DNA from: Heliopora coerulea
Taxonomy: Eukaryota > Cnidaria > Anthozoa > Scleralcyonacea > Helioporidae
Assembly (NCBI GenBank): GCA_030142905.1
Contig: JASJOG010000431.1
Span: forward strand, 1 to 64,000
Length of the DNA: 64,000 nucleotides
Reading direction: 5' to 3'
Of this stretch, positions 1-64,000 are shown in pieces. The translations under genes and the position numbers were made by a program. Under the pieces are notes generated by a model. The model saw only the letters and a program-made list of their open reading frames with translations. It ran no database searches and was not told the DNA's origin. Within the stretch, counting starts at the first letter, position 1; every line of letters begins with the position of its first letter.

Positions 1-1
1 G

Positions 2-91
2 GAAGCAAAAGAAATTCGTGATGAGTACAGTGCATATTTCAACGGTGAAGGAACCGTTTCTTGGCAGTGGAGAACATGTGGAATTGACTGA
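2..91 (+). pseudogene. C-terminal end of Harbinger-like (HARBI1-type) transposase
   Basis: Frame 2 is open from the window edge to a TGA at 89 and reads AKEIRDEYSAYFNGEGTVSW followed by Q and W. A short 'R-D-x-(10)-G-x-V-x-W-Q' tail closes many HARBI1-like DDE transposases. The rest of the gene, with the catalytic residues, is left of the window, so whether it is intact cannot be judged. The convergent MADF-type gene supports the assignment. Confidence 0.5.
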
Positions 92-632
92 TTGACTGAA
101 ATTAAGGAATGACCCAAGGAATTTATCTTTGAACTTGTAACTAATTAGGATATCATTGACACTATACATATACTGTAGTATATACTATAAGCTTTTTATA
201 TTCTTTCCCTTTGACATTCAGCAATGTTTGAAAAGTAAATGCTATTGCCCACTAAAAACTTTAATTTTACTTTGAATAAAATGCAAGCTAGTTTTGCACT
301 ACTCAATGGAAAGTCCAGACCACATCCTCTTACCTGAAGAATACCAAGAAATAGCAACAATAATGGGAGTTAGAACTATTTAGGAAATGACCTTGGTCTT
401 ATGCCATGCTGTTGCAGGGTAAAGGGTTAAAAGCTTTCCACTGACTGGCGCATTATTATTGAAATACAACTATACAAGTAACTAGATTATCTTATACAAC
501 CAAATGCATAAAATTAATGTACCATATAAGATATCCAACAAACTAATATCTACACAAATTTCTCATATCGTGAAAACTGTATAACAAAAAGGTTACATCA
601 AGTTTCTTCCCCAGTCTCAGATATTGGTGTTT

Positions 633-1893
633 TTAAAGAATTGAAAATACTTTAGCAAAAAACCCACAAGAAATACCAATTAATATACCCAAATAGGTAT
701 TGGTTGTGGCCCATCGACCAACCATATTTACAGATTGCTCTTCCTCATATGATGACAATGATGTTGTAAAAGAGGGGCTACTTTGTGGTACCTGACCACT
801 GTAAAATGGTGACTGAGGTAATGTAAACATTGGGTTATATCGATACTGCATGCCAAAACCAACATTTTGTGGTTGATATTGTGATGGCCCTCCAATGCTA
901 GCACCCATCTCTATTTCAAATAACACATTTATGTTTTTCTCAGCAATCAATCTTTGTTGGTCGTTAAATCTCATCAGTGTTTCTTGGACTGGCTTTCCAA
1001 ATGCACTGACTTCTTTGTTAACAGGGCTTTTATCGTCTTCAACAGAACTACCAACAGGCAATCTAAGGACGTTTATAGCTTCCTTCATGAGCTCTACTTT
1101 GACATCTGAAATTTCAGCTTCTCTCTTTCGTTTGCATTTCTCCTGTATAGGGTTCTTAGAACATCTAGACACTGTGTAACCTTCTAAATCAGTAAACACA
1201 TTAATCGTGCTTACTGATTCATCTACTTCCTTATTATGGCTCATAAACAACATCCTTTCATAGTACTTCCATTCAGACTTGTAAACCGAATCTGTTCCAG
1301 AACCCGTCCTCTTACTTCCTTCCACCCTCTTATGTTCTCTATCAAAGGTAGTCGTCAGTGTATGCCATTGGGCTTTTATCTCAACAAGAGAATGAATCAC
1401 TAGTATACCAGCCAGTTTGCTCAATGCCGCTCCTTTTAGATTTCTGTCTTTATAATTTTGCAATGTGTGGTTCCACAAAAGTTCGTTTTCCTGGTAGAAA
1501 TCAATGAGGGTGTCTATATCTCCATCATTCCATTCTTTTTCTTTCTTTCCATCTAGGCTCTTGATAATTTCTGATTTCAAAAAAATCTAGGTCTTTATAA
1601 AATTTCCACCTGGACACGTAACAACTATCTGCATGAACTCTTTTTACTTCCCTGGTCATAAATATCCGTAAAGTATGAAGGAGTTTCTTCAATTCCGCTA
1701 CGCTCACGTTAAAACGTAAGGACAACATTTGGGTTTCTTCCACCTTTTTTGAATAATCCTTGTAAGCCGACAGAGATGTATTCCATAAACTCGGGGAGTC
1801 TTTTAGAGGTAGTATTAGCTCTTTCTTTTGATTATCTGTCAATTTACTTTCTTCGTCCCTTCGAGTCGCTATGACCATTACCCACTTGACCAA
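633..1893 (-). pseudogene. Two-domain MADF/Myb-SANT-like DNA-binding protein of the Harbinger element
   Basis: Two open frames follow each other on the minus strand (1893 to 1525, then 1580 to 633). Each carries one helical MADF/Myb-SANT-like unit with the same skeleton: 'LWNTSLSAYKDY...VKRVHADS.YVSRWKFYKDL' and 'LWNHTLQNYKDR...HKRVEGS...YKSEWKYYERM'. In such elements this second protein binds DNA and helps bring transposase to the ends. The frames differ by a shift located in the homopolymer run at about 1579-1588, so a single-base indel (or sequencing error) may separate one tandem two-domain protein. The downstream part has a Lys/Arg-rich patch near residue 160, a Pro/Gln/Ser-rich stretch, and an odd hydrophobic C-terminal tail (TYLGILIGISCGFF) that could be a membrane anchor. 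It could instead be two overlapping genes. Confidence 0.5.
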
Positions 1894-2022
1894 ACCAAAT
1901 ATTCCGATTGGTTATACAAGCAAAACGTTGCGGCTATCGTTGCGAGAAGTTGAAACTAATTCAACTTTTGGCAATTTTGCCCGCAACAAAACGGTTGCGA
2001 AGCCTGTTGCTTGCGAGGGCTG

Positions 2023-2101
2023 TTACACTTGCAACAAACCTCGCAATTTTGTTGCGCCACACAATCGCGCAACAAAATTGCGTGAAAAATTGCAAGTGTA
2101 A
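2023..2101. repeat. Nested inverted repeats at the Harbinger terminus
   Basis: An outer 12-bp arm ttacacttgcaa (2023-2034) is repeated inverted at 2090-2101. Inside it, a perfect 15-bp arm gcaattttgttgcgc (2043-2057) is inverted at 2067-2081 with a 9-nt loop. Nested hairpins of this kind are expected near the end of a DNA transposon. Confidence 0.7.
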
Positions 2102-2111
2102 GAGCACCTTT

Positions 2112-2262
2112 ATGTTATCAGTGTATCTATCCAACTATCCATCTGCCCATCTTCCCCTTCATCTGTCTATCCACTTATCCGTATATCTAACTATATCCGT
2201 CAATCTGTCTATCTGTTTATAGGTCTGTCTATCTGTGTGTTTGTCCGTCCGTCTGTAAAGGT
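2112..2262. repeat. Degenerate (TATC/GTCT)n microsatellite
   Basis: About 150 bp are made of imperfect ctat/ctgt tetranucleotide units, directly abutting the transposon end. Open frames here are repeat artefacts. Confidence 0.75.
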
Positions 2263-4312
2263 AACGTTGATAGTCTGAAATCTTTTGTAGAGAGCGAGTT
2301 GACTTAACGTGGCAAGTGGCTAGAAAGACAAATAACGATCGTTTCCATGTTCCCAAGACGTGGAATGGTAATTTCTGCTTTTATCCAGGTACAAAAAACT
2401 AGCTGTGCAGAACCCTAATCAAGAGAGAGTCAAAAACATATCAAAAGATTCATATGTGATTCAACGCAGCGAAATGTCAAAAATTGTGATCAAGAAAGTG
2501 TTATGTGTGAAGATCAATATGTATAACGACGAAGCCGGAGGTTCAAAGTCGGTTCTCATCGACATCACATCCGAGGAAGGCAAAGTATATCAAGGATGTA
2601 TTCAAAATACCCTGCAGATTAATGAATTAGAACTAAAGTTTGCAACACTTGAATTAACTATTTAATCATCGGTTTGTGATATGATTCCATCTTATCAAGA
2701 TTTTGTTTACAAGATCAAAATTATTAAACTTCTAAGACCTATGGAAATATGACTACTAGGGTGAAAGATAAATTTTGAATTTTAAGAACAGATTGAACTT
2801 CCCCTAAACAAGAGACTAGATGAAAAAAATAGTGAATTTTAAGTTTGACGGCGGTCAATTGAAATTCAATCCAGGACCTGGTAAATTTAGTTCTTTGCTT
2901 TTAATTACCTCCTGAGCTGGGAAGATTAATGCCAAAGACGAGTGGTAATTAAGTTTTTCGTCTATCTTGAAAGCTAATAACTACGTTTAGGAAAATTATT
3001 GGATAGATCAAGCCTAATACAAGTATTTAAATTTCTCAAATGTGAATGTATGATGACCTGATCATTAGACGGACAGAAATTGTAAGAGGAGTGTGATCCA
3101 TAGCGGAAATATGGTGGCACAGCTGATCTTTGTCTTTCTTTTGTTCATTCCGATAACATGCCTACCCAAAACCATTTCTGTTCTCTTTGAATTACACCTT
3201 CTATCTCAGCAACAACTATAGAGATGGTAGAATTTAAACATCAAAATGAAAAACTGAATAGGCAAATTAATTATGAATTATATCTTCTAATCCTTTGCGG
3301 TGCAGGACGTCCTTAAGCAAGACGTCTTGCGCTAGTCAGAGTAATGATAAAAAAAGTCGGATACCGATCGAAAAGAACATAGCTGCATAGAAAGCCGGGG
3401 AAAGGCGTAGGAAAACATCCCCCCTAACAATAGAACGAGGAGGACGGACGCGCCACTATTTATGAAAGTAACTAAGTTTGGACTAAAAAAATATCCGGTA
3501 TTATTAGTAGAGTTGAAGTTAGCTAGTGAAACTCACTAATCAGGATTAGGATTTTCAATCAATGCACCATTCGGATAGCAGTGAGCTGCTTTATGCGCAT
3601 CGTTAAGATTGCTGTATATGATGTTTTTCTGCTTTTGTTAAAGCTAATCTCAAAATTCAGGAAATAGCGTTTCAGTGGCTCAGAAAATAAAAGAAAATTC
3701 CTGTGAGAGGATGCCCATTGATTCCCTCAGAGGTGGGGTGTGACCCTCCAATGATTAATTGGTTCATAAGCCTCTGAAGAGTGAAACTCTCCTGCAGTTT
3801 TGAACATTAAAGGTGCTGGATTCGAGTTTTTAGCTATATTTGAATTTTAGTGTAGTTACAATAAAACTGCAAAAATATATTGTTAATCCTATTCAAACCT
3901 GTTTCTTAGACTTCCTCAACCATATGTATTAATATACTTTCAAATGTTTTTCTAATACTTTTTTGAAAAATAGTATCCAATTTTATCACTCTCCATTGCA
4001 TTACCATCAAACACTCCATCATGTATAATTATCTTTATAATGTAAAGTTTAATACAAGAAAACTACCAAAAATTACTTCGCCAAATGAGTAATTTATTTT
4101 CACATTTCTTCTACACACCAATTGAGACTGTTCAATAACTGTTATTAAAACTGCAAAATTGTTTATTTTGATCTTCCTTTCATTAAGATTATTTTGATGC
4201 ATCCATTTTATAGTTTCAGTAATTCCTTTCATCTTTCCGGATTTTAGATGTTCTAAATTTTAACCCAAATACTATCAAGAAAGAAGCACTTGTAAAACAA
4301 CCACATATTTCG
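2263..4312. other. Intergenic stretch without a recognised gene
   Basis: AT-rich sequence with only short open frames. An 86-codon frame at 2405-2665 on the plus strand resembles no family I recognise and has no flanking signals, so it is not called. No terminal repeats or RNA-gene motifs are evident. Confidence 0.5.
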
Positions 4313-4363
4313 TTATTCACTGTTCGTAGCCCGTTTCCTTTTTCTGCACGTCCTCAGATTAGC
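4313..4363 (-). other. Conserved exon-like 51-nt block downstream of the C-type lectin exon
   Basis: On the minus strand a splice acceptor ending in 'taatag' is followed by 51 nt that closely match the block at 37418-37468 downstream of the other lectin copy. One frame in both copies ends in a basic tail, RKRATNSE here, followed by TAA. The upstream lectin exon ends in a phase that, if joined directly, does not use this frame, so either another small exon intervenes or the block is 3' UTR. Conservation is seen; the reading is inferred. Confidence 0.4.
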
Positions 4364-4734
4364 CTATTAACAGGGAAAAAAAGAAATGTACCAACAAGTT
4401 ATGGGATACAGCTAATTTGCCATGCTGAGGGAAAGTATTTCATATTACTAAATTACTTATTCATGGTAACGAACAATAAAATCCCAGCTACATAAAACAT
4501 TGCGCTAGTGCATAAAACGTATCTAATTCATTAATATACTCTTAGAGCTGAAAAACATGAATTGGAAGAAGAATATTCTTATCCACAAGGTAAACTATAC
4601 GATGTGTAAGATTTCTTTTAATTATTAAAAAGAACTTGATCAAAGTGAAACAAAGAAACATGAGTAATATTTATAAAAATATCTCTGGATCTTTTCAAAA
4701 TAAACTGACGATATAAAACGCATTTTGACTTACG

Positions 4735-5149
4735 TCACGATCTCTTAAGCTCGCAAATGAAAGAAAAATTCTTCAAACACACATTATCATTCCATGCCAG
4801 ATATTGAAGACGGCCGCCCCAATAATGTCCACAGTCTTCTTCGTCATGATGATTGTCGGGGTTTTGTGGCAACCAGTTTGTATAAATTGGTTTCAAGCCA
4901 TAAACGGTAAAGAATTTTTTATCATAACGTCTCACAAGTCCGATCCAGGGGTCTACAAGTTGGTGTTGTTTTACAGCGTCCAAGATTGCGTTGTCTTCTT
5001 CCTTGTTTATGGGAATGGCCACGTCACCGCCATAATCAAGACAGTAAGATCTTGCGTTATCCCAGGTGGTCCTGTAAGCGCTGAAGTAATAGTATGAGGA
5101 ATTGAGACTCGCCCATTCGCAAGGGCATAAAGTAATACTCTCACCTATA
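4735..5149 (-). CDS. C-type lectin domain exon (copy 1)
   Basis: A single C-type lectin-like domain: first cysteine pair region (CPCEW), WDNARSYC, the WIGL core motif, a 'NWLPQNPDN' loop in the place of the long sugar-binding loop, then AWND and the final cysteines ending FICE. WND supplies calcium ligands in canonical domains; here the loop reads QNPDN and not EPN, so calcium-dependent sugar binding is possible but not certain. The minus-strand exon is bounded by an acceptor (tttacag) near 5150 and a donor GTAAGT at 4733-4728. A TGA sits one base before that donor, at the codon that reads AAA in the paralogous exon at 36.6-37.0 kb; it is either the true end or a premature stop. No signal-peptide exon is visible upstream. 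Such domains are secreted or cell-surface recognition modules in animals. Confidence 0.75.
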
Positions 5150-5169
5150 CTGTAAAGAATGGAAATCAA

Positions 5170-7168
5170 TCTTTTAGATGAAGCGGGGAACCTTAATCCA
5201 GGTGTTGGGTAATAATTAATGGGGAAATTCTGTCATTATAGTGCTTTGATTATTGGATCAGAATAACCTTAAATGGTTTTTCAGTTGGTGAAACATTATA
5301 ACGTCAAAAAGTAGAAAATGTTTGGGCTCTGGTAAACGAATGTCCGAATTCTGTATGCCTTTAATATTAGTCACTCGACTTTTTTGAGGACCATTAGATT
5401 TTGCTCCTTAAAAAGTGTTTTGAAATTCTTTTACAGAAACCATTTTAACAGCACTTTTTTATGGGATTTGGTTTGCTAGAGAGGAAAATTTGAAACATCA
5501 ATCAATTGGACGAGACTTTTTGAGAACTTCTGCCAAACAACCTCAGTTGCTTTCAATTATGGCTGCTCAATCATCTTTAGTTGGTATACCCGATCAAAAT
5601 CTCAAATTGCTAAAATAATAGAATTTTAATCGTTTCACTGTATGGCGTCTCTGATTGAGGAGTAAAACAGTTTGGAGTAAGCCAGAGTTAATGTTGCTTT
5701 AGCCTGAGTAAAATAATGACAAAATAATCTAGCAAGCATATAATTAATTGAGATAATTATTTATAACCCTTCTCCAGCAGGGTATCACAGCTTGTCGGGT
5801 AAAATCCTCAGGTGTTAGGTGAAGTGAAATAATTTAATACTGATTATAATGCAAAAGAGTCGGAAAATATCTGTTTGGGATTTTTTTAGAAATTTTGTTA
5901 ACAAATTTCAACACTACATTTTGTATTTAACAATTTCGCAACAGGACGTCTGCTCTTGCCCAGTATAATCGCCAGGTGTTAGCCCAAGAAAAATAGTTTG
6001 GAATTAGAGTTACAGAATTTTTGATTGACTTTGCCATGTAAGAGTTAGTTGGAATAGGTTATAAACCTAATTAAACCAGTTAAAAGTAGTTTTAACAACG
6101 TAAATAACAAAGAAATATTCGATCGCTGGTTCAAACTGAAAACATTAGGTAGACTTTGAGTTAGAATGAAGCTTCTCGCTTCATTATTACTTAGCCATCT
6201 ACGATCATTGTAGTTCAGCCTGGAAACAATCTCTTCTTAATAACCCCATCTAGAGTCGCATGATGAAGTGGTGGAATACCTCTTCGTTGAGCCAAGGCTT
6301 CAAAGAGATTATCACGCCAATAAACTTTATATGTTTGTTGATTAAACTTTCTGTAGTTTGTGTAAACAAGATAGGGAGCTATAGTATGGCACAGAATTTT
6401 ACTATTCATCTAAACCAATATAATTCACACAGTAACTCTTCATTTGCTCCTGAAAAATTATAGCCGGTTGAATACCGATGATGATTCATGCCTCTGATCA
6501 CACCCCTCCTTAGTTTTTCGTATCGAGTATCTAAGGCTCAGAAGGATCAATGTTTACATTCAAAATACGCGAAGAAAACTAAGAAATCATTTATACATTT
6601 CGTAGCACTCACTTTTTTCATTGAAATAGACAGAATACCGGCTTATATCTCCCTTACTACAAGTTTCAGGTTTCAGAACCGATCACACTGTTTCAGAACA
6701 GATCCGAAGTATTCATCATTTTATCTTGCCAACCAGCAATTTAAAATCTTGTGCATGAGCGAAACGAGGCTAGGTAGGGCAAAAATATATGGCGGTCGGA
6801 TAATGAAAAAATTCAATTTATCTAATTAAATGGTATAGCACCTTAATTAACAACTTCAAACTAAATGGGTCATCTCGTCCGGAATATATTTTTCGGAATT
6901 GAATGGCACCTCTTCGAACTTATTGTATTACGTGAACTGCTGAACGGCTCATTTCGACTTCAATGGGTGACGTCATACTAAACGGCTCATTTCGATGTGA
7001 AATAACCACACCGAGTAGAATGGCCGAATTAAACTACTTTGAATTGAATGGTCGAAGATAGAAGGATTCAAACCGTTAACTCTCCGAATTAAACAGCAGC
7101 ATTTGTAATTATAAGAAAGTTATGCCCAGCCTTGTACTTGAGGAACAAATTTTGCTTTAAATGATGCG
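5170..7168. other. Intergenic stretch, repetitive in places
   Basis: No gene recognised. Two related passages at about 5790-5825 and 5955-5990 share the word 'caggtgttag', and 6935-7095 contains repeated words (cggctcatttcga twice, ccgaattaaac twice). These look like remains of older repeats whose family I cannot name. Confidence 0.4.
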
Positions 7169-7176
7169 ATCCAAAG

Positions 7177-7973
7177 CAGGGGCGGATCAAGCACGAGCAG
7201 GGCCCAAGCACACTATCATGTCCACTCAAACCAAAAAAAAAAAAAGTTGGGTAGATAGGATACTTGGGATTACGTATTAAAAATAAAATGCAACGAAAGG
7301 GCAATATACAATGACTGAAATGCCTTTCGCATTTAACAATGAAATCTCTAAATCATACTTCATGACAATAACAAGTGAATGCAATATCGACATAAATATG
7401 TTTATATTTATATATTATATAAAATGCTTGAGTTCTGATGCTAAATATAAAAGATTTGTATATACTAAATGTCTCAATAGTAAACTTCCATTTATAAAGC
7501 AATAGTCAGTTTCTAATGTAGGACTTTGGTAATTCTGTGACTGGAAACTGATTTGTTTAGTTATAGTCCTCATATTTTAATAAGGGACATAGCCATCCCG
7601 CAGTCAAAAGATAAGCACGCCAAAAATGTCAGGTTCAACACTTTACACAGCATATATATTACATCTTAAGCCCAAATAAAATGTCAAACTTTTCATGTAA
7701 TTTTAAATCAACGAAACAGTGGAACGTGGAATTTTTACTCTCCTAGATTTCAAGTCTGGATGATTGACGATAGGTCGATGGCGTGGTAATGAAGGCTTTT
7801 TGGCCAATTTCACTGCTGTGTTGCAGCAACAGTTTGGGCATCCCATGTTTAGTGTCTAGCATAAAAATGCCTTCCCTCTGGAAAGCTTTGGGCTGCCAAA
7901 AATTGTGCGGGTCCTTGAAAAGTGAGGGTCCCCCGGCACGTGCGTAAAGTGCCTCCCCCTTAATCCGCCATTG
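7177..7973. mobile_element. Non-autonomous hAT element (~0.8 kb)
   Basis: The left end starts CAGGGGCGGATCAAG and the right end, read inverted, starts CAATGGCGGATTAAG, a matching terminal inverted repeat of hAT type. The flanks form an 8-bp target duplication with one mismatch: atccaaag at 7169-7176 and atctaaag at 7974-7981. Eight-base duplications are diagnostic of hAT insertions. No transposase is inside; open frames are short, so it depends on a transposase elsewhere. Confidence 0.65.
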
Positions 7974-7981
7974 ATCTAAAG

Positions 7982-9221
7982 CATAGTTCAGTTGTACCAT
8001 CGTCTCGCATTGCACGAGGGTTGCCCTTGCGATCGGCATTACTATGCGCCGTTACACCATAATGGCCCTCCGAGAAGGCGAGAAATTTTGATAAGGCGCA
8101 ATTAACCTTGTATACCTCCTCATTAAATACATAACGGCAGAAAAAGTAGTTGAAGAGTGCCTGGATCAGCATGTTAATCATCAAGAATCATGTGATATGT
8201 AGTAATTACTTGCTGCAGTTTCTTAGGAGTTTGTCATTGCAGCTGAGCGATGTGAAAAGTTTAAGATTTTCAGAAGTTGCTTCAATTAATGTGTCATTAA
8301 TTTTTATGTTTGTATTTATAATTATACTTGTGCCGAATATTATGAATTTCTCAAGTACTTTTTCTAGTAACTCCCGATGAAGGACTTTCAACAACGGACC
8401 AATCCGGAGACCATTACTGTGATTTTGTTGTTTGAGGCTTGCTTTGTTAGAGGAATCAAACTCCGAATAAAATATTTTTGAAATCTGAGAATCGGAAACT
8501 ATAAATGTTTTTTTTTTATAGTGGAAAGGGATTCATATGGATAATGTAAGATTTTTAAGGATTTGTGGAAATGGGCATACTACGTTGATATCAGGTGAAT
8601 GTGAACCGAGCGGTGGCCTACTCTTCGTAAGTACAGTTTTGGCATACGTACATTTTGTAACTTCTTGAGGACGGAGCTATCCATTTTATCAAACGACGTC
8701 GGGTCTAATTGTCATAATGGAGTTCAACCGAGATGTCGCAAATGCTTTTATTTCGTCCCAGAATACAACGAAGTGACGTTGCACTGAGTATCGGAATTCT
8801 TTTGAACGAGTTTCATCCACACCAAAAACAGACCCATTAGGATAAAAATTAATGCCAGGATTTGCAAAGTGCGGCAAAACAGGAGAATACAACATATTCT
8901 TCACTACATACCGCAGTGTAAAAGGAACATGTCGCATTGCTTTATCGCACCTACGCGATGCCATCATTTCGGACGCGAGTTATTGGGGAATTGATTTACA
9001 AACTCTTGATCAAGAAGTGGGAAAAACTCAAATGTGATTTAGGGAATCAATGAATCGTACCTACCAACAAGGTGAAGCACTGTTCATTGGTCCGTATTTG
9101 TCACTACGCAAACCAAGTATCAAAGCCACATTTCAAAATTATTAAAATAGAGTTTAAAATTTAGTTCGTGACCACGTGTTCTTTAACAACTGTAATAAAT
9201 CTTCATACAACATCCATATAT
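7982..9221. other. Intergenic stretch without a recognised gene
   Basis: Only short open frames in unrelated phases; the longest (8689-8967 minus, 92 codons) has no recognisable motif. No terminal repeats or RNA-gene boxes seen. Confidence 0.4.
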
Positions 9222-9229
9222 ACACCAAC

Positions 9230-10189
9230 TAGTGGCGGATTAACCAATAGGAACTATGAGCGCCTGCCTAGGGCCCTCGAAGATGTTTGTCTATGTGGCT
9301 ATGTTTTATTTTTTTTATTTTTGAATGAGATAGCTAAGTATAGACACATTTATCCTTGAGGGATTTGTACTTGATAGCTTGAAAGTCTTACATGCATTTT
9401 GACCAGGGTAAACTACTACAAGTAAAGACAATAAGAGTATTCAAACAGAGCTCAAAGGAATGAAAGGATTCATAATGTATTTCCGAGAAAAATACACAAG
9501 AAAGACTGATTTTCTACTCTCACTTCTATTTATGAAATCGGAGTTGATGTGTTTAATCCCAATTAATGATATGATTAGTTCTTTTGCCGTAATGAAAATA
9601 CGCATTAAAACTGTAGAATGAGCATCATTATGGTGGAATCCGTCCTATCTATGGGTAATTACCAATATCCACTAATGTACGTGTTACAAAGGGCAGACTA
9701 GTACTGTAGTACTGTTTTGCTTGTTAAGACTGTTCTTTACTTCATGTATAACTTTACCGATTCATTCATGCAATTGCTTTTCACATTCGAGTGCCTTTAC
9801 TATTTATTTATTTATTTATACTCGATAACCCTATCAGCTACATAAGCTGTTCTCTCTAGAGGTCCCGTAAGGGCCAACGTAAGACGAAACCGTAAGACGA
9901 AACCGGAATACCCGGAGAAAACCTGCGATGTTTGGAAGAGACAAACTGGACAACACCCTTTTCACAAGTGACCAACGTAATTTTTATCAGATAACCGCAC
10001 AGAGCCAGAATCGAACCATAGTCACAGTGGTGAGAGATACGTGCACTACCACTGTGCCACCAGCACCCCAAAATCTAATTCATGACATTTGAAGCTGAAG
10101 TCCTAAAAAGCGTGCTGATCTAGCTGGGATCTATTGAGCCCACAAAATTGCCTGTACCTAGGGCCCACGAATGTCTTAATCCTCCACTG
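9230..10189. mobile_element. Non-autonomous hAT element (~0.96 kb) with perfect 8-bp target duplication
   Basis: The sequence acaccaac stands at 9222-9229 and again at 10190-10197, directly flanking termini that are inverted copies (TAGTGGCGGATTAA and, inverted, CAGTGGAGGATTAA). The inverted similarity extends inward through a shared 'cctagggccc' block on both sides. There is no transposase frame. A tRNA-derived SINE is inserted near its right end. Confidence 0.8.
9797..10069 (-). mobile_element. tRNA-derived SINE nested in the hAT element
   Basis: Read on the minus strand, an A-box-like TGGCACAGTGGTAGTGC (10059-10043) is followed 25 nt later by a B-box-like GGTTCGATTCTGG (10017-10005), the spacing and words of a tRNA-derived RNA polymerase III promoter. 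The unit continues about 200 nt and ends in a (TAAA)n-type tail at about 9801-9820. This is a SINE and not a tRNA gene because the tRNA stem pairing is not kept and the tail is present. Confidence 0.65.
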
Positions 10190-10208
10190 ACACCAACATA
10201 TTACATCA

Positions 10209-10266
10209 ATACACACATACATACACACATACACATACATACACACACATACATACATACATACAT
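10209..10266. repeat. (ACAT/ACAC)n microsatellite
   Basis: Imperfect acatac/acacat tetranucleotide-type repeats immediately right of the hAT insertion. Confidence 0.85.
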
Positions 10267-10544
10267 ATGTGCATACATCTACATTGGAATTTTAAAAGAA
10301 CATGCCTTAAAGTGTGGATACCTTAATATCATTGTATGTACTTCTGTGTATTATTGTTTGTACCTTAAGGTGGTGTCCGCAATGGTTGTGTCAGCCGAAG
10401 TAGAAAGAATTATAACAGTTGAACCCAGTTTTAACAGAAAGGAAAACTTTATTAGCCAGGTAGGTAGACAAGAATTTTACTTGGGGAAGTATTCAATGTC
10501 GAGCAACTGCTGCCACTGCAAGTTTTCAATGTTGACAAATGCCG

Positions 10545-11635
10545 GTCCTTAGGGTTGTCAAAAGCTGCTATCGATTAGTTCAGAAGCTATTTGACAGACA
10601 GAAGCCAGTCAGTGCTCATTGGTTATGATCTATCGCAACCACTTATAGTAACACACGGCATACCCCAGATGTCCATTTTCGAGCCTGTTTTATTCAATAT
10701 CTATATAAATGATCTACCATGTGTCCCCAAGGTGTGTTCCCTTGAGTCGTACGTTGATGACTCTAAGTTGTATTTGTCATTCATCGTCAAGGATGCGGAT
10801 GTAGACACTGCCCAGCTAACAGAAGATCTCAGGATGGTTACGTCCTCGTGCTATGCCAACAGCATGCTTATCAATCCGGACAAAACGAAAATGGGAACAC
10901 CACAGATGCTGAAGCGAGTACTCGACGATTTTTGTGTAACCCTACTCGAGAAGACCTTATCCCCTATGCAATCTGACGTGGACTTAGGAATTACATTGGA
11001 TGCGACACAGAGCAATAAAACAAACAGATTACAGAGGTGTTCTCAAAGTGTATGGCTGGCTTATGTCAAATTAATCATGTAAAGCATGTTATGGATAAGA
11101 AAACGCTTACAAGGGCTATAAATGTTGTTATATTCACTAAATTGTTCTACTGCTCAAACGTATGGGCAAACACATCACAGCAAATCTGCATCACTGCAAA
11201 AACTTCATTGGTTGCCAGTACATGACATGCTGCGTTATAGAGATGCAGTCCTTATGTATAAGTGTCTCAGGGGTCTTGCACCCCTGTACTTGTGTAAAAA
11301 ATTTTCGTTTAGACCGGAGGTGCTTATTTGTAGGACAAGAAACAAGAAGATGCTTATCATTCCTTTGTACAGAACTGCTATGGGACAGCGGTATTCCGTT
11401 TTTAGGGTTGTGTGATTGTGGAATGGGCTTCCAGATGAGTTTGAGACTATTGATAAATCGGACAGTTTGAAAATTGCTTATAAAAACTTTTTATTCAATA
11501 AATTCCATGATGTTTAACTTTTTGACAATTTTATAATATATCTTATTGAAATTTATTGTAATTGGAAACTGCAAAGCCCTTCGGGACTTTAACTTTTAAT
11601 AAAGTTTACCATTACCATTTCCATTTCGGACGTTC
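10545..11635 (+). mobile_element. 5'-truncated LINE (L2/CR1 type)
   Basis: Only the C-terminal half of a LINE is present. It runs into a 3' end with the hairpin aaagcccttcgggacttt (about 11573-11590) and a short ttacca-type simple tail, as in L2/CR1-like elements. The 5' end, lost about 10545, fits incomplete reverse transcription at insertion. Confidence 0.75.
10561..11505 (+). pseudogene. LINE reverse transcriptase, C-terminal fragment
   Basis: The fragment keeps reverse transcriptase motifs: a GIPQ turn, 'FNIYINDLP', and the catalytic box as ESYVDDSKLY with both aspartates. The thumb/C-terminal region follows in other frames (FYCSNVWAN; HWLPVHDMLRYRDAV), so at least two frameshifts break it, and a TAG lies in frame just before the first long open stretch at about 10576. 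It is not able to code a full enzyme. Family assignment (L2/CR1 group) rests on these word patterns. Confidence 0.8.
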
Positions 11636-11639
11636 ATTG

Positions 11640-14159
11640 GTAAATGTAATCGGTGGTAACACCATTAAACACCATAAGGAGAAGAATTTGCTGCAATAAA
11701 AGAATGGTAATTTTGTTAACGCTTTCCCCCTCAAATATGCAGTAATAATACTCCCTAAATTTTAAGTAGTGTAGAGCGTAAGGTCAACGGAGTCGACTGG
11801 TTTTGGCGCTGAATATGCTTAATAGCCTGCTAGCACTTTTTGTCCGAGAATCAATATTAGTCAAAGATTTACGTCTGTTATTATATCTTGTTGAAAATTG
11901 CAAAAACATCCACATCCTCTCTTCAGTTCTTCGGATAATACGTATCGAAGATTTATCCCGACGCCGAAAGTGATTTCAACTTGCAAATGAAAGCCACCAT
12001 GCTAGATTTTAATATTGTCTAACGACTCATTGTTGAGCTGGAAACACAAGCTTGTTGTAGGTAAGAGGGGCTTGAGCCTCCCGAACCTTGTTTTGGCTAC
12101 GCCACCGACATTGATCAAGTTTGGTTGTTCTGTCAAAATTGAAATGAAACTCCTAAAAAAAAAATATTCGATTGACGTTTTGAAGGCTCTTTGTTAGAGA
12201 GTAAGAGTCTTTACTTGGGGCATTAGGATTTTCTTTGTCAGCTTCAGCAGTTTTACAAAATTTAGTTTGTAGATGCTAGGTTTAAATTCTATGACCAACT
12301 AACATTAAAAATCGTGTGAGAAAACTCTAATTGTCGCTTGGTATTCATTTGCTATTGTCAATTACCACACGTCCTTAATAAAGGATGTTGTGATTGTTGT
12401 GTATGAAAATCTGAAACAGCAGCAATAAAAGAAAAATAATTAGTCGAGGCACTCTCTTCTTCGCTCCTTTCAGACAATCTAATTTAACTGTCAGAAACAA
12501 AACAGCTCTGGCAACTCCTTTAACTAATTGATACCTGTTGTTTGACATTCATGGACAGCTAACATGCCCTGAGCGATTAGAAACAATTCAACTGGCTTCA
12601 TCACGTTCAATATTCTCAGAACTAAAAAGAATTGGAAAGTTATTAAAAAAGAATATCTGTTCAGTTCACTAAAATATGTGATGTCGAGGAGACTATGAAC
12701 CAGCTTAAACTATTACGCGTTTTTCCTAATAATTTCCGAGTAATGTCACCGTCAATAATGGTACCTTTGAAAGGAGTTTCAAAGTGCATCATACCACGGA
12801 TAAGTTTAAATAATTAAGCATTTCGTAAAAGAAATAATAACCCACAAAAATTATAGTATGAAATACTTACGGATGGGTATTTGAAAGCCAACGGATGCTT
12901 ATCAGATTGCAGATCATAAACATTAACCATTATAACCTCGGTAAGCACAAAGCGCGCGTTGTGCTCTGCTCTTAGAACACAACCCTTGTAAACATTTCAA
13001 TATGGACGTTGTCGAAGTGAAATATTGTTGAAGCGGTTTGTCGTCTGTCAGACGTATGGAAACCCTAGCTTTTCCAAAGCTCTTCCCAAGATGGACAGAT
13101 GGTTGGCGCACTCTGTCGCTGGCTTAAGTGTTGTGTATATGTTTGCTTCCACAACAGCAAGAGGAAGCCTGAACTGTCTTTCTTCAATTTTCTGAACGAA
13201 AAAAGAAAGGAAGCAGTGGAATGACTGGGTTAGTTTTGTGGAGAGAGGAGACAAAGTCAAAATCTTCCTGACGAATCTTATTATTTTCCCGACAAATTAG
13301 ACAACGTTCGTGAAAAGCCCCTTTCAGTAGCACATCTGTACTGGCACTTCCTTGTCGTTGATTAAGCTCTGCTACTTTAAAGCAAGCCTTTAAAGCAAGT
13401 TAAATCAAATCATTAAAACCGTTTTAACTGAAACTCCGCATTTTTCATGTCTTAGCTTACTGTCGCCATGTTTATGTTGGTCACCGGTGTACCAAATATG
13501 TTCAATATGCATATACAGTGCGCCCTGTTAATGATAAGTTAAATAAATAGTATTTTAATCGTCTGCAACAAACAACATTATACGAAAATAAATATTAAAA
13601 ATTAAGGATTTCATTAAAAACATTTAACTAACCAAAACTGCATATTACAATTTCACAATTCTTTGTTTCGTATCTGCAGAAGTGTCAATTACGTAGTCAT
13701 GTGACAGGTTATAGGCAAGTTCATGTACGTTAAATGCTTAAGAGAGCTTAAGTGCTAAGTCTATTTGATGATATGTTCGCTCGGAAATAATTCAAAATAA
13801 GTGATACAACTAAAGGAACATTCGGTAGATACACTGGACGACGGAGCAACAACACAAATTGGGTAAATTTCAAATGTGCAAGAAAATATTGCATACGTTA
13901 TGCGATCTTAAATACAAAAGTATTGCTGCTTATTAAGGTTGTCCTTATAACATCTCTTATGATTTCCGTCGACAATTGTCGGAAAGTTTTGGAATTCAGT
14001 AATATGATACTTTCGTCAGTAATATGATACTTTCGTCAATAGTACAGCTATATTATCAAAAAACATTAAATTGTGTATAACTAGTAACATAAACAGTCAT
14101 TGACTAGACCTAACCGATTGTGGCTCAGCTTTAATGAACAATGATTTACTGAAGCAAAA
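11640..14159. other. Intergenic stretch without a recognised gene
   Basis: AT-rich; only short frames. A passage at about 12060-12110 reads like the edge of an old DNA transposon (GC-rich island ending 'ctacgccacc'), but no partner end or target duplication was found. Confidence 0.4.
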
Positions 14160-14208
14160 TATCAATAGACACATATATCCAAAACTAAAAAGATTAAAGT
14201 TCGGCCAT

Positions 14209-14847
14209 GTTAATATAACTAGTCTCTCAAAACATCTAGATGAACTGAAATTATTCCTTCTGCAAATTCCATTTCAAATGTTGAGTTTGAATGAAACAAG
14301 ACTAGACTAAACAATTCAAAATAGTATGGTTGGAATTACAGGGTATGAGTTAGTCAGACGAGACAGAAATAGAAGAGGCGGTGGGGTCGCTATTTACGTC
14401 AAAAATACTAATCCATTTATTTTAAGAAACGATTTAACTCCTAACAATCTTGAAGCAATTTGTATTGAGCTAACACCTCAAAAGAGTCGACCACTCTTAA
14501 TACTAACTTTGTATAGGTCTCCCTATTCTAATACAGAGGTTTTTGACTTGTTTGAAGAATTTCTGCTGAAAACTGATTTAGAAAACAAAGAGTTGATCAT
14601 CCTAGATGATTTAAACTGTGATCTGTATGCAAATACAGCTGGACCAAACACTAAGAAACTAGTTGAATTGATGCATATTTATCAGTTAAAACAACACATC
14701 AAAGAGCCTACTCGTATAACAGCTAATACAGAAACGTTAATAGATGTTATTATTACTCAGATGGGAAATAGAACTGCCACTGCTTCTGGAGTCATACATT
14801 TGGGGATTAGCGACCATAGCTTGGTATACATGTGTTGCAAAAATTAG
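14209..14847 (+). pseudogene. LINE AP-endonuclease domain
   Basis: The frame shows NETRLD (metal-binding Glu), RRGGGVAIYV, a degenerate 'DDLNCDL' in place of the usual GDFN, and the ending GISDHSLV with the catalytic His. One TAA interrupts the same frame at 14308. This domain nicks target DNA before reverse transcription. The stop and the frame change after 14847 show that it is dead. Confidence 0.8.
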
Positions 14848-14869
14848 TGCACAGAGAGATAAACCAACA

Positions 14870-16913
14870 TTTATCGAAACAAGGCAATTCAAAAATTTCA
14901 GCAGGGAAGTCTTCGAAAATCATCTAAAACGAGCCTTTAATAACTGCAATCTTCGCCGATTTAATGACCCAAATGACGCTTGGAGTGCAGTGAAAGTTAT
15001 ATTTTTGTTTCCCTGGCCGATAAGCATGCACCGTTAAGACAAAGAAAAGTTAGAAGCGTTTATAATCCTTGGATAACAAGAGAAATCAAGAACCTTAGCC
15101 ATCGCAGGGATTTTCTCAAAAAGAAAGCGGTCACAACTAACTCAACGTATTATTTTAATGCCTACAAACAGTGTAGGAACAATTTGAACAAAATAATTAA
15201 GGAAACAAAAACTAATTACTATGAAAATAAGTTGAATACATGTAAGGACCATAAAAAAAATTGTAAAGTGATAAATCAACTGTTGAACAAAACATTCAAA
15301 ACTATCATAATTAATGAATTGGTTGTTGATGAGGAAAAAATTACAGGCAACGACAACATTGCAAATAAATTCAATCGTTTCTTCTCGTGTATAGGCCCAA
15401 AGTTGGCCGATGAAATCATACCAAATGGTGTTGATCCACTGGCGTTTGTGGCGCCTATATTGGATAATTTTATCTTCCAAACGATTTCCCGAGATAAAGT
15501 CAGGAAAGAAATCAACCATATGAAAACCAGTAAATCATCGGGCTACGACAAAATTTCTGTAAAACTGCTGCATGCCGCAGGAGATGCGGTTGTCAAACCA
15601 TTGACACATATTTAATTTGTCACTTAAGATAGGTATATTTCCTGACGATTGGAAAACTGCTAAAGTAACTCCTATTTACAAGTCAGAACAAAGAAATTCG
15701 TGTGATAATTATAGGCCTATTTCTGTTTTTTAAGTAGTTCTTAAAAGTTTTGAGAAAATAGTACACGAACAACTGATGAGACACCTCGAACACCATAAGA
15801 TAATATTTAAATTTCAATCGGGTTTTCGCACTAATCATTCAACTGAAACAACACTACTCCATGCAACAAATAACTGGTTGACGAACATGGATGAGGGTTT
15901 GATTAATGGGGTGTTGTTCTTAGATCTTAAAAAGGGATTCGATACAGTTGACCATAAAATTCTATTATCTAAATTAGAGTGCTATGGAGTTCGTGGGTCA
16001 GCACTATTATGGTTTCGATCATACCTTAGAAATAGGAAACAAGTGTGCAAAGCAAATAATTCTTTGTCAACTTTCCGCAATATTCCGTGCGGCATTCTGC
16101 AAGGGTCCAATCTCGGACCACATCTATTTACGATTTACATAAACGACTTGCCAAACGTCTTACAAATGACCAAACCCATTATGTTTGGAGATGATACAAG
16201 CCTAACTGCAACTGGACAGACTGTCTCTGAAATTGAACACAAGTTGGGGATAGACATTGTTAATGTTAAAACATGGTTAGACGCCAACAAATTAACGTTG
16301 AATAAAGGAAAAACAGAGTAGATGCTTATCGGCTCGAGAAAGCGTTTAGAACAGTTAGAAAGTGAACCTGTAATTAAAATAGGAGACCATGCGATCAAAA
16401 GAATCTACAAGAAAAAAGTGCTCGGGGTAATAATCGAAGATAATTACAATGGGCGAAGCATATAGATGAACAATGCAAAAAGATTTCTTGTTCTATAGCC
16501 GTACTTAGAAAAGTAAAACCCTATGTCCCCCAAGCAACTCTAGTGACTATATACAAGACATTTGTACTTCCTTATTTTAATTACTGCTCTACTGTATGGC
16601 ACGATATTGGACCCCTATCCAGTCATTATTAAAAAATAGAGAACGTATTATGATGTTCAAAGTGCTTAAGGGTATGACTCCAGAATACTTAACACAGACG
16701 TTTAAGGTCTCTACCAACCCCATGTATGACTTACGAAGTAATCATGAAAAGCTTTATTTGCAAAAGCCTAAAATAAGTTTCCTAAAACGGAGCTTTGCTT
16801 ACAGGAGAGCTGTTTTATGGAATGAAACCTTAGCAGGCAAGGCTCCAATGATAAAATTAAATGAAATCACTTTCAAAGCCTTTAAGAGAGTGATCAATGA
16901 TGTATGCAATTGA
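14870..16913 (+). pseudogene. LINE reverse transcriptase, multiply frameshifted
   Basis: The linker and reverse transcriptase motifs appear in several frames: SSGYDKIS and a NYRPIS-like segment near 15712-15726, 'FQSGFRTNHSTETTLL' (15814 on), FLDLKKGFDTVDH with the first catalytic Asp, and FGDDTSL, where the second box reads FGDD and not FADD. The C-terminal part (16596-16913) ends the element's coding region. Breaks occur near 15037, 15616, 15730, 16321 and 16560. It would have served target-primed reverse transcription. Confidence 0.8.
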
Positions 16914-17150
16914 GCCGGGATAATAATATCACCCAATAGTTTTTCAGTAGAGTAATATTGTAAGTTTGTAAATTAGTATTGTATATAGTTGTTTATTTAA
17001 TTTTTTTTGTATAGTAATATTGTCAGTTTGTAATTTAGTATTGTATATAGTTGTTCATAACTTAACACGGCCCTTTAAAAAACAGGTGACTGAAAGGCCA
17101 CCGTGTGTAAATAAGTTTAAATTATTATTATTATTATTATTATTACATAG

Positions 17151-19091
17151 TAACCATCTGAGAATTTGAAATTTTAGTTTTATAAAGCGCAGTGTTTAGA
17201 GGTTAGAGGCACTTTATCCACGAATAAATGACAGTTAAAGAGATGTCTGCGTTGGAGGACAGGTTTGTCCGTATAAACAGCACCGTATCATGTAAGTCTA
17301 ACCAAGCTCGTCAGTGATCATGAACAAGATGATCGTATTAAATGCAATATGCGTGAACAAGGTTAATGTACATTAAGGATCTGAGTTACGGTCGAGTAGT
17401 CAATAGTGATAAAATCATATCAATATTTCAATTTTTGATATTACCTTCTAGCAAAGTCTTTATATATTTACTGAAAGCTCTCATGTTTACTACACACCGA
17501 AAGCGCCAAATAATGTTCGTGGTTAGAGGTTGACGTAGATTTTCGGCAAATTCCCGACAAATTCCTGACAAATTCCCGAGTTTCCCCCGACAAATTTGCC
17601 GACAGATCCAATTTGCCGGACAAAAATGTTGGCGGGTCGGTATACCTCCCCCCGCTTCCCGTCAGTTACGGCACTGAAAGGAAGCGAATGAGATCGAAGA
17701 TGAGATCGAAGGAAGAGGATACATCAGTTTTCCGAAAGAATTTTTCATCAATGATGTACTATAGGTTGTGATTAAACCACCCTCCGGGGGGTATAAGAAG
17801 ACAGACATAAACCGTTTACCAATGATGCCCAAGACAATCAAGGCTACCCGGTCCAATCCCGGACCAACGACCAAGGGAAAAAAGAGGACAGTAACTATTT
17901 GAAATATGATCCAAGCACAGCGTGGAAAGTGTCGTCTGTTTTTTCGAAGTTGAGCAACATACCTCCAACGATTAAAATATATAACCAGAGGAAACATTAC
18001 CAAGAGGTATAGATGAGAACACTCATCTTTCAGTCTTGCGAAGACATCAGATTGATGAAAACGTACGCAAAACGACATAAATCAATGCACTTAGGGAGCA
18101 ACTTCTCCCCTGTTGACCGTTTGAAAAACATTGGGAATGTGTTTAGGTCTTTTACAGGACATGAGGATTATAAACCTTCAAAGCAATATCAGGAAGCCTT
18201 GGGCTAATTTTAGCCAGTCTTTTTTATTATTGAGCAAACAACAATCTAGACAAACTAAACTCAAGTGCTTCACTCTGTAAAACATGGTCATAAAATATGA
18301 CTCACACCTGAGCAGGAATTTTTCTTAGTCTTGTTTCGTTTTCAGTTGGGGTAGGCTGTTAGAAGAGACCTAGCCATTACGGCAAACGTTTCACAGTCAC
18401 ACCTGTAACGGATCGTTGCTACACAGATCTATTATTTCATATGCAAGATTCTATTGTATACCAACATGTTTATCAAGATATTAATGGGTTTACAAAAACA
18501 TATCAAAAGCATTTAAGGAAACGTACCCTTGCACTTGTGTGATCATCGATTGCCCAGAAATTTTCGTCTAAACTCCGAGTTTAGAAACCAGCTAAAGTGC
18601 CATATATTGGAGCTATGGAGACCACAAAGCTGCCAAAGGGTTGATGAAGACTCATCTGGGATCGTTTCGTTTGTGTCAGTTCAGTATCCTGTGAGGTCAA
18701 GTGACAAACAGATCACAAATGACTAAAGGATTTTCGATTTACTGGAAAAGGGCATTCTGCCAAGGCTGACAAAGTATTCAAAATAGAATATGAAATTCCA
18801 TAAGGTGTATCTAAACAAAACCTGTTCAAATTTTTTGTCACCTGCACAGAAAAAGGGCATCTAATCAATATTTTTATTAGAGTTGACTTCAGGCATAAGT
18901 TTTATTTATAAGGTAATTTATTCAATTCTTGTGAGCCCAGTATTACGAAATATTTATGTCCTGAAAATAGTACAGGGCGAAGCATAATTATTATTGCAAC
19001 TCAAGACTTAAATATTTAATAATTTTGTAAATAATAATGGGTTGGAAAATCACTTGTGAGGGGGTTTAATAATGTTATTGTTAAGTATAGT
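17151..19091. other. Intergenic stretch without a recognised gene
   Basis: A short patch at 17540-17650 repeats 'cgacaaattcc' several times and ends in a GC-rich block; it may be the edge of an unknown element. Open frames at 17662-18207 overlap on both strands and match nothing I know. Confidence 0.4.
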
Positions 19092-19350
19092 CTGGTTCAC
19101 ACGTGAGCATAAGCATAAGCATAAGCATACGCATAAGCATAAGCACAAAAGAAAAGGCAAAACAAAGGAATGAAATCAAGCCTGCAACATAAGGATCGTC
19201 ATAATCGTAAGCATAAGATCGTACTCCAAGCGTAAGCCATGAGCTGAACAAAAGATGAAAAAAAGAACAATTCTTGCTGTTTTATCTTTGCAAGTCCCTG
19301 GAGAGATATCACGCTTTGTTTTCGTTTAGGTGTCGCTCGCATGAACCAAG
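19092..19350. mobile_element. Short MITE with a hexanucleotide core
   Basis: The left end CTGGTTCACACGTGAGC and the inverted right end CTTGGTTCATGCGAGC form terminal inverted repeats around ~260 bp with no coding potential. The left part contains (CATAAG)n, 19108-19146. A target duplication is not clear. The ends resemble those of the element at 35879-36487, so both may belong to one superfamily. Confidence 0.5.
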
Positions 19351-19539
19351 CTTATGTTACAATGAAATAAAAATGGAGTACTGCGTAGGCAGTGTGGAAA
19401 TCTAACTGAATCGAACTGAGTACTACCCTCACATTTCGGCAGTACTCAAACCTTTCTGATTATTTCACTTATGTTACAATGGATGGTTATTCTAATATTG
19501 GACGTATACATGTAGCATACAACTAAAAATAATGTCTTT

Positions 19540-21240
19540 GTAAGGAGTTTTGGCCCTCTTTAACTATTTGAGGAGAAATAACCGTTTGGAGCATTTCGAA
19601 ACAATATTATTAACGTGGTTATATCACTTTAAATCCGATGTAAAGGTTAGGGCGAACAACTTGGCCTCAATAACGTCTTGTAATGAATTCCCATTTACGA
19701 TGATGGGAAAGAAAACCCTTTTATTTTTCTTAAAACCAATCCTTAATTCCTTACATTTGTCATCCTTGCAAACGAAAAAGGCTGGTATAAAACGACATCT
19801 CAAAATCCGTTCCAGTCAACGTAATCAAAAGCTTTTTGGTCATCAAACAAAAGGACACGAACCGATACTCCATTTCCATCTGTAGCTTCAGTTCATTTGT
19901 GGATCATTTTAACCAGGGCTTGATTTGTTGACAAGTCGGAAATGACTCCAAATTTGCTTGGATCAAGAAATTCAAGTACTTATTCTCTTACCACAAATCC
20001 TCAGAAAATTTTGAAAGAATAGGGGTCAAGGAAATTGAACGAAGATGCTTGTTTATATCTTTTGCTGTAGGGACTTTGGGATCTGGACTGTGTTAGACAT
20101 CTTCCAAATTGATGGCACTTTCCATTCCTCATAAGAGCAATTCAGAATCTTGCTTAGGAGTCATGACGGTAACACCGCGAATTCTCCAAGGATCCAAGAT
20201 GGAATATCATCCGTGTCCAGTAACTTGGAAGGATTAAACTATTTTAGACATTTAAAAACTTCCTCCTCTGACACCGACAGCACATATGAATCAGGACAAC
20301 TGGTGAGATCGGGAACTGTACATATTTACAGGCATTTAAGGGTTGAAAAGTCTATAAAAGCTCTAAAAAAACTAGCATTAATTTTGTTGTCTAATTTTGT
20401 GTTGTTCATTTTGTGAGATTCATCAATTTACAACTATATTGAAAGTATCTCAGATTTTAAGAGAATCCATACCACAAATCTTCTTTACAGCGCCCCACCA
20501 ATCCTTTGGCTTCGCGTGTTTAGAATTCTTGATCTCATTATGAAAGTAAGACTGTCTACATTTCTTTCATTCGATCTTTGCCAGATAACGATAATTCTTA
20601 AAGACAATTTTATTTCCAGCGTTCAGAGTGACTTTCCGGTTTCTTATTTCTAATTTAAGTTTTTCCGTTATTCGTTTTTCCGTCCGTTTGAGAGGATCTT
20701 CTGTTCCTTTATTGGTGTAATCGTATCTATAGGATATTAACTGGAAGACTGCTGGAGAATGTTACTTTTCCTCGCAGGAATTGATATTATCTGAAAACAA
20801 CCAATCCACCATAGAAAGAACTCCACCAAAGATATTTTTGTTGTTGTACTTCGATTTCTTGTCTTGATAGCCAATAATGCTGACATTAATTCTCGCCTTG
20901 CATGGGGAGTGCTTTTGTTGTGTGATGGTCTGAGAGGCGAAATGGAGCAAATTTTTTGTAGATTGTCATAAAACTGATTAAGGCAGGTTAGGATAATGAA
21001 TAACGTTTGTTTTCCCCTAGTGGTGAATTTTATTAGTTGTTTTAATTTAAATTGGTGATTAACGCGTGATGTATTCAAGCTGTGTAGGTTACCCATTAGA
21101 ACATATGATTAGAATAATTCCACAACTGGAATTCGATGGCTCAATGCTGGATAAGGGATTAATGAGATATTCTGTCATTTAATGAATGCCAGAACCAGGG
21201 ATAACACATTGTTGTTATAATGATACTGTTTATACCACGT
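19540..21240 (-). mobile_element. Decayed LINE (CR1-like), minus strand
   Basis: From 21240 downwards the minus strand carries the C-terminal half of an endonuclease domain (NTSRVNHQFKLKQLIKF, then a TRGKQTL segment at 20740-21096) and then reverse transcriptase pieces: 'LLDTDDIPSWILGEF', 'ISLTPILSKF' and VRVLLFDDQKAFDYVDW, which contains the first catalytic Asp. Stops and shifts are frequent and the 3' half after about 19540 is missing. The order and orientation of the pieces support one old insertion. Confidence 0.65.
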
Positions 21241-23278
21241 GGAAGTCTTTTGGGCTAAAGCCTTATCCAAAGAACTTCAAAAGATGGATTATATGATTCT
21301 TTTAATATGGAAACATTAAAATTATTCTGAATATAGATACATACACTCCCATCTGTTCTATTAGCACAACCTTTTCGAACAAGCTCGTAGCCAGGTATGT
21401 CCAATGCCTAGTCAGGGATGGAATCTGTAACCCAGCTTCGGTGAAGGCGGCGACGAATGCGTTAGATTTTCCGACGAATGGACATATTTCGTCGATTTTC
21501 GGAGACAGGGTCCTAACTTTGGGCAGGATAAGTCCCGGTACAAATATAGAATTATTTTGGATGGTTGATTTACAGTATCTGTAGCGTGGTAAGATTTAAC
21601 TAATATCAGGTTGTTTGAAGCCCGTCCTGGATCAATATGTTGAAAGAGGATAGTTAGCTAATAGGCAGTTTCGTTTTATATTTCATTTAAATTCATAGCA
21701 AAAAACGCTGTTCCTTTAGAATTAAGTCAACTTCTTGGTCTATTCAGTTTTTCAGCTAACATATTACTATTGTTAATATGCTCCAGGCCCTGCGTAGAGC
21801 ACATGTTCCTTATATCTTAGTTGAGGAAAGGAACTTTTTCATTTGTGTTATCAGTTTTTGCCGCAATAGTCGATAGTATAATCTTAGATAGGCATCAATC
21901 CCTTTACTTCACACAGCATGTACCTCATGTTGATTACTGTGTCATTGAAATCATCTTGAAATCGTTGCCACAAACGTTAATTTTGATGGTGTTTGGTTGT
22001 TTGGGAGCAAAAACAATAGTTATGAAAGATGTGATATCTCAAATTTTGGCGTTCAGGAGAGTTTAACAAGTAACTTTACTTCCACCGGTTTTTGAAACTT
22101 TTGAAGGTTTCACGTTTTTTAATGTGGAATCACCAATAATAAGTATAGATTTTCTGATGATATCTTTGTTTTGAAAACAGGTTTTACTCGTAGTCTTGGT
22201 TTGGTTACCGCTATTTAATCTTTATTCCGACTTATTTTGTGATGGAGTTCATCATGGATCGCAGCATACGTACTGTTGGATCATAAACTTTGTATTTCTT
22301 AATTTGGCTTAACACTAAAGACTGCGACTCATTGAGCTATTGAGTCAACTGGAAAAAAGTATGCTCATTTAATCCAATTTAGGTATACAAAAGATTTTCG
22401 TGAAACTTAGCACTTTATATCTGTTAGGATGTGCTGTATTTCGATTCTAGATCTAAATCATTTTCAGGGTAATATGAGCAGCCTTTATCATGATAAAACT
22501 ACATTGCTAAAGTTAACTAGAAAAGTTGACTTGAGCAGGATTTGAACTCCAGAGTAGGATTCGAACTCCAGAACGGGATTCGAGCCAGAACCCCTCGCGT
22601 GCTTGATATTTAATGACGTCACAATGGTTAATGTCTATTATCTAAAATCTGACAAGTAACCGATGACATTGAATACGCTTCCGTAAGTATTCACTTATCC
22701 TTAACCTGTACAAAAACATATAATTACGGTAATTCAGTTTGTGACCATTATAAAGTATACTTTATCATCTCATAATATCCGTTTACCTTATCCGAAAATT
22801 CAAGCTTCCTTTCAGCGCAGCCAAATAAGAGTAATGTCGTCGAGAAACCTAGAGGATTCATGTCTAAATTATTTGGTTTGTTGACGAAGATTGTAAATTT
22901 GAGAAGAAAGTCGAAAGTTTATGATAATTTTTTGTTTTATTGTGGTTCGCAGTGAGTGATTGATATTGACCTTATAGCTTGCAATTCTTGTGAGCCGAGC
23001 AGTATGTTGGGAGTATGATAACGTCTTGTTCCCATTAAATATGGGCTAGATATGGGACAAAAGAAGATACCGGGTAAGCATTTATATGTGCGTTTTTTTG
23101 AGAAACCCATAAAGGATAAGAAAATTTTTTCGTTAAGGTTGTTAATAAAACAAGTGCTAATAAAGGACGGGAAGAAAAGGGTTTTCACATACAAACCAAG
23201 CTCGTTTTAATGGTTTTATTAAAGTGGTTTTATCAAAGTGGTTTAAATCTTTGAGATTTTTAGGAAGGTTTTATGTCA
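21241..23278. other. Intergenic stretch without a recognised gene
   Basis: Short frames only, none with recognisable motifs. A GC-richer island near 21400-21540 and three short 'tcgaactcc'-type repeats near 22540-22590 are visible but not assignable. Confidence 0.4.
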
Positions 23279-23299
23279 TACATACAAACATACATACAT

Positions 23300-23336
<37 letters not shown>
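23279..23336. repeat. (CATA)n-(TA)n microsatellite
   Basis: Tetranucleotide catacata units pass into an uninterrupted run of about 28 bp of alternating ta. Confidence 0.9.
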
Positions 23337-23342
<6 letters not shown>

Positions 23343-24655
23343 AGGCATAGGTATTGGTGCATTTGGGTATGTTTTTCCAATACCGTCGTCGTGTTCAAAT
23401 AAATATAAGTGCTCAACACTTAGCTCGGAATAGATTAATTAGAGCCATGATCAGGTAAAAATAAGTGTTATAAAGTAAACTGTTGTTTCGTCATCTAACC
23501 CCACTTTTTATAAAGAGATTCTGGCAATTTAGGCACCGATGCTGGGTTTCTCATCGATATAAGCATACCAGTTAGGGATATTTAACCTTGACCTACTATT
23601 ATCAACCACGACGACTTACTAATCCAGGATGCTTACAATGTAAATAGAGCAGGAAGGAAGCGAGCATATGCGTCGATTTGTAAGGGATAGGTGGCTAATG
23701 TTCACCCCCATATTTTAAAGAGGAAGGGAACATATATCAATTTCACTTACATTTTGCTTTGCGTCAAATTTGAAATATATTTGACATGATATTATTTCCC
23801 ACAAAGGTAATAATTTAACTTTGAATTATCTAAGAGACGTACAACGAAATTCTTGCCTCATTTTCAAGATGTTCTTTTAGAACTTTATCACCAGTGTCAT
23901 TTCTAAAAGCTATTAAGGCTCAAAAGATGCCCTGATGGCTCGAGTTATTTACCTCATCGTCTCTCCAGCCACTTAGAGGAAACCGACGACGTCCTCACAG
24001 AATAACTGTCTCGAAGATAAACTTCAAAATTTCGCGATTCTTATTTACCTGTGCTAACATTAACTGGTCCAATTGCCGATCAATGGAAACACTCTGCCTT
24101 ACAATATTGTACATGAAAATAGCCATGACTATGAGAGAATGATGAGTTTGACATTATCCCTGTAAATAGGTTTAGAATTTGTTACTCACAATTGTTCATC
24201 ACGTAAGCGGAGAGTTATCCACACCCCATTCCAATGCAAAAGCAAGGCAGACAAAATACTCCATAAAGGTCTTACGTAGAATATATCAATCATGAAAATT
24301 TATGCGGCCATTCTTGCGTTAAAATTTGTTTCTTACCAACACTTTCTGTTGCGAATCAATATTTAACATCCACTTGCTTCCACATATTTCCAATAAATTC
24401 AAACTTCTCTGTACTTGAATATCTTCCAAGCTCTCGATATACCAGACCAACATCGAAGGGAGAACAATCTTAGCGACGAGAAGTTGATCGGCCACGTGGA
24501 CGGTACAGCTAATTTAATTTCATTTACTGCTCCTAGTAAGTTTGGTGCTTTCAAATATAAATTGACTCTTTTGAAAAGCGATTGTTGGAATTCGGGGAGA
24601 ATTTCATAGTTTTATGATCAGCACTTTCCCTAAATTAAGTTTTACGACAGTTAGC
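23337..24655. other. Intergenic stretch without a recognised gene
   Basis: Nothing beyond short open frames. Confidence 0.4.
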
Positions 24656-24659
24656 CAAC

Positions 24660-24900
24660 AGTTGGCGCCTTTGACCAGGTTCCAATTAGTGGCTTAATGT
24701 CTCTGCCAAGAGAAACAAATTTTGACTAGGCTCCGATGGTCGGTTTGGGATTGTGACATGGTTCCACGCAAATTTCACCAGACTCCTCACAATTATGACT
24801 AGGTTCCACCCAATTGTGACTAGGTGCCACGGAGAACTCACCAAACTCCATTCAGAGATGACTGGTTTCCAGGAAAGACGACTGGTTGATACGCGTGACG
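24660..24900. repeat. Decayed tandem repeat built on 'tgactaggttccac'
   Basis: About seven diverged copies of the word tgactaggttccac occur at irregular 20-45 bp spacing. The irregular spacing suggests an old minisatellite. The open frames here have no other content. Confidence 0.55.
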
Positions 24901-25704
24901 ACTAAATTTTGCACGCTAAGGTGCATACAAGCGAACGAAAAGCATTATTACGCAGGGAAGGATTGGTTGTTTTATGTTTTGACAACAGTCATCCATCGAA
25001 GCCGAAAGTCACATAAATGGAATATGATTACGCAACTACGAGACAAAAAAACTCGGTTTCGTTAGAAAAATTTGATAAGTTTCCTGAAGCTAGTTGAACT
25101 GGTCTACATCCGCCCTATGGCATTTTCTTGCTGTCGCGAAATCGCAACAAATATACAGCTTAGTTTCTAAACAAAGTGAAAGTGTAAAATTTATAAAAGA
25201 GACGCCTCAAAATTCATCAAAGCATTTCAGAGACCTAATATTTTAAAATTTTTTTTTCGGACCTCTCTAAGAGTGTTTACATGTCGCCTTTGGCAGGCCA
25301 CGGAGACCATGCGGATGCCTGTTTCCACCACCACCACGACGTATGGATCGACGCCATTGCGAGGAAGGTGTCAAAAATAGTAGGAAAAAGCTTTTTTCTT
25401 CTACGGTGTGTCTAACGCACAAAAGGTTTACCTGGAAACTTGGTCATCCATTTAAAATACATGCGTCTGAAAACTGCAATGCATACCGTTGGCAAACATC
25501 ACACGTAAAAACATACGCATATCGAACTGTGAAATGAAGCGTTCATGATTATATCACATCGAATAAGTTCGAACACTTTCACTGCGCATCACTAGCAATG
25601 ACCTTGAGAATACTCTCAAAACTTTTGCAAAGGTGGGCAGATTGACATGGTTTCGTATACAAAAATCTTATGAACTCGCCACATTCCATCAGAAATGTGG
25701 GATT
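24901..25704. other. Intergenic stretch without a recognised gene
   Basis: No motif or long frame recognised. A patch of CAC-rich sequence at 25325-25345 is simple sequence. Confidence 0.4.
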
Positions 25705-26330
25705 ATGAACCGTGTGACCACCGTCATTAAACCTCTATATCAGAAGTGTGGCTCCCATTATTATATCTGACCAAAAACTTTTCCCAACTGATAATTTTAT
25801 GAAGTATATAAAGAAACTCCAAAAATTAGCATGACAGATGAGCAATTCCCTGTCTTTGTAATCTCAACTTCGTAAGCGTGTTCCTGTTTCTTCACTTGAT
25901 GATGTCATCTTGGATATATATATATATATATATATATAAAGAATCTGAGAGTACCTGTATTAAGTTCGGTCCGACGATGACTTTGAAATAGAGTCGCAAT
26001 ATAACCTGAAACGTTTTCTCGTCTTGTTTATTAACATGTAACTTGGGTTTTGCAATATACTTGTGCTCGGAGTTGTCTTCTCATAATTATTAAATCTGTT
26101 TACCAAAAACGTGGATGACGTCTGGCTACTCTCACTCAAATCCTTTACCAAAAGTGTGGCTACCGTTTGCCCACCATTATTCAAGATCCATACCCTAAGT
26201 GTGGCTACCATTGTTAAATCTCTATACCAAAAGATAGACTACCACTATAATAAATCTTTTTACAAGTGTGGCTACGGCTTGGTTAATCGTATAATACCCT
26301 AAAAAATGTTTGGCTAGCGTCAGACTACTC
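25705..26330. repeat. ~34-bp minisatellite in two blocks around a (TA)n run
   Basis: Diverged copies of a ~34-bp unit containing 'accaaaagtgtggctacc' and 'attattaaatctct' occur at 25705-25770 and 26090-26330. An inverted block of the same unit stands at 28640-28725. A (TA)n tract at 25914-25938 lies between the first two blocks. Translated frames here simply repeat the unit. Confidence 0.65.
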
Positions 26331-26630
26331 TTATAAGTTATAAGCTCTTAACCAGTATATAGGGTAAAATGCGACCCTGCTTTTCTTCTGGTTTTCAACC
26401 ATGGCAAATCGACAAATTAAGCAAAAAAAGTAGAACTTCAATTTTTTTAGATATGATATTGTTAAATAACTTATCAAACAAGCGAACGAAAGGAGCCCCT
26501 TCTCTTCTCCATACCCTTACCTCCCTTATGCGGATAGCAAGTTCACGAGAGTAGAGCTTCTGCAGAGTCCTATCCAGGCCCGGACCTATGGGGGGAATGG
26601 GGGGTGTGACACACCCTCCCAAGTTTTTTT

Positions 26631-26712
26631 CACGACTTTCTGTCGGCAGAAATTATATTTTAGTTGGCAGTCTGCCCAACTAAAACATAATTTCTGCCTA
26701 CTGAAAGTCGTG
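26631..26712. repeat. Long subterminal palindrome of the hAT element
   Basis: Two ~40-bp arms, beginning cacgactttctg and ending gaaagtcgtg, fold onto each other with only a few mismatches and almost no loop. It lies about 55 bp inside the left terminal repeat. It may be a transposase-binding or foldback feature, or a smaller insertion. Confidence 0.7.
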
Positions 26713-26751
26713 TTACTCAAGTTTTCGAGGAATTAGAAGAAACACCAGCAT

Positions 26752-27914
26752 TCTCAGTGTTGGCCGTCACGACTCCCGATACGAGCAATAAAGACTAGAT
26801 GACTATCGTTGTGAGGTACGCCGCAGATAAAAAACCGGTGGAACGTTTGCTTTCTTTGACGGTGCTTGGAGATAAATCTGGCGATGGACATGCAACAGAG
26901 ATATTGAGATGTCGCAACAAGCATAGTGTCGATATGGGGTCTGAAGCACTTACAAAAGCGCAAGAGACCGTCGAAGGAGCATTAAAGCTACGAAATCTTT
27001 CCTAAACTTGGTGGATAGCCAGATCGGAATCCATCGACAGTGTTTGGATCTCCTTTGAGTCGATAGTCTCTCTGTTTCAGAAAAGTATCAACAAAGAGCT
27101 GGATTCGGACACGAACACCCGTGATCAGGCCAAGGCACTTTTGAAGAACATGAAAATGTACGACTTCATTTTCAGCCTGGAAATAATGAAACTTATTATG
27201 CGTCATTGCAAGGTGCTCGTCGTTCAGCTTCAGGAAGAAGGTTTGAAATTGCTTGATGCGCTTACTCTGGTGTTCACAACAACAAAGGCTTTGGAAAGGA
27301 TTCGCAATGAAGTTGATGTAGATAAGCAGGTGAAGGCTGCTGCAGCGATGGCAAGGCATGTAGGATGCGACCCGGAAGAAGAATTCAGTCATTATCACAG
27401 GAGAAGAGTGCCCCCAAGGAGGCTGGATGATACGTGTGAAAACGAGGCTGAGGTTGGTTTCGCCATTTTTGATCGGAAGGAAACATTCTCTGTTCTTGAC
27501 CAGATTGTTACAGATTGCAGAGAGAACTGGAATCGGGTTTTTATGAACATAAAATCTTTTTCAGTCTTGCTGTCACCGTGGGAAGAAATCAGTGGAGAAT
27601 TAGCAGAGAGTTTGTGCAAGTTGTTGGGTGGAAGCTTAACAAGTGAAAGCCTTGTCGCAGAGTTCATTGTCTTGAGACAAGAGTCTGACGATGGAAAGCC
27701 AATGAAAACCAAGTCAGTCCGTGAAGTTGCTGCCTTCGTCAGTAGGAGAAAGCTTGTCTACCCCACCTGCAACATGGCGTTCACCTTTCTTGAAACGGCA
27801 ACAGTCACTGTGGCTCCAACTGAAAGATTATTCAGCAAACTGAAAGTGGCCAAGAACAAGCTAAAAAGCACTATGCTCCAAGATCGCCTGGAATCTCATG
27901 TTGATTTCATGTGA
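26752..27914 (+). pseudogene. hAT transposase, DUF4371/zinc-finger-MYM-like subgroup, C-terminal part
   Basis: The first piece (26799-27005) matches the DUF4371 region (VRYAADKKPVERLL). After a stop at 27003 and a shift, the second piece (27141-27914, 257 codons) ends in the hAT C-terminal dimerisation region: YPTCNMAFTFLETATVTVAP, then ERLFSKLKVAKNKLKSTM. The dimerisation region lets transposase subunits assemble. The N-terminal zinc finger and the first catalytic residue are absent, so it is non-functional. The long open 3' half suggests fairly recent inactivation. Confidence 0.8.
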
Positions 27915-28380
27915 AAGAGATCTTTCAGAGGGGTTAGATCTTAACACCATTATTCAAAACTGGGTTCATTTGAAGGAAAAACGTGTTCGATTTAACACGG
28001 ACAAGTAGAATCATTAAAGCCCGGACAAATAGAATCATTAACTTATCAATTTAAATTAATTTCAAACTACCCAATTTAATACTCACAAATCTAAAGTTGA
28101 TGTTAAATGTTTTGCTTATATGTAATCAACGAGAGCTCACCAAAGACACAAACTTTAATATTAAAATGCCATCATGTTTTCATTGCGTATTGATAGTGCG
28201 TACTTATTAACGTAGGACTAATTGACCATTTCACCAGCGGACAAGCGTCATTTTAGTAGGCACTCCACGGAAAGACAAAAGCTTCAATAGGATATTGTCG
28301 GTACAAGCTCGTGCGTCAGTCGGTTGAAGTGAGCTTACATTCCCCCTGTAGAATTTTTTTAGTACGGCCCTGGTCCTATC

Positions 28381-31300
28381 CATGCTGGTCCACCAGCATG
28401 TCGGCTTCAAGAGTATGTGTCCATTTCTTTTTGCTATATCCCCGCAGTATGGTCAATTTTCCTTTCATGTAGAGCTTTTCTTTTGGTTTTCAAAGAAGAA
28501 ATCACTAAGAATGGCATTTTTAGCGGATTGACTTAAAATACCTCAAAAATATATTTGACCGGTAAAGGTTTAAAACCCTATAAGATCACTGTGGTTATTG
28601 AGAGCTTTCTGGTCACAATCCCTCCCACAGGGTTTTAGTGAGGGTGGCCACATGGCAGCCACGTCTTTTAGTAAAGAGATTTAATAATGGTAGGGACACA
28701 GTAACCACACTTTTGGTAAGGGGTTTTCAAAAGACTGGACACAGAGTCAAATGTTTCTCTTGGATTTTGACCAAAATAGGTGAATGTTTCTACATCAGTT
28801 TTTGCTGGGGGTTGATTTCTTTCTTCGAATGTAATAGGAATTTTCTTATTAAAAAAAAGAAAGAAAAACAAAATAACGGGAGAAAAGTGTTAAGAGCTAA
28901 GTGCAGTTAGAGTAAGGCATCGTTTTGCAATAATTTCACGAATGCCATCATTGTCAGTTCAATTTCTCTTACTGCTAGATTTCCTTCACTCGTTCTGTTT
29001 TCTTCGGGCTTGATTTTTGTTCCTTGTACAGTAGCTGTTTTGATTCTTCGTTTTGTTTGTTCAGTTGTTATCAGGCTTAGCGTTTCTCCTTTTTTTTATG
29101 ACAACCTGATATGCAAGTTCTTGCTCCTGGTCTCGTGTACTTTGTTGTTCTCAAGGCCAACAATTTCAGTTAAAGCACCTCTCGTTCTGCGATGAGTATG
29201 GGACAGTAAAGTGCTAATATCTGGCTATAGCAACAATTTTATATTAGATCGTGAAGGTTCCGGTCCATGTCAGCGTTGCTCTTGGGAAAGCCTTTTACGT
29301 CGAAGACGCCGCGCAATTTACGTAATATAAACATCAGGTATCGAGCTCAGGATTCGCTTTTGGTAGAAATTATCCCGTTTCCGTGCAGCATTTCCTGATC
29401 GAGATGAGATTGCTAGTGTGTGCTTACCATACACTTTTCTGTTGAAGAAGTGGGTAGTGCTCAAATTGTTAACTTGCTTGAGTACGTATTTAGTTACTCA
29501 TCGTGGGACACCATTCATTATTTTTAATTTCCGTTATAATCTTTCTCGATTTTGAGTCTTCTTCTGATCATCACTTTACTCTTCTTCGCCCTTGTATCGT
29601 TCTTGATTGTCGTCCTTTCGTTTTTCCTGGCCTATGCGATATCGAAGTTATCGGTGGACGACGAACGGGTTGTGATTAGTACAAACGGCCTATTCCTCCG
29701 TTTTCCAATCTAGAATAGCAGGAATGAACTGTTTGTGACTGTTAAGAATCCGGCGATAAAATAATTCTTTTTATAGAATTGTGGTGATTCTTACGCAACT
29801 TTGCTTTGATTTTAGTCTGTCACCTGGCTTACGCGTGCTTTTGTAATTGTTTTGATGGTTATGCTAATGCCTTAAGCCGTAGTTTCATTTTGAGGTTGGC
29901 CTAATCCTTTCTTTACATTATTTGTTAAGGTTTATCGTTATACGTGTGAATCAGCCTGAAGACATAGGGAGCTGTTGTTTATTCAAACTGGGAAAGTTGG
30001 CTAAGGGGACCCTTGACACGGACCATACTTCATTACAATGTAAAATAAGATGTTTTCAGGCATTTAAAACGCGTCAATTCTATATTAACCCAAAGGAAAT
30101 ACGTCGACTGACACGGTTTAAAATTTTATCACTTCTTTGTTGAAGAAACTGAAACTGATTGGACTTGTGATAATAGCAAATAATTTTTCTTAATCCTCAG
30201 CTTGTAAACCTGTAAGTATTGGTAGAGCAATAAGAAAGGAACTGGTGCATCATATCATGTTTTCCCCAGAGAAGAAGGCAATGGAACAAAAAATCTCCTT
30301 TGTTATCGCGCCAGTCTTACTAATTTTGTGGGTCGACGAATAATGTTACTATATCGCCAGTTCGTTATTTCTTTTTCAGTTCTGAGAAGCATTGATTGTG
30401 ATGAACCCTGGTGCATTGTTTTTAATAACTCTGGGCACGTTGGCAATCTATAAATGCCAAACATTAGGTAAGGATTAGTTAAAAGACAAATGCGCGAGAC
30501 GTTTTGTTTCCTGCGATTTAGTTACAATTGCTATTGAATTGTTTTACTATGGCTAATGCCAAAATATTTTACTCTAGCCTATCCCAAAATAACGATTTTA
30601 CTTGTCATGGGAGACGTCCTGCATGCGAAGAAAAGATTAATTTTTTTTTAAAATTAAAGCAAATCGAGATATTACATTACGATACCAAACAAATGTTATC
30701 CAGCTATGGTGATCCAGAAGATAATTATATTTAGGATCTTATGTATATAATTAATACAAAAGATAATGTCAGAACTTAAATAATTTTGATTAAGACTATG
30801 TTTTCACAAAAGCAGACCAGTCAAAATCTTTCAAAAAATACTCCTTTTAATGTTATACTATAATTAACGCCACCTCACACTCATGCGAAGAAAGGATTAA
30901 AAACGCAAAAATACATCCATTTGATTGAATCGACAGTCGTTAACGCTATTGTCACGTTTGATTAAAATTTTTGCTAATAAAGTGACATTTATTAGCGTAG
31001 ATACGCAACTATTTGCATCAAAGGGCATTCTATAGTGCCAAAAGATGGCCGTTAACACAATTCTAGAATACGGTAGGGGGAATAAAATTTTAATTATGCA
31101 AGATATTTCTCCGGTCTGTTGCAGGGTCGACTTAAGGTTTTATCGAATTGCGACAAGTATGAAAGATATAGGAATAAAACTGTCACAATTCGTACATAAA
31201 TTGAATTTGGTAAAAGAGTTCTTACCCTTTTTATTTCGCCAATATGTCGATATTATGATATTATGATATGATATAACATTGAGATATGTTTTGCAGTGAC

Positions 31301-31961
31301 ATAGAGAAGAATTCTGTTCCTTTTTTGAACGTCTGAACTCATCGCACGAACGGCTTTGAAGTTCTGTTTATCGGAAGTCCCTTGTTCACTAGTTTGTTTA
31401 CAAATTTTGATCATTTTGTTCTCTTATCTTTTAAACGCGGGCTCGCCTGTACCTTCACTAAGCTGATATTGTATAATTTTCTCGTAATACCACATTTTTC
31501 CTGTCATGTATATTTCAAGCTGTGAACCAGCTTTAGTTCACAGCACTTTGTTAAAACACATCAACTTTTACGTCTTCGACAAAACAATTATTTGCAAAAG
31601 TTTACAATACAAGGCAGTGCTGTACTACATGAAAGCATTGATCGCAAAACTTTATTTAGCCATAAAACACTTTTTTGCTTAGACGAGAAGCGTGAAACTA
31701 GCAACAAGACGGACCTATTTTCAGCATTAATGTAGTAACGTTTTACACCATTCTATAAAATTAGTTGCTTATAACTTTTATTTACAACTATCTTGATCAA
31801 TAGACATGATGAGCTTCTTTGTCTAATGACGCTTGGAAGGAAGTTTATTCACCACTGCAATGTAAACTGTAAAGAATTATTGTTGCAACAAAGTCTCGAT
31901 AACGACCAAAAATGAATTTGTATTAACGTCACTGTGTCGTTCCGTTCCGTAAAGTTAATAT
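28381..31961. other. Long intergenic stretch without a recognised gene
   Basis: The only structured part is the inverted block of the 34-bp minisatellite at 28640-28725. Frames near 29010-29195, 29922-30143 and 31045-31266 are short and carry no recognisable motif. No transposon ends were found. Confidence 0.4.
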
Positions 31962-32112
31962 TGTTATGATCTTTCGTGTTTTATTCTCTTAACTCCGATC
32001 AACTCAAGTGACAACTCCGCTCGTTGTCTCATGTTACAGTTCGCTTGTTTTACATTAATTAATTAGTTTGATATTAACAACTCCGAAGTATTAAGTATCA
32101 TATATCATTACA
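31962..32112 (-). repeat. Probable short Gypsy 3' LTR
   Basis: Immediately after the purine tract aagaaaagaaag (minus strand) the sequence starts TGTAATGATA and ends GATCATAACA at 31962, a 151-bp TG...CA unit that contains AATAAA. Without the partner LTR the borders are inferred from the purine tract and the TG/CA ends. Confidence 0.5.
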
Positions 32113-32189
32113 TCTTTCTTTTCTTAAGAGTTTAACAAAATTCGAATTGGAAAGTCAATACTGTTTAATCGTGTGTAAGCATCTACGAA

Positions 32190-34819
32190 TCAATAATAAT
32201 AGTCATGCGGTTTACTAACCCGTCCATAACGTGTGGTTACCATAGTTGATTGTTTTCCGGAATCTGTTTTCGTTGTTGGAGTGTCGTTTCGTTTCTTTTC
32301 AATTTCTCTTTTCGTGTTATGATATTCAGTAAGTGGTATTTCGATGTCTGCGTTGGCTTGTATGAATGGTTCATTTGTTTGAAGTAGATCTCTTCTATTT
32401 CGTCTTAACACTCTGCCTTCTTCTGTTTGGACTTTGTAGGATCTCGGGTGTTGGTCTTGTTCAATCACTCTTGCTTTGACTGGCCATAAGCCGTCTTTAT
32501 TTACTCGAACCGTTGATCCTCCTTTAAGTGATGGATGTTTCTTTGCTGTTCTGTCGTAGTATTCTTTTTGCTTGTCCATCAGGATTGTTTTCTTTAGGAG
32601 ATACTTGTTGTTCTCATTACGTGTCTGGGTGTACTGTTGAAATGATGGAAGTCTTGTTCGAATCTTTCTTCCAAACAGTTTTTCAGCAAGCGACGGTCCT
32701 CCGTTAGGATCTGGGCATGCTCGATGTGCTTGAACTGCTATGTACGGGTCTTCTCCCTTTTTGGTAGCTTTCTTGAGGAGCTGTTTGATAGTTTGAACCG
32801 CTCGTTCTGCCATTCCGTTTGACCTTGGTATTTTGGGCTCGATGTGGTGTGGATAAAGTCCCTTTTACTGGTAAATTCTTTAAACTCTTTGATGCTGTAT
32901 TGTAGTCCGTTATCAGAGACTACTTCGCATGGTGTGCCATGTCTTGAGAATATTGACTTCAGTTTCTGGATGACTTGTTTGCTGCTGGTGTTGTCCAACT
33001 TTGCTATTTCTGGATAATTGGAGTAGTAGTCGACAACAATCACAAAGTCGTTGTTTTGAAACTTGAATAAATCTGTTGCTACTTTCTCCCAAGGTTTCGT
33101 AGGAAGATTGTGCGGCATCAGAGGCTCTTTCTGTTGGTATTTTCTATGTTCCTGGCATACACTGCATCCTTTAATCATTTCCGTTATTTCCATGTTCATC
33201 TTAGGCCAGAACAATGTTTCTCTAGCTCTAGATTTACATTTCTCGATTCCCAAGAGTCCATCGTGTATTCTCTCTTTAATGTCCATTCTCATGGTCGAGG
33301 GAACTATCACTCGTTCTCCTTTCATGATGATTCCGTTGGCTTCGGTGATTTCTTGTCTGAATGGAAAGTATGGTGTAAGTTCAACTGGAAGCTGTGCTTT
33401 GTGGTCTGGCCATCCATCTTTTAAAGTATTGCTTAGCTTCTGTAGGACGTGGTCTTTCGCGGTTTCACGTTGAAATTTACTAAGCATCGTTTCGGATGTC
33501 GGTAGATTGGATATTACCATGTGAACTTGGCTCTCTAAATTAAGTTCATCTTCTGGTAGTCGAGGTAGGTATGCTCTTGACAGAGTGTCCGCAACGGGTA
33601 AGTTCTTTCCGGGGGTATACTGTAATGTCATGTCGTATCTCTGGAGTTTTAATATGAATCTCTGGATTCTTGGTGGGGCACTTGCAATTGGTTTTGAGAA
33701 AATGGGTTGGAGAGGCTTATGATCGGATTCTGCAACAAAAGGCTTGCCATATACGTAATCGTGGAATCGTTGAGTGCCAAACACTATTGCCAAAGTCTCT
33801 TTTTCGATCTGTGCGTAGTTTTGTTCTGTTTTCGTCAGTGATCTGCTGGCATATGCTACTGGGGCCCATGATTCATGCTTTTGCTGTAGAACTGCTCTTA
33901 GGCCGTACTTTGATGCATCAACTGATATCATGGTTTGTAGTTTAGGGTCGTAGTATTTGAGAGTGGGGCTTGACGACATTTCTTTCTTGAGCTGTTTAAG
34001 GGCTTCATCTTGATGCTCGGTCCATTGCCATTCAGCGCTTGACTCTAATAGTTGTCGTAGACATGTTGTCTTGGATGAAAGATCTGGAATAAATTTTCCA
34101 AGATATGTGACCATTCCTAAAAATCTCTGTAGGTCCGACTTGTTGGTTGGTGTAGGCATGTTCGTAATCGCTCTGATCTTTTTTGGATCTGGTTTTACGC
34201 CTTGATCTGAGAATATGTGACCGAGGCAGGTCATTTCTGTGGTTCCAAAAACACATTTTTCCTTGTTTAGCTTCAAACCGGATTTATCAATTCTTTCGAG
34301 GACTTGCGAAAGGTGAACATTGTGTTCTTCTTTGGTCTTTCCCCAAATGATGATGTCATCCTGAACATTTGCGCAGCCTTCAATGCCTTCTAGTATCTGG
34401 GTTGTCTTCTTCTGGAAGACTTCACTTGCACTTAAAATTCCAAAGGGAAGTCTCTTAAATTTATATCTGCCAAATGGGGTGTTAAACGTTAGAATCTTTG
34501 AGCTCTCCTCATCGACTTTTATCTGCCAATACCCACTTGACGCGTCTAACTTCGAAAAGAATTTTGCATCTGCCATTTCTGCCATGATTGACTCAGCATT
34601 ACGCATTGGGTTGTGTTCTCTCTTTATTGCCTTGTTTAGATCGTATGGATCAAGGCATATTCGCAGTTTTCCATTAGGCTTCTCAACTATAACTAGAGAA
34701 TTCACCCAATCGGTCGGTTCGTCTACTTTGTCGATGATTTCATTTCTTTCCATGCGTTCTAGTTCAGCTTTTAGCTTGTCTTTCAATAGGTACGGTACTT
34801 TGCGAGGAGGGTGTACCAC
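32190..34819 (-). pseudogene. Gypsy pol: reverse transcriptase, RNase H, integrase
   Basis: The long frame (34819-32738) shows reverse transcriptase motifs RICLDPYDLNKAI, FSKLDASSGYWQI, LPFGI and the catalytic box as VQDDIIIWG, then RNase H (ISVDASKYGL) and integrase: an HH-CC zinc region ending CSVCQEHR, the first Asp in KVATDLF and the second in VVSDNGLQY. The last catalytic Glu and the C-terminal chromatin/DNA-binding part (MAERAVQTIK to the end at 32190) are in another frame, so one shift lies near 32740-32815. The enzyme set would copy and insert the element. All key residues I could locate are present, so the frameshift is the main lesion here. Confidence 0.9.
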
Positions 34820-34852
34820 CGGCTTTGCATCTGTTTTCAGATTGATGTGGTG

Positions 34853-35401
34853 CTATCCAGATAGGCAACCAATATCTCCAAACACTTGTCCATAATGTTG
34901 TGTAATGTCGGAAGTTCGCTTTATTTGCTTGACACGTTTAATAAGGTTGAGGCGTTCACTTGTTGCTAGTCCTAGGATCGGAGAAGACTTAATCGGGACG
35001 ACAAAGAATTGTATCGGATAATCAATCTTTCCTTTTCTTTTTAGTCGTAGTATGCATTTACCTGAGATTGGTATTTCTGTTCCATCATATGCGAGTAATT
35101 TCTCTTTTGTTTGGTGTAATTTGTGTTGTTTTGGAAGTCGTTTGAATGTGCTTTGTGGTATTACGTTGGCTTGTGCTCCTGTATCGATTTTGTATTCGAT
35201 GAGTAATCCAGATGTATCAATTGATACGGTCCATGTATTCGAATCATGTTGCTTCTCACATATTTCGACTTTATGGCGCGCGTTTTCTTCTTGTGTTAGG
35301 GAGTGGCGTGTTGATTTCTCTTCGTTATTTAACGGTGCTAATATATAAGTTGTCTCCACCTTCAACACTTTCTTTACTAGAATGGTTGTCATCTCTCGCA
35401 T
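34853..35401 (-). pseudogene. Gypsy aspartic protease region
   Basis: The retropepsin active site is seen as YKIDTGAQANVIP (D-T-G) with the later hydrophobic-G segment SSPILGLATSERLNL. The frame is the same as that of the reverse transcriptase frame starting at 34819, and is separated from it by a single TAG at 34853. The stop could be a mutation or, less likely, a read-through site. Confidence 0.85.
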
Positions 35402-35840
35402 TCATTTCGTTTATTTGATTTGATAAACATACTTTTGCAAAGTGATTTCGTTTTCCACATTTCTTACATAATTTCCCATAGGCGGGACAGCGTCCTTTGT
35501 CATGTTGACTTCCACAGTATCGACAAATTTTCCTTTGGTGATCACGTTTTCTTTGATTATCTTGTTTACCTCTGTTTCGCGATTTGTCCTTTCGGTAGCG
35601 TAGTTAGTCGAGTTGATTTGGCGACGTTTTAGACTGCATTTCTTCCGACTGCTTCTTTGTTTCTTCAGCTGCTCTGCAAATGCTCATTGCTTTATCAAGT
35701 GTCAGGTCAGGTTCTCGCAGTAATCTTTCTTGCACTCTCGTATCCCTCACTCCAGCTACAATTCGGCCTCTTATGAGGCTCTCTTTTAGTAATCCAAATT
35801 CGCAATGCGTGCTTTTTAGTTTCAGTTCAGTGACATAAAT
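35402..35840 (-). pseudogene. Gypsy gag C-terminal part with zinc knuckles
   Basis: On the minus strand a capsid C-terminal helix-rich segment (ESLIRGRIVAGVRDTRVQER, then DKAMSICRAAEE) is followed by a basic linker and two cysteine knuckles, one ending CGKRNHFAKVC. These knuckles bind RNA. Stops and shifts near 35614 and 35540 break the frame, and the N-terminal half is missing. Confidence 0.75.
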
Positions 35841-35878
35841 TTTTTATGTCTTAAATTATAAAACATTAGAGCACTATA

Positions 35879-36487
35879 GGTTGGTTAATACGAGTGAAGC
35901 AAGCACAGATACAAGCACAAATGCAAGTGTAAAAGCGTCCATACAAAGAAGACCACCAGACTAACTTTGAGGTACGCAGGTCCATTCGCGCACATTTTTT
36001 GTAAGATGGCAGACAATGATATTGATACGCTCTCAGCAGCTTGGCCAACTCTACATACGACGAAATAGGAAATGGAGGTTAAGAATACGTGTGAGGCCAA
36101 GAAAATTTTGGATACAAGATATATTTGCTCGGCTAAAGCAACAAGGCGATAATCAAAATCTTGTATAGTCATCTTGCCAAGCTAAATTTTTTGTCCCTGC
36201 TTTTGAAGTGTGGAGAAAATTTGTCATAGGGAACAAAATACGTACGAACAGCTTCGAAGAGCTTCTCATAAACTTGCATTTCTGTTTGTTCGGCAAATTT
36301 TTGTTTGTTTCCATTGCTCTTGCGCTTGGTTTACTCCTGTTCATACGGCAAAAAACCGTAAAGCAAGCGCATGGAAAAAAAAAATCTCTCTTGAGCTTGC
36401 GTTTGCCTCACCCCGGTTCTCAAGTTTAATTTATTGTGATTGCGTTTGTGCTTGCATCTGTACTTGCTTCACTCGTGTGAACCAGCC
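35879..36487. mobile_element. MITE with ~45-bp terminal inverted repeats
   Basis: The left end GGTTGGTTAATACGAGTGAA is matched, inverted, by a right end GGCTGGTTCACACGAGTGAA, and the similarity continues through a low-complexity 'aagcacagatacaagcacaaa' type block. There is no transposase. Target duplication is not clear. It abuts the point where the Gypsy gag is lost. Confidence 0.65.
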
Positions 36488-36580
36488 TCAAAACCAGAAC
36501 CTCACCATTAATGATTGCTACAACTCATGGATGGGATCCCCGCGTCAACCAAGTGTTGATTTCCACTATTTACTTTATAG

Positions 36581-36994
36581 ACGCCTGACCTACTTCATGT
36601 CCTTGTGGATGGGATAGTCTTAACTCTACATGCTACTATTTCAGTAAATTCCAGGCCACCTGGGATAATGCAAGATCTTATTGTCTGAGTCGTGGCGCTG
36701 ACTTGGCCTTTCCCGTGAGCAGGGAAGAAGAAATGGCAATCTTGGACACCTTGGAAATTAAAAAACACAAAGATTATCACCCCTGGATCGGGCTTGTAAG
36801 ACGTTACGATAAAGAATTCTTTACCGTTTATGGATTGAAGCCTAACTATACAAACTGGTTACCAGGGGAACCTGATAATTTTTCAAACTGCGAAAACTGG
36901 GCACATTATTGGGTAAAAAATGGTAAACAGGCATGGAATGATATACTTTGTGCGAAGAAAAATCATTTTATTTGCGAGGATAAAAGAATGAAAC
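36581..36994 (+). CDS. C-type lectin domain exon (copy 2)
   Basis: The domain runs from CPCGWDSLNSTCYYF through WDNARSYC, WIGLVRRYDKEFFTVYG, NWLPGEPDN and AWNDILC to FICE, with more canonical features than copy 1: a 'GEPDN' loop and WND. The exon has an acceptor tttatag at 36580 and a donor GTGAGT at 36995. A TGA lies in frame at 36586-36588 between the acceptor and the domain, so either the true exon start differs or this copy is damaged. It is about 60-70 percent identical by eye to the minus-strand exon at 4735-5149 and shares its splice donor phase. No upstream signal-peptide exon was found. Confidence 0.7.
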
Positions 36995-37417
36995 GTGAGT
37001 TAAAACGTATTTCTATTTTCAATTTATCCAAAAGTTATGCAGGGATCATGTGACAAATATTATTCCGGTTTATTTGTTTCACTTTGATCAACCTGTTTTA
37101 AATAATTAAAGGAAATGTTAAACTTCCTATTGTTTGACCAAGTGGGTACGACTAAAATCTCCTCAGTTAACATAATTATTTCAGCATTCAGAAGATTTCA
37201 ATTAATCATATATTCTTTTAGCGCATGTGCAATGTCTTATTCTGTCTTATTTTGATTGTTAGTTACCATGAGAAGGTGAGTAATATTAAATAATTTTGCT
37301 CAACAAGGCAAAATAGCTGTATCCCAAAACTTGTTGGCCGTGGATTAAATTATGATTTTTATTTTAAGTTTTTTATGCTAGAACTTAATATTACTACCGT
37401 CTGTTCTCCTTTTTTAG

Positions 37418-37468
37418 CCTAAAATGAGGTCGCACAAGAACAGGAAACGGACTACGGATAGTGAATAA
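37418..37468 (+). other. Conserved exon-like 51-nt block downstream of lectin copy 2
   Basis: A pyrimidine tract and acceptor (cctttttttag) precede 51 nt matching the block at 4313-4363; one frame ends NRKRTTDSE then TAA. A tiny possible exon (ttaccatgagaag, 37263-37275, between an AG and GTGAGT) lies in between. Phase analysis does not settle which reading is used. Confidence 0.4.
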
Positions 37469-38690
37469 TGTAAAATGTGCTTCTGTTGCATGTGCTTCTT
37501 TCTTTATAATAATTGGGTTAAAATTTATAACATTTAAAACCTGTAAAAATAAAAAGTATTACTGAAAGAATGAAAAGGACTTAATGAAATAAAATTAATG
37601 AACGACAAGTCTATTTTGAAAAAAATTGCAGCTATAAGACAACAGTTATTGAGCAGTCTCAAATTTTGAATAGGAGAAATGTCAAATAAATTACTCTTTC
37701 TTCAAATTAAGTCTTGGTAGTTTTGTAATGTAGAATTTTATGTAAGAAAATAATTATGGATAAGCAACTTTTGATCGGGATACATTGGAATGGAATAAGA
37801 AAAGAAACTATTTTTCAAATACATGAGGTATAAACACATCAAAATTTATTTGAATGTTGATGGAAAAAGAAGGCTAAAATATTTCGTTTAAATGGGACTA
37901 ACCACAAACTTTTTTGGGCGTGATTGTAACTACACTTCGATTAAAGTTTAAAATTCAAATTCACCTCCTTAAAAGTTCAAAATTGAATAAGAGTTTAACT
38001 GTTTTCAATCAGTAACCCACCTCCCTAATTTTATTAATGATCTTGTTCATGGATTGACTATCACCTTGAATTTTTATTTTGATAATCAAATTCTACTGTC
38101 AGTAAAGTTGATCTTCAGGAATTGATCAAGCGATTCAAAGAGGACTGAAAGATTTTGTTCATGTGCTTGGATATTCGTCACATTCTGTCACGATGAACAT
38201 AAGAAAGACATAGGTTTGATGTGAAACCTTTTTCCAGGAATGGGCAACACCCCTCTCAAAGTTTGTTTGACTAACGAGTGTCTTATTAAAAGTGGAGCTC
38301 GAGTTAATATATGTTTTCCTTATGATTAACATTAGCACTCACATAAAAGAAGTTTGCCACTGGTTTTAGGGAAGTTTACTTCGTCGTTAGTATTCAGCAC
38401 TTCTCTTCCATAATTTTAACATTTCCAGAAGTCTTATATACACAAGAACGATAAATTTTTATTAGGGCATAGATGTGTCCAGCAGACAAGTTTTTGATCA
38501 AAACTTTCTCGTCGGATTGATAAAGAGTTGTTGTGGAATGAATAAAGCTCTCTTGTATAAATGGGCACGTGAAAGAAACACTGAGGAAGTATTGTACAGC
38601 TTTTAACTAAACTTTTCAAGTTTATAATGTTAAAGTTTTATAAAGTTTTTAATTGCACCAGAGATCGCCATCTGAGTGTTGTTTAATTTG
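37469..38690. other. Intergenic stretch without a recognised gene
   Basis: AT-rich, short frames only. Confidence 0.4.
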
Positions 38691-38770
38691 TTAGCTCAAC
38701 GGTTCGAGTGTATCACCGGTCATCAAAAGCTTGCAGGTTCGGTCTACGTCAGAGACTGAGAAACCGTTTT
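38691..38770 (+). mobile_element. tRNA-derived SINE fragment
   Basis: An A-box-like TAGCTCAACGGTTCGAG (38692-38708) and a B-box-like GGTTCGGTCT (38736-38745) are correctly spaced for a polymerase III internal promoter. The acceptor stem does not pair and no CCA-compatible end is present, so I call a SINE head and not a functional tRNA. Confidence 0.45.
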
Positions 38771-40999
38771 TTCTAAGGTTAAGGCTTGACAAATGTCAAT
38801 CGATCATGAAATGTATCTCCAGATTCACAACATTTGTCGCAACGGTTCAGCAGGTATAGGATTATACACTGTTATATTTCATTTTTAGTCATACGTATTA
38901 AAGAGTTATTACTTTTTGATCTTTGCACAAAGTTGTACTACGATTTCCAGTTAACTTTGATTTTACTTGCATTATGCAAACTCTTAGTATTGGTACTTGA
39001 GTGTATAATCGTCTAACGTAACCATATTTCAAAGAACATCAGTATTTCTCTTCCTTCTGTAAAAGACCTCGTAGTTCATTTCTTTTCAAATTGTCATTTC
39101 TTGCCAGATCTCAGTAAGTGTTGTTGATCTTAAAAGTTCGATCCACTAAGGTACGAACTAAACCAAGTTTATATGAAAATGAAGGAAAACTGAAAAAACT
39201 TAACAGTAGACCTGAAAGTATATTTTTATCCGATGTTATTTAGCTTTTGTTGTTATTTCTGTCAACTAAAACGTCTAAAAAGGCAGTAGACTCATGTCTC
39301 CTGGTCACACTGAACAAAAAAGTTCCCCTGGAAGAAGTTCATCATTGATAACAAGCTCCATCTTGAACTATCCATGTGGAATCTTTGCGACTATTATAAA
39401 ACAGTGCGCGGAACTACCAGTCTTGCTAAGACTGTATAACGCAGAGTGTTCATTACCCGGTTATTAAGGTTACGACGCTGTGAACACTCTGCGGAATAAT
39501 CAATGAAAGAAACAGCATCAAGCAATGTCTTCTCGAAGTACACAAAGTGTTGACATTTGATATCCGTTCCATATGCGTCGATTCCAATCATGGCTCAGGA
39601 CTACGATATCGAAGAACAGCCTAAACAGCAAAGAGTTTTCTTCAGTATATCGGCAATTGATTCACCAGGCGGAAATCGCAATCGTAAAAGGAGTACTAAT
39701 ACCCAGCATCATATTCTAAGGGCAGCCATAACCACAAGTAAAAAGTTAAAAAGATTTAAGGTAGTAGATATCCGCAAAAATGCCTCATTTAACCCATAAT
39801 ATTCAATGTCTTTTAATTGTAAAAATATTTGCAATGACAAGAATTCATTATGTCCAGTGGTAAGAGCATTGATCAGGCATTCCCTGAAAATTATTTTGAA
39901 GAAATTTAACTTAATTCCAGGTATGCCAGGGGGGCTTAAACACAGGCATGTTCCAACAGAGGTTGTCATTACAGTTTGTCGTTTCGTTGCCTAACGCGCA
40001 ACATCTTTAGAGAATATTTACACAGTGAGATTCAATCGTAATATATAATGGGAAACAGGATGCTAAGTACTTAAGTTAATCAATTAGAGTAAAGAGGTAA
40101 GATACAATAATACGGGGGATGTGTCATTAAAAATAATTATTTCATGATAAGATGCATTTTCTAACAAAAGGATTTCACTTGGGAAAACATGTTTTTGACA
40201 TGTGAATATATAAACTTTGGACTGAAATAAATGGTTGATTGACATTTAACAAAAGTTTAATGTATTTGCTAAAAGGATTTTACAAGTAGTGATTTTTAAT
40301 ATCAATGTAGTTTTTTTTACTGAAGGGCGTCTTACAAATGATCAGAGTTATTTGCATTTGGTCGAGTCGCAAGTAAGGAGGCTAAGAATTAAAAAGTTTA
40401 TCACGTCATGTTTACGGACCAAAATATTCGCTCTGAATTTCATCGAAATGAAAGAACTTTTTGCTGATATTGCAAACCACGAATCAATTAATGAAGGGAA
40501 AAGATGACAATTTGTCAATAAATAATTTCAAAGATGAAAGAAACATTTCATTTGTGACGGACGAAGAGCTGGAGAAATGGAAGGCGTTGATGATTACTGC
40601 AAATAATAAGACCATGTCTGCTTGGGGAGCTCGTTGTTGGGCTGAATTGGCAGGCGTATGTAATGTAAAATCAAATTCCATTAAAGAATAGTTTACCGAT
40701 CGATATGGGAAGAAACTCTTTCAGTGAGATTAAGAAATCTTATCAAACTTATAATATTAAGAGAAAATTCCCGTTGTTTTTGAGAAGTGAACATTTTTTG
40801 TTTCGAAGGATTTTCACGTATTTTCAGAAGGAAAAGGTCGAAGTTGTTAGAGTTGGTGTATGTAACTTTAAAATCTTAAATTGTGTACAGGGGAATTATA
40901 CATTTAGTCAAAGTGAGTTTAGTAAATTAAATAAGGTTTCGAATTATAAATTTAAGGGATGTGTATGATTTCCTAGTGATGAATATATATACATCCCTG
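38771..40999. other. Intergenic stretch with unassigned short frames
   Basis: Several frames of 60-90 codons on the plus strand (39557-39799, 39806-39994, 40461-40691, 40705-40968) lie in series and might be pieces of one broken gene, but I recognise no domain. A hairpin occupies 39440-39493. Confidence 0.35.
39440..39493. repeat. 13-bp inverted repeat hairpin
   Basis: cgcagagtgttca (39440-39452) is perfectly inverted at 39481-39493 with a 28-nt loop. Confidence 0.7.
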
Positions 41000-41180
41000 G
41001 GAGGCTCAGCATACATCCCTTGAATTTATAATACAAAAATTATACGTAAGAGTTAAAGCCCGAGAATGGAGGCTTTACGCCTGATACAGCCCTCAGGCTA
41101 CACCCTCGGAATCTATCTGGGGTAAAAACCTCCATCCTCGGGCTTTAACTCATACATACATAGATGCTGAGCCGACATTA
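41000..41180. repeat. Foldback element
   Basis: The inner arms gagttaaagcccgagaatgg (41050 on) and their inverted partner (41126-41151) pair over 26 bp with one or two mismatches. A weaker outer pair (ggctcagcata near 41001 and tgctgagcc near 41164) extends the foldback. No coding capacity; likely a MITE or small foldback transposon. Confidence 0.6.
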
Positions 41181-41509
41181 GCATTAAGCGAAGGTTTCAA
41201 TTTACTAATAAGTAGGCTTTCGCACAGTAAAAGTTCGGATTCAAAGGTACAAGAAGAAAGCATTTTGAAGTCATCAAGAGAAACGGGATGGCCAGTGGTT
41301 TGGTGGTGGGAAAGAATGCTGGTAGGAGGAGGATTGGTGCGTCTTTTACCTGTAAGTGCCGAAATTCCTAATTCGTCTATCTCTTCTCATTCTTATAGAA
41401 TCGATAAGTTCGTGTTTCCTTACTCCACCCATTTTCCAACAAGTGTTACTCTATCAACAACACGTTTTTTTTGTTAATAGATTATTATGATTATACCTTT
41501 GATACCTCT

Positions 41510-42060
41510 ACTGGTTCCATGGCCAGCTTCGACGTCACATCTCTTTTCACGAACGTCGCCCTTAATAATATCATTAACATTATTATTGAAAAATGGTAGT
41601 GTTTGGACTTAATCGTACCCGATAGCTCACCTCACCGCCTTGCGCTAACTAACGTCAATTAGGTAATCAGTTTTGTCTCGCGGACTTGGAAACCGACAAT
41701 GAGCAAAGAACGTACATGAATTTTGAACAACAACCGTCCACCAGAATCCATATCTCAAATAATTTAGATATGAAACTGTCCTAGCTGTCCCACGGTGCTC
41801 ATTCCTAACTATTCATTGAAATTAACCCTACGTTACAGCACTAACGACATGTATGGTTTTCGTCGGTTCAAAATTCTGCGAAGTGGTCGGTCACATTGGA
41901 AATGGCAAATATTCCTGGAGAACTTTATTTACAACCACTATATATGCTGAGAAATCCTAGCTAGATACCAAATTACTAGTTTCACAAAAAAATATAGCTA
42001 GTGTGATGTCTAAACGACCTTGCCGATCAAACAAATCCAGATGCAGACGTAGATACAGAA
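41510..42060 (+). mobile_element. Penelope-like element remnant
   Basis: A frame at about 41519-41610 reads ASFDVTSLFTNVALNNII, the hallmark first catalytic motif of Penelope-like reverse transcriptases. Later pieces such as FKILRSGRSHW (about 41866-41900) fit the C-terminal region of the same family. Many stops; only two short patches are recognisable. Confidence 0.45.
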
Positions 42061-42554
42061 TATTCATGAGTGAATTACATTAATCCTTTTGTGCACAATT
42101 TTTCCCTTTTGAATGTAGTTTTTTTTTTTATTTTATCTTCGGTTTTTTAATTTCTTCTATTGTTGTATAATTTAAGCCATTAAAGCCATAATGAACTATC
42201 AAAGTTATGATTATGATTGGGCTAAAAGCACTAAAGCACCCAGAAAGAAGATTTTCATTTACGCATTTTGATAGAAATTAAACTAAAAGTGTGCAAGAAT
42301 GGGCAATTGGCATTCAATATGTAAGCAGTTGTCTGTCTTTTTTTCATGATCGTCAAGTCTGAATAGTAGCGTCAAATAAGGCCAGGAACATTTAGTTTGT
42401 GAACTCAGCAAAAAACCCAAAAAAACCAATAGGATAACTTTTGTTTCAATGGCAGGTAACGACATCATAAGTCACATTACCTAAATACAGTGATTTTGCT
42501 ATTATAATTTTAACGAAAACATGAAATTCGTGTACAATGTTTAGTAGCTGCAAG
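42061..42554. other. Left flank of the giant element, no gene
   Basis: AT-rich flank with a T-run at 42119-42130. No feature recognised. Confidence 0.4.
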
Positions 42555-42715
42555 ATGACTTCCCTATCGATGGGAACCGACACATTTGTCCCCTGATTTC
42601 TGAGGCCTTAACTCACCATAGGGTTGATTTCTTCGGCCCTGAATGGAAATTTTCAAAATGTTGGGAAAACAGAAAATGGAAACCATGAAGTGGATACCTT
42701 ATGGTGTCAAAAAAT
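42555..42715 (+). repeat. Left terminal inverted repeat
   Basis: It matches 59458-59616 in inverted orientation. The inner 54 bp (42662-42715) are identical and the outer ~100 bp diverge by indels and substitutions. Inside it begins a subterminal series of 'gaagtggaaacc' repeats (42687, 42735, 42785). Confidence 0.85.
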
Positions 42716-42761
42716 CAATTTTCAGGGTTGTCAGAAGTGGAAACCTAATGATGTAAAAAAA

Positions 42762-43345
42762 TCAATTTTCAGGACGATTTTCAGAAGTGGAAGCCTCTAC
42801 TGGGTTCTGTGTTTTGTGTCCATAAATGTGCTTCCCAGTGGTTATCCCACCTGATAGAATGCCTAGTAATGGTATGTATGGGGTGACTTTCTCAACTGAG
42901 GAATGCACATCTCTTTTTGACAGTTCATCTTTCTTCAACTCATCTGTTAATTTATCAGGTGACTCAATGGCTTCAAGACCTCCTAACGTGTTAGCAAATT
43001 TACTTATTAAAAGATCAGATAGGAACTCATTAGCTTTTTTCATTCTTTTACGTTCTTATTCAGTGTACAGTTTATTTATGACCATAAGACTGGCCTTTTA
43101 AATGTATGCAACAGATTTATCCAAATCACCATCTTCCGCTAATTTCAGAAGTTCGTCTTTTTTCTTTTTTAAATCAGATTTATCATCTTGCGGTCAACAT
43201 TTTCATTAGTTTCGTTTTCACTGAAGATATTATTCATTTCCTCATTCAAAGAATTTTCTGTGGCTGACATATCTTCAATAACAACATCAATATTCTTTGG
43301 CTTTGTAGTTTTGCGTTTTACATTATCTATATAATAACATACATT
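42762..43345 (-). pseudogene. Unrecognised small viral protein, broken
   Basis: The last open part (43043-42762, 93 codons) has a charged N-terminus rich in Lys, Glu and Asp and a hydrophobic stretch YIPLLGILSGGITTG, and it ends at the left terminal repeat. Upstream on the same strand, to about 43345, coding-like sequence rich in Asn and Glu continues with a shift and two stops. No family is recognised. Position at the arm's end and the hydrophobic segment are all that can be said. Confidence 0.4.
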
Positions 43346-43386
43346 TTATTTTTGCGGCGTGTTGATTTTATAATCGTATGGGTATC

Positions 43387-43795
43387 TTAAATTGATTTCC
43401 AAAGTAGCGTATTTAGTAATTTTAAGTTAGAAATGTTTTCTCTATAAGGTTTGGCTATACTGGTTAATTGCTGAGTGATAAAAATTGTTGATAAATCATA
43501 ACGTCTTGCTGAGAAAGCCAGTTTAACCAATTCACTGGTTCTATTTTTAACATCCTGACTACTTGCATAATCGTCTAATTTTATTAAATTATTAGTGCCT
43601 TTATAAATTTCCTTTACAAATTATAATATTTTATCGACTTTGTCTTGTTCACATTCTAATGCTAAGAAATCAGTGTCGTTGATATATTTCCACTGTTGAT
43701 AAGTTTTATTCCATGAAAATGTTGGACAAATAAAATGTTTTACCACAGTTTGTCATACCACATTATCATGTTGAAAGGGGTTTCCATCTATATAA
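43387..43795 (-). pseudogene. Packaging ATPase (A32/FtsK-like) remnant
   Basis: The Walker B region is seen as LIKLDDYASSQD, followed by the arginine/sensor-type segment TSELVKLAFSARRYDLSTIF and ITQQLTSIAKPYREN, characteristic of HerA/FtsK-type DNA-packaging ATPases of Polintons and related viruses. Such enzymes pump DNA into the capsid. The N-terminal part with the Walker A loop is not found between this gene and the upstream capsid gene that ends at 43806, and stops interrupt the frame, for example after DKVDKIL. The gene is a dead fragment. Confidence 0.65.
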
Positions 43796-43805
43796 TACTA
43801 TACAA

Positions 43806-45053
43806 TTACTGTTCAATACTTTGTAAATTATTATGTTGAAAATTGACTAGTCCGTCAGACACCCTATATATTCTATATATAATGGTTTCTGTGTGTGCGG
43901 TCTTATTGATTTTCAATTGGATACCGGTAGAGCTGTTTATTAATTTTTTCCGTGATTTGTCACGTTACAACCTTCATTTGACCTTAGATCGATAACGAGA
44001 GCGAATTTATCTTTGTAGAACATTTCTGGTGTAATGAATTCATCCATATCATTTTTTAATCCAAAAAGTCTTTTAGCTTCGTCGTGGAAATCGCTATTTT
44101 GTATTCCATTCGAATAAACTTGGTTTGGAAAAACATCGACGGATGCATCTACACTTGTGATATAATATATATATATATATATGAATTCTTCGCTATCTTT
44201 TCTAGTTGTGTTGGTAAACAATATAACTATTGCGCTCATAGAACTGCGATTTATGTTAACATTTTCATTTAGGAGAGTTTTTGAAGCATCCAATGTGTCA
44301 GTTTTAATGAGAGATATGTCTTCATAAATTATAGAGTGACCCAAAGCTTATGTTGATGTTATTTCTTTAGCAATACTTGAGTTATCAATAGTTTCATATT
44401 CTATCTCAATGTTTTCTAGACTATAATTTCCAAGTGTTTCATTAATTTGTGCAACCAATATTTCATTTGATTCGGGTAAAGAGATCGTGCATTTGAAATT
44501 ATTTATCATTTGATATGGTGCAAATAAACCACGGTCATTAATAATTTTGACTAAATGTAATTTCTGTTTTGTTCCATAAATGTCAAAAATTAGCTTTTCA
44601 GAGACCTTTGTTGCATCTCCACTAGTTGGACCCGAGTCGTCTTTGCTGATTAACTTTCTTAAGTTTTCGGATCCAATACCGTATTGAATCATCTTTTTTT
44701 CTTTGCGTTTTTGTTTTGTAAAGGTCCTTATATATACTATAAAAACGTTCAGCATTATTATTGTAAACCGGCTTTCCAGATATCGTAATCAACAACCGTT
44801 TTTACAGAAGCTTAGATAGATTATTTAGGAAATGACTTTTAGGGTTGCTGACTTTGAAATCGAGCCGTAGGTTCATTCACCCCGGAACCAAACATTTATC
44901 ATTATCAAGTTTGGGGATATCTATTGTTAGTTGATCATTTGGACTGACTTTAGGTACTTTTGAAGTTGTTCTAAATCTTGTTCTATTGCCCTTTATTGAG
45001 CTTTTACGTTTCCTTACAAATCCAGGTATTAGTTCACTCTCTGTTCTGTTCAT
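43806..45053 (-). pseudogene. Probable major capsid protein gene, broken
   Basis: A gene of about 415 codons is spread over several frames on the minus strand, starting at 45053 and overlapping the end of the upstream membrane-protein gene by about 20 bp. Its middle has YGIGSENLRKLISKDDSG, and later SAIVILFTNTTRKDSEEF, and its end has a VSDGLVNF-type segment near 43845. Length, gene position next to the ATPase and lack of membrane or enzyme motifs suggest the double jelly-roll capsid protein; structural prediction would be needed. Stops lie at 44348 and about 44880 and shifts near 44700 and 43950. A (TA)n run at 44161-44182 sits inside the coding frame. Confidence 0.5.
44161..44182. repeat. 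(TA)n microsatellite inside the capsid gene
   Basis: About 20 bp of alternating ta encode an in-frame IYIYIY run in the capsid reading frame. Confidence 0.85.
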
Positions 45054-46378
45054 TAGTACATATATTACTATACATTTTCCTTCTCTTTCGTTCTTTATAT
45101 TGGTCGTAGATAAACCATACTACTCCTACCGCTAAAAGGCACAGGTTCTTGCTTAACCATGCTAATCCTTTAGCACCCCATGTTATTGCCTGCGCTATTA
45201 AGTTTAATATTGGCGCTAATAATGGTCCTAGTTTTTTTACCAAGATTATATAATGCTTTAGCGAATTTTCCAGTGGTTTGTGCACCTTTGAGTATTGCTT
45301 TTCTAGCGCTCACAACGATTGTGTTTGTAATGCCAGCGACTGACATAGCTATTGCTGATAGCCCGACTAGGTTATTTTTAGCCCATTCTTTGAAACGTTG
45401 CAATCTAGTAATGCCTTCCTCCTGCTGCTCTCTAGTTCCTTCTTTTTCTTTTTGTGCTAAAGTTCTATTTCTGGCTTCTCTGAGAGCAATTATTCTTTCC
45501 TCTAAATCTATGACCTAATCAGGGTTCTCTGTTTGGTCTCTTTTTTCCCACGTCCTTTCTAAAGTGTCTTGAAAGTAGTCTGCCTGAATTTGTAAAAATT
45601 GTGGTCTTGTTGACTTATCAATGCTTTCTGATGGTTTTAATACGCCTTTTAGCTCACTGTTCTCTTTTTCTGTTAAACCAACAATATTTGTTAAATCGGG
45701 TGTTGTGTCGACCATATATCCAGCATTTTTTCTAACAGTTTCTTCTCTATCTTTCTGTTTATCTATGGTATCTTCTATCCATTTCCTAAAAATGCCAACA
45801 GCAGTCTGTCTTGTTTTTGCATTATTATATTCAAATACACCAACTTTATTTTTATTCAGTACAACACATTTTTCATTATTATCCATTATTAAACTTATGT
45901 TGTCACGTCCTGATCTAATAATAATGTCCTTTAGAAATTTAAAAGTTTTGTTATTTGTTAGATCGAACTTGAAATCTTTAATTTTATATTATCTACTTAT
46001 AAATTCTTCAATGACATCCTTTTTGAATACTAATAATGATGGTATATCAGGCATTTCTGGTGCTACATCAAGGAATTCTACTCTAGGTGCTTCAAAACTG
46101 TCCCTTCTGGTATTTATAGTTACTGTACCATCTTTGTTACTAGTAAACGTTGTTTCGGCGACCCCTTTTATTCTTCCCGTAAGCTCAATATAACTCATCC
46201 TATATATGACATCAGCATATTTTTCATCTTGAGGGACACTATCCCCACGCAATAAATCTAAACGTTTTTGTGATAGATTTTGATATTCACTATATATCTC
46301 TTCATCAGTTATATCGACATATTCTGGGTACTTTATACTAAAGTCTCCCATTTCGAAATCGTCAAATACTTCAGCCAT
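45034..46378 (-). pseudogene. Large viral membrane-associated protein, broken
   Basis: Three consecutive open parts (46378-45989, 45886-45515, then from about 45513 past 45403) are in the same frame, separated by single stops at 45989 (TAA) and 45515 (TAG); a shift near 45250-45285 moves to the last part, which ends at 45034. The N-terminal region is acidic and helix-rich. The C-terminal part has several hydrophobic segments (NLVGLSAIAMSVAGITNTIV; LGPLLAPILNLIAQAI; LCLLAVGVVWFIYDQY) and ends in a basic tail. It is probably a virion or membrane structural protein; no family can be named. Confidence 0.55.
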
Positions 46379-46391
46379 TATTTTGTATATA

Positions 46392-47494
46392 TTACTCTAT
46401 ATTTTGTATATCACTCTCAGGAATCCAACTATTATGTTTGCTATCATAACCCAACCATTTGACAAGAACCATCTTTTTGCCTTTTACTTTTTTCCTTTTC
46501 AGTATTTTTTCCACTCTGAAGACATCATCCCTTTTATCAACACCTGACAACTCCTCTTCGTAGAATTTCCCAATAATTGGTTCATCTTCTAGATCCTCTA
46601 TTTCACAAACTGTTGGGTCGCCACGAATAACATTTCTTATTTTAAACAATTCTTCTGTAAAGTTGGCTTCATAACCTTTAGTAAAGATGCTCTTACACTT
46701 GGATATCATAGCTGTATCACCAATTTTAAACTTAGCTAATGGTAATTCTCCATAAAAATGACCATATAGTGTTGTCCAGACTTAATTTTCATTATTTTTA
46801 TACACATCTTTTGGCTTCATTAAAATAGTACTATGTTTGGTATTATTGTAATTATACACCAGTTGGTCCAACACATCGATCCATTTATAAGTTCCTTTAC
46901 TATAGAAGTATTTCCACATAGCAGTTTTAAGAGTTCTATTGAATCTGTCTACAATAGCGGCCTTTTTATTAGAGTTTGTGGAGAAATATTTAATATCATG
47001 CTTCTCTAACAACGATTTTACGCCAACATTGTAAAACTCCTTTCCATCATCAAATTGAGCTAATTTAGAGTAAACACCAAATCTCTCTTTAAATTGCCTC
47101 AGTAGTTCTGTGACCACTTTTGTCATATTATTAGTGTCTTTTCTGTAAACAGGAATAGTAAATGCACAGCTGCTATGAATTTCAATAGCTGTAAATATCC
47201 AGTAATAACCTGTGTTTTGTTTTTATATGAACCCATATCAACGAGATCCAATTGTATCTGCTCACCCAGACAGTTGACTGTAGTTTGTCTAAATTTATGT
47301 TTTCTGACAATTGGTTAATATCTGGTGTATGTATCTTGCGATCTTAAGCAGTCTTTTACTTGTTCTCTACTGACATTCAAACCATCTTCTAAAGCTTTTT
47401 GATATAATCTTTCTGCAGATTGGTAACCAGTTTTGGGATTGTAGTAAATATCTCTCAACCGTTGTTCTGACTCAATATCTTTATTCATATACAT
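46392..47494 (-). pseudogene. Retroviral-type integrase with C-terminal chromodomain
   Basis: The start (47494 or 47488) opens with a helical N-terminal region (YNPKTGYQSAERLYQKAL). The catalytic core follows: first Asp in QLDLVDMGSYK (about 47240-47270), second in AQFDDGKEFYN, and at the third position, 46947-46949, an Asp in AAIVDRFNRTLK where this family normally has Glu. The C-terminal chromodomain is FRVEKILKRKKVKGKKMVLV, then KWLGYDSKHNSWIPE, which in related integrases reads histone marks. Frameshifts and a stop lie between about 47150 and 47320, and one TAA at 46782 interrupts the same frame. Integrases of this kind insert Polintons into host DNA. Confidence 0.85.
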
Positions 47495-47498
47495 TACA

Positions 47499-48412
47499 CT
47501 ATATTATGTATAAGTCTAGTAGCACTTTACCGACACTTAGTGTGTTACCATCTTGGTCCTTAACATTGAAATCATAATTATTTATGAATCTATTAAACAA
47601 TTAGATTATGAGCTTTGAGAGCGAATAATCTAATTGTTTTAGTAGAAACAGACTTCGCAAAGAACATTTTTCGTCTTCTCTGGGATTGCACTTTCAAGTA
47701 AGCATTCTATTTCGTCTTCAGAAACTTCACAAAAACGAGAGGCGGAAGCCATTTTCGCTACGCGCTATCTATCGACGAATAGATAGCGAGTAGCGTAGCC
47801 AGTCAGAATGCAACATTTGCAACAGTACTCGACTAATTTTCTACTAATATCAATTAGCATTCTGAATTCAATATCGAAAAAACGCTGGACACTACCTTTT
47901 AATGATTGTGTAGTAGTTATCGGTAATACTGCTATAACGTCACTAATCTCACCATTTGTATTTATATTTTCTAAAATTTTGATCAAATTACAGGTGATTT
48001 TTATGTATTGTAACCCACTATTAATATTGACTGGATTACCACTTTTTGTTTTTGTATTAGCATTTATTACTTGGTCTTTATTAAAACCTAATATGGGCCT
48101 TAAAGTTTTTATATTTATTGCATTGTCACTAGTAATAGAGCACGTTCCGTCATATTCATTAGCCACCAAAGTAACGTTGCCATAACTCTTAATCTCCTTC
48201 TTAAGCATATTAAATGACCAATAACCTTTCTGTATGGTCTTTTTATTACCGTTATATGTTAATTCGTTGTCCTCATCAGTGATATTATTGTAATCCCAGA
48301 ATAATGTAGCCCTCTTGACTAACAGATATGGGTTAACATTTTTAATTGAAAATGGTTCTTTCAAGTTAAATTTTTTTGAGGATCCTTCTATGAAAACACT
48401 AATTCTCTTCAT
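47499..48412 (-). pseudogene. Second structural (minor capsid/penton-like) protein gene with an insertion
   Basis: The main part (48412 to about 47820) has no enzyme motif but shows beta-rich segments such as YGNVTLVANEYDGTCSI, NSGLQYIKITCNLIKI and DVIAVLPITTTQSLKGSVQ. The C-terminal end, DFNVKDQDGNTLSVGKVLL, resumes at about 47595 and stops at 47499, after an insertion of about 200 bp. A beta-rich non-enzymatic protein next to integrase and capsid genes is a good candidate for the vertex protein, but the class is inferred. Its start is 24 bp from the divergent plus-strand gene at 48437. Confidence 0.5.
47597..47820 (-). mobile_element. Insertion carrying a tyrosine-recombinase-like N-terminal exon fragment
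   Basis: On the minus strand an ATG at about 47751 opens MASASRFCEVSEDEIECLL and continues for about 35 codons to a stop. This resembles the N-terminus of cnidarian Crypton/DUF3504-type proteins. Short hairpins flank it (acaattagattat at 47597 inverted at 47625; cgctatctat at 47763 inverted at 47779). The segment is GC-richer than its surroundings and splits the C-terminus of the structural gene. Exact borders and target duplication are not resolved. Confidence 0.45.
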
Positions 48413-48436
48413 ATATAATATATTATATATTATATA
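48413..48436. promoter_or_regulatory. Divergent AT-only gene start region
   Basis: Only 24 bp, all A/T except the edges (tatataatatattatatatt), separate the starts of the minus-strand arm and the plus-strand arm. It must hold both core promoters if transcription starts between the genes. TATA-rich leaders of similar kind precede many genes of the element. Confidence 0.45.
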
Positions 48437-48895
48437 ATGGAGGACCTTCTTAAAAATTATTATGGAAAGAACTATGACAAGGCTATGAAAATTGCTGAAA
48501 AAGAGCGCATAAGATTAAGAAAAAATTTTATTAAAAAGTATCCTAATGCTGATTTAAGTAAATTCGAATTCGATGTCGATCTTAACCAGGACGGTACAGT
48601 TGATTCCACTTCTGTATACTTTAAGAACTCAGATGTGTTAAGCACAGACATTACAAGTGACACATTCTATAATGACAAAACAACGACAAGATATCTTTAC
48701 TCTAACTCCAGTAAGAGTGGTTTCCCTAAAATATGAACAATAGGTGGAAAAGTCCAGGAATTTCCAAAACGCAGGAGACATGTTGGTTTTTATGGAAAAG
48801 AACACTACTGTGATAATTTCCCTGTTGATTATGTTTTAGCTTACTCCATAAATGTATTCAAAATATGTCAACAAAACAGACTGTTTCATGAGTAA
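48437..48895 (+). pseudogene. Unrecognised viral protein, one in-frame TGA
   Basis: The frame runs 100 codons to a TGA at 48734 and continues in the same frame to TAA at 48893. The N-terminal 40 residues are a basic helix (KIAEKERIRLRKNFIKKY), then a D-rich segment. No family recognised. Its end overlaps the start of the next gene at 48888. Confidence 0.45.
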
Positions 48896-49573
48896 TCTAC
48901 CTCCTCTAAATATAACCACCAAAAATTTCACCAAGTAGGATCTCAAAGAACCATATTTTCAGTCTATTATTGGGACTTGGATAGCAACATATGCTTCAGG
49001 TATATCCATAGAGCATTTGACTTTCAATGATACTGTTCCGAAACAGATAACATCACTTATGAGGTTTATATATAACGTTAATTAATTAATTTTCTAATAG
49101 ATCATACACCCAAGTGGACATGGCAAGAAATGACAGGGTATAAGAATGAACATTTAAGGCAAGACGTTGTAGGGTTTAGTAAAAATCAAAAAACATATGG
49201 ACCCGGTGTTGGTCTTATTCGCGATGTTCAAAATGACTATAAAAAGTTCATTCCAAAGATTTCAGATGGATTAACCATAAAAGGCACTGAACTACTTAAT
49301 CAATCGATTGAAGCGTATATTTACAGTTTACTAGGAGCACAAGCGAAAACAAGACGGAGCATTTACGGTAATAGACCATCATCATTAGAGACACAAAATG
49401 TGTTTCGTAGGAATGTAGAAGATAGTATTATTAATTATGATACAAGTGTTTGGATAAACCATATGAATAAGGCAGTGTCTGACACTAATTTTGTTGTTAA
49501 TCTTGCTGTCAGTCCATCTTTATGGTTACTACCTTATAGTGTGGTTATTCTTAAGAATCCTTTTGATGGATAA
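48888..49573 (+). pseudogene. Unrecognised viral protein, broken
   Basis: An ATG at 48888 opens a frame with a TAG at 48936 and a shift in an AT-repeat near 49080. The downstream part (49130-49573) is open for 147 codons with alternating helices (SDGLTIKGTELLNQSIEAYI) and a hydrophobic C-terminus (LWLLPYSVVIL). It is conserved enough to be open over most of its length. Function unknown. Confidence 0.45.
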
Positions 49574-49603
49574 AATAACAAACTACGAATAGCTAGTGAA
49601 AAC

Positions 49604-49873
49604 ATGAAATTTGGTAAAAACCCTAATGTTAATTTTGTGGGTGTAAAGAAGATCCCACCTAAAAAAATTCATCAAGAAGATCAATCAAAATCACATTTAG
49701 ACACATTAGATAATACTGTTGTTAAAAAAGAAGAAAAACTGACTAGTCATCATGATATTAAACATAGTGATAAAGCTGTTCCTATTAAAAATGATGAGCA
49801 TAACACTGATTTAATAGCAACTTTCGCTGTGTCAGGTATAGCTGCATATTTAATAACAAAATATATCATATAA
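49604..49873 (+). CDS. Small tail-anchored-type viral membrane protein
   Basis: Eighty-nine codons, intact. The N-terminal 60 residues are very hydrophilic (Lys, His, Asp), followed by one C-terminal hydrophobic segment, LIATFAVSGIAAYLITKYII, at the very end. This topology suggests a tail-anchored membrane protein. It lies 30 bp after the previous gene and 9 bp before the next. Confidence 0.55.
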   Translation: MKFGKNPNVNFVGVKKIPPKKIHQEDQSKSHLDTLDNTVVKKEEKLTSHHDIKHSDKAVPIKNDEHNTDLIATFAVSGIAAYLITKYII

Positions 49874-49882
49874 TATAGGAAA

Positions 49883-50910
49883 ATGAACTGTTTATGTTAT
49901 GGGTATGAAAATGAAATAGATAATAAACTTTCTTTATCAGGAGGGAAAATGAGTGGTGATATTGATGTGTCTTATTGGCGCATTAAAAACATCCCCGCAC
50001 CTTTATATGATTATGATCCTATTTCAAAGGCTGTCCTGGAACAAACATACTATTCAAAGTGTGTCAAAATAAGTCATTATAAGGTAAATCTCAGTGAAAC
50101 ATTGTTCTGGGAATACTATAAAAAGTATGCTACAAGTATCTACAGATTTGACCGACGTTCGAATAATAGTGAATTAGTATACAATTCTACAACTAGAAAA
50201 GTGTCTAGAACTACTGATAAAGGTCTACAAGAAAATGATGCGGTTCAAAACGCCAGCAATTCAGAACCTGTCATCTGTACAAAAAGTGAAAATGTAGGAA
50301 ATAGATATTTCTTAAAGTTTGATGGAACACAAAGAATGCTAAGTGATATTAATTTGAACAGTGTAAGTGGAGAGAAGGATATGTAAATATTTTCATTGTA
50401 TACAGAATAAAAGCATATGACGCTAATAATTATTGGGTTCGTAATGGCTTATTTGGACACGATAATCGTGGTCATGATAAGTTTGTTAGTTTTAATCCTA
50501 CTTGTGATTTGGTTGTTTCTGGTACAACAAATGATATCATTATCATTGGTAGTATTCCTATTCAAACTAAACAACCAATAGCTCCATATAAAACAAAGGC
50601 AAATGCAGGAGAAATAAATAAATGGATATGTTTATCAATACATTGGAAGAATTACACAACACCAGCAGCTGGAGCTAGCAAGGTATATTGTAATGAACAA
50701 AAGCTGACAGACTTTCAAAGCAGAAATTCAACTGGTTCAACTAAAATGACTTTCGGTGATCTCAAACAAAGTGGTAAAGCTCCTTTTAAAGGTGATATTT
50801 CTTTTTTCTCCTTGTATAAAGGAAGATTAATAAATGAGAAAGACATTTTACTGCATCATTACGTACTCTGTAGTTGGTTTAATATTGATACGGTTGATTT
50901 TGAAATTTAA
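49883..50910 (+). pseudogene. Fibre-like protein with concanavalin-A/LamG-type lectin fold
   Basis: The N-terminus has LSLSGGKMSGDIDVSYWRIK, a motif found at the shaft or attachment region of phage-type tail fibres ('GGxMSGDIDM...'). After a one-base shift near 50383 the C-terminal half (to 50910) has beta strands and the segment NKWICLSIHWKNYT, then APFKGDISFFSLYKGRLINE, typical of LamG/concanavalin-A-like jelly-roll lectin domains. The combination points to a host-attachment fibre. The shift separates the shaft and head regions. Family is inferred from motif patterns. Confidence 0.55.
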
Positions 50911-50927
50911 TGTAATGGAATATATAT

Positions 50928-51059
50928 ATGAGAAAAACTATTGATTTTAATCATATTAGTGATAAGTTAATGAGTGAGGAAGTCAGTAAACTGAAAAGAT
51001 GGTATTAGTGTTATCATAAATTGTATACATGTTATAAGTGGAAATACAAAAAGTATTAA
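50928..51059 (+). pseudogene. Very small basic viral ORF with in-frame stop
   Basis: Twenty-six codons to a TAG at 51006, with the same frame open to 51057. It starts just after a tatatatatg leader and its downstream part is rich in Tyr and Lys. Called because of its place in the tight gene series; function unknown. Confidence 0.3.
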
Positions 51060-51080
51060 AAGATTAAACTGTACCTGAAT

Positions 51081-51404
51081 ATGTCTAGAGTTGGATTGAC
51101 AGCATTAGGTGCAATATTAGCTCCACTTACAAATTTAGCAACATTATCTATCTCAGGTGGTGGAATGTTGATTCAAGGTTACATATCAAACAGTAATATG
51201 TAAAGAACAATCGAAACATGTAGGTTTGCTTATACATCTTATGAAAAAGTACTTATACAATTGAAATCATACATGAGGGGTATGCCTTATGATGAAATAG
51301 TGTTGCTTAGTGATTTAAAAGTATTGGATAATATTGTCACTGACTTATGCCCTTCCATAAATGGCAACTCTAAAAAATATGATAAGATATATGGTAATAT
51401 ATAA
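51081..51404 (+). pseudogene. Small viral membrane protein with one stop
   Basis: A frame of 107 codons starts MSRVGLTALGAILAPLTNLA, a glycine-rich hydrophobic N-terminus likely to cross or enter a membrane. It is interrupted once by TAA at about 51200 and continues in the same frame to the end at 51404. The next start overlaps the stop. Function unknown. Confidence 0.45.
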
Positions 51405-51550
51405 TGATGGACAAAGTGAGAAATTTATTTAAGAGAGTCAGAGATTTCATACGTTGCTGTAAGAAGACAACTGAAGAAATTGATAGTATACTAGAAGATA
51501 TTGATGATTTGCAATTGCATCGTATAGATGATCGTACAGACTCTTTGTAG
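51404..51550 (+). CDS. Small basic/acidic viral protein
   Basis: Forty-eight codons starting ATG ATG and overlapping the preceding stop by one base. The N-terminal third is basic with two cysteines (FIRCCKK), the rest is an acidic helix (EEIDSILEDIDDLQ). Unrecognised; supported only by the tiling of this gene series. Confidence 0.35.
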   Translation: MMDKVRNLFKRVRDFIRCCKKTTEEIDSILEDIDDLQLHRIDDRTDSL

Positions 51551-51618
51551 ACAATCGTTGAGGTATCGTGTAGATGATATTACAGATGTTTGTAAATAAA
51601 ATATACACCATTATATAG

Positions 51619-51978
51619 ATGAGTGAAGAAACAAATAAAATAACAACAGTGAAAAAGGAAAAAGACCCTAAGAGGGTAGAGGCTGGTAAGAGATTGGCTG
51701 CTATCTCTAAAGGTGCAAAAGAGAAAAATATGCGTGATAAAATAGAGTCCGAAAACAAACAGGAAACTGGCAGTATTTTCCATAATATTAATTATGGCTT
51801 AGTATTTGGTATATTAGGGACAGCCGCCGCCATTGGATCATTATACTACACAAGAAAAGAGTACAAAAGTGAGAGTAAAAGTCTAGATAAAATGAGAGAG
51901 GAGTCAGAGGATAATCACGTTGAAATTAAACAAATTAAACATAAACAACCAAAAAATACCCTCATACACTTTGATTAA
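51619..51978 (+). CDS. Single-span viral membrane protein
   Basis: One hundred and nineteen codons, intact. A highly charged Lys/Glu N-terminus (~50 residues) leads to one hydrophobic segment (YGLVFGILGTAAAIGSLYYT) and a charged coiled tail. It fits a small virion membrane or scaffold protein. Preceded by a 'tatatag' leader. Confidence 0.5.
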   Translation: MSEETNKITTVKKEKDPKRVEAGKRLAAISKGAKEKNMRDKIESENKQETGSIFHNINYGLVFGILGTAAAIGSLYYTRKEYKSESKSLDKMREESEDNHVEIKQIKHKQPKNTLIHFD

Positions 51979-52072
51979 TAGTTGAGATAAATGGCCTTAA
52001 GGTGCGTCAAAGTGTGTCTAGATTTTTTACTTAAAAAATCCTATAAAGACATATTATATAACACTGTATAAC

Positions 52073-52881
52073 ATGTCAATAACATTCAAGAAGTTCGAGA
52101 ACAAGGAACTAAATGTTTCATTGAACACTTATATAGATGGTAAACAAAACACCTGGTTCAAAGGTAAAGATGTTGCATCAGCTTTGGGTTATAAAAATAC
52201 AGACCAAGCAATCAGAAATCGTGTGAAAGATAAATACAAGGCAGTTTTCAACGCCCCCTCGAATCAAAGGGGGGTTCAAAAGACTATCTTTATAACAGAA
52301 CCAGGTTTTTACTCAGTGATTTTTAGATCTAAACTAGAATCTGCAGAAATATTTCAAGATTGAGTGTTCTCTAAAGTTCTGACATCAATTAGGAAGTATG
52401 GGCACTACAGAATGTTCAATAACCCTAATACATTGGCATTTAATATAGAAGAAGATTATGATCTACATAACAAAGTGGTTCAATTCATTAGGCGATTGTA
52501 CCCAGAAATATTAATGACAGCTGGACTTGGAGAAAATCAAGACACTAAAGACAAAAATGCATTAAGTCGTTCAAAAAGGGATTCATGAAAGGTCAACCTG
52601 ATCTAATAGTTCATAATCTCCATAAGCATTATAATGGTCTATGCATAGAGTTCAAGACCCCTCAAGGTAATGGAATCACCTCAGAACAGCAGAAAGAACT
52701 AATAGACAGATATAAAGACAATGGGTATAATTGTATTGTATCCAATGACTATGACCTAATAACTAAGGAAATCAATGACTATATGCATAATGTTCGCATC
52801 AGATGCAAATACTGCAGAAGGAAATTCATATCCAGAAAAACACTCAATAGACACATTAAATATTTCCACAGAATCAAATGA
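52073..52881 (+). pseudogene. BRO-N / VRR-NUC / zinc-finger protein
   Basis: Three domains in order. First, a BRO-N (Bro-type DNA-binding) domain: NTWFKGKDVASALGYKNTDQ and the TIFITEPGFYSVIFRSK segment. Second, a VRR-NUC-type nuclease: GQPDLI, the E-x-K motif in LCIEFKTPQGNG, and Q in TSEQQKEL. Third, a C2H2-type finger near the end (CKYCRRKFISRKTLNRHIKY). An in-frame TGA at 52361 breaks BRO-N, and a one-base shift near 52575 breaks the junction to the nuclease. VRR-NUC enzymes act on branched or nicked DNA, so a role in replication or recombination of the element is plausible. Confidence 0.75.
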
Positions 52882-52912
52882 AATATAATGCATTATACAT
52901 TATACATACACG

Positions 52913-53605
52913 ATGAGTACAGTCAATAACAAAGAATTGATGAAAGAATTATATGACGCGGCTCTAGTAACGGCCGGAGTTGTAGGTCTTTCTATGGTAT
53001 CTAAAAAGGTCCTCGGTGAAAAGCTCACTAACGCATCAACTCTAAAGGATACGGGTAAGTTAGAAGGTGGAGTAGCAGTCAGCACAATGCTAGTAAAGTG
53101 GGCGCAAGATAAGAAGTATATTCCAACAGATCCATTTTCCAAGAACCAGTTAAATGTATTCTATTATATACAGATAATAATGGCTAGTGTTATAGGATAT
53201 ATGTTGCAAACAGCATTTGCTAGTCTTGCATTTGCTGGCAGTGGATATCTTTTTAAGATGCTTGATAAAAATAATTATGAAGCTGAAATAAAAAGACATA
53301 ATAAGGCATTAGAAGACTTATCAAAGGCTAAGGATGCGTTTTATGAGAATGAAACCAAGCAACAAGATGGGATTCAACAACTAAGACAACAATTATCAGA
53401 TGCAAATGATGACATAGAACAAATAAACAAAGCTCTTGATATGCTAAGACAGGTTCAATCAATACAATATAATGGAAAGACATTTAATAGAGAACACCAA
53501 TTAAATGATTTTTACCAACCAAGCGATGAGATGAAAGAATATCAGTATATTACTATTGGTTCTGTTGGTATTGGAACAGGGTATATATTGAGTAAATATA
53601 TTTAA
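52913..53605 (+). CDS. Viral membrane protein with coiled coil
   Basis: Two hundred and thirty codons, intact. A glycine/serine-rich hydrophobic N-terminal region (VTAGVVGLSMVSKK), a central pair of hydrophobic segments (IQIIMASVIGYMLQTAFASL), a long charged coiled coil (KRHNKALEDLSKAKDAFYEN, then QQLRQQLSDANDDIEQINK) and a final hydrophobic C-terminus (ITIGSVGIGTGYILSKYI). Two membrane regions flanking a coiled coil suggest a structural or fusion-like role, but no known family is recognised. It is preceded by an AT-rich leader with 'attatacat' twice. Confidence 0.55.
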   Translation: MSTVNNKELMKELYDAALVTAGVVGLSMVSKKVLGEKLTNASTLKDTGKLEGGVAVSTMLVKWAQDKKYIPTDPFSKNQLNVFYYIQIIMASVIGYMLQTAFASLAFAGSGYLFKMLDKNNYEAEIKRHNKALEDLSKAKDAFYENETKQQDGIQQLRQQLSDANDDIEQINKALDMLRQVQSIQYNGKTFNREHQLNDFYQPSDEMKEYQYITIGSVGIGTGYILSKYI

Positions 53606-53635
53606 AGATGTGGTGTATATTAGTGCACAAAACTT

Positions 53636-54199
53636 ATGGATGGATTAGAAGCTCTGTGTCATGGGTATAAATTCGAAGAAATAGTTGAAAATATAGATGA
53701 TTTGGACTCTCTCTACAAAAAGGAAGACAAACACTACCAAGACAATTATTGTAGTGAAAAAGAACTAAAATGCATTGACGGTATGTTTGTATGTGTTGAA
53801 TGTAGGAAAGTAGAAGGTTATGAAATGGAACCAGAATGGGTTGATAATATCTGGCTAAATAGGAAGAAGTCAGTGTATATTAGAAGTCGACATATTAAAG
53901 ATAGAGTGGAAAAATATATGCACCCTAATCATTGTCGATCTTTTGTATCTGATTTTATCGAAGTGGTTGCTATAATGATTAAACACAAAATGATTAAGAA
54001 AAACGTTTCTAGATATGACTACTACATCATAAGACTAGCTAGCAGGAAAGGTGCAAAACTAATAAAGAAACCCACTGATCTAACACACAGTAAAACAAGG
54101 AATTCGTTTAATGACCGGCTATTCGGTGCCGTTTACCCATTATTAGGTTGGGACAAAAATTGTAAGTGCCCTTATTATTTGGAGTGGAAGAAAAATTAA
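53636..54199 (+). CDS. Zinc-ribbon protein, possibly late-transcription-factor-like
   Basis: One hundred and eighty-seven codons, intact. A CVECRKVEGYEMEPEWVDNI segment gives a C-x2-C half of a zinc ribbon, with other Cys/His (HPNHC; CKCPYY) further on, and a basic middle, RKKSVYIRSRHIKDRVEKYM. The layout is reminiscent of VLTF3-like transcription factors of large DNA viruses, but the match is by pattern only. If right, it would drive late viral promoters. Spaced 30 bp from the previous gene. Confidence 0.4.
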   Translation: MDGLEALCHGYKFEEIVENIDDLDSLYKKEDKHYQDNYCSEKELKCIDGMFVCVECRKVEGYEMEPEWVDNIWLNRKKSVYIRSRHIKDRVEKYMHPNHCRSFVSDFIEVVAIMIKHKMIKKNVSRYDYYIIRLASRKGAKLIKKPTDLTHSKTRNSFNDRLFGAVYPLLGWDKNCKCPYYLEWKKN

Positions 54200-54243
54200 A
54201 CGCACTTAATCACTTAAACATTATCCTATATATCTATAGTATA

Positions 54244-54453
54244 ATGCCTGAAACAAATATAGATAAACCCAAAGGTGGTCGCGGAAGACCCAAGAAATAT
54301 TTCACAGACGAAGAAAGGAAGCAAGCAGACAAACGATATGTTAAGGAATGTATGGAAAGAAACCCTTATCATTGTCATATTTGTGATCACACTTATCACA
54401 TGGCAAGTAAAAGCAAACATGTAAAAACCAAAAAACATATAAAAAAATCTTGA
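54244..54453 (+). CDS. AT-hook plus zinc-finger DNA-binding protein
   Basis: Sixty-nine codons, intact. The N-terminus has an AT-hook core, KGGRGRPKKYF, and the C-terminus a C2H2-like finger (YHCHICDHTYHMASKSKH). Both bind DNA, so this is probably a small transcription or chromatin factor. It follows the leader 'ctatatatctatagtata' directly. Confidence 0.65.
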   Translation: MPETNIDKPKGGRGRPKKYFTDEERKQADKRYVKECMERNPYHCHICDHTYHMASKSKHVKTKKHIKKS

Positions 54454-54545
54454 AAAGTTGATTTTATAAAATGTGGCCAAAATTTTTGCGTTAAAATGGC
54501 TTAAAAGAATTTTATATATACTATATTATAAAGCATATACAAATC

Positions 54546-54959
54546 ATGTCTACAGATTTTAATCCGTTAACTGGGAGGTTAGTATCCCAGGCATACTATA
54601 ATAAGGTGATGAGAAAAATTGTCCGTGAAAAAGCTATAGAAGAAGAAAAGTTAGAAATGGATCGGATCTGATTAGAAAGAATGTTGAAGAATAGACCTAA
54701 GCACTTAACACCTCCTGTTCAACAATTTGTGGTCAACAATGACAGAAAAAATAAGGGTAATAAAATAACAAAGAGAACCGGTTTGAAAAGAAAGACCATA
54801 AAACAAATTGTCAAAAGCCGTCCAATAGCAATAAGGACCGGTTTGAAAAGGAAGGTCGTCAGATCTGTCAAACCAAAGATATATATCAACCCTCTGAATG
54901 CCATCAAAGTTAACAGACGGACCTATTTAAAAGCGGTACAAGACAAGAAAAGAAGATAA
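54546..54959 (+). pseudogene. Very basic protein with an internal duplication, one TGA
   Basis: About 137 codons with an in-frame TGA at 54669. The part after the TGA is Lys/Arg-rich (about a third basic) and carries a duplicated motif, RTGLKRKTIKQ and RTGLKRKVVRS, from two related DNA segments near 54776 and 54837. Such proteins often condense viral DNA. The leader before it is 'tatatatactatattataa'. Confidence 0.5.
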
Positions 54960-54964
54960 AGGGA

Positions 54965-55408
54965 ATGGCAAGAAATGCTCAAAAAGGAAGAAAGAATGTC
55001 ACTTTTTATGGAAAAACCAGAAAAAACCCAATAAAATTGCACATGATTGACCTAACACTTAACGACGCAAGAAATTATGAACTCCAGTTCGTACACAAAC
55101 GCACTGTAATGTTTGAAAGGAACTCTTCTATGGTAAACTTATTCAGAAGGCGAATGAGAAGGAATGGAAATGGCTGGAAAGAAGTGACGGTGTCCATAGA
55201 CGATGTTATTAGAGACGACAGAAAACCTTTTGGGAGACAAGATACACTCAGGAATTTTGGACCATATGAAGAGAGACTTCCAAGAGGGTTATCAAGACGT
55301 GATCAATACCAGTTCTTGATGTATACACTGGTGAAAGATTGTCGATTTGAACCACAATCAGGAGAACATATTATTGTGTTACATGTATATAGTAGATATT
55401 ATATTTAG
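54965..55408 (+). CDS. Basic viral protein of unknown role
   Basis: One hundred and forty-seven codons, intact, six bases after the previous stop. Basic N-terminus (MARNAQKGRKNVTFYGKTRK), then a compact domain with a run of arginines (FRRRMRRNGNG) and a beta-rich end (EHIIVLHVYSRYYI). The tight spacing suggests co-transcription with the preceding basic protein. No family recognised. Confidence 0.5.
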   Translation: MARNAQKGRKNVTFYGKTRKNPIKLHMIDLTLNDARNYELQFVHKRTVMFERNSSMVNLFRRRMRRNGNGWKEVTVSIDDVIRDDRKPFGRQDTLRNFGPYEERLPRGLSRRDQYQFLMYTLVKDCRFEPQSGEHIIVLHVYSRYYI

Positions 55409-55409
55409 G

Positions 55410-56030
55410 ATATATTGCTTTCGTGCATGAATATTGCTTTCGTGCATTTCGTGCATGAGTAATTTGTTTTCGTGCATGAGTGAGGAAATAGTTAAACCTC
55501 AAAACGCAACGCCTTAGCCTACAAGATAACTTAACGGACATCCTGTGCTGGAACAAGCTTTCACGCACCGTTTAACGTAAAGAAAATAGTCATAATCCTA
55601 ACGTATAAAAGACAGAGCACAACTCAGCAGTGTATGTATTATTCATAAGGCGTTAGCCTGAATAACATCACAACGAACCGAAGTATTAAAAGGAATTATC
55701 GATATCAAGTACCAAACAAATCAACAGAACCAAAGAAACCAAGAAGTCAAAGTCGTAAAAGAAATCAAAAGAACCAAAATCCAAGAGCGTACAGAGTGAT
55801 CAGAATTGTGCTCAGTCTCACAGCAGTATAATACATACTTCAAGGTTAGAAAGAATAAAGACGCTAATCTTTAAGTAATTCAAGTAAAGTAAAATAAATA
55901 GTTGAAAATATAACTGGTTTTGTATTCTTTGTTGCGACCAAATTGAACCAAAAGCAGCCACATAATTTAATAGGGACCGGCTCGTAACAATTGGTATTGC
56001 AGGTGAGATAACAAAACTCCGGAAGCTAAA
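55410..56030. other. Largest gap inside the element, with short direct repeats
   Basis: No gene seen. Copies of 'tttcgtgcatga' occur at about 55419, 55437 and 55468. A TATA-like 'tataaaag' (about 55604) and AATAAA-like words (near 55890) are present, so promoter and terminator signals may lie here. It may hold the leader of the replication gene. Confidence 0.4.
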
Positions 56031-56031
56031 G

Positions 56032-59000
56032 ATGGCTGACGTCCGTATAGGCGACACTAGACTTATGAATGCTCTTGTAGACAAGTGTAATAATCACAAA
56101 AGAATAACACAAAATGAAGGCACCTGTGTGCAGGACTATATATACGAAGCATGTAGAGGTGTAATCGGCTTCAAAAGATACACCAAACAGACGCTCACAG
56201 AGGAGATAAATAAAAATGTTTTTGACAAAGATGGGGAAAAACCTATCCACTAGAGAAATATTGGACTGGAGAGATAACTGTCACACAAATGTGTCTATTT
56301 ATGCTCTGAACCCCTTTTACAATAAGTTTGTGTCTTCCCCAGCACCCAGAAACAATGGTTTGACTGTCCGTTTGTGCTTTATATGCAAAGATGGTCACTG
56401 TTTTCCAATACTTAATGAACACCTGATAACAAAGATAACAAAAGGCTCTCCGTTGTTGAACCACGTGGACCTCATACAGTGGAATTCCAAACAGTCGGAA
56501 AACAAAATAGAAATATGCAAAACTGCAGAAGACTATTATAAAATAATCAGCCAACCGAAACATAATATAGCCAGCTGTAAATTATTCACCAACAGCAGCA
56601 ATAAAGGGGAAAAGGATTACAGCAACTATCTAATTGTCCTTCCAGATGGACACAAAGGCAAGGACATAATGATTGAAACCATGCAAAAGACAACCACATA
56701 CATAGAGTATTTCCACTATGACGGTAGGAACCAAATAGATAGTTTCATAACACCTGATCTAAAGAATATGGTAGCTGTCAATAATGACTATGAATGAAGG
56801 AAAAATATATGTGACCAATTGTTTGAAAAATACCCAGTGGATGTTTTTATGTCTAACAACCAAGGACTGACATCTATTGCAGTAAATCTATTTAAACAAC
56901 TCTAAGGGCACACTCCAAAGTCTAGTTATAATAGGTATGTGACAACCATTATATATGACTACTATCTAAGGGCACTTCCATAAAGAGCTAGTTAACGTGG
57001 AAGAGGAGGAATTAATAGCACTTGATAGAGCAAAGGATTACCCCTCAGCATTGCTTAAAAACTAACATGATATCCCATTGTATAACATACATAATACCAT
57101 CACCAAATTTGATGGAGAACTAAAAACTGGGGAATACTATATCAATGAAACATATATCCACAAGTATAGGACTCTAAACGACGAACCCATAACAATAGAA
57201 GCTGCATTTTATGGAAGAAACTTAATAGACTATCTACTGAAACACAAATTCATCCAGTTATCTGATATAAAGTACCAACTGGTCGCTGATAAGTCCATAC
57301 AACATGATGCATTCCAAAGGTACATTAAGTATATATTCGACAACTTTGATGAAAAGACTGCTAAAAAGCTGGCAAATCAATTTATTGGTTACCTAGGCAC
57401 GAAATATGATAAAAGCAGCAAAGGATTCACATCCACTAGCTATGACACCGCTTGTGCTGTGTGGACCGAAGCTATGGAGAATAACGAAAAAGTAAGTATC
57501 CACAAGGAAGACGACTTCTATCAGATCCGTAAAATAGATGTGAAAAGTAGGATGACTGAAAACTGTTCTATTAATAGACATTTGATATCAGGATCCATAG
57601 TAAAACTATTGGAAGTGATGGAAGAAGCATGTGATCAACACACTGTAATCCATGGTTATAACACAGACGCTGTATACTGTACGACTGCAAAGACGAAATA
57701 CCCAATTAAAGAGAAATTTATTTCTGACATGATTGGTAAAGTGTTCCAAAAGGTAGGAGAGACTCCTACATTAATAGGCAAATCCTACAGAAAGAATATC
57801 GATATCAAAGAATACAAAATGGGGAGAGGCAAAGGCATACTGGTCACAGGTGGTGCTGGCTGTGGCAAGACAACTAAATTAATCAACGATACAAAAGAAA
57901 GTAAGAATCCTATTATATTCAGTTTTACAAACAAAGCTGTGGATAACATCAGAAGTAGGGTTGATGACAGTATTAAAAAACAAGGTCCATACGTTTGATA
58001 GCTATTTTAATGAGTTTATATCAGACGCAGAGAATTTAAAACTTCTATCTAACAAGAACGTCTTTATAGATGAGTTCTCTACGGTACCAAACAAATGGAT
58101 CACTTTGACCTACAACAGCCTTGTGGCCAATAATCTAAGAGTGAACCTATATGGAGATATCAACCAATGTGACCCTGTTGAGGACAATAGTAGATTAACC
58201 TATGACCACACCAAAAGTCCTGCAATATTGGACATGTGTTGTGAGGTGGTCGAACTAAAATATATCGAAGAATGGCTAGATAAGACAATAAAACATTTTA
58301 TATGTTATCCAACTTCCTTGAGACCGGTCGGTCGGACCAAAAATTGGGCGACTATACGGGCAGTTATGTGAATATTTGCTACTTCAATAGTACTAGAATA
58401 GAGGTCAATAAAATGTGCTCTGACGCATTCTGTGAAGGTAAAAAACATATGAAAGTCAACTTCTGCTACAATGGAAGTAAAGAAGAATATAAAATCTGTG
58501 ATGGAACACCTGTGATATGCATAGATAATATGAAGGACCGTAAAATGTTTAACTCGCAACAGTTTACTGTTAAAAGCATAAGTAAAAATGGGGTCACGAT
58601 AAAAGAAAACGACCAAAAGTCCTCTTTGGATGACTTCAGAAAGAAGTTTAACCTAGCATTCTGCATTACAGTATACAAATACCAGGGTGCAGAGATAGAC
58701 CAGCACTATAATATCTTTGATACTGAAGCAATGAATAAAAAACAATTATATACAGCTTTAAGTAGGACAATTAAATTCAAATACATTCATGCAGAAAACT
58801 TGAAGACAAAATACTCCCAGACGAAGAAAAACAAATACGAGGTCAAATCTATAGGACACACAGAAATGGTAAGATCTACAAAACAGAGTTCGAGGATGGA
58901 AGCATTTATATCGGCTCAACGATAAAGACCCTAGAAAAGAGACTAAAAGAACACAAATCTGACACAAAGAGTATAGTATACAAAAATAAAGACAAAAACC

Positions 59001-59170
59001 CTATATTATCACTAGTCATAGATTGTCCCTGTGAGAATAAGCATAAACTAGAAAAAATAGAAAAGAAGCACATAAACGAGTACGCTAAAAAGTGTGGTAG
59101 TAAGGTACTAAATAAAAGGGGTAATGACGAAATAAAAAAACCCCAGAAATTAAATACAATTTTGAAATAG
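56032..59170 (+). pseudogene. Replication protein: polymerase-like, SF1 helicase and GIY-YIG nuclease
   Basis: One long gene in at least six open pieces. The N-terminal third (56032-56797) is of unknown fold. A polymerase-palm-like part follows: AKDYPSALL (57030-57056), resembling B-family motif A, and NTDAVYC (57660-57680), resembling motif C. Then an SF1 helicase: Walker A GGAGCGKT (57852-57872), Walker B VFIDEFS (58060-58080), motif III YGDINQCDP, and QLYTALSR near the end. Last, a GIY-YIG nuclease (58852-59170) with DGSIYIGST, an EKRLKEH segment and the catalytic Glu region, then LNKR. Breaks: shifts near 56240, 56980, 57965, 58300 and 58850; stops at 56795, 56903, 56981 and 57063. The polymerase reading is an inference; the helicase and nuclease calls are firmer. 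Confidence 0.7.
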
Positions 59171-59205
59171 AAAAAGAGGATGAGCTAATGTAAAAAATAG
59201 ATAAA

Positions 59206-59376
59206 ATGGTGGCCATAAAGAACGACAAAATGTACAAAAGACTAGAAATAGAGTATCGTGACGGTGACAAAAAGGTCAAAGTAAAAAAGGGTTATGGTCG
59301 AATACCTCTATCTGAAGCAATTGATTATGTGAAAAGCCAACAGAAGATTTTGAAACAGAAGTTAATTCTAATCTAA
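59206..59376 (+). CDS. Small Lys-rich ORF after the replication gene
   Basis: Fifty-six codons, starting MVAIKNDKMYKRLEIEYRDG, with a Lys/Val-rich middle. It may be an independent small protein or the displaced tail of the replication gene; no family recognised. Confidence 0.35.
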   Translation: MVAIKNDKMYKRLEIEYRDGDKKVKVKKGYGRIPLSEAIDYVKSQQKILKQKLILI

Positions 59377-59457
59377 TTGATTTTTTAACGCCATAAGGTT
59401 TCCACTTCATAAAAACGAACAAAATGGGTAGGCGAAGCGAAGTTTCAACTACCATTT

Positions 59458-59616
59458 ATTTTTTGACACCATAAGGTATCCACTTCATGGTTTCCATTTT
59501 CTGTTTTCCCAGAATTTTCATATTTCCATTTAGGGCCGAAGAAATGACCCTAAGGCGAGTTAGGGCCTCAGAAATCGGGGGACAAATCCCTCTGTACCCA
59601 TCGGTAGTGACTTCAT
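59458..59616 (-). repeat. Right terminal inverted repeat
   Basis: Inverted counterpart of 42555-42715. A further copy of the 'ggtttccacttc' subterminal unit lies just inside, at about 59396-59410. A frame on the minus strand runs through it but is shared by the repeat itself and is not called as a gene. Confidence 0.85.
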
Positions 59617-62072
59617 ACAAGGAAAGGGCAACTTTGAACGAGTAATTTAACGACAGTACATAAATGAAATTAAATATTTCCACCGATTGGCCGACGGAAA
59701 TATCTTTTCTACTTACTGCTTTACAAGTAACAATAATCAACGTTACTTCGACTTCTTAGGAAGCAGAACGTCAAGAAAATCGAAGTAAGGATAACAGCCT
59801 TACAAAATAATTAGGCTCTAACTAAAAGGACGGAAACGGACCCATTCCGTTGGAGTCTAATCAATTCCGATCAATACCTGTAAAACTCTTAGTTTATTTC
59901 AATATCAAGTTCCAATACACGCTTAGAAGGTTTTTAACTGTATCGATTTATCTCCTAAAAGCTCAAACTTCTGTCACTCATTCCTTTTTTGTCCACGCCC
60001 TATCACCTCTCGAATTACAATATTAAATTATTACGTATTATTTTAAACTAATATAAATTACAAATGTTCGTCGGTAGCTACAAGGACGGAAATCATAAAA
60101 ATCAGTAGAACGTTTGGTATATTTACCACGGAAAGCGATTGATATTCATTACCTATTCTGAAGTCACGCAATCAAAAGTCTTTAGTCAACACAAACAAGG
60201 TAAAAAATATGCATATGTTGGCACTAACTTCCTTCGATTTAGGACGAGTTGTATTCGTACCAGAAAGTTGGAATCATTAGAAGTTCTTATTTCCATAGTC
60301 GCATTCTTTTACATTATGCTTTTTGTGCATTTTTTTGGCTCAAGTGGTAAATAGAAAGAAGTCCATTGAGGTGACAGTTTAAAGAAATTATTAACATTTG
60401 GTAGCATTTGGACTACATTTGCAAACATGGCATGATGAAAGGAAAGTTATTAGTCGTATTAGAAAGGGTTTTCAATTTCAGGCAGAAATTTTTGCTTATC
60501 CTCAAAACATACTGTTCGTCCTCGTATTACTACCACCAAGTCTTGCGGATAAACGGATAATGCACCAAGAGGTATGCCATTCGTCACCACAGTTGATCAA
60601 AATTAATGGCAATTGTTAAATCCTCAATTTTTTAAGCCAAAAGAAAGCATTATCTCATGCAACAATTTGGGTGATACTTTGGATAAGAAGTCTTGCTCAA
60701 CACAGGTTGTTTCACTAGCTTTGTAGAAAATATGAACTGTTTGTGATTGCCTTCGATAGGAAAATCTCAGATTTGATTGAAGATTGATCACATGGATTAA
60801 ATGAACCCACTGCACTATTGAAATTAGTCTTCAAGAGAATATTATATATGGTAGCAGAAGATGTATCACATTGTATCATTGAACAAAGAAGAAGTGATAC
60901 ACGTTTATGGGCGCTAAATTTTCAATTAAGACAAAGTGATATTAATCATAGTATGTTCAAATGAGATTGGCAGTGTCAGAACTGTTTGAGATCTTTTTTA
61001 CCAGCTACGAAACGAAACGGAATAGTGAACAAATTCCTTTCTCCTAATCATGGTCGATTCATTTACTAATGAGATGTGCTAAAGCCAGCTATTGTTGAAA
61101 GGGAAAACACTTGCCATATTAGCTCTCAGAGGTCGGCAAAGTTCGTACCCAGTTGAAGATGCTATTAACAAACTATAATTTCAAAAAAACCTGTTGGCTG
61201 ACTGAGCTAAATCCTAGCTCGGACTGGTTATTGTGCCATTGTGCCATGGCATAATGGCCAGTCCGTCAGGGCAGTAGCAACCGGTACGACAAGTGCGACA
61301 TTTGTCGCATCAATAATTTTTCGCAAATATTTCCGAGATACTTCAACTAAATACTAAACAGTGAGTGATGTTTAGATGATAGGCTAAATAGTTATTGATG
61401 TCTTGATGATAGAAGCAGTTGGGCTGTTTTCGGAAGCCAGTTTACTATTAAACAAGCTGTTTGAAGGCAACGACTCAAGGAAATACGACATTCAAGCAAT
61501 TTTGACACATGATTTTCTATGTATATCTGGAAATCAAAGTAGTCTCAAAATGCAGGAAATACCGTTTCGAGCCCTCAGATTTTCAAAATTTCTTTAGGGG
61601 AGCATGACCTCGGACCCCCTAGAAGTTCTCGGCTTTCGGCTGGATTTGTTGCACCAATTCTGAGTTCGTTGCCACTCTTGAAGTTATAAAAATCAGATTC
61701 TGATCATTTTCATGCTGGCTGGTAAAAAGTGTGCTTTGTACTCAATTGACATATTATGACAAATATTCGAAAATGGACTTTAGATTTTGAAACGACATAT
61801 GTCATTTACCAACAGTATTTTCCACCTAATGTCATATACAATTTTTATTTACTGACGGATTTATGGCTTATTTGGGAACAAAATTACATTCACTAGTAAA
61901 CTATGGTTATTACACAACAGTGACTTTAACGGCTCAACAACGTTTAAATTGCCTGAAAACAAGAATCACTTTAACGAACAAAGATTCTCCAGAAATCACC
62001 CGCTGACGGGGCAAACCCACTCGTGGAAATGTAGTCGTCGCATTCCCAGCGTCCACCGGCAGAGTGAGGAGT
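59617..62072. other. Right flank of the giant element, no secure gene
   Basis: Short frames only. A hairpin occupies 61219-61264. Nothing else is recognised. Confidence 0.4.
61219..61264. repeat. Imperfect 20-bp hairpin
   Basis: cggactggttattgtgccat (61219-61238) is inverted at 61245-61264 with three mismatches and a 6-nt loop. Confidence 0.6.
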
Positions 62073-62104
62073 TATCCAGTGAGATTTTGCAATCTCACTG
62101 GATA
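62073..62104. repeat. Perfect 14-bp hairpin
   Basis: tatccagtgagatt, loop ttgc, then its exact inverse. It lies just upstream of the OB-fold-like fragment. Confidence 0.85.
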
Positions 62105-62130
62105 TCTTCATCAAAAAGCAAGTTCGGATG

Positions 62131-62330
62131 AAGATATGAAGCCTGACCTAACAACTGCAACATCTGTTGTCGTAGGAGAAACAAGTGCCATTGTTAGCGT
62201 TTTTGGCAGAGTATCTCACCAATACCCCAGACAAACCATTATGACCAAAGGCAAAACATTAGATAAGCAAGAAGCTTTGTTCACCGATAACACAGGAACT
62301 ATCCGAATAGTCTTAACTAAGGGAAATTGA
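62131..62330 (+). pseudogene. RPA-like OB-fold fragment
   Basis: The frame carries VVGETSAIVSVFGRVS and KQEALFTDNTGTIRIVL, the strand pattern of a single-strand-DNA-binding OB fold like that of replication protein A. It is followed after a stop by a GC-rich hairpin (62344-62376). The ORF lacks the N- and C-terminal parts of such proteins, so it is either an exon or, more likely, a transposon-borne fragment. Confidence 0.4.
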
Positions 62331-62343
62331 CATTGGACTAATC

Positions 62344-62376
62344 CCCTCGCCAACCGCGCGAAGCGCGGTGCGAGGG
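62344..62376. repeat. GC-rich hairpin
   Basis: ccctcgc...ccgcgc, loop gaa, gcgcgg...gcgaggg: two nested arms in otherwise AT-rich sequence. Confidence 0.7.
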
Positions 62377-62454
62377 TACTAATCTCGACGTGCGCAGAGT
62401 CCTGCTACACGCGTGGTGACTAGGGAGAAAAATTTTGCTTTGTGTATGTATGTT

Positions 62455-62498
62455 TCTATATATAAATATATAAAAACATATATATATATATATATATC
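62455..62498. repeat. (TA)n microsatellite
   Basis: Tandem tata/ata units, with about 20 bp of uninterrupted alternation. Confidence 0.85.
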
Positions 62499-62879
62499 CA
62501 TTGATTCCGGTCACTCAAAATGCCGCGTGCAAGCTCGGGAGCGACGGGGACTGGTATGTTGTTGACCAAACCATACTTTGGTACCGTATTGAAGCAAATC
62601 GATTTGGTCTCGTTCTTTTTTTCCTTGTATGGGTCTCGCAAGTTGTTTACATTATTTGAACACTAAAGCCAGTAAATGATTTAAGTCGGGCAAAGGAAAT
62701 GGCTTTCTTGGTGCCTGCGGCTGGTTTCGCTTTTGAGGGCCACCTCAGTAACTGGACAATTTATGACTTGAAAGAGCAGTTCTCAAAGTTAGCTCCTTGG
62801 AATAGGCATTTGCTAACTGTTCACTTTTGCGGCAACGGATTGTCTTGGTTCTTTCTGATTTATATGAACAAAAGACGTA

Positions 62880-63981
62880 AAGGAACTCGCTTGCTAGCAG
62901 GATATTTCCTAAGCAACCAAGTGTATTAAAACGACATTCTTCGCTAAAGTTAAATAGATGCCGATTTGTATAAATCTTGGGATTTTTCACGTTCCGGTAA
63001 CCACTTACCTGAGCTACACAGTCACAGGTACGTCTGAATCGAGTAGCTTTGAAATACAAGTTATGCGAACGGAATTGTTTTGAGTAGCTTTCAAAAGTAT
63101 CTTCCCGACTTCATTCTTCTCTAAGGAAGACTTCTTGTACCAAATATTATCGCCTGGATTTTGCTGGTGCTTTTTTGGTAAAGTGAAATGAAGATTCTGG
63201 TTCATTCATCTCTGTAGGACGATTACTTTTGAACATTTTGCAGTATTTAACCGGATAGCGTTCATGGTCAATTTTCTGAGAAGTGGGATAGCACACTTAC
63301 TGTCCAGAAGAGTTGTCCAGGCCATGACAGTCTTTGGATTCTTTCTCCGCTTTCCGCCCAAAGATTTCATCGGCTCAATCAGGAGTTTTTCCCTATGATA
63401 TCTCGCTCCACTGAAGACGTTAGGATGTATTTTTGGCACGAAACAAAAATACAAGGTAAACAGCCACCATGTAACTCGTTGCAAAACTACTTGATTTTGG
63501 TCAGCAAATTATCCTTCGGAAAAACAGTTGTCCGCTTCAGTCTTTCACTTCGAAAGTGATTTGTGCATGATGACAATTACCGTATTCGAACAATAATGTT
63601 TACATCAGGACTTTAAAACCTCTGAAGAAAGTTTAAAGTCGTCTTTGCGTAAATTTACCGTTGAACCCTTTGTACTGAAGTGCCACTGAATGCTTAGTTG
63701 AAAATACGCAAGAGTTGCATGTTTGTACGCCATTTTTCTTTTTTATTGATGTTTTACCGTGGAAAAAGTACGTCTTTTACTTCTCTCTTCCCGTTCTTCT
63801 TCCGACAAAACTTGCACAAGGTTTGCTGGTCGTATTTTGTTTTACGTTTTGTATTTTCCGATTTTCGGTCAGCGATAAAAATGCAGAACTCATTCATGTT
63901 TTCTTTGTTTGTTTCGTCCGTTTCGTTATTCGTTTCATCTTCGTCAACAAAGTGTTGTACCTCCGGATAAATACTTAGCAT
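62880..63981 (-). pseudogene. Crypton/DUF3504-type tyrosine recombinase, broken
   Basis: From 63981 downwards on the minus strand: an N-terminal segment FIADRKSENTKRKTKYDQQT, then after gaps a central RVTWWLFTLYFCF segment (63484-63430), and a C-terminal catalytic part with NNSVRITCISKLLDSDVPV (an R of the catalytic set) and AQVSGYRNVKNPKIY, where the usual H-x-x-R box reads Y-R and a candidate catalytic Tyr follows. Pieces lie in three frames with stops between. Order, orientation and spacing fit one decayed gene. These enzymes cut and rejoin DNA to move their element. Confidence 0.65.
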
Positions 63982-64000
63982 AAATCTTCTTCATAGCACT

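Follow-up and report, generated by a model that had tools for sequence, protein, structure and literature searches.

The window, a 64,000-nucleotide stretch of the Heliopora coerulea genome, contains an element bounded by inverted ends, the arms of which lie within 42555-42720 and 59454-59616. A local alignment of these arms is identical in 143 of 165 columns and scores 216, compared with maxima of 34 among 300 order-1 Markov resamples and 32 among 290 random pairs of window segments. By-eye comparison of the ends of three copies placed the borders at 42563-59608, flanked on either side by an identical 6-bp duplication. The terminus ACTACCGATGGG, or a close variant of it, is also found at the ends of the C370 and C14 copies. 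Between the borders we annotated the following features, with the basis for each in parentheses.

42557-42562, unstranded: left target-site duplication GACTTC, identical to 59609-59614
42563-42720, + strand: left terminal inverted repeat (arm alignment)
42765-43055, - strand: conserved frame adjoining the left end, no family (76% identity in C14, 88% in the C370 duplicate)
43390-43790, - strand: putative genome-packaging ATPase (A32/FtsK type), in pieces (motifs; same position in C14)
43943-44788, - strand: presumed major capsid protein (MCP), two frames, 43943-44347 and 44351-44788 (host-genome relatives)
44880-46396, - strand: five frames without a family, several kept between copies (copy comparison)
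46395-47222, - strand: RVE-type integrase with C-terminal chromodomain, interrupted (Pfam)
47596-47843, unstranded: insert missing in the C370 duplicate; interrupts the penton-like gene (comparison with C370)
47768-48514, - strand: presumed penton-like (minor capsid) protein, C-terminal end cut (22 relatives)
48419-49870, + strand: frames 48419, 49082 and 49574, no family (order kept at C46 and C223)
49874-50907, + strand: fibre-like gene, two frames (conserved at C46 and C223)
51619-51975, + strand: open 119-aa frame, no family (frame list, copy comparison)
52022-52878, + strand: Bro-N / linker / VRR-NUC / C2H2 gene, now split over three frames (Pfam)
52889-53602, + strand: open 230-aa frame, no family (copy comparison)
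53624-54956, + strand: frames 53624, 54166 (AT hook) and 54672, no family (copy comparison)
54914-55405, + strand: replicase N-terminal domain, possible terminal-protein position (C46 copy)
55376-55989, unstranded: insert in the replicase, missing in the C370 duplicate (comparison with C370)
55966-56794, + strand: replicase vOTU-like part, two frames (conserved residues)
56990-57760, + strand: replicase PolB palm with motifs A (D...YPS), B and C (NTD) (motifs, alignment, phi29 structural match)
57800-58922, + strand: superfamily-1 (Pif1/RecD-like) helicase, three overlapping frames (Pfam UvrD/AAA_19)
58868-59167, + strand: GIY-YIG nuclease domain, replicase C-terminus (Pfam, 3.4e-08)
59454-59608, - strand: right terminal inverted repeat (arm alignment)
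59609-59614, unstranded: right target-site duplication GACTTC (end comparison)

By eye, the flanks of the window hold retroelement- and lectin-like frames.

Long terminal inverted repeats with a 6-bp target-site duplication, the latter typical of Polintons, and an RVE integrase are the marks of Polinton/Maverick elements, and all are present here. An earlier sequence-only reading had proposed terminal inverted repeats, an integrase and a Polinton-class integrating dsDNA element of about 17 kb, and these proposals hold. In the integrase, Chromo scores above its Pfam cut-off (E 2.5e-13) and rve below it (E 1.2e-05, 25.9 bits against 32.6); its pieces are 78-100% identical in other copies. The capsid-type and ATPase genes of the same reading are putative: motifs and context give the names double-jelly-roll (DJR) major capsid, SJR minor capsid and packaging ATPase, and no library match to them was obtained. 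For the frames we take to encode the Polinton MCP, the host genome yielded 917 candidates, of which 150 were scored, window copy included; 62 of the scored matches have open frames of 395-432 aa. Sequence searches of PDB and Pfam returned nothing. For what is presumably the penton-like minor capsid protein, 22 relatives were found and a sequence search of PDB yielded no match. The frames at 43390-43790, which we assume from motifs and context to be an A32/FtsK-type packaging ATPase, carry a Walker-A-like GMTNCGKT in one frame and an ITQQLTS...PYREN stretch in another, with no match in Pfam. Pfam detected no adenain/Ulp1-type protease among the 27 window pieces searched, a subset of the frames.

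Stops, frame changes or inserts cut the capsid, ATPase, integrase, penton-like, fibre-like, Bro-N/VRR and replicase genes, and the inverted ends differ by 13%. We considered whether C370:150085-162232 represents a second insertion and rejected this, as its flanks match those of the window (1041 of 1122 and 1352 of 1430 aligned bases); the C370 copy is therefore a duplicate of the same insertion. The insertion is older than this segmental duplication, now about 3-7% diverged. A young insertion, or one still moving with about six intact genes as had been suggested, is rejected on these grounds. Many of the supposed genes are fragments of broken ones. The window element is an old, broken endogenous dsDNA virus of the Polinton kind.

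Relatives show the architecture of the broken gene at 54914-59167. In the natural copy at C46, the N-terminal domain, vOTU-like part and palm share one frame, and in P0022 and in Montipora proteins the helicase and GIY-YIG domain form one chain; the family consists of open chains of 1.0-1.4 kaa that contain an S1 helicase and read NTD at motif C. The vOTU-like part is recognized by residues: in an alignment of 48 rows, its presumed catalytic Cys is kept in all 41, and the His in all 43, that have a letter at the column concerned. At the first position of motif C, all 46 such rows (again of 48) have Asn and not Asp. Because Pfam gave no DNA_pol_B_2 match in the replicases tried, the palm assignment rests on its motifs and on a structural match to phi29 polymerase, which begins at phi29 residue 4-6. 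In Foldseek, a relative matched Pif1 (E 7.7e-14), and the best BFVD match was H6WBE3 (E 1.7e-35 over 1,059 columns), which we suppose may be a transpoviron protein. An initial structural model, P0001, reached a pLDDT of just 50 and was set aside, its fold search giving nothing at E <= 0.001; searches of viral_contigs found no relatives of the replicase (pieces and profiles) or of the capsid (pieces). The natural relatives combine three features of Tlr1-like Polinton-like viruses (PLVs): a pPolB palm with an S1 helicase fused at its C-terminal side, replacement of the first Asp of motif C, and a C-terminal homing endonuclease (GIY-YIG or HNH), here GIY-YIG. The canonical protein-primed PolB of Polinton/Maverick elements, with an exonuclease and a DTD motif C, is not what this gene encodes. 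A non-canonical replication gene had been correctly anticipated; the accompanying claim that a protein-primed polymerase is absent is not supported, since a pPolB-like palm sits in the helicase protein. Such a fused replicase explains why a scan for canonical polymerases would label these elements polymerase-less.

Copies elsewhere in the genome bear on whether these genes belong together. An independent copy on C14 has inverted ends and a duplication matching at 5 of 6 positions, so the second copy on which the earlier proposal hinged exists. Gene order is retained at C14, C46 and C223, although at C434, examined with C46 and C223 as three further loci, the fetched stretch has none of the partner genes. 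A chance assembly of separate insertions is rejected given the C14 copy and the order kept at these three loci. A composite, in which a transpoviron- or Tlr-like helicase element secondarily inserted into a Polinton, earns very little credence from us. Replication genes do recombine often in such elements, according to PMC4642659, and at C50/C99 frame 52889 is 67-70% identical next to a palm only 38-43% identical (31-51% for this frame in other divergent loci). However, in both the window and C14 the replicase occupies the same position inside the inverted ends, and its layout with the MCP is kept at 28 of 103 loci, with no MCP match in that layout at 75, counts that depend on an MCP list with 150 of 917 candidates scored. 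Read as an ancient module swap, a composite is compatible with our preferred explanation. Contamination of the animal assembly by protist-symbiont DNA would accord with the protist elements from which Tlr1-type replicases are described. We regard it as exceedingly unlikely: the 103 replicase loci lie on 78 contigs, several of megabases, Montipora proteins of the family at NCBI come from contigs as long as 73 Mb, and the flanking frames noted above are retroelement- and lectin-like.

It is highly probable that the element is an endogenous virus of Polinton type, now decayed, in which a Tlr1-type pPolB-S1H-GIY-YIG fusion takes the place of the canonical pPolB as replication module. The features seen directly are the inverted ends and their 6-bp duplication, the integrase, the fused architecture of relatives, the order of genes at other loci, the many copies and the decay. 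In living relatives, linear dsDNA would be copied from both ends through protein priming, with the vOTU part releasing the priming domain, the palm presumably polymerizing despite the Asn in motif C, and the S1 helicase separating the duplex. The ATPase would fill a double-jelly-roll capsid with the genome, and the integrase, helped by its chromodomain, may join the ends to chromatin, generating the 6-bp duplication.

This Polinton-type virus with a fused replicase shares with Tlr1 of Tetrahymena ('Tlr1-like helicase', a pPolB-S1H fusion) an RVE integrase, packaging ATPase and both capsid proteins (capsid proteins and ATPase being putative in the window), and a replicase with vOTU (vOTU-like residues in the window), a palm with altered motif C, an S1 helicase and a C-terminal GIY-YIG. 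It differs in its animal host and possibly in its N-terminal domain; moreover, the Tlr1 group is described as lacking the exonuclease, whereas in the window family the region preceding the palm matches phi29 polymerase from its start onward. With animal Polintons/adintoviruses it shares size, inverted ends, the 6-bp duplication, an RVE integrase with chromodomain and the putative capsid module, but its replicase departs from their canonical pPolB, which has DTD at motif C. Polintoviruses of stony corals have reportedly been described by Stephens et al. in 2024. Transpovirons share the Tlr1-like helicase, and the best BFVD match is possibly theirs; they are not known to have a capsid or an RVE integrase. 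Likeness to Tlr1 and transpovirons is judged by described architecture. Published sources give the Tlr1 gene set and replicase domains (PMC11071308; PMC4642659; PMC12721341), a Tlr1-like helicase in mimivirus transpovirons (PMC11071308), and S1H-GIY-YIG fusions in Cryptomonas PLVs, which share a 1,000-1,400-aa helicase with C-terminal GIY-YIG and differ in their protist hosts (PMC12220804). They also describe OmPLV of Oxyrrhis marina, an endogenous PLV with a polymerase-S1 helicase fusion, which has an N-terminal helicase and a complete exonuclease, whereas the window helicase is C-terminal (PMC12721341). As far as this literature was surveyed, the described sources of Tlr1-type replicases are Tlr1 itself, transpovirons and PLVs of protists, and elements from animals are described as Polintons/adintoviruses with canonical pPolB.

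A second polymerase type is present in the same genome. Two loci chosen as copies with 413-aa capsid frames, the capsid gene lying outside the fetched stretches, bear frames encoding DTDS, the motif KLMNN.VFG and Endonuclease_7 at 10-14 kb from related capsid frames; neither DTDS-type frame matches DNA_pol_B_2 in Pfam. These loci favor the view that the window element is an ordinary Polinton whose canonical pPolB decayed past recognition. We consider this very unlikely, and for the replicase gene refuted, as that gene matches a different family, defined by its NTD motif C and S1 helicase, whose chains have no match in the two DTDS loci at E 1e-3. The integrase is 79-81% identical at just one DTDS locus, in a layout unlike that of the window, and may not belong to the same element as the DTDS gene. 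Possibly, though we suggest this tentatively and with some doubt, one animal genome harbors two related Polinton-type lineages whose capsid genes are akin and whose integrases may be almost identical, one with a DTDS pPolB and the other with the Tlr1-type NTD pPolB-S1H-GIY fusion. If so, a swapped replication module would have spread to >100 copies in an animal, and a remnant of the exonuclease domain, linking the two enzyme types, may survive in the coral fusion. With an abundant animal lineage bearing the fused replicase and, in that genome, a polymerase of DTDS type close to related capsid genes, both replicase swapping and the working of the altered polymerase become testable by comparison.

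Among the remaining frames, the fibre-like gene has no Pfam match, and we take one end of it to be LamG-like. The gene at 52022-52878 matches Bro-N (E 4.5e-22) and VRR_NUC (E 6.2e-05, just under the cut-off), and in C14 it is co-linear in one frame, yet with stops. Frame 48419 is 73% identical at C441.

The ~17 kb element is best read as a decayed copy from a Polinton-type lineage that is abundant in an animal genome and carries a Tlr1-type replicase. The sequence-only reading had described an integrating element with terminal inverted repeats, and this description is borne out. A repeat search of the window placed inverted arms inside 42555-42720 and 59454-59616, and local alignment of the two ends yielded 143 identical columns out of 165 and a score of 216, far above the maxima of 34 for 300 Markov resamples and 32 for 290 random window pairs. 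Copies in the host genome have ACTACCGATGGG or a close variant of it as their terminus, and GACTTC lies directly outside both termini of the window element (42557-42562 and 59609-59614, by eye); the element proper therefore spans 42563-59608. An independent copy on host contig C14 is flanked by CCTTTC and CTTTTC, alike at five of six positions (by eye).

The genes are arranged divergently, with virion and integrase genes running leftward and fibre-like, Bro-N/VRR, and replicase genes running rightward. Pfam searches recovered the following domains.

Pfam matches in the window element
Minus strand, chromodomain, 2.5e-13
Minus strand, rve core, 1.2e-05 (below cut-off)
Plus strand, Bro-N, 4.5e-22
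Plus strand, VRR_NUC, 6.2e-05 (just below cut-off)
Plus strand, UvrD/AAA_19 helicase, matches
Plus strand, GIY-YIG, 3.4e-08

Other pieces, which we take from characteristic motifs and context to be capsid, ATPase, penton-like, and fibre-like genes, gave no meaningful match in Pfam, NCBIfam, or PDB sequence searches. Bro-N, a linker, VRR-NUC, and a C2H2 finger (52022-52878) are co-linear and share one frame, with stops, in the C14 copy (L039:5602-6477), which suggests a single predicted DNA-binding nuclease gene.

Comparison with relatives indicates that the frames at 54914-59167 (plus strand) are pieces of one broken replicase gene, as single chains in natural relatives unite the pieces that are split in the window. 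Host copies on C46 and C12 contain 857-aa open frames spanning the N-domain, vOTU-like part, palm, and first helicase part, and the helicase and GIY-YIG occur in one chain in the protein relative P0022. A profile search, with scoring limited to the 7,997 candidates that had most words in common, identified at least 255 relatives; the 120 listed include chains as long as 1,378 aa as well as NCBI "uncharacterized protein" entries from Montipora foliosa and M. capricornis, and such named relatives point to a coral or anemone as the probable host. In the 49 proteins of at least 980 aa, matches follow domain order along the chain and were found for the palm piece in 49, the second vOTU piece in 48, the last helicase piece in 46, GIY-YIG in 40, the N-domain in 18, and the first vOTU piece in 15, with all seven pieces matching in three chains (P0069, P0091, and P0098). 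Motif C reads NTD in 112 pattern matches and DTD in none. In a 48-row alignment, N occupies the first motif-C position in 46/46 rows with letters, and the OTU-type Cys and His are kept in 41/41 and 43/43 such rows.

The "Tlr1-like helicases" known from Tlr1, PLVs, and transpovirons have a vOTU-palm-S1H-GIY-YIG architecture and a replaced first motif-C Asp (PMC11071308); the replicase of the window element, with its vOTU-like part, resembles them in both. Tlr1 also has an RVE integrase, an ATPase, and both capsid proteins (PMC4642659), and is therefore the most similar to the window element by gene set. S1H-GIY-YIG fusions occur in 16 Cryptomonas PLVs (PMC12220804). Cnidarian capsid genes reportedly group apart from the main cluster of animal Polintons (PMC10120064). 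Also on record are two Polintons of sea anemones whose capsid genes are PLV-type (2015; PMC4642659), a Stylophora coral polinton with vOTU-pPolB (2024), and endogenous PLVs and polintoviruses of stony corals (Stephens et al. 2024, cited in PMC12220804). The Fig. 7 legend of PMC3671162, where the tree and position are not given, includes Hydra magnipapillata among the species in Tlr1-protein trees (S1 helicase, Tlr1 6F), which counts against the novelty of an animal Tlr1-type replicase. In the portions of the openly licensed literature drawn on, we found no such replicase in an animal element; the parts are known, and we did not find this host and combination described there.

We searched the host assembly (430 Mb, 769 contigs) for further copies. 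With 128 of 286 candidates scored, the palm-helicase piece gave 132 matches at 103 loci on 78 contigs, window copy included; 79 loci have at least 70% identity, 11 have 50-69%, and 13 fall below 50%. The capsid piece gave at least 150 matches (150 scored of 917 candidates). For some stony-coral species, copy numbers of endogenous PLVs and polintoviruses reportedly range from hundreds to thousands. A capsid match in the same divergent layout lies within 25 kb at 28 of the 103 replicase loci (the window and 27 others); chance would give ~1.8 with any layout allowed. Two pairs are arranged differently. Gene order is kept at C14, C46, and C223 over the stretches fetched, C14 being without the penton-to-fibre part, and no element genes were found in the stretch fetched from C434. 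In five of eight further divergent-copy stretches (C50, C99, C242, C701, and C456), neighbours such as u52889 or u53624, frames of no recognised family, precede the replicase in the same order; C545, C15, and C220 contain replicase pieces only. At C50 and C99, u52889 is 67-70% identical, versus 38-43% for the palm. Unequal rates or recombination are possible there, though not general, since u52889 is just 31-51% identical at C242 and C456. The frames compared between C50 and C99 share 98% identity; these loci (L029 and L030), together with five more at 42-43% palm identity, represent a second family of replicases in this genome.

Open capsid frames of 395-432 aa account for 62 of the 150 scored capsid matches, and just 30 of these matches have a replicase of the window-element family within 25 kb. 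For two intact 413-aa capsid frames, located on C441 (L052) and C71 (L053), we examined one neighbouring stretch each. Both stretches contain a long polymerase-like gene 10-14 kb from the capsid frame (1,374 aa; 797 plus 589 aa). These genes both have FTDTDS, the motif KLMNN.VFG, and an Endonuclease_7 domain, and neither matches the window-element replicase family. A u52889 relative (40-49%) sits directly upstream of these genes, as u52889 does of the fused replicase in the window. At C441, integrase pieces (79-81% identical to those of the window element, one 21-aa piece 100%), a penton-like protein (37%), and u48419 (73%) are found on the far side of the polymerase, an arrangement that differs from the window layout; they may belong to one element with the polymerase. 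No integrase was found in the C71 stretch. Both loci are probably canonical Polintons with canonical Polinton polymerases, as named from motifs, and on the same naming the difference from the window-element replicase would represent a replication-module swap.

The earlier suggestion of a young insertion with about six intact genes is not supported. The capsid, ATPase, integrase, penton-like, fibre-like, Bro-N/VRR, and replicase genes are interrupted by stops, frame changes, or inserts, and a few small frames (51619, 52889, and 53624) are still open. The two ends differ by 13%. The flanks of the copy at C370:150085-162232 match those of the window element at 93-95% of aligned bases, and its long shared stretches show 93-97% identity; it is a duplicate of the window insertion, which thus predates that duplication. 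This duplicate has lost internal parts of its capsid-integrase and replicase regions and is shorter as a result, and inserts at ~47596-47843 and 55376-55989 of the window copy are absent from it. Since related open frames occur elsewhere in the host genome, the family, rather than the window copy, looks younger.

Elsewhere in the window, we noted by eye Gypsy-like retroelement frames (32190-35401; 704 aa, reverse transcriptase/integrase-like), LINE-like reverse-transcriptase frames (14311-16913), a 302-aa frame corresponding to a hAT-like transposase end (27006-27914), and two C-type-lectin-like frames (4735-5232 and 36589-37053).
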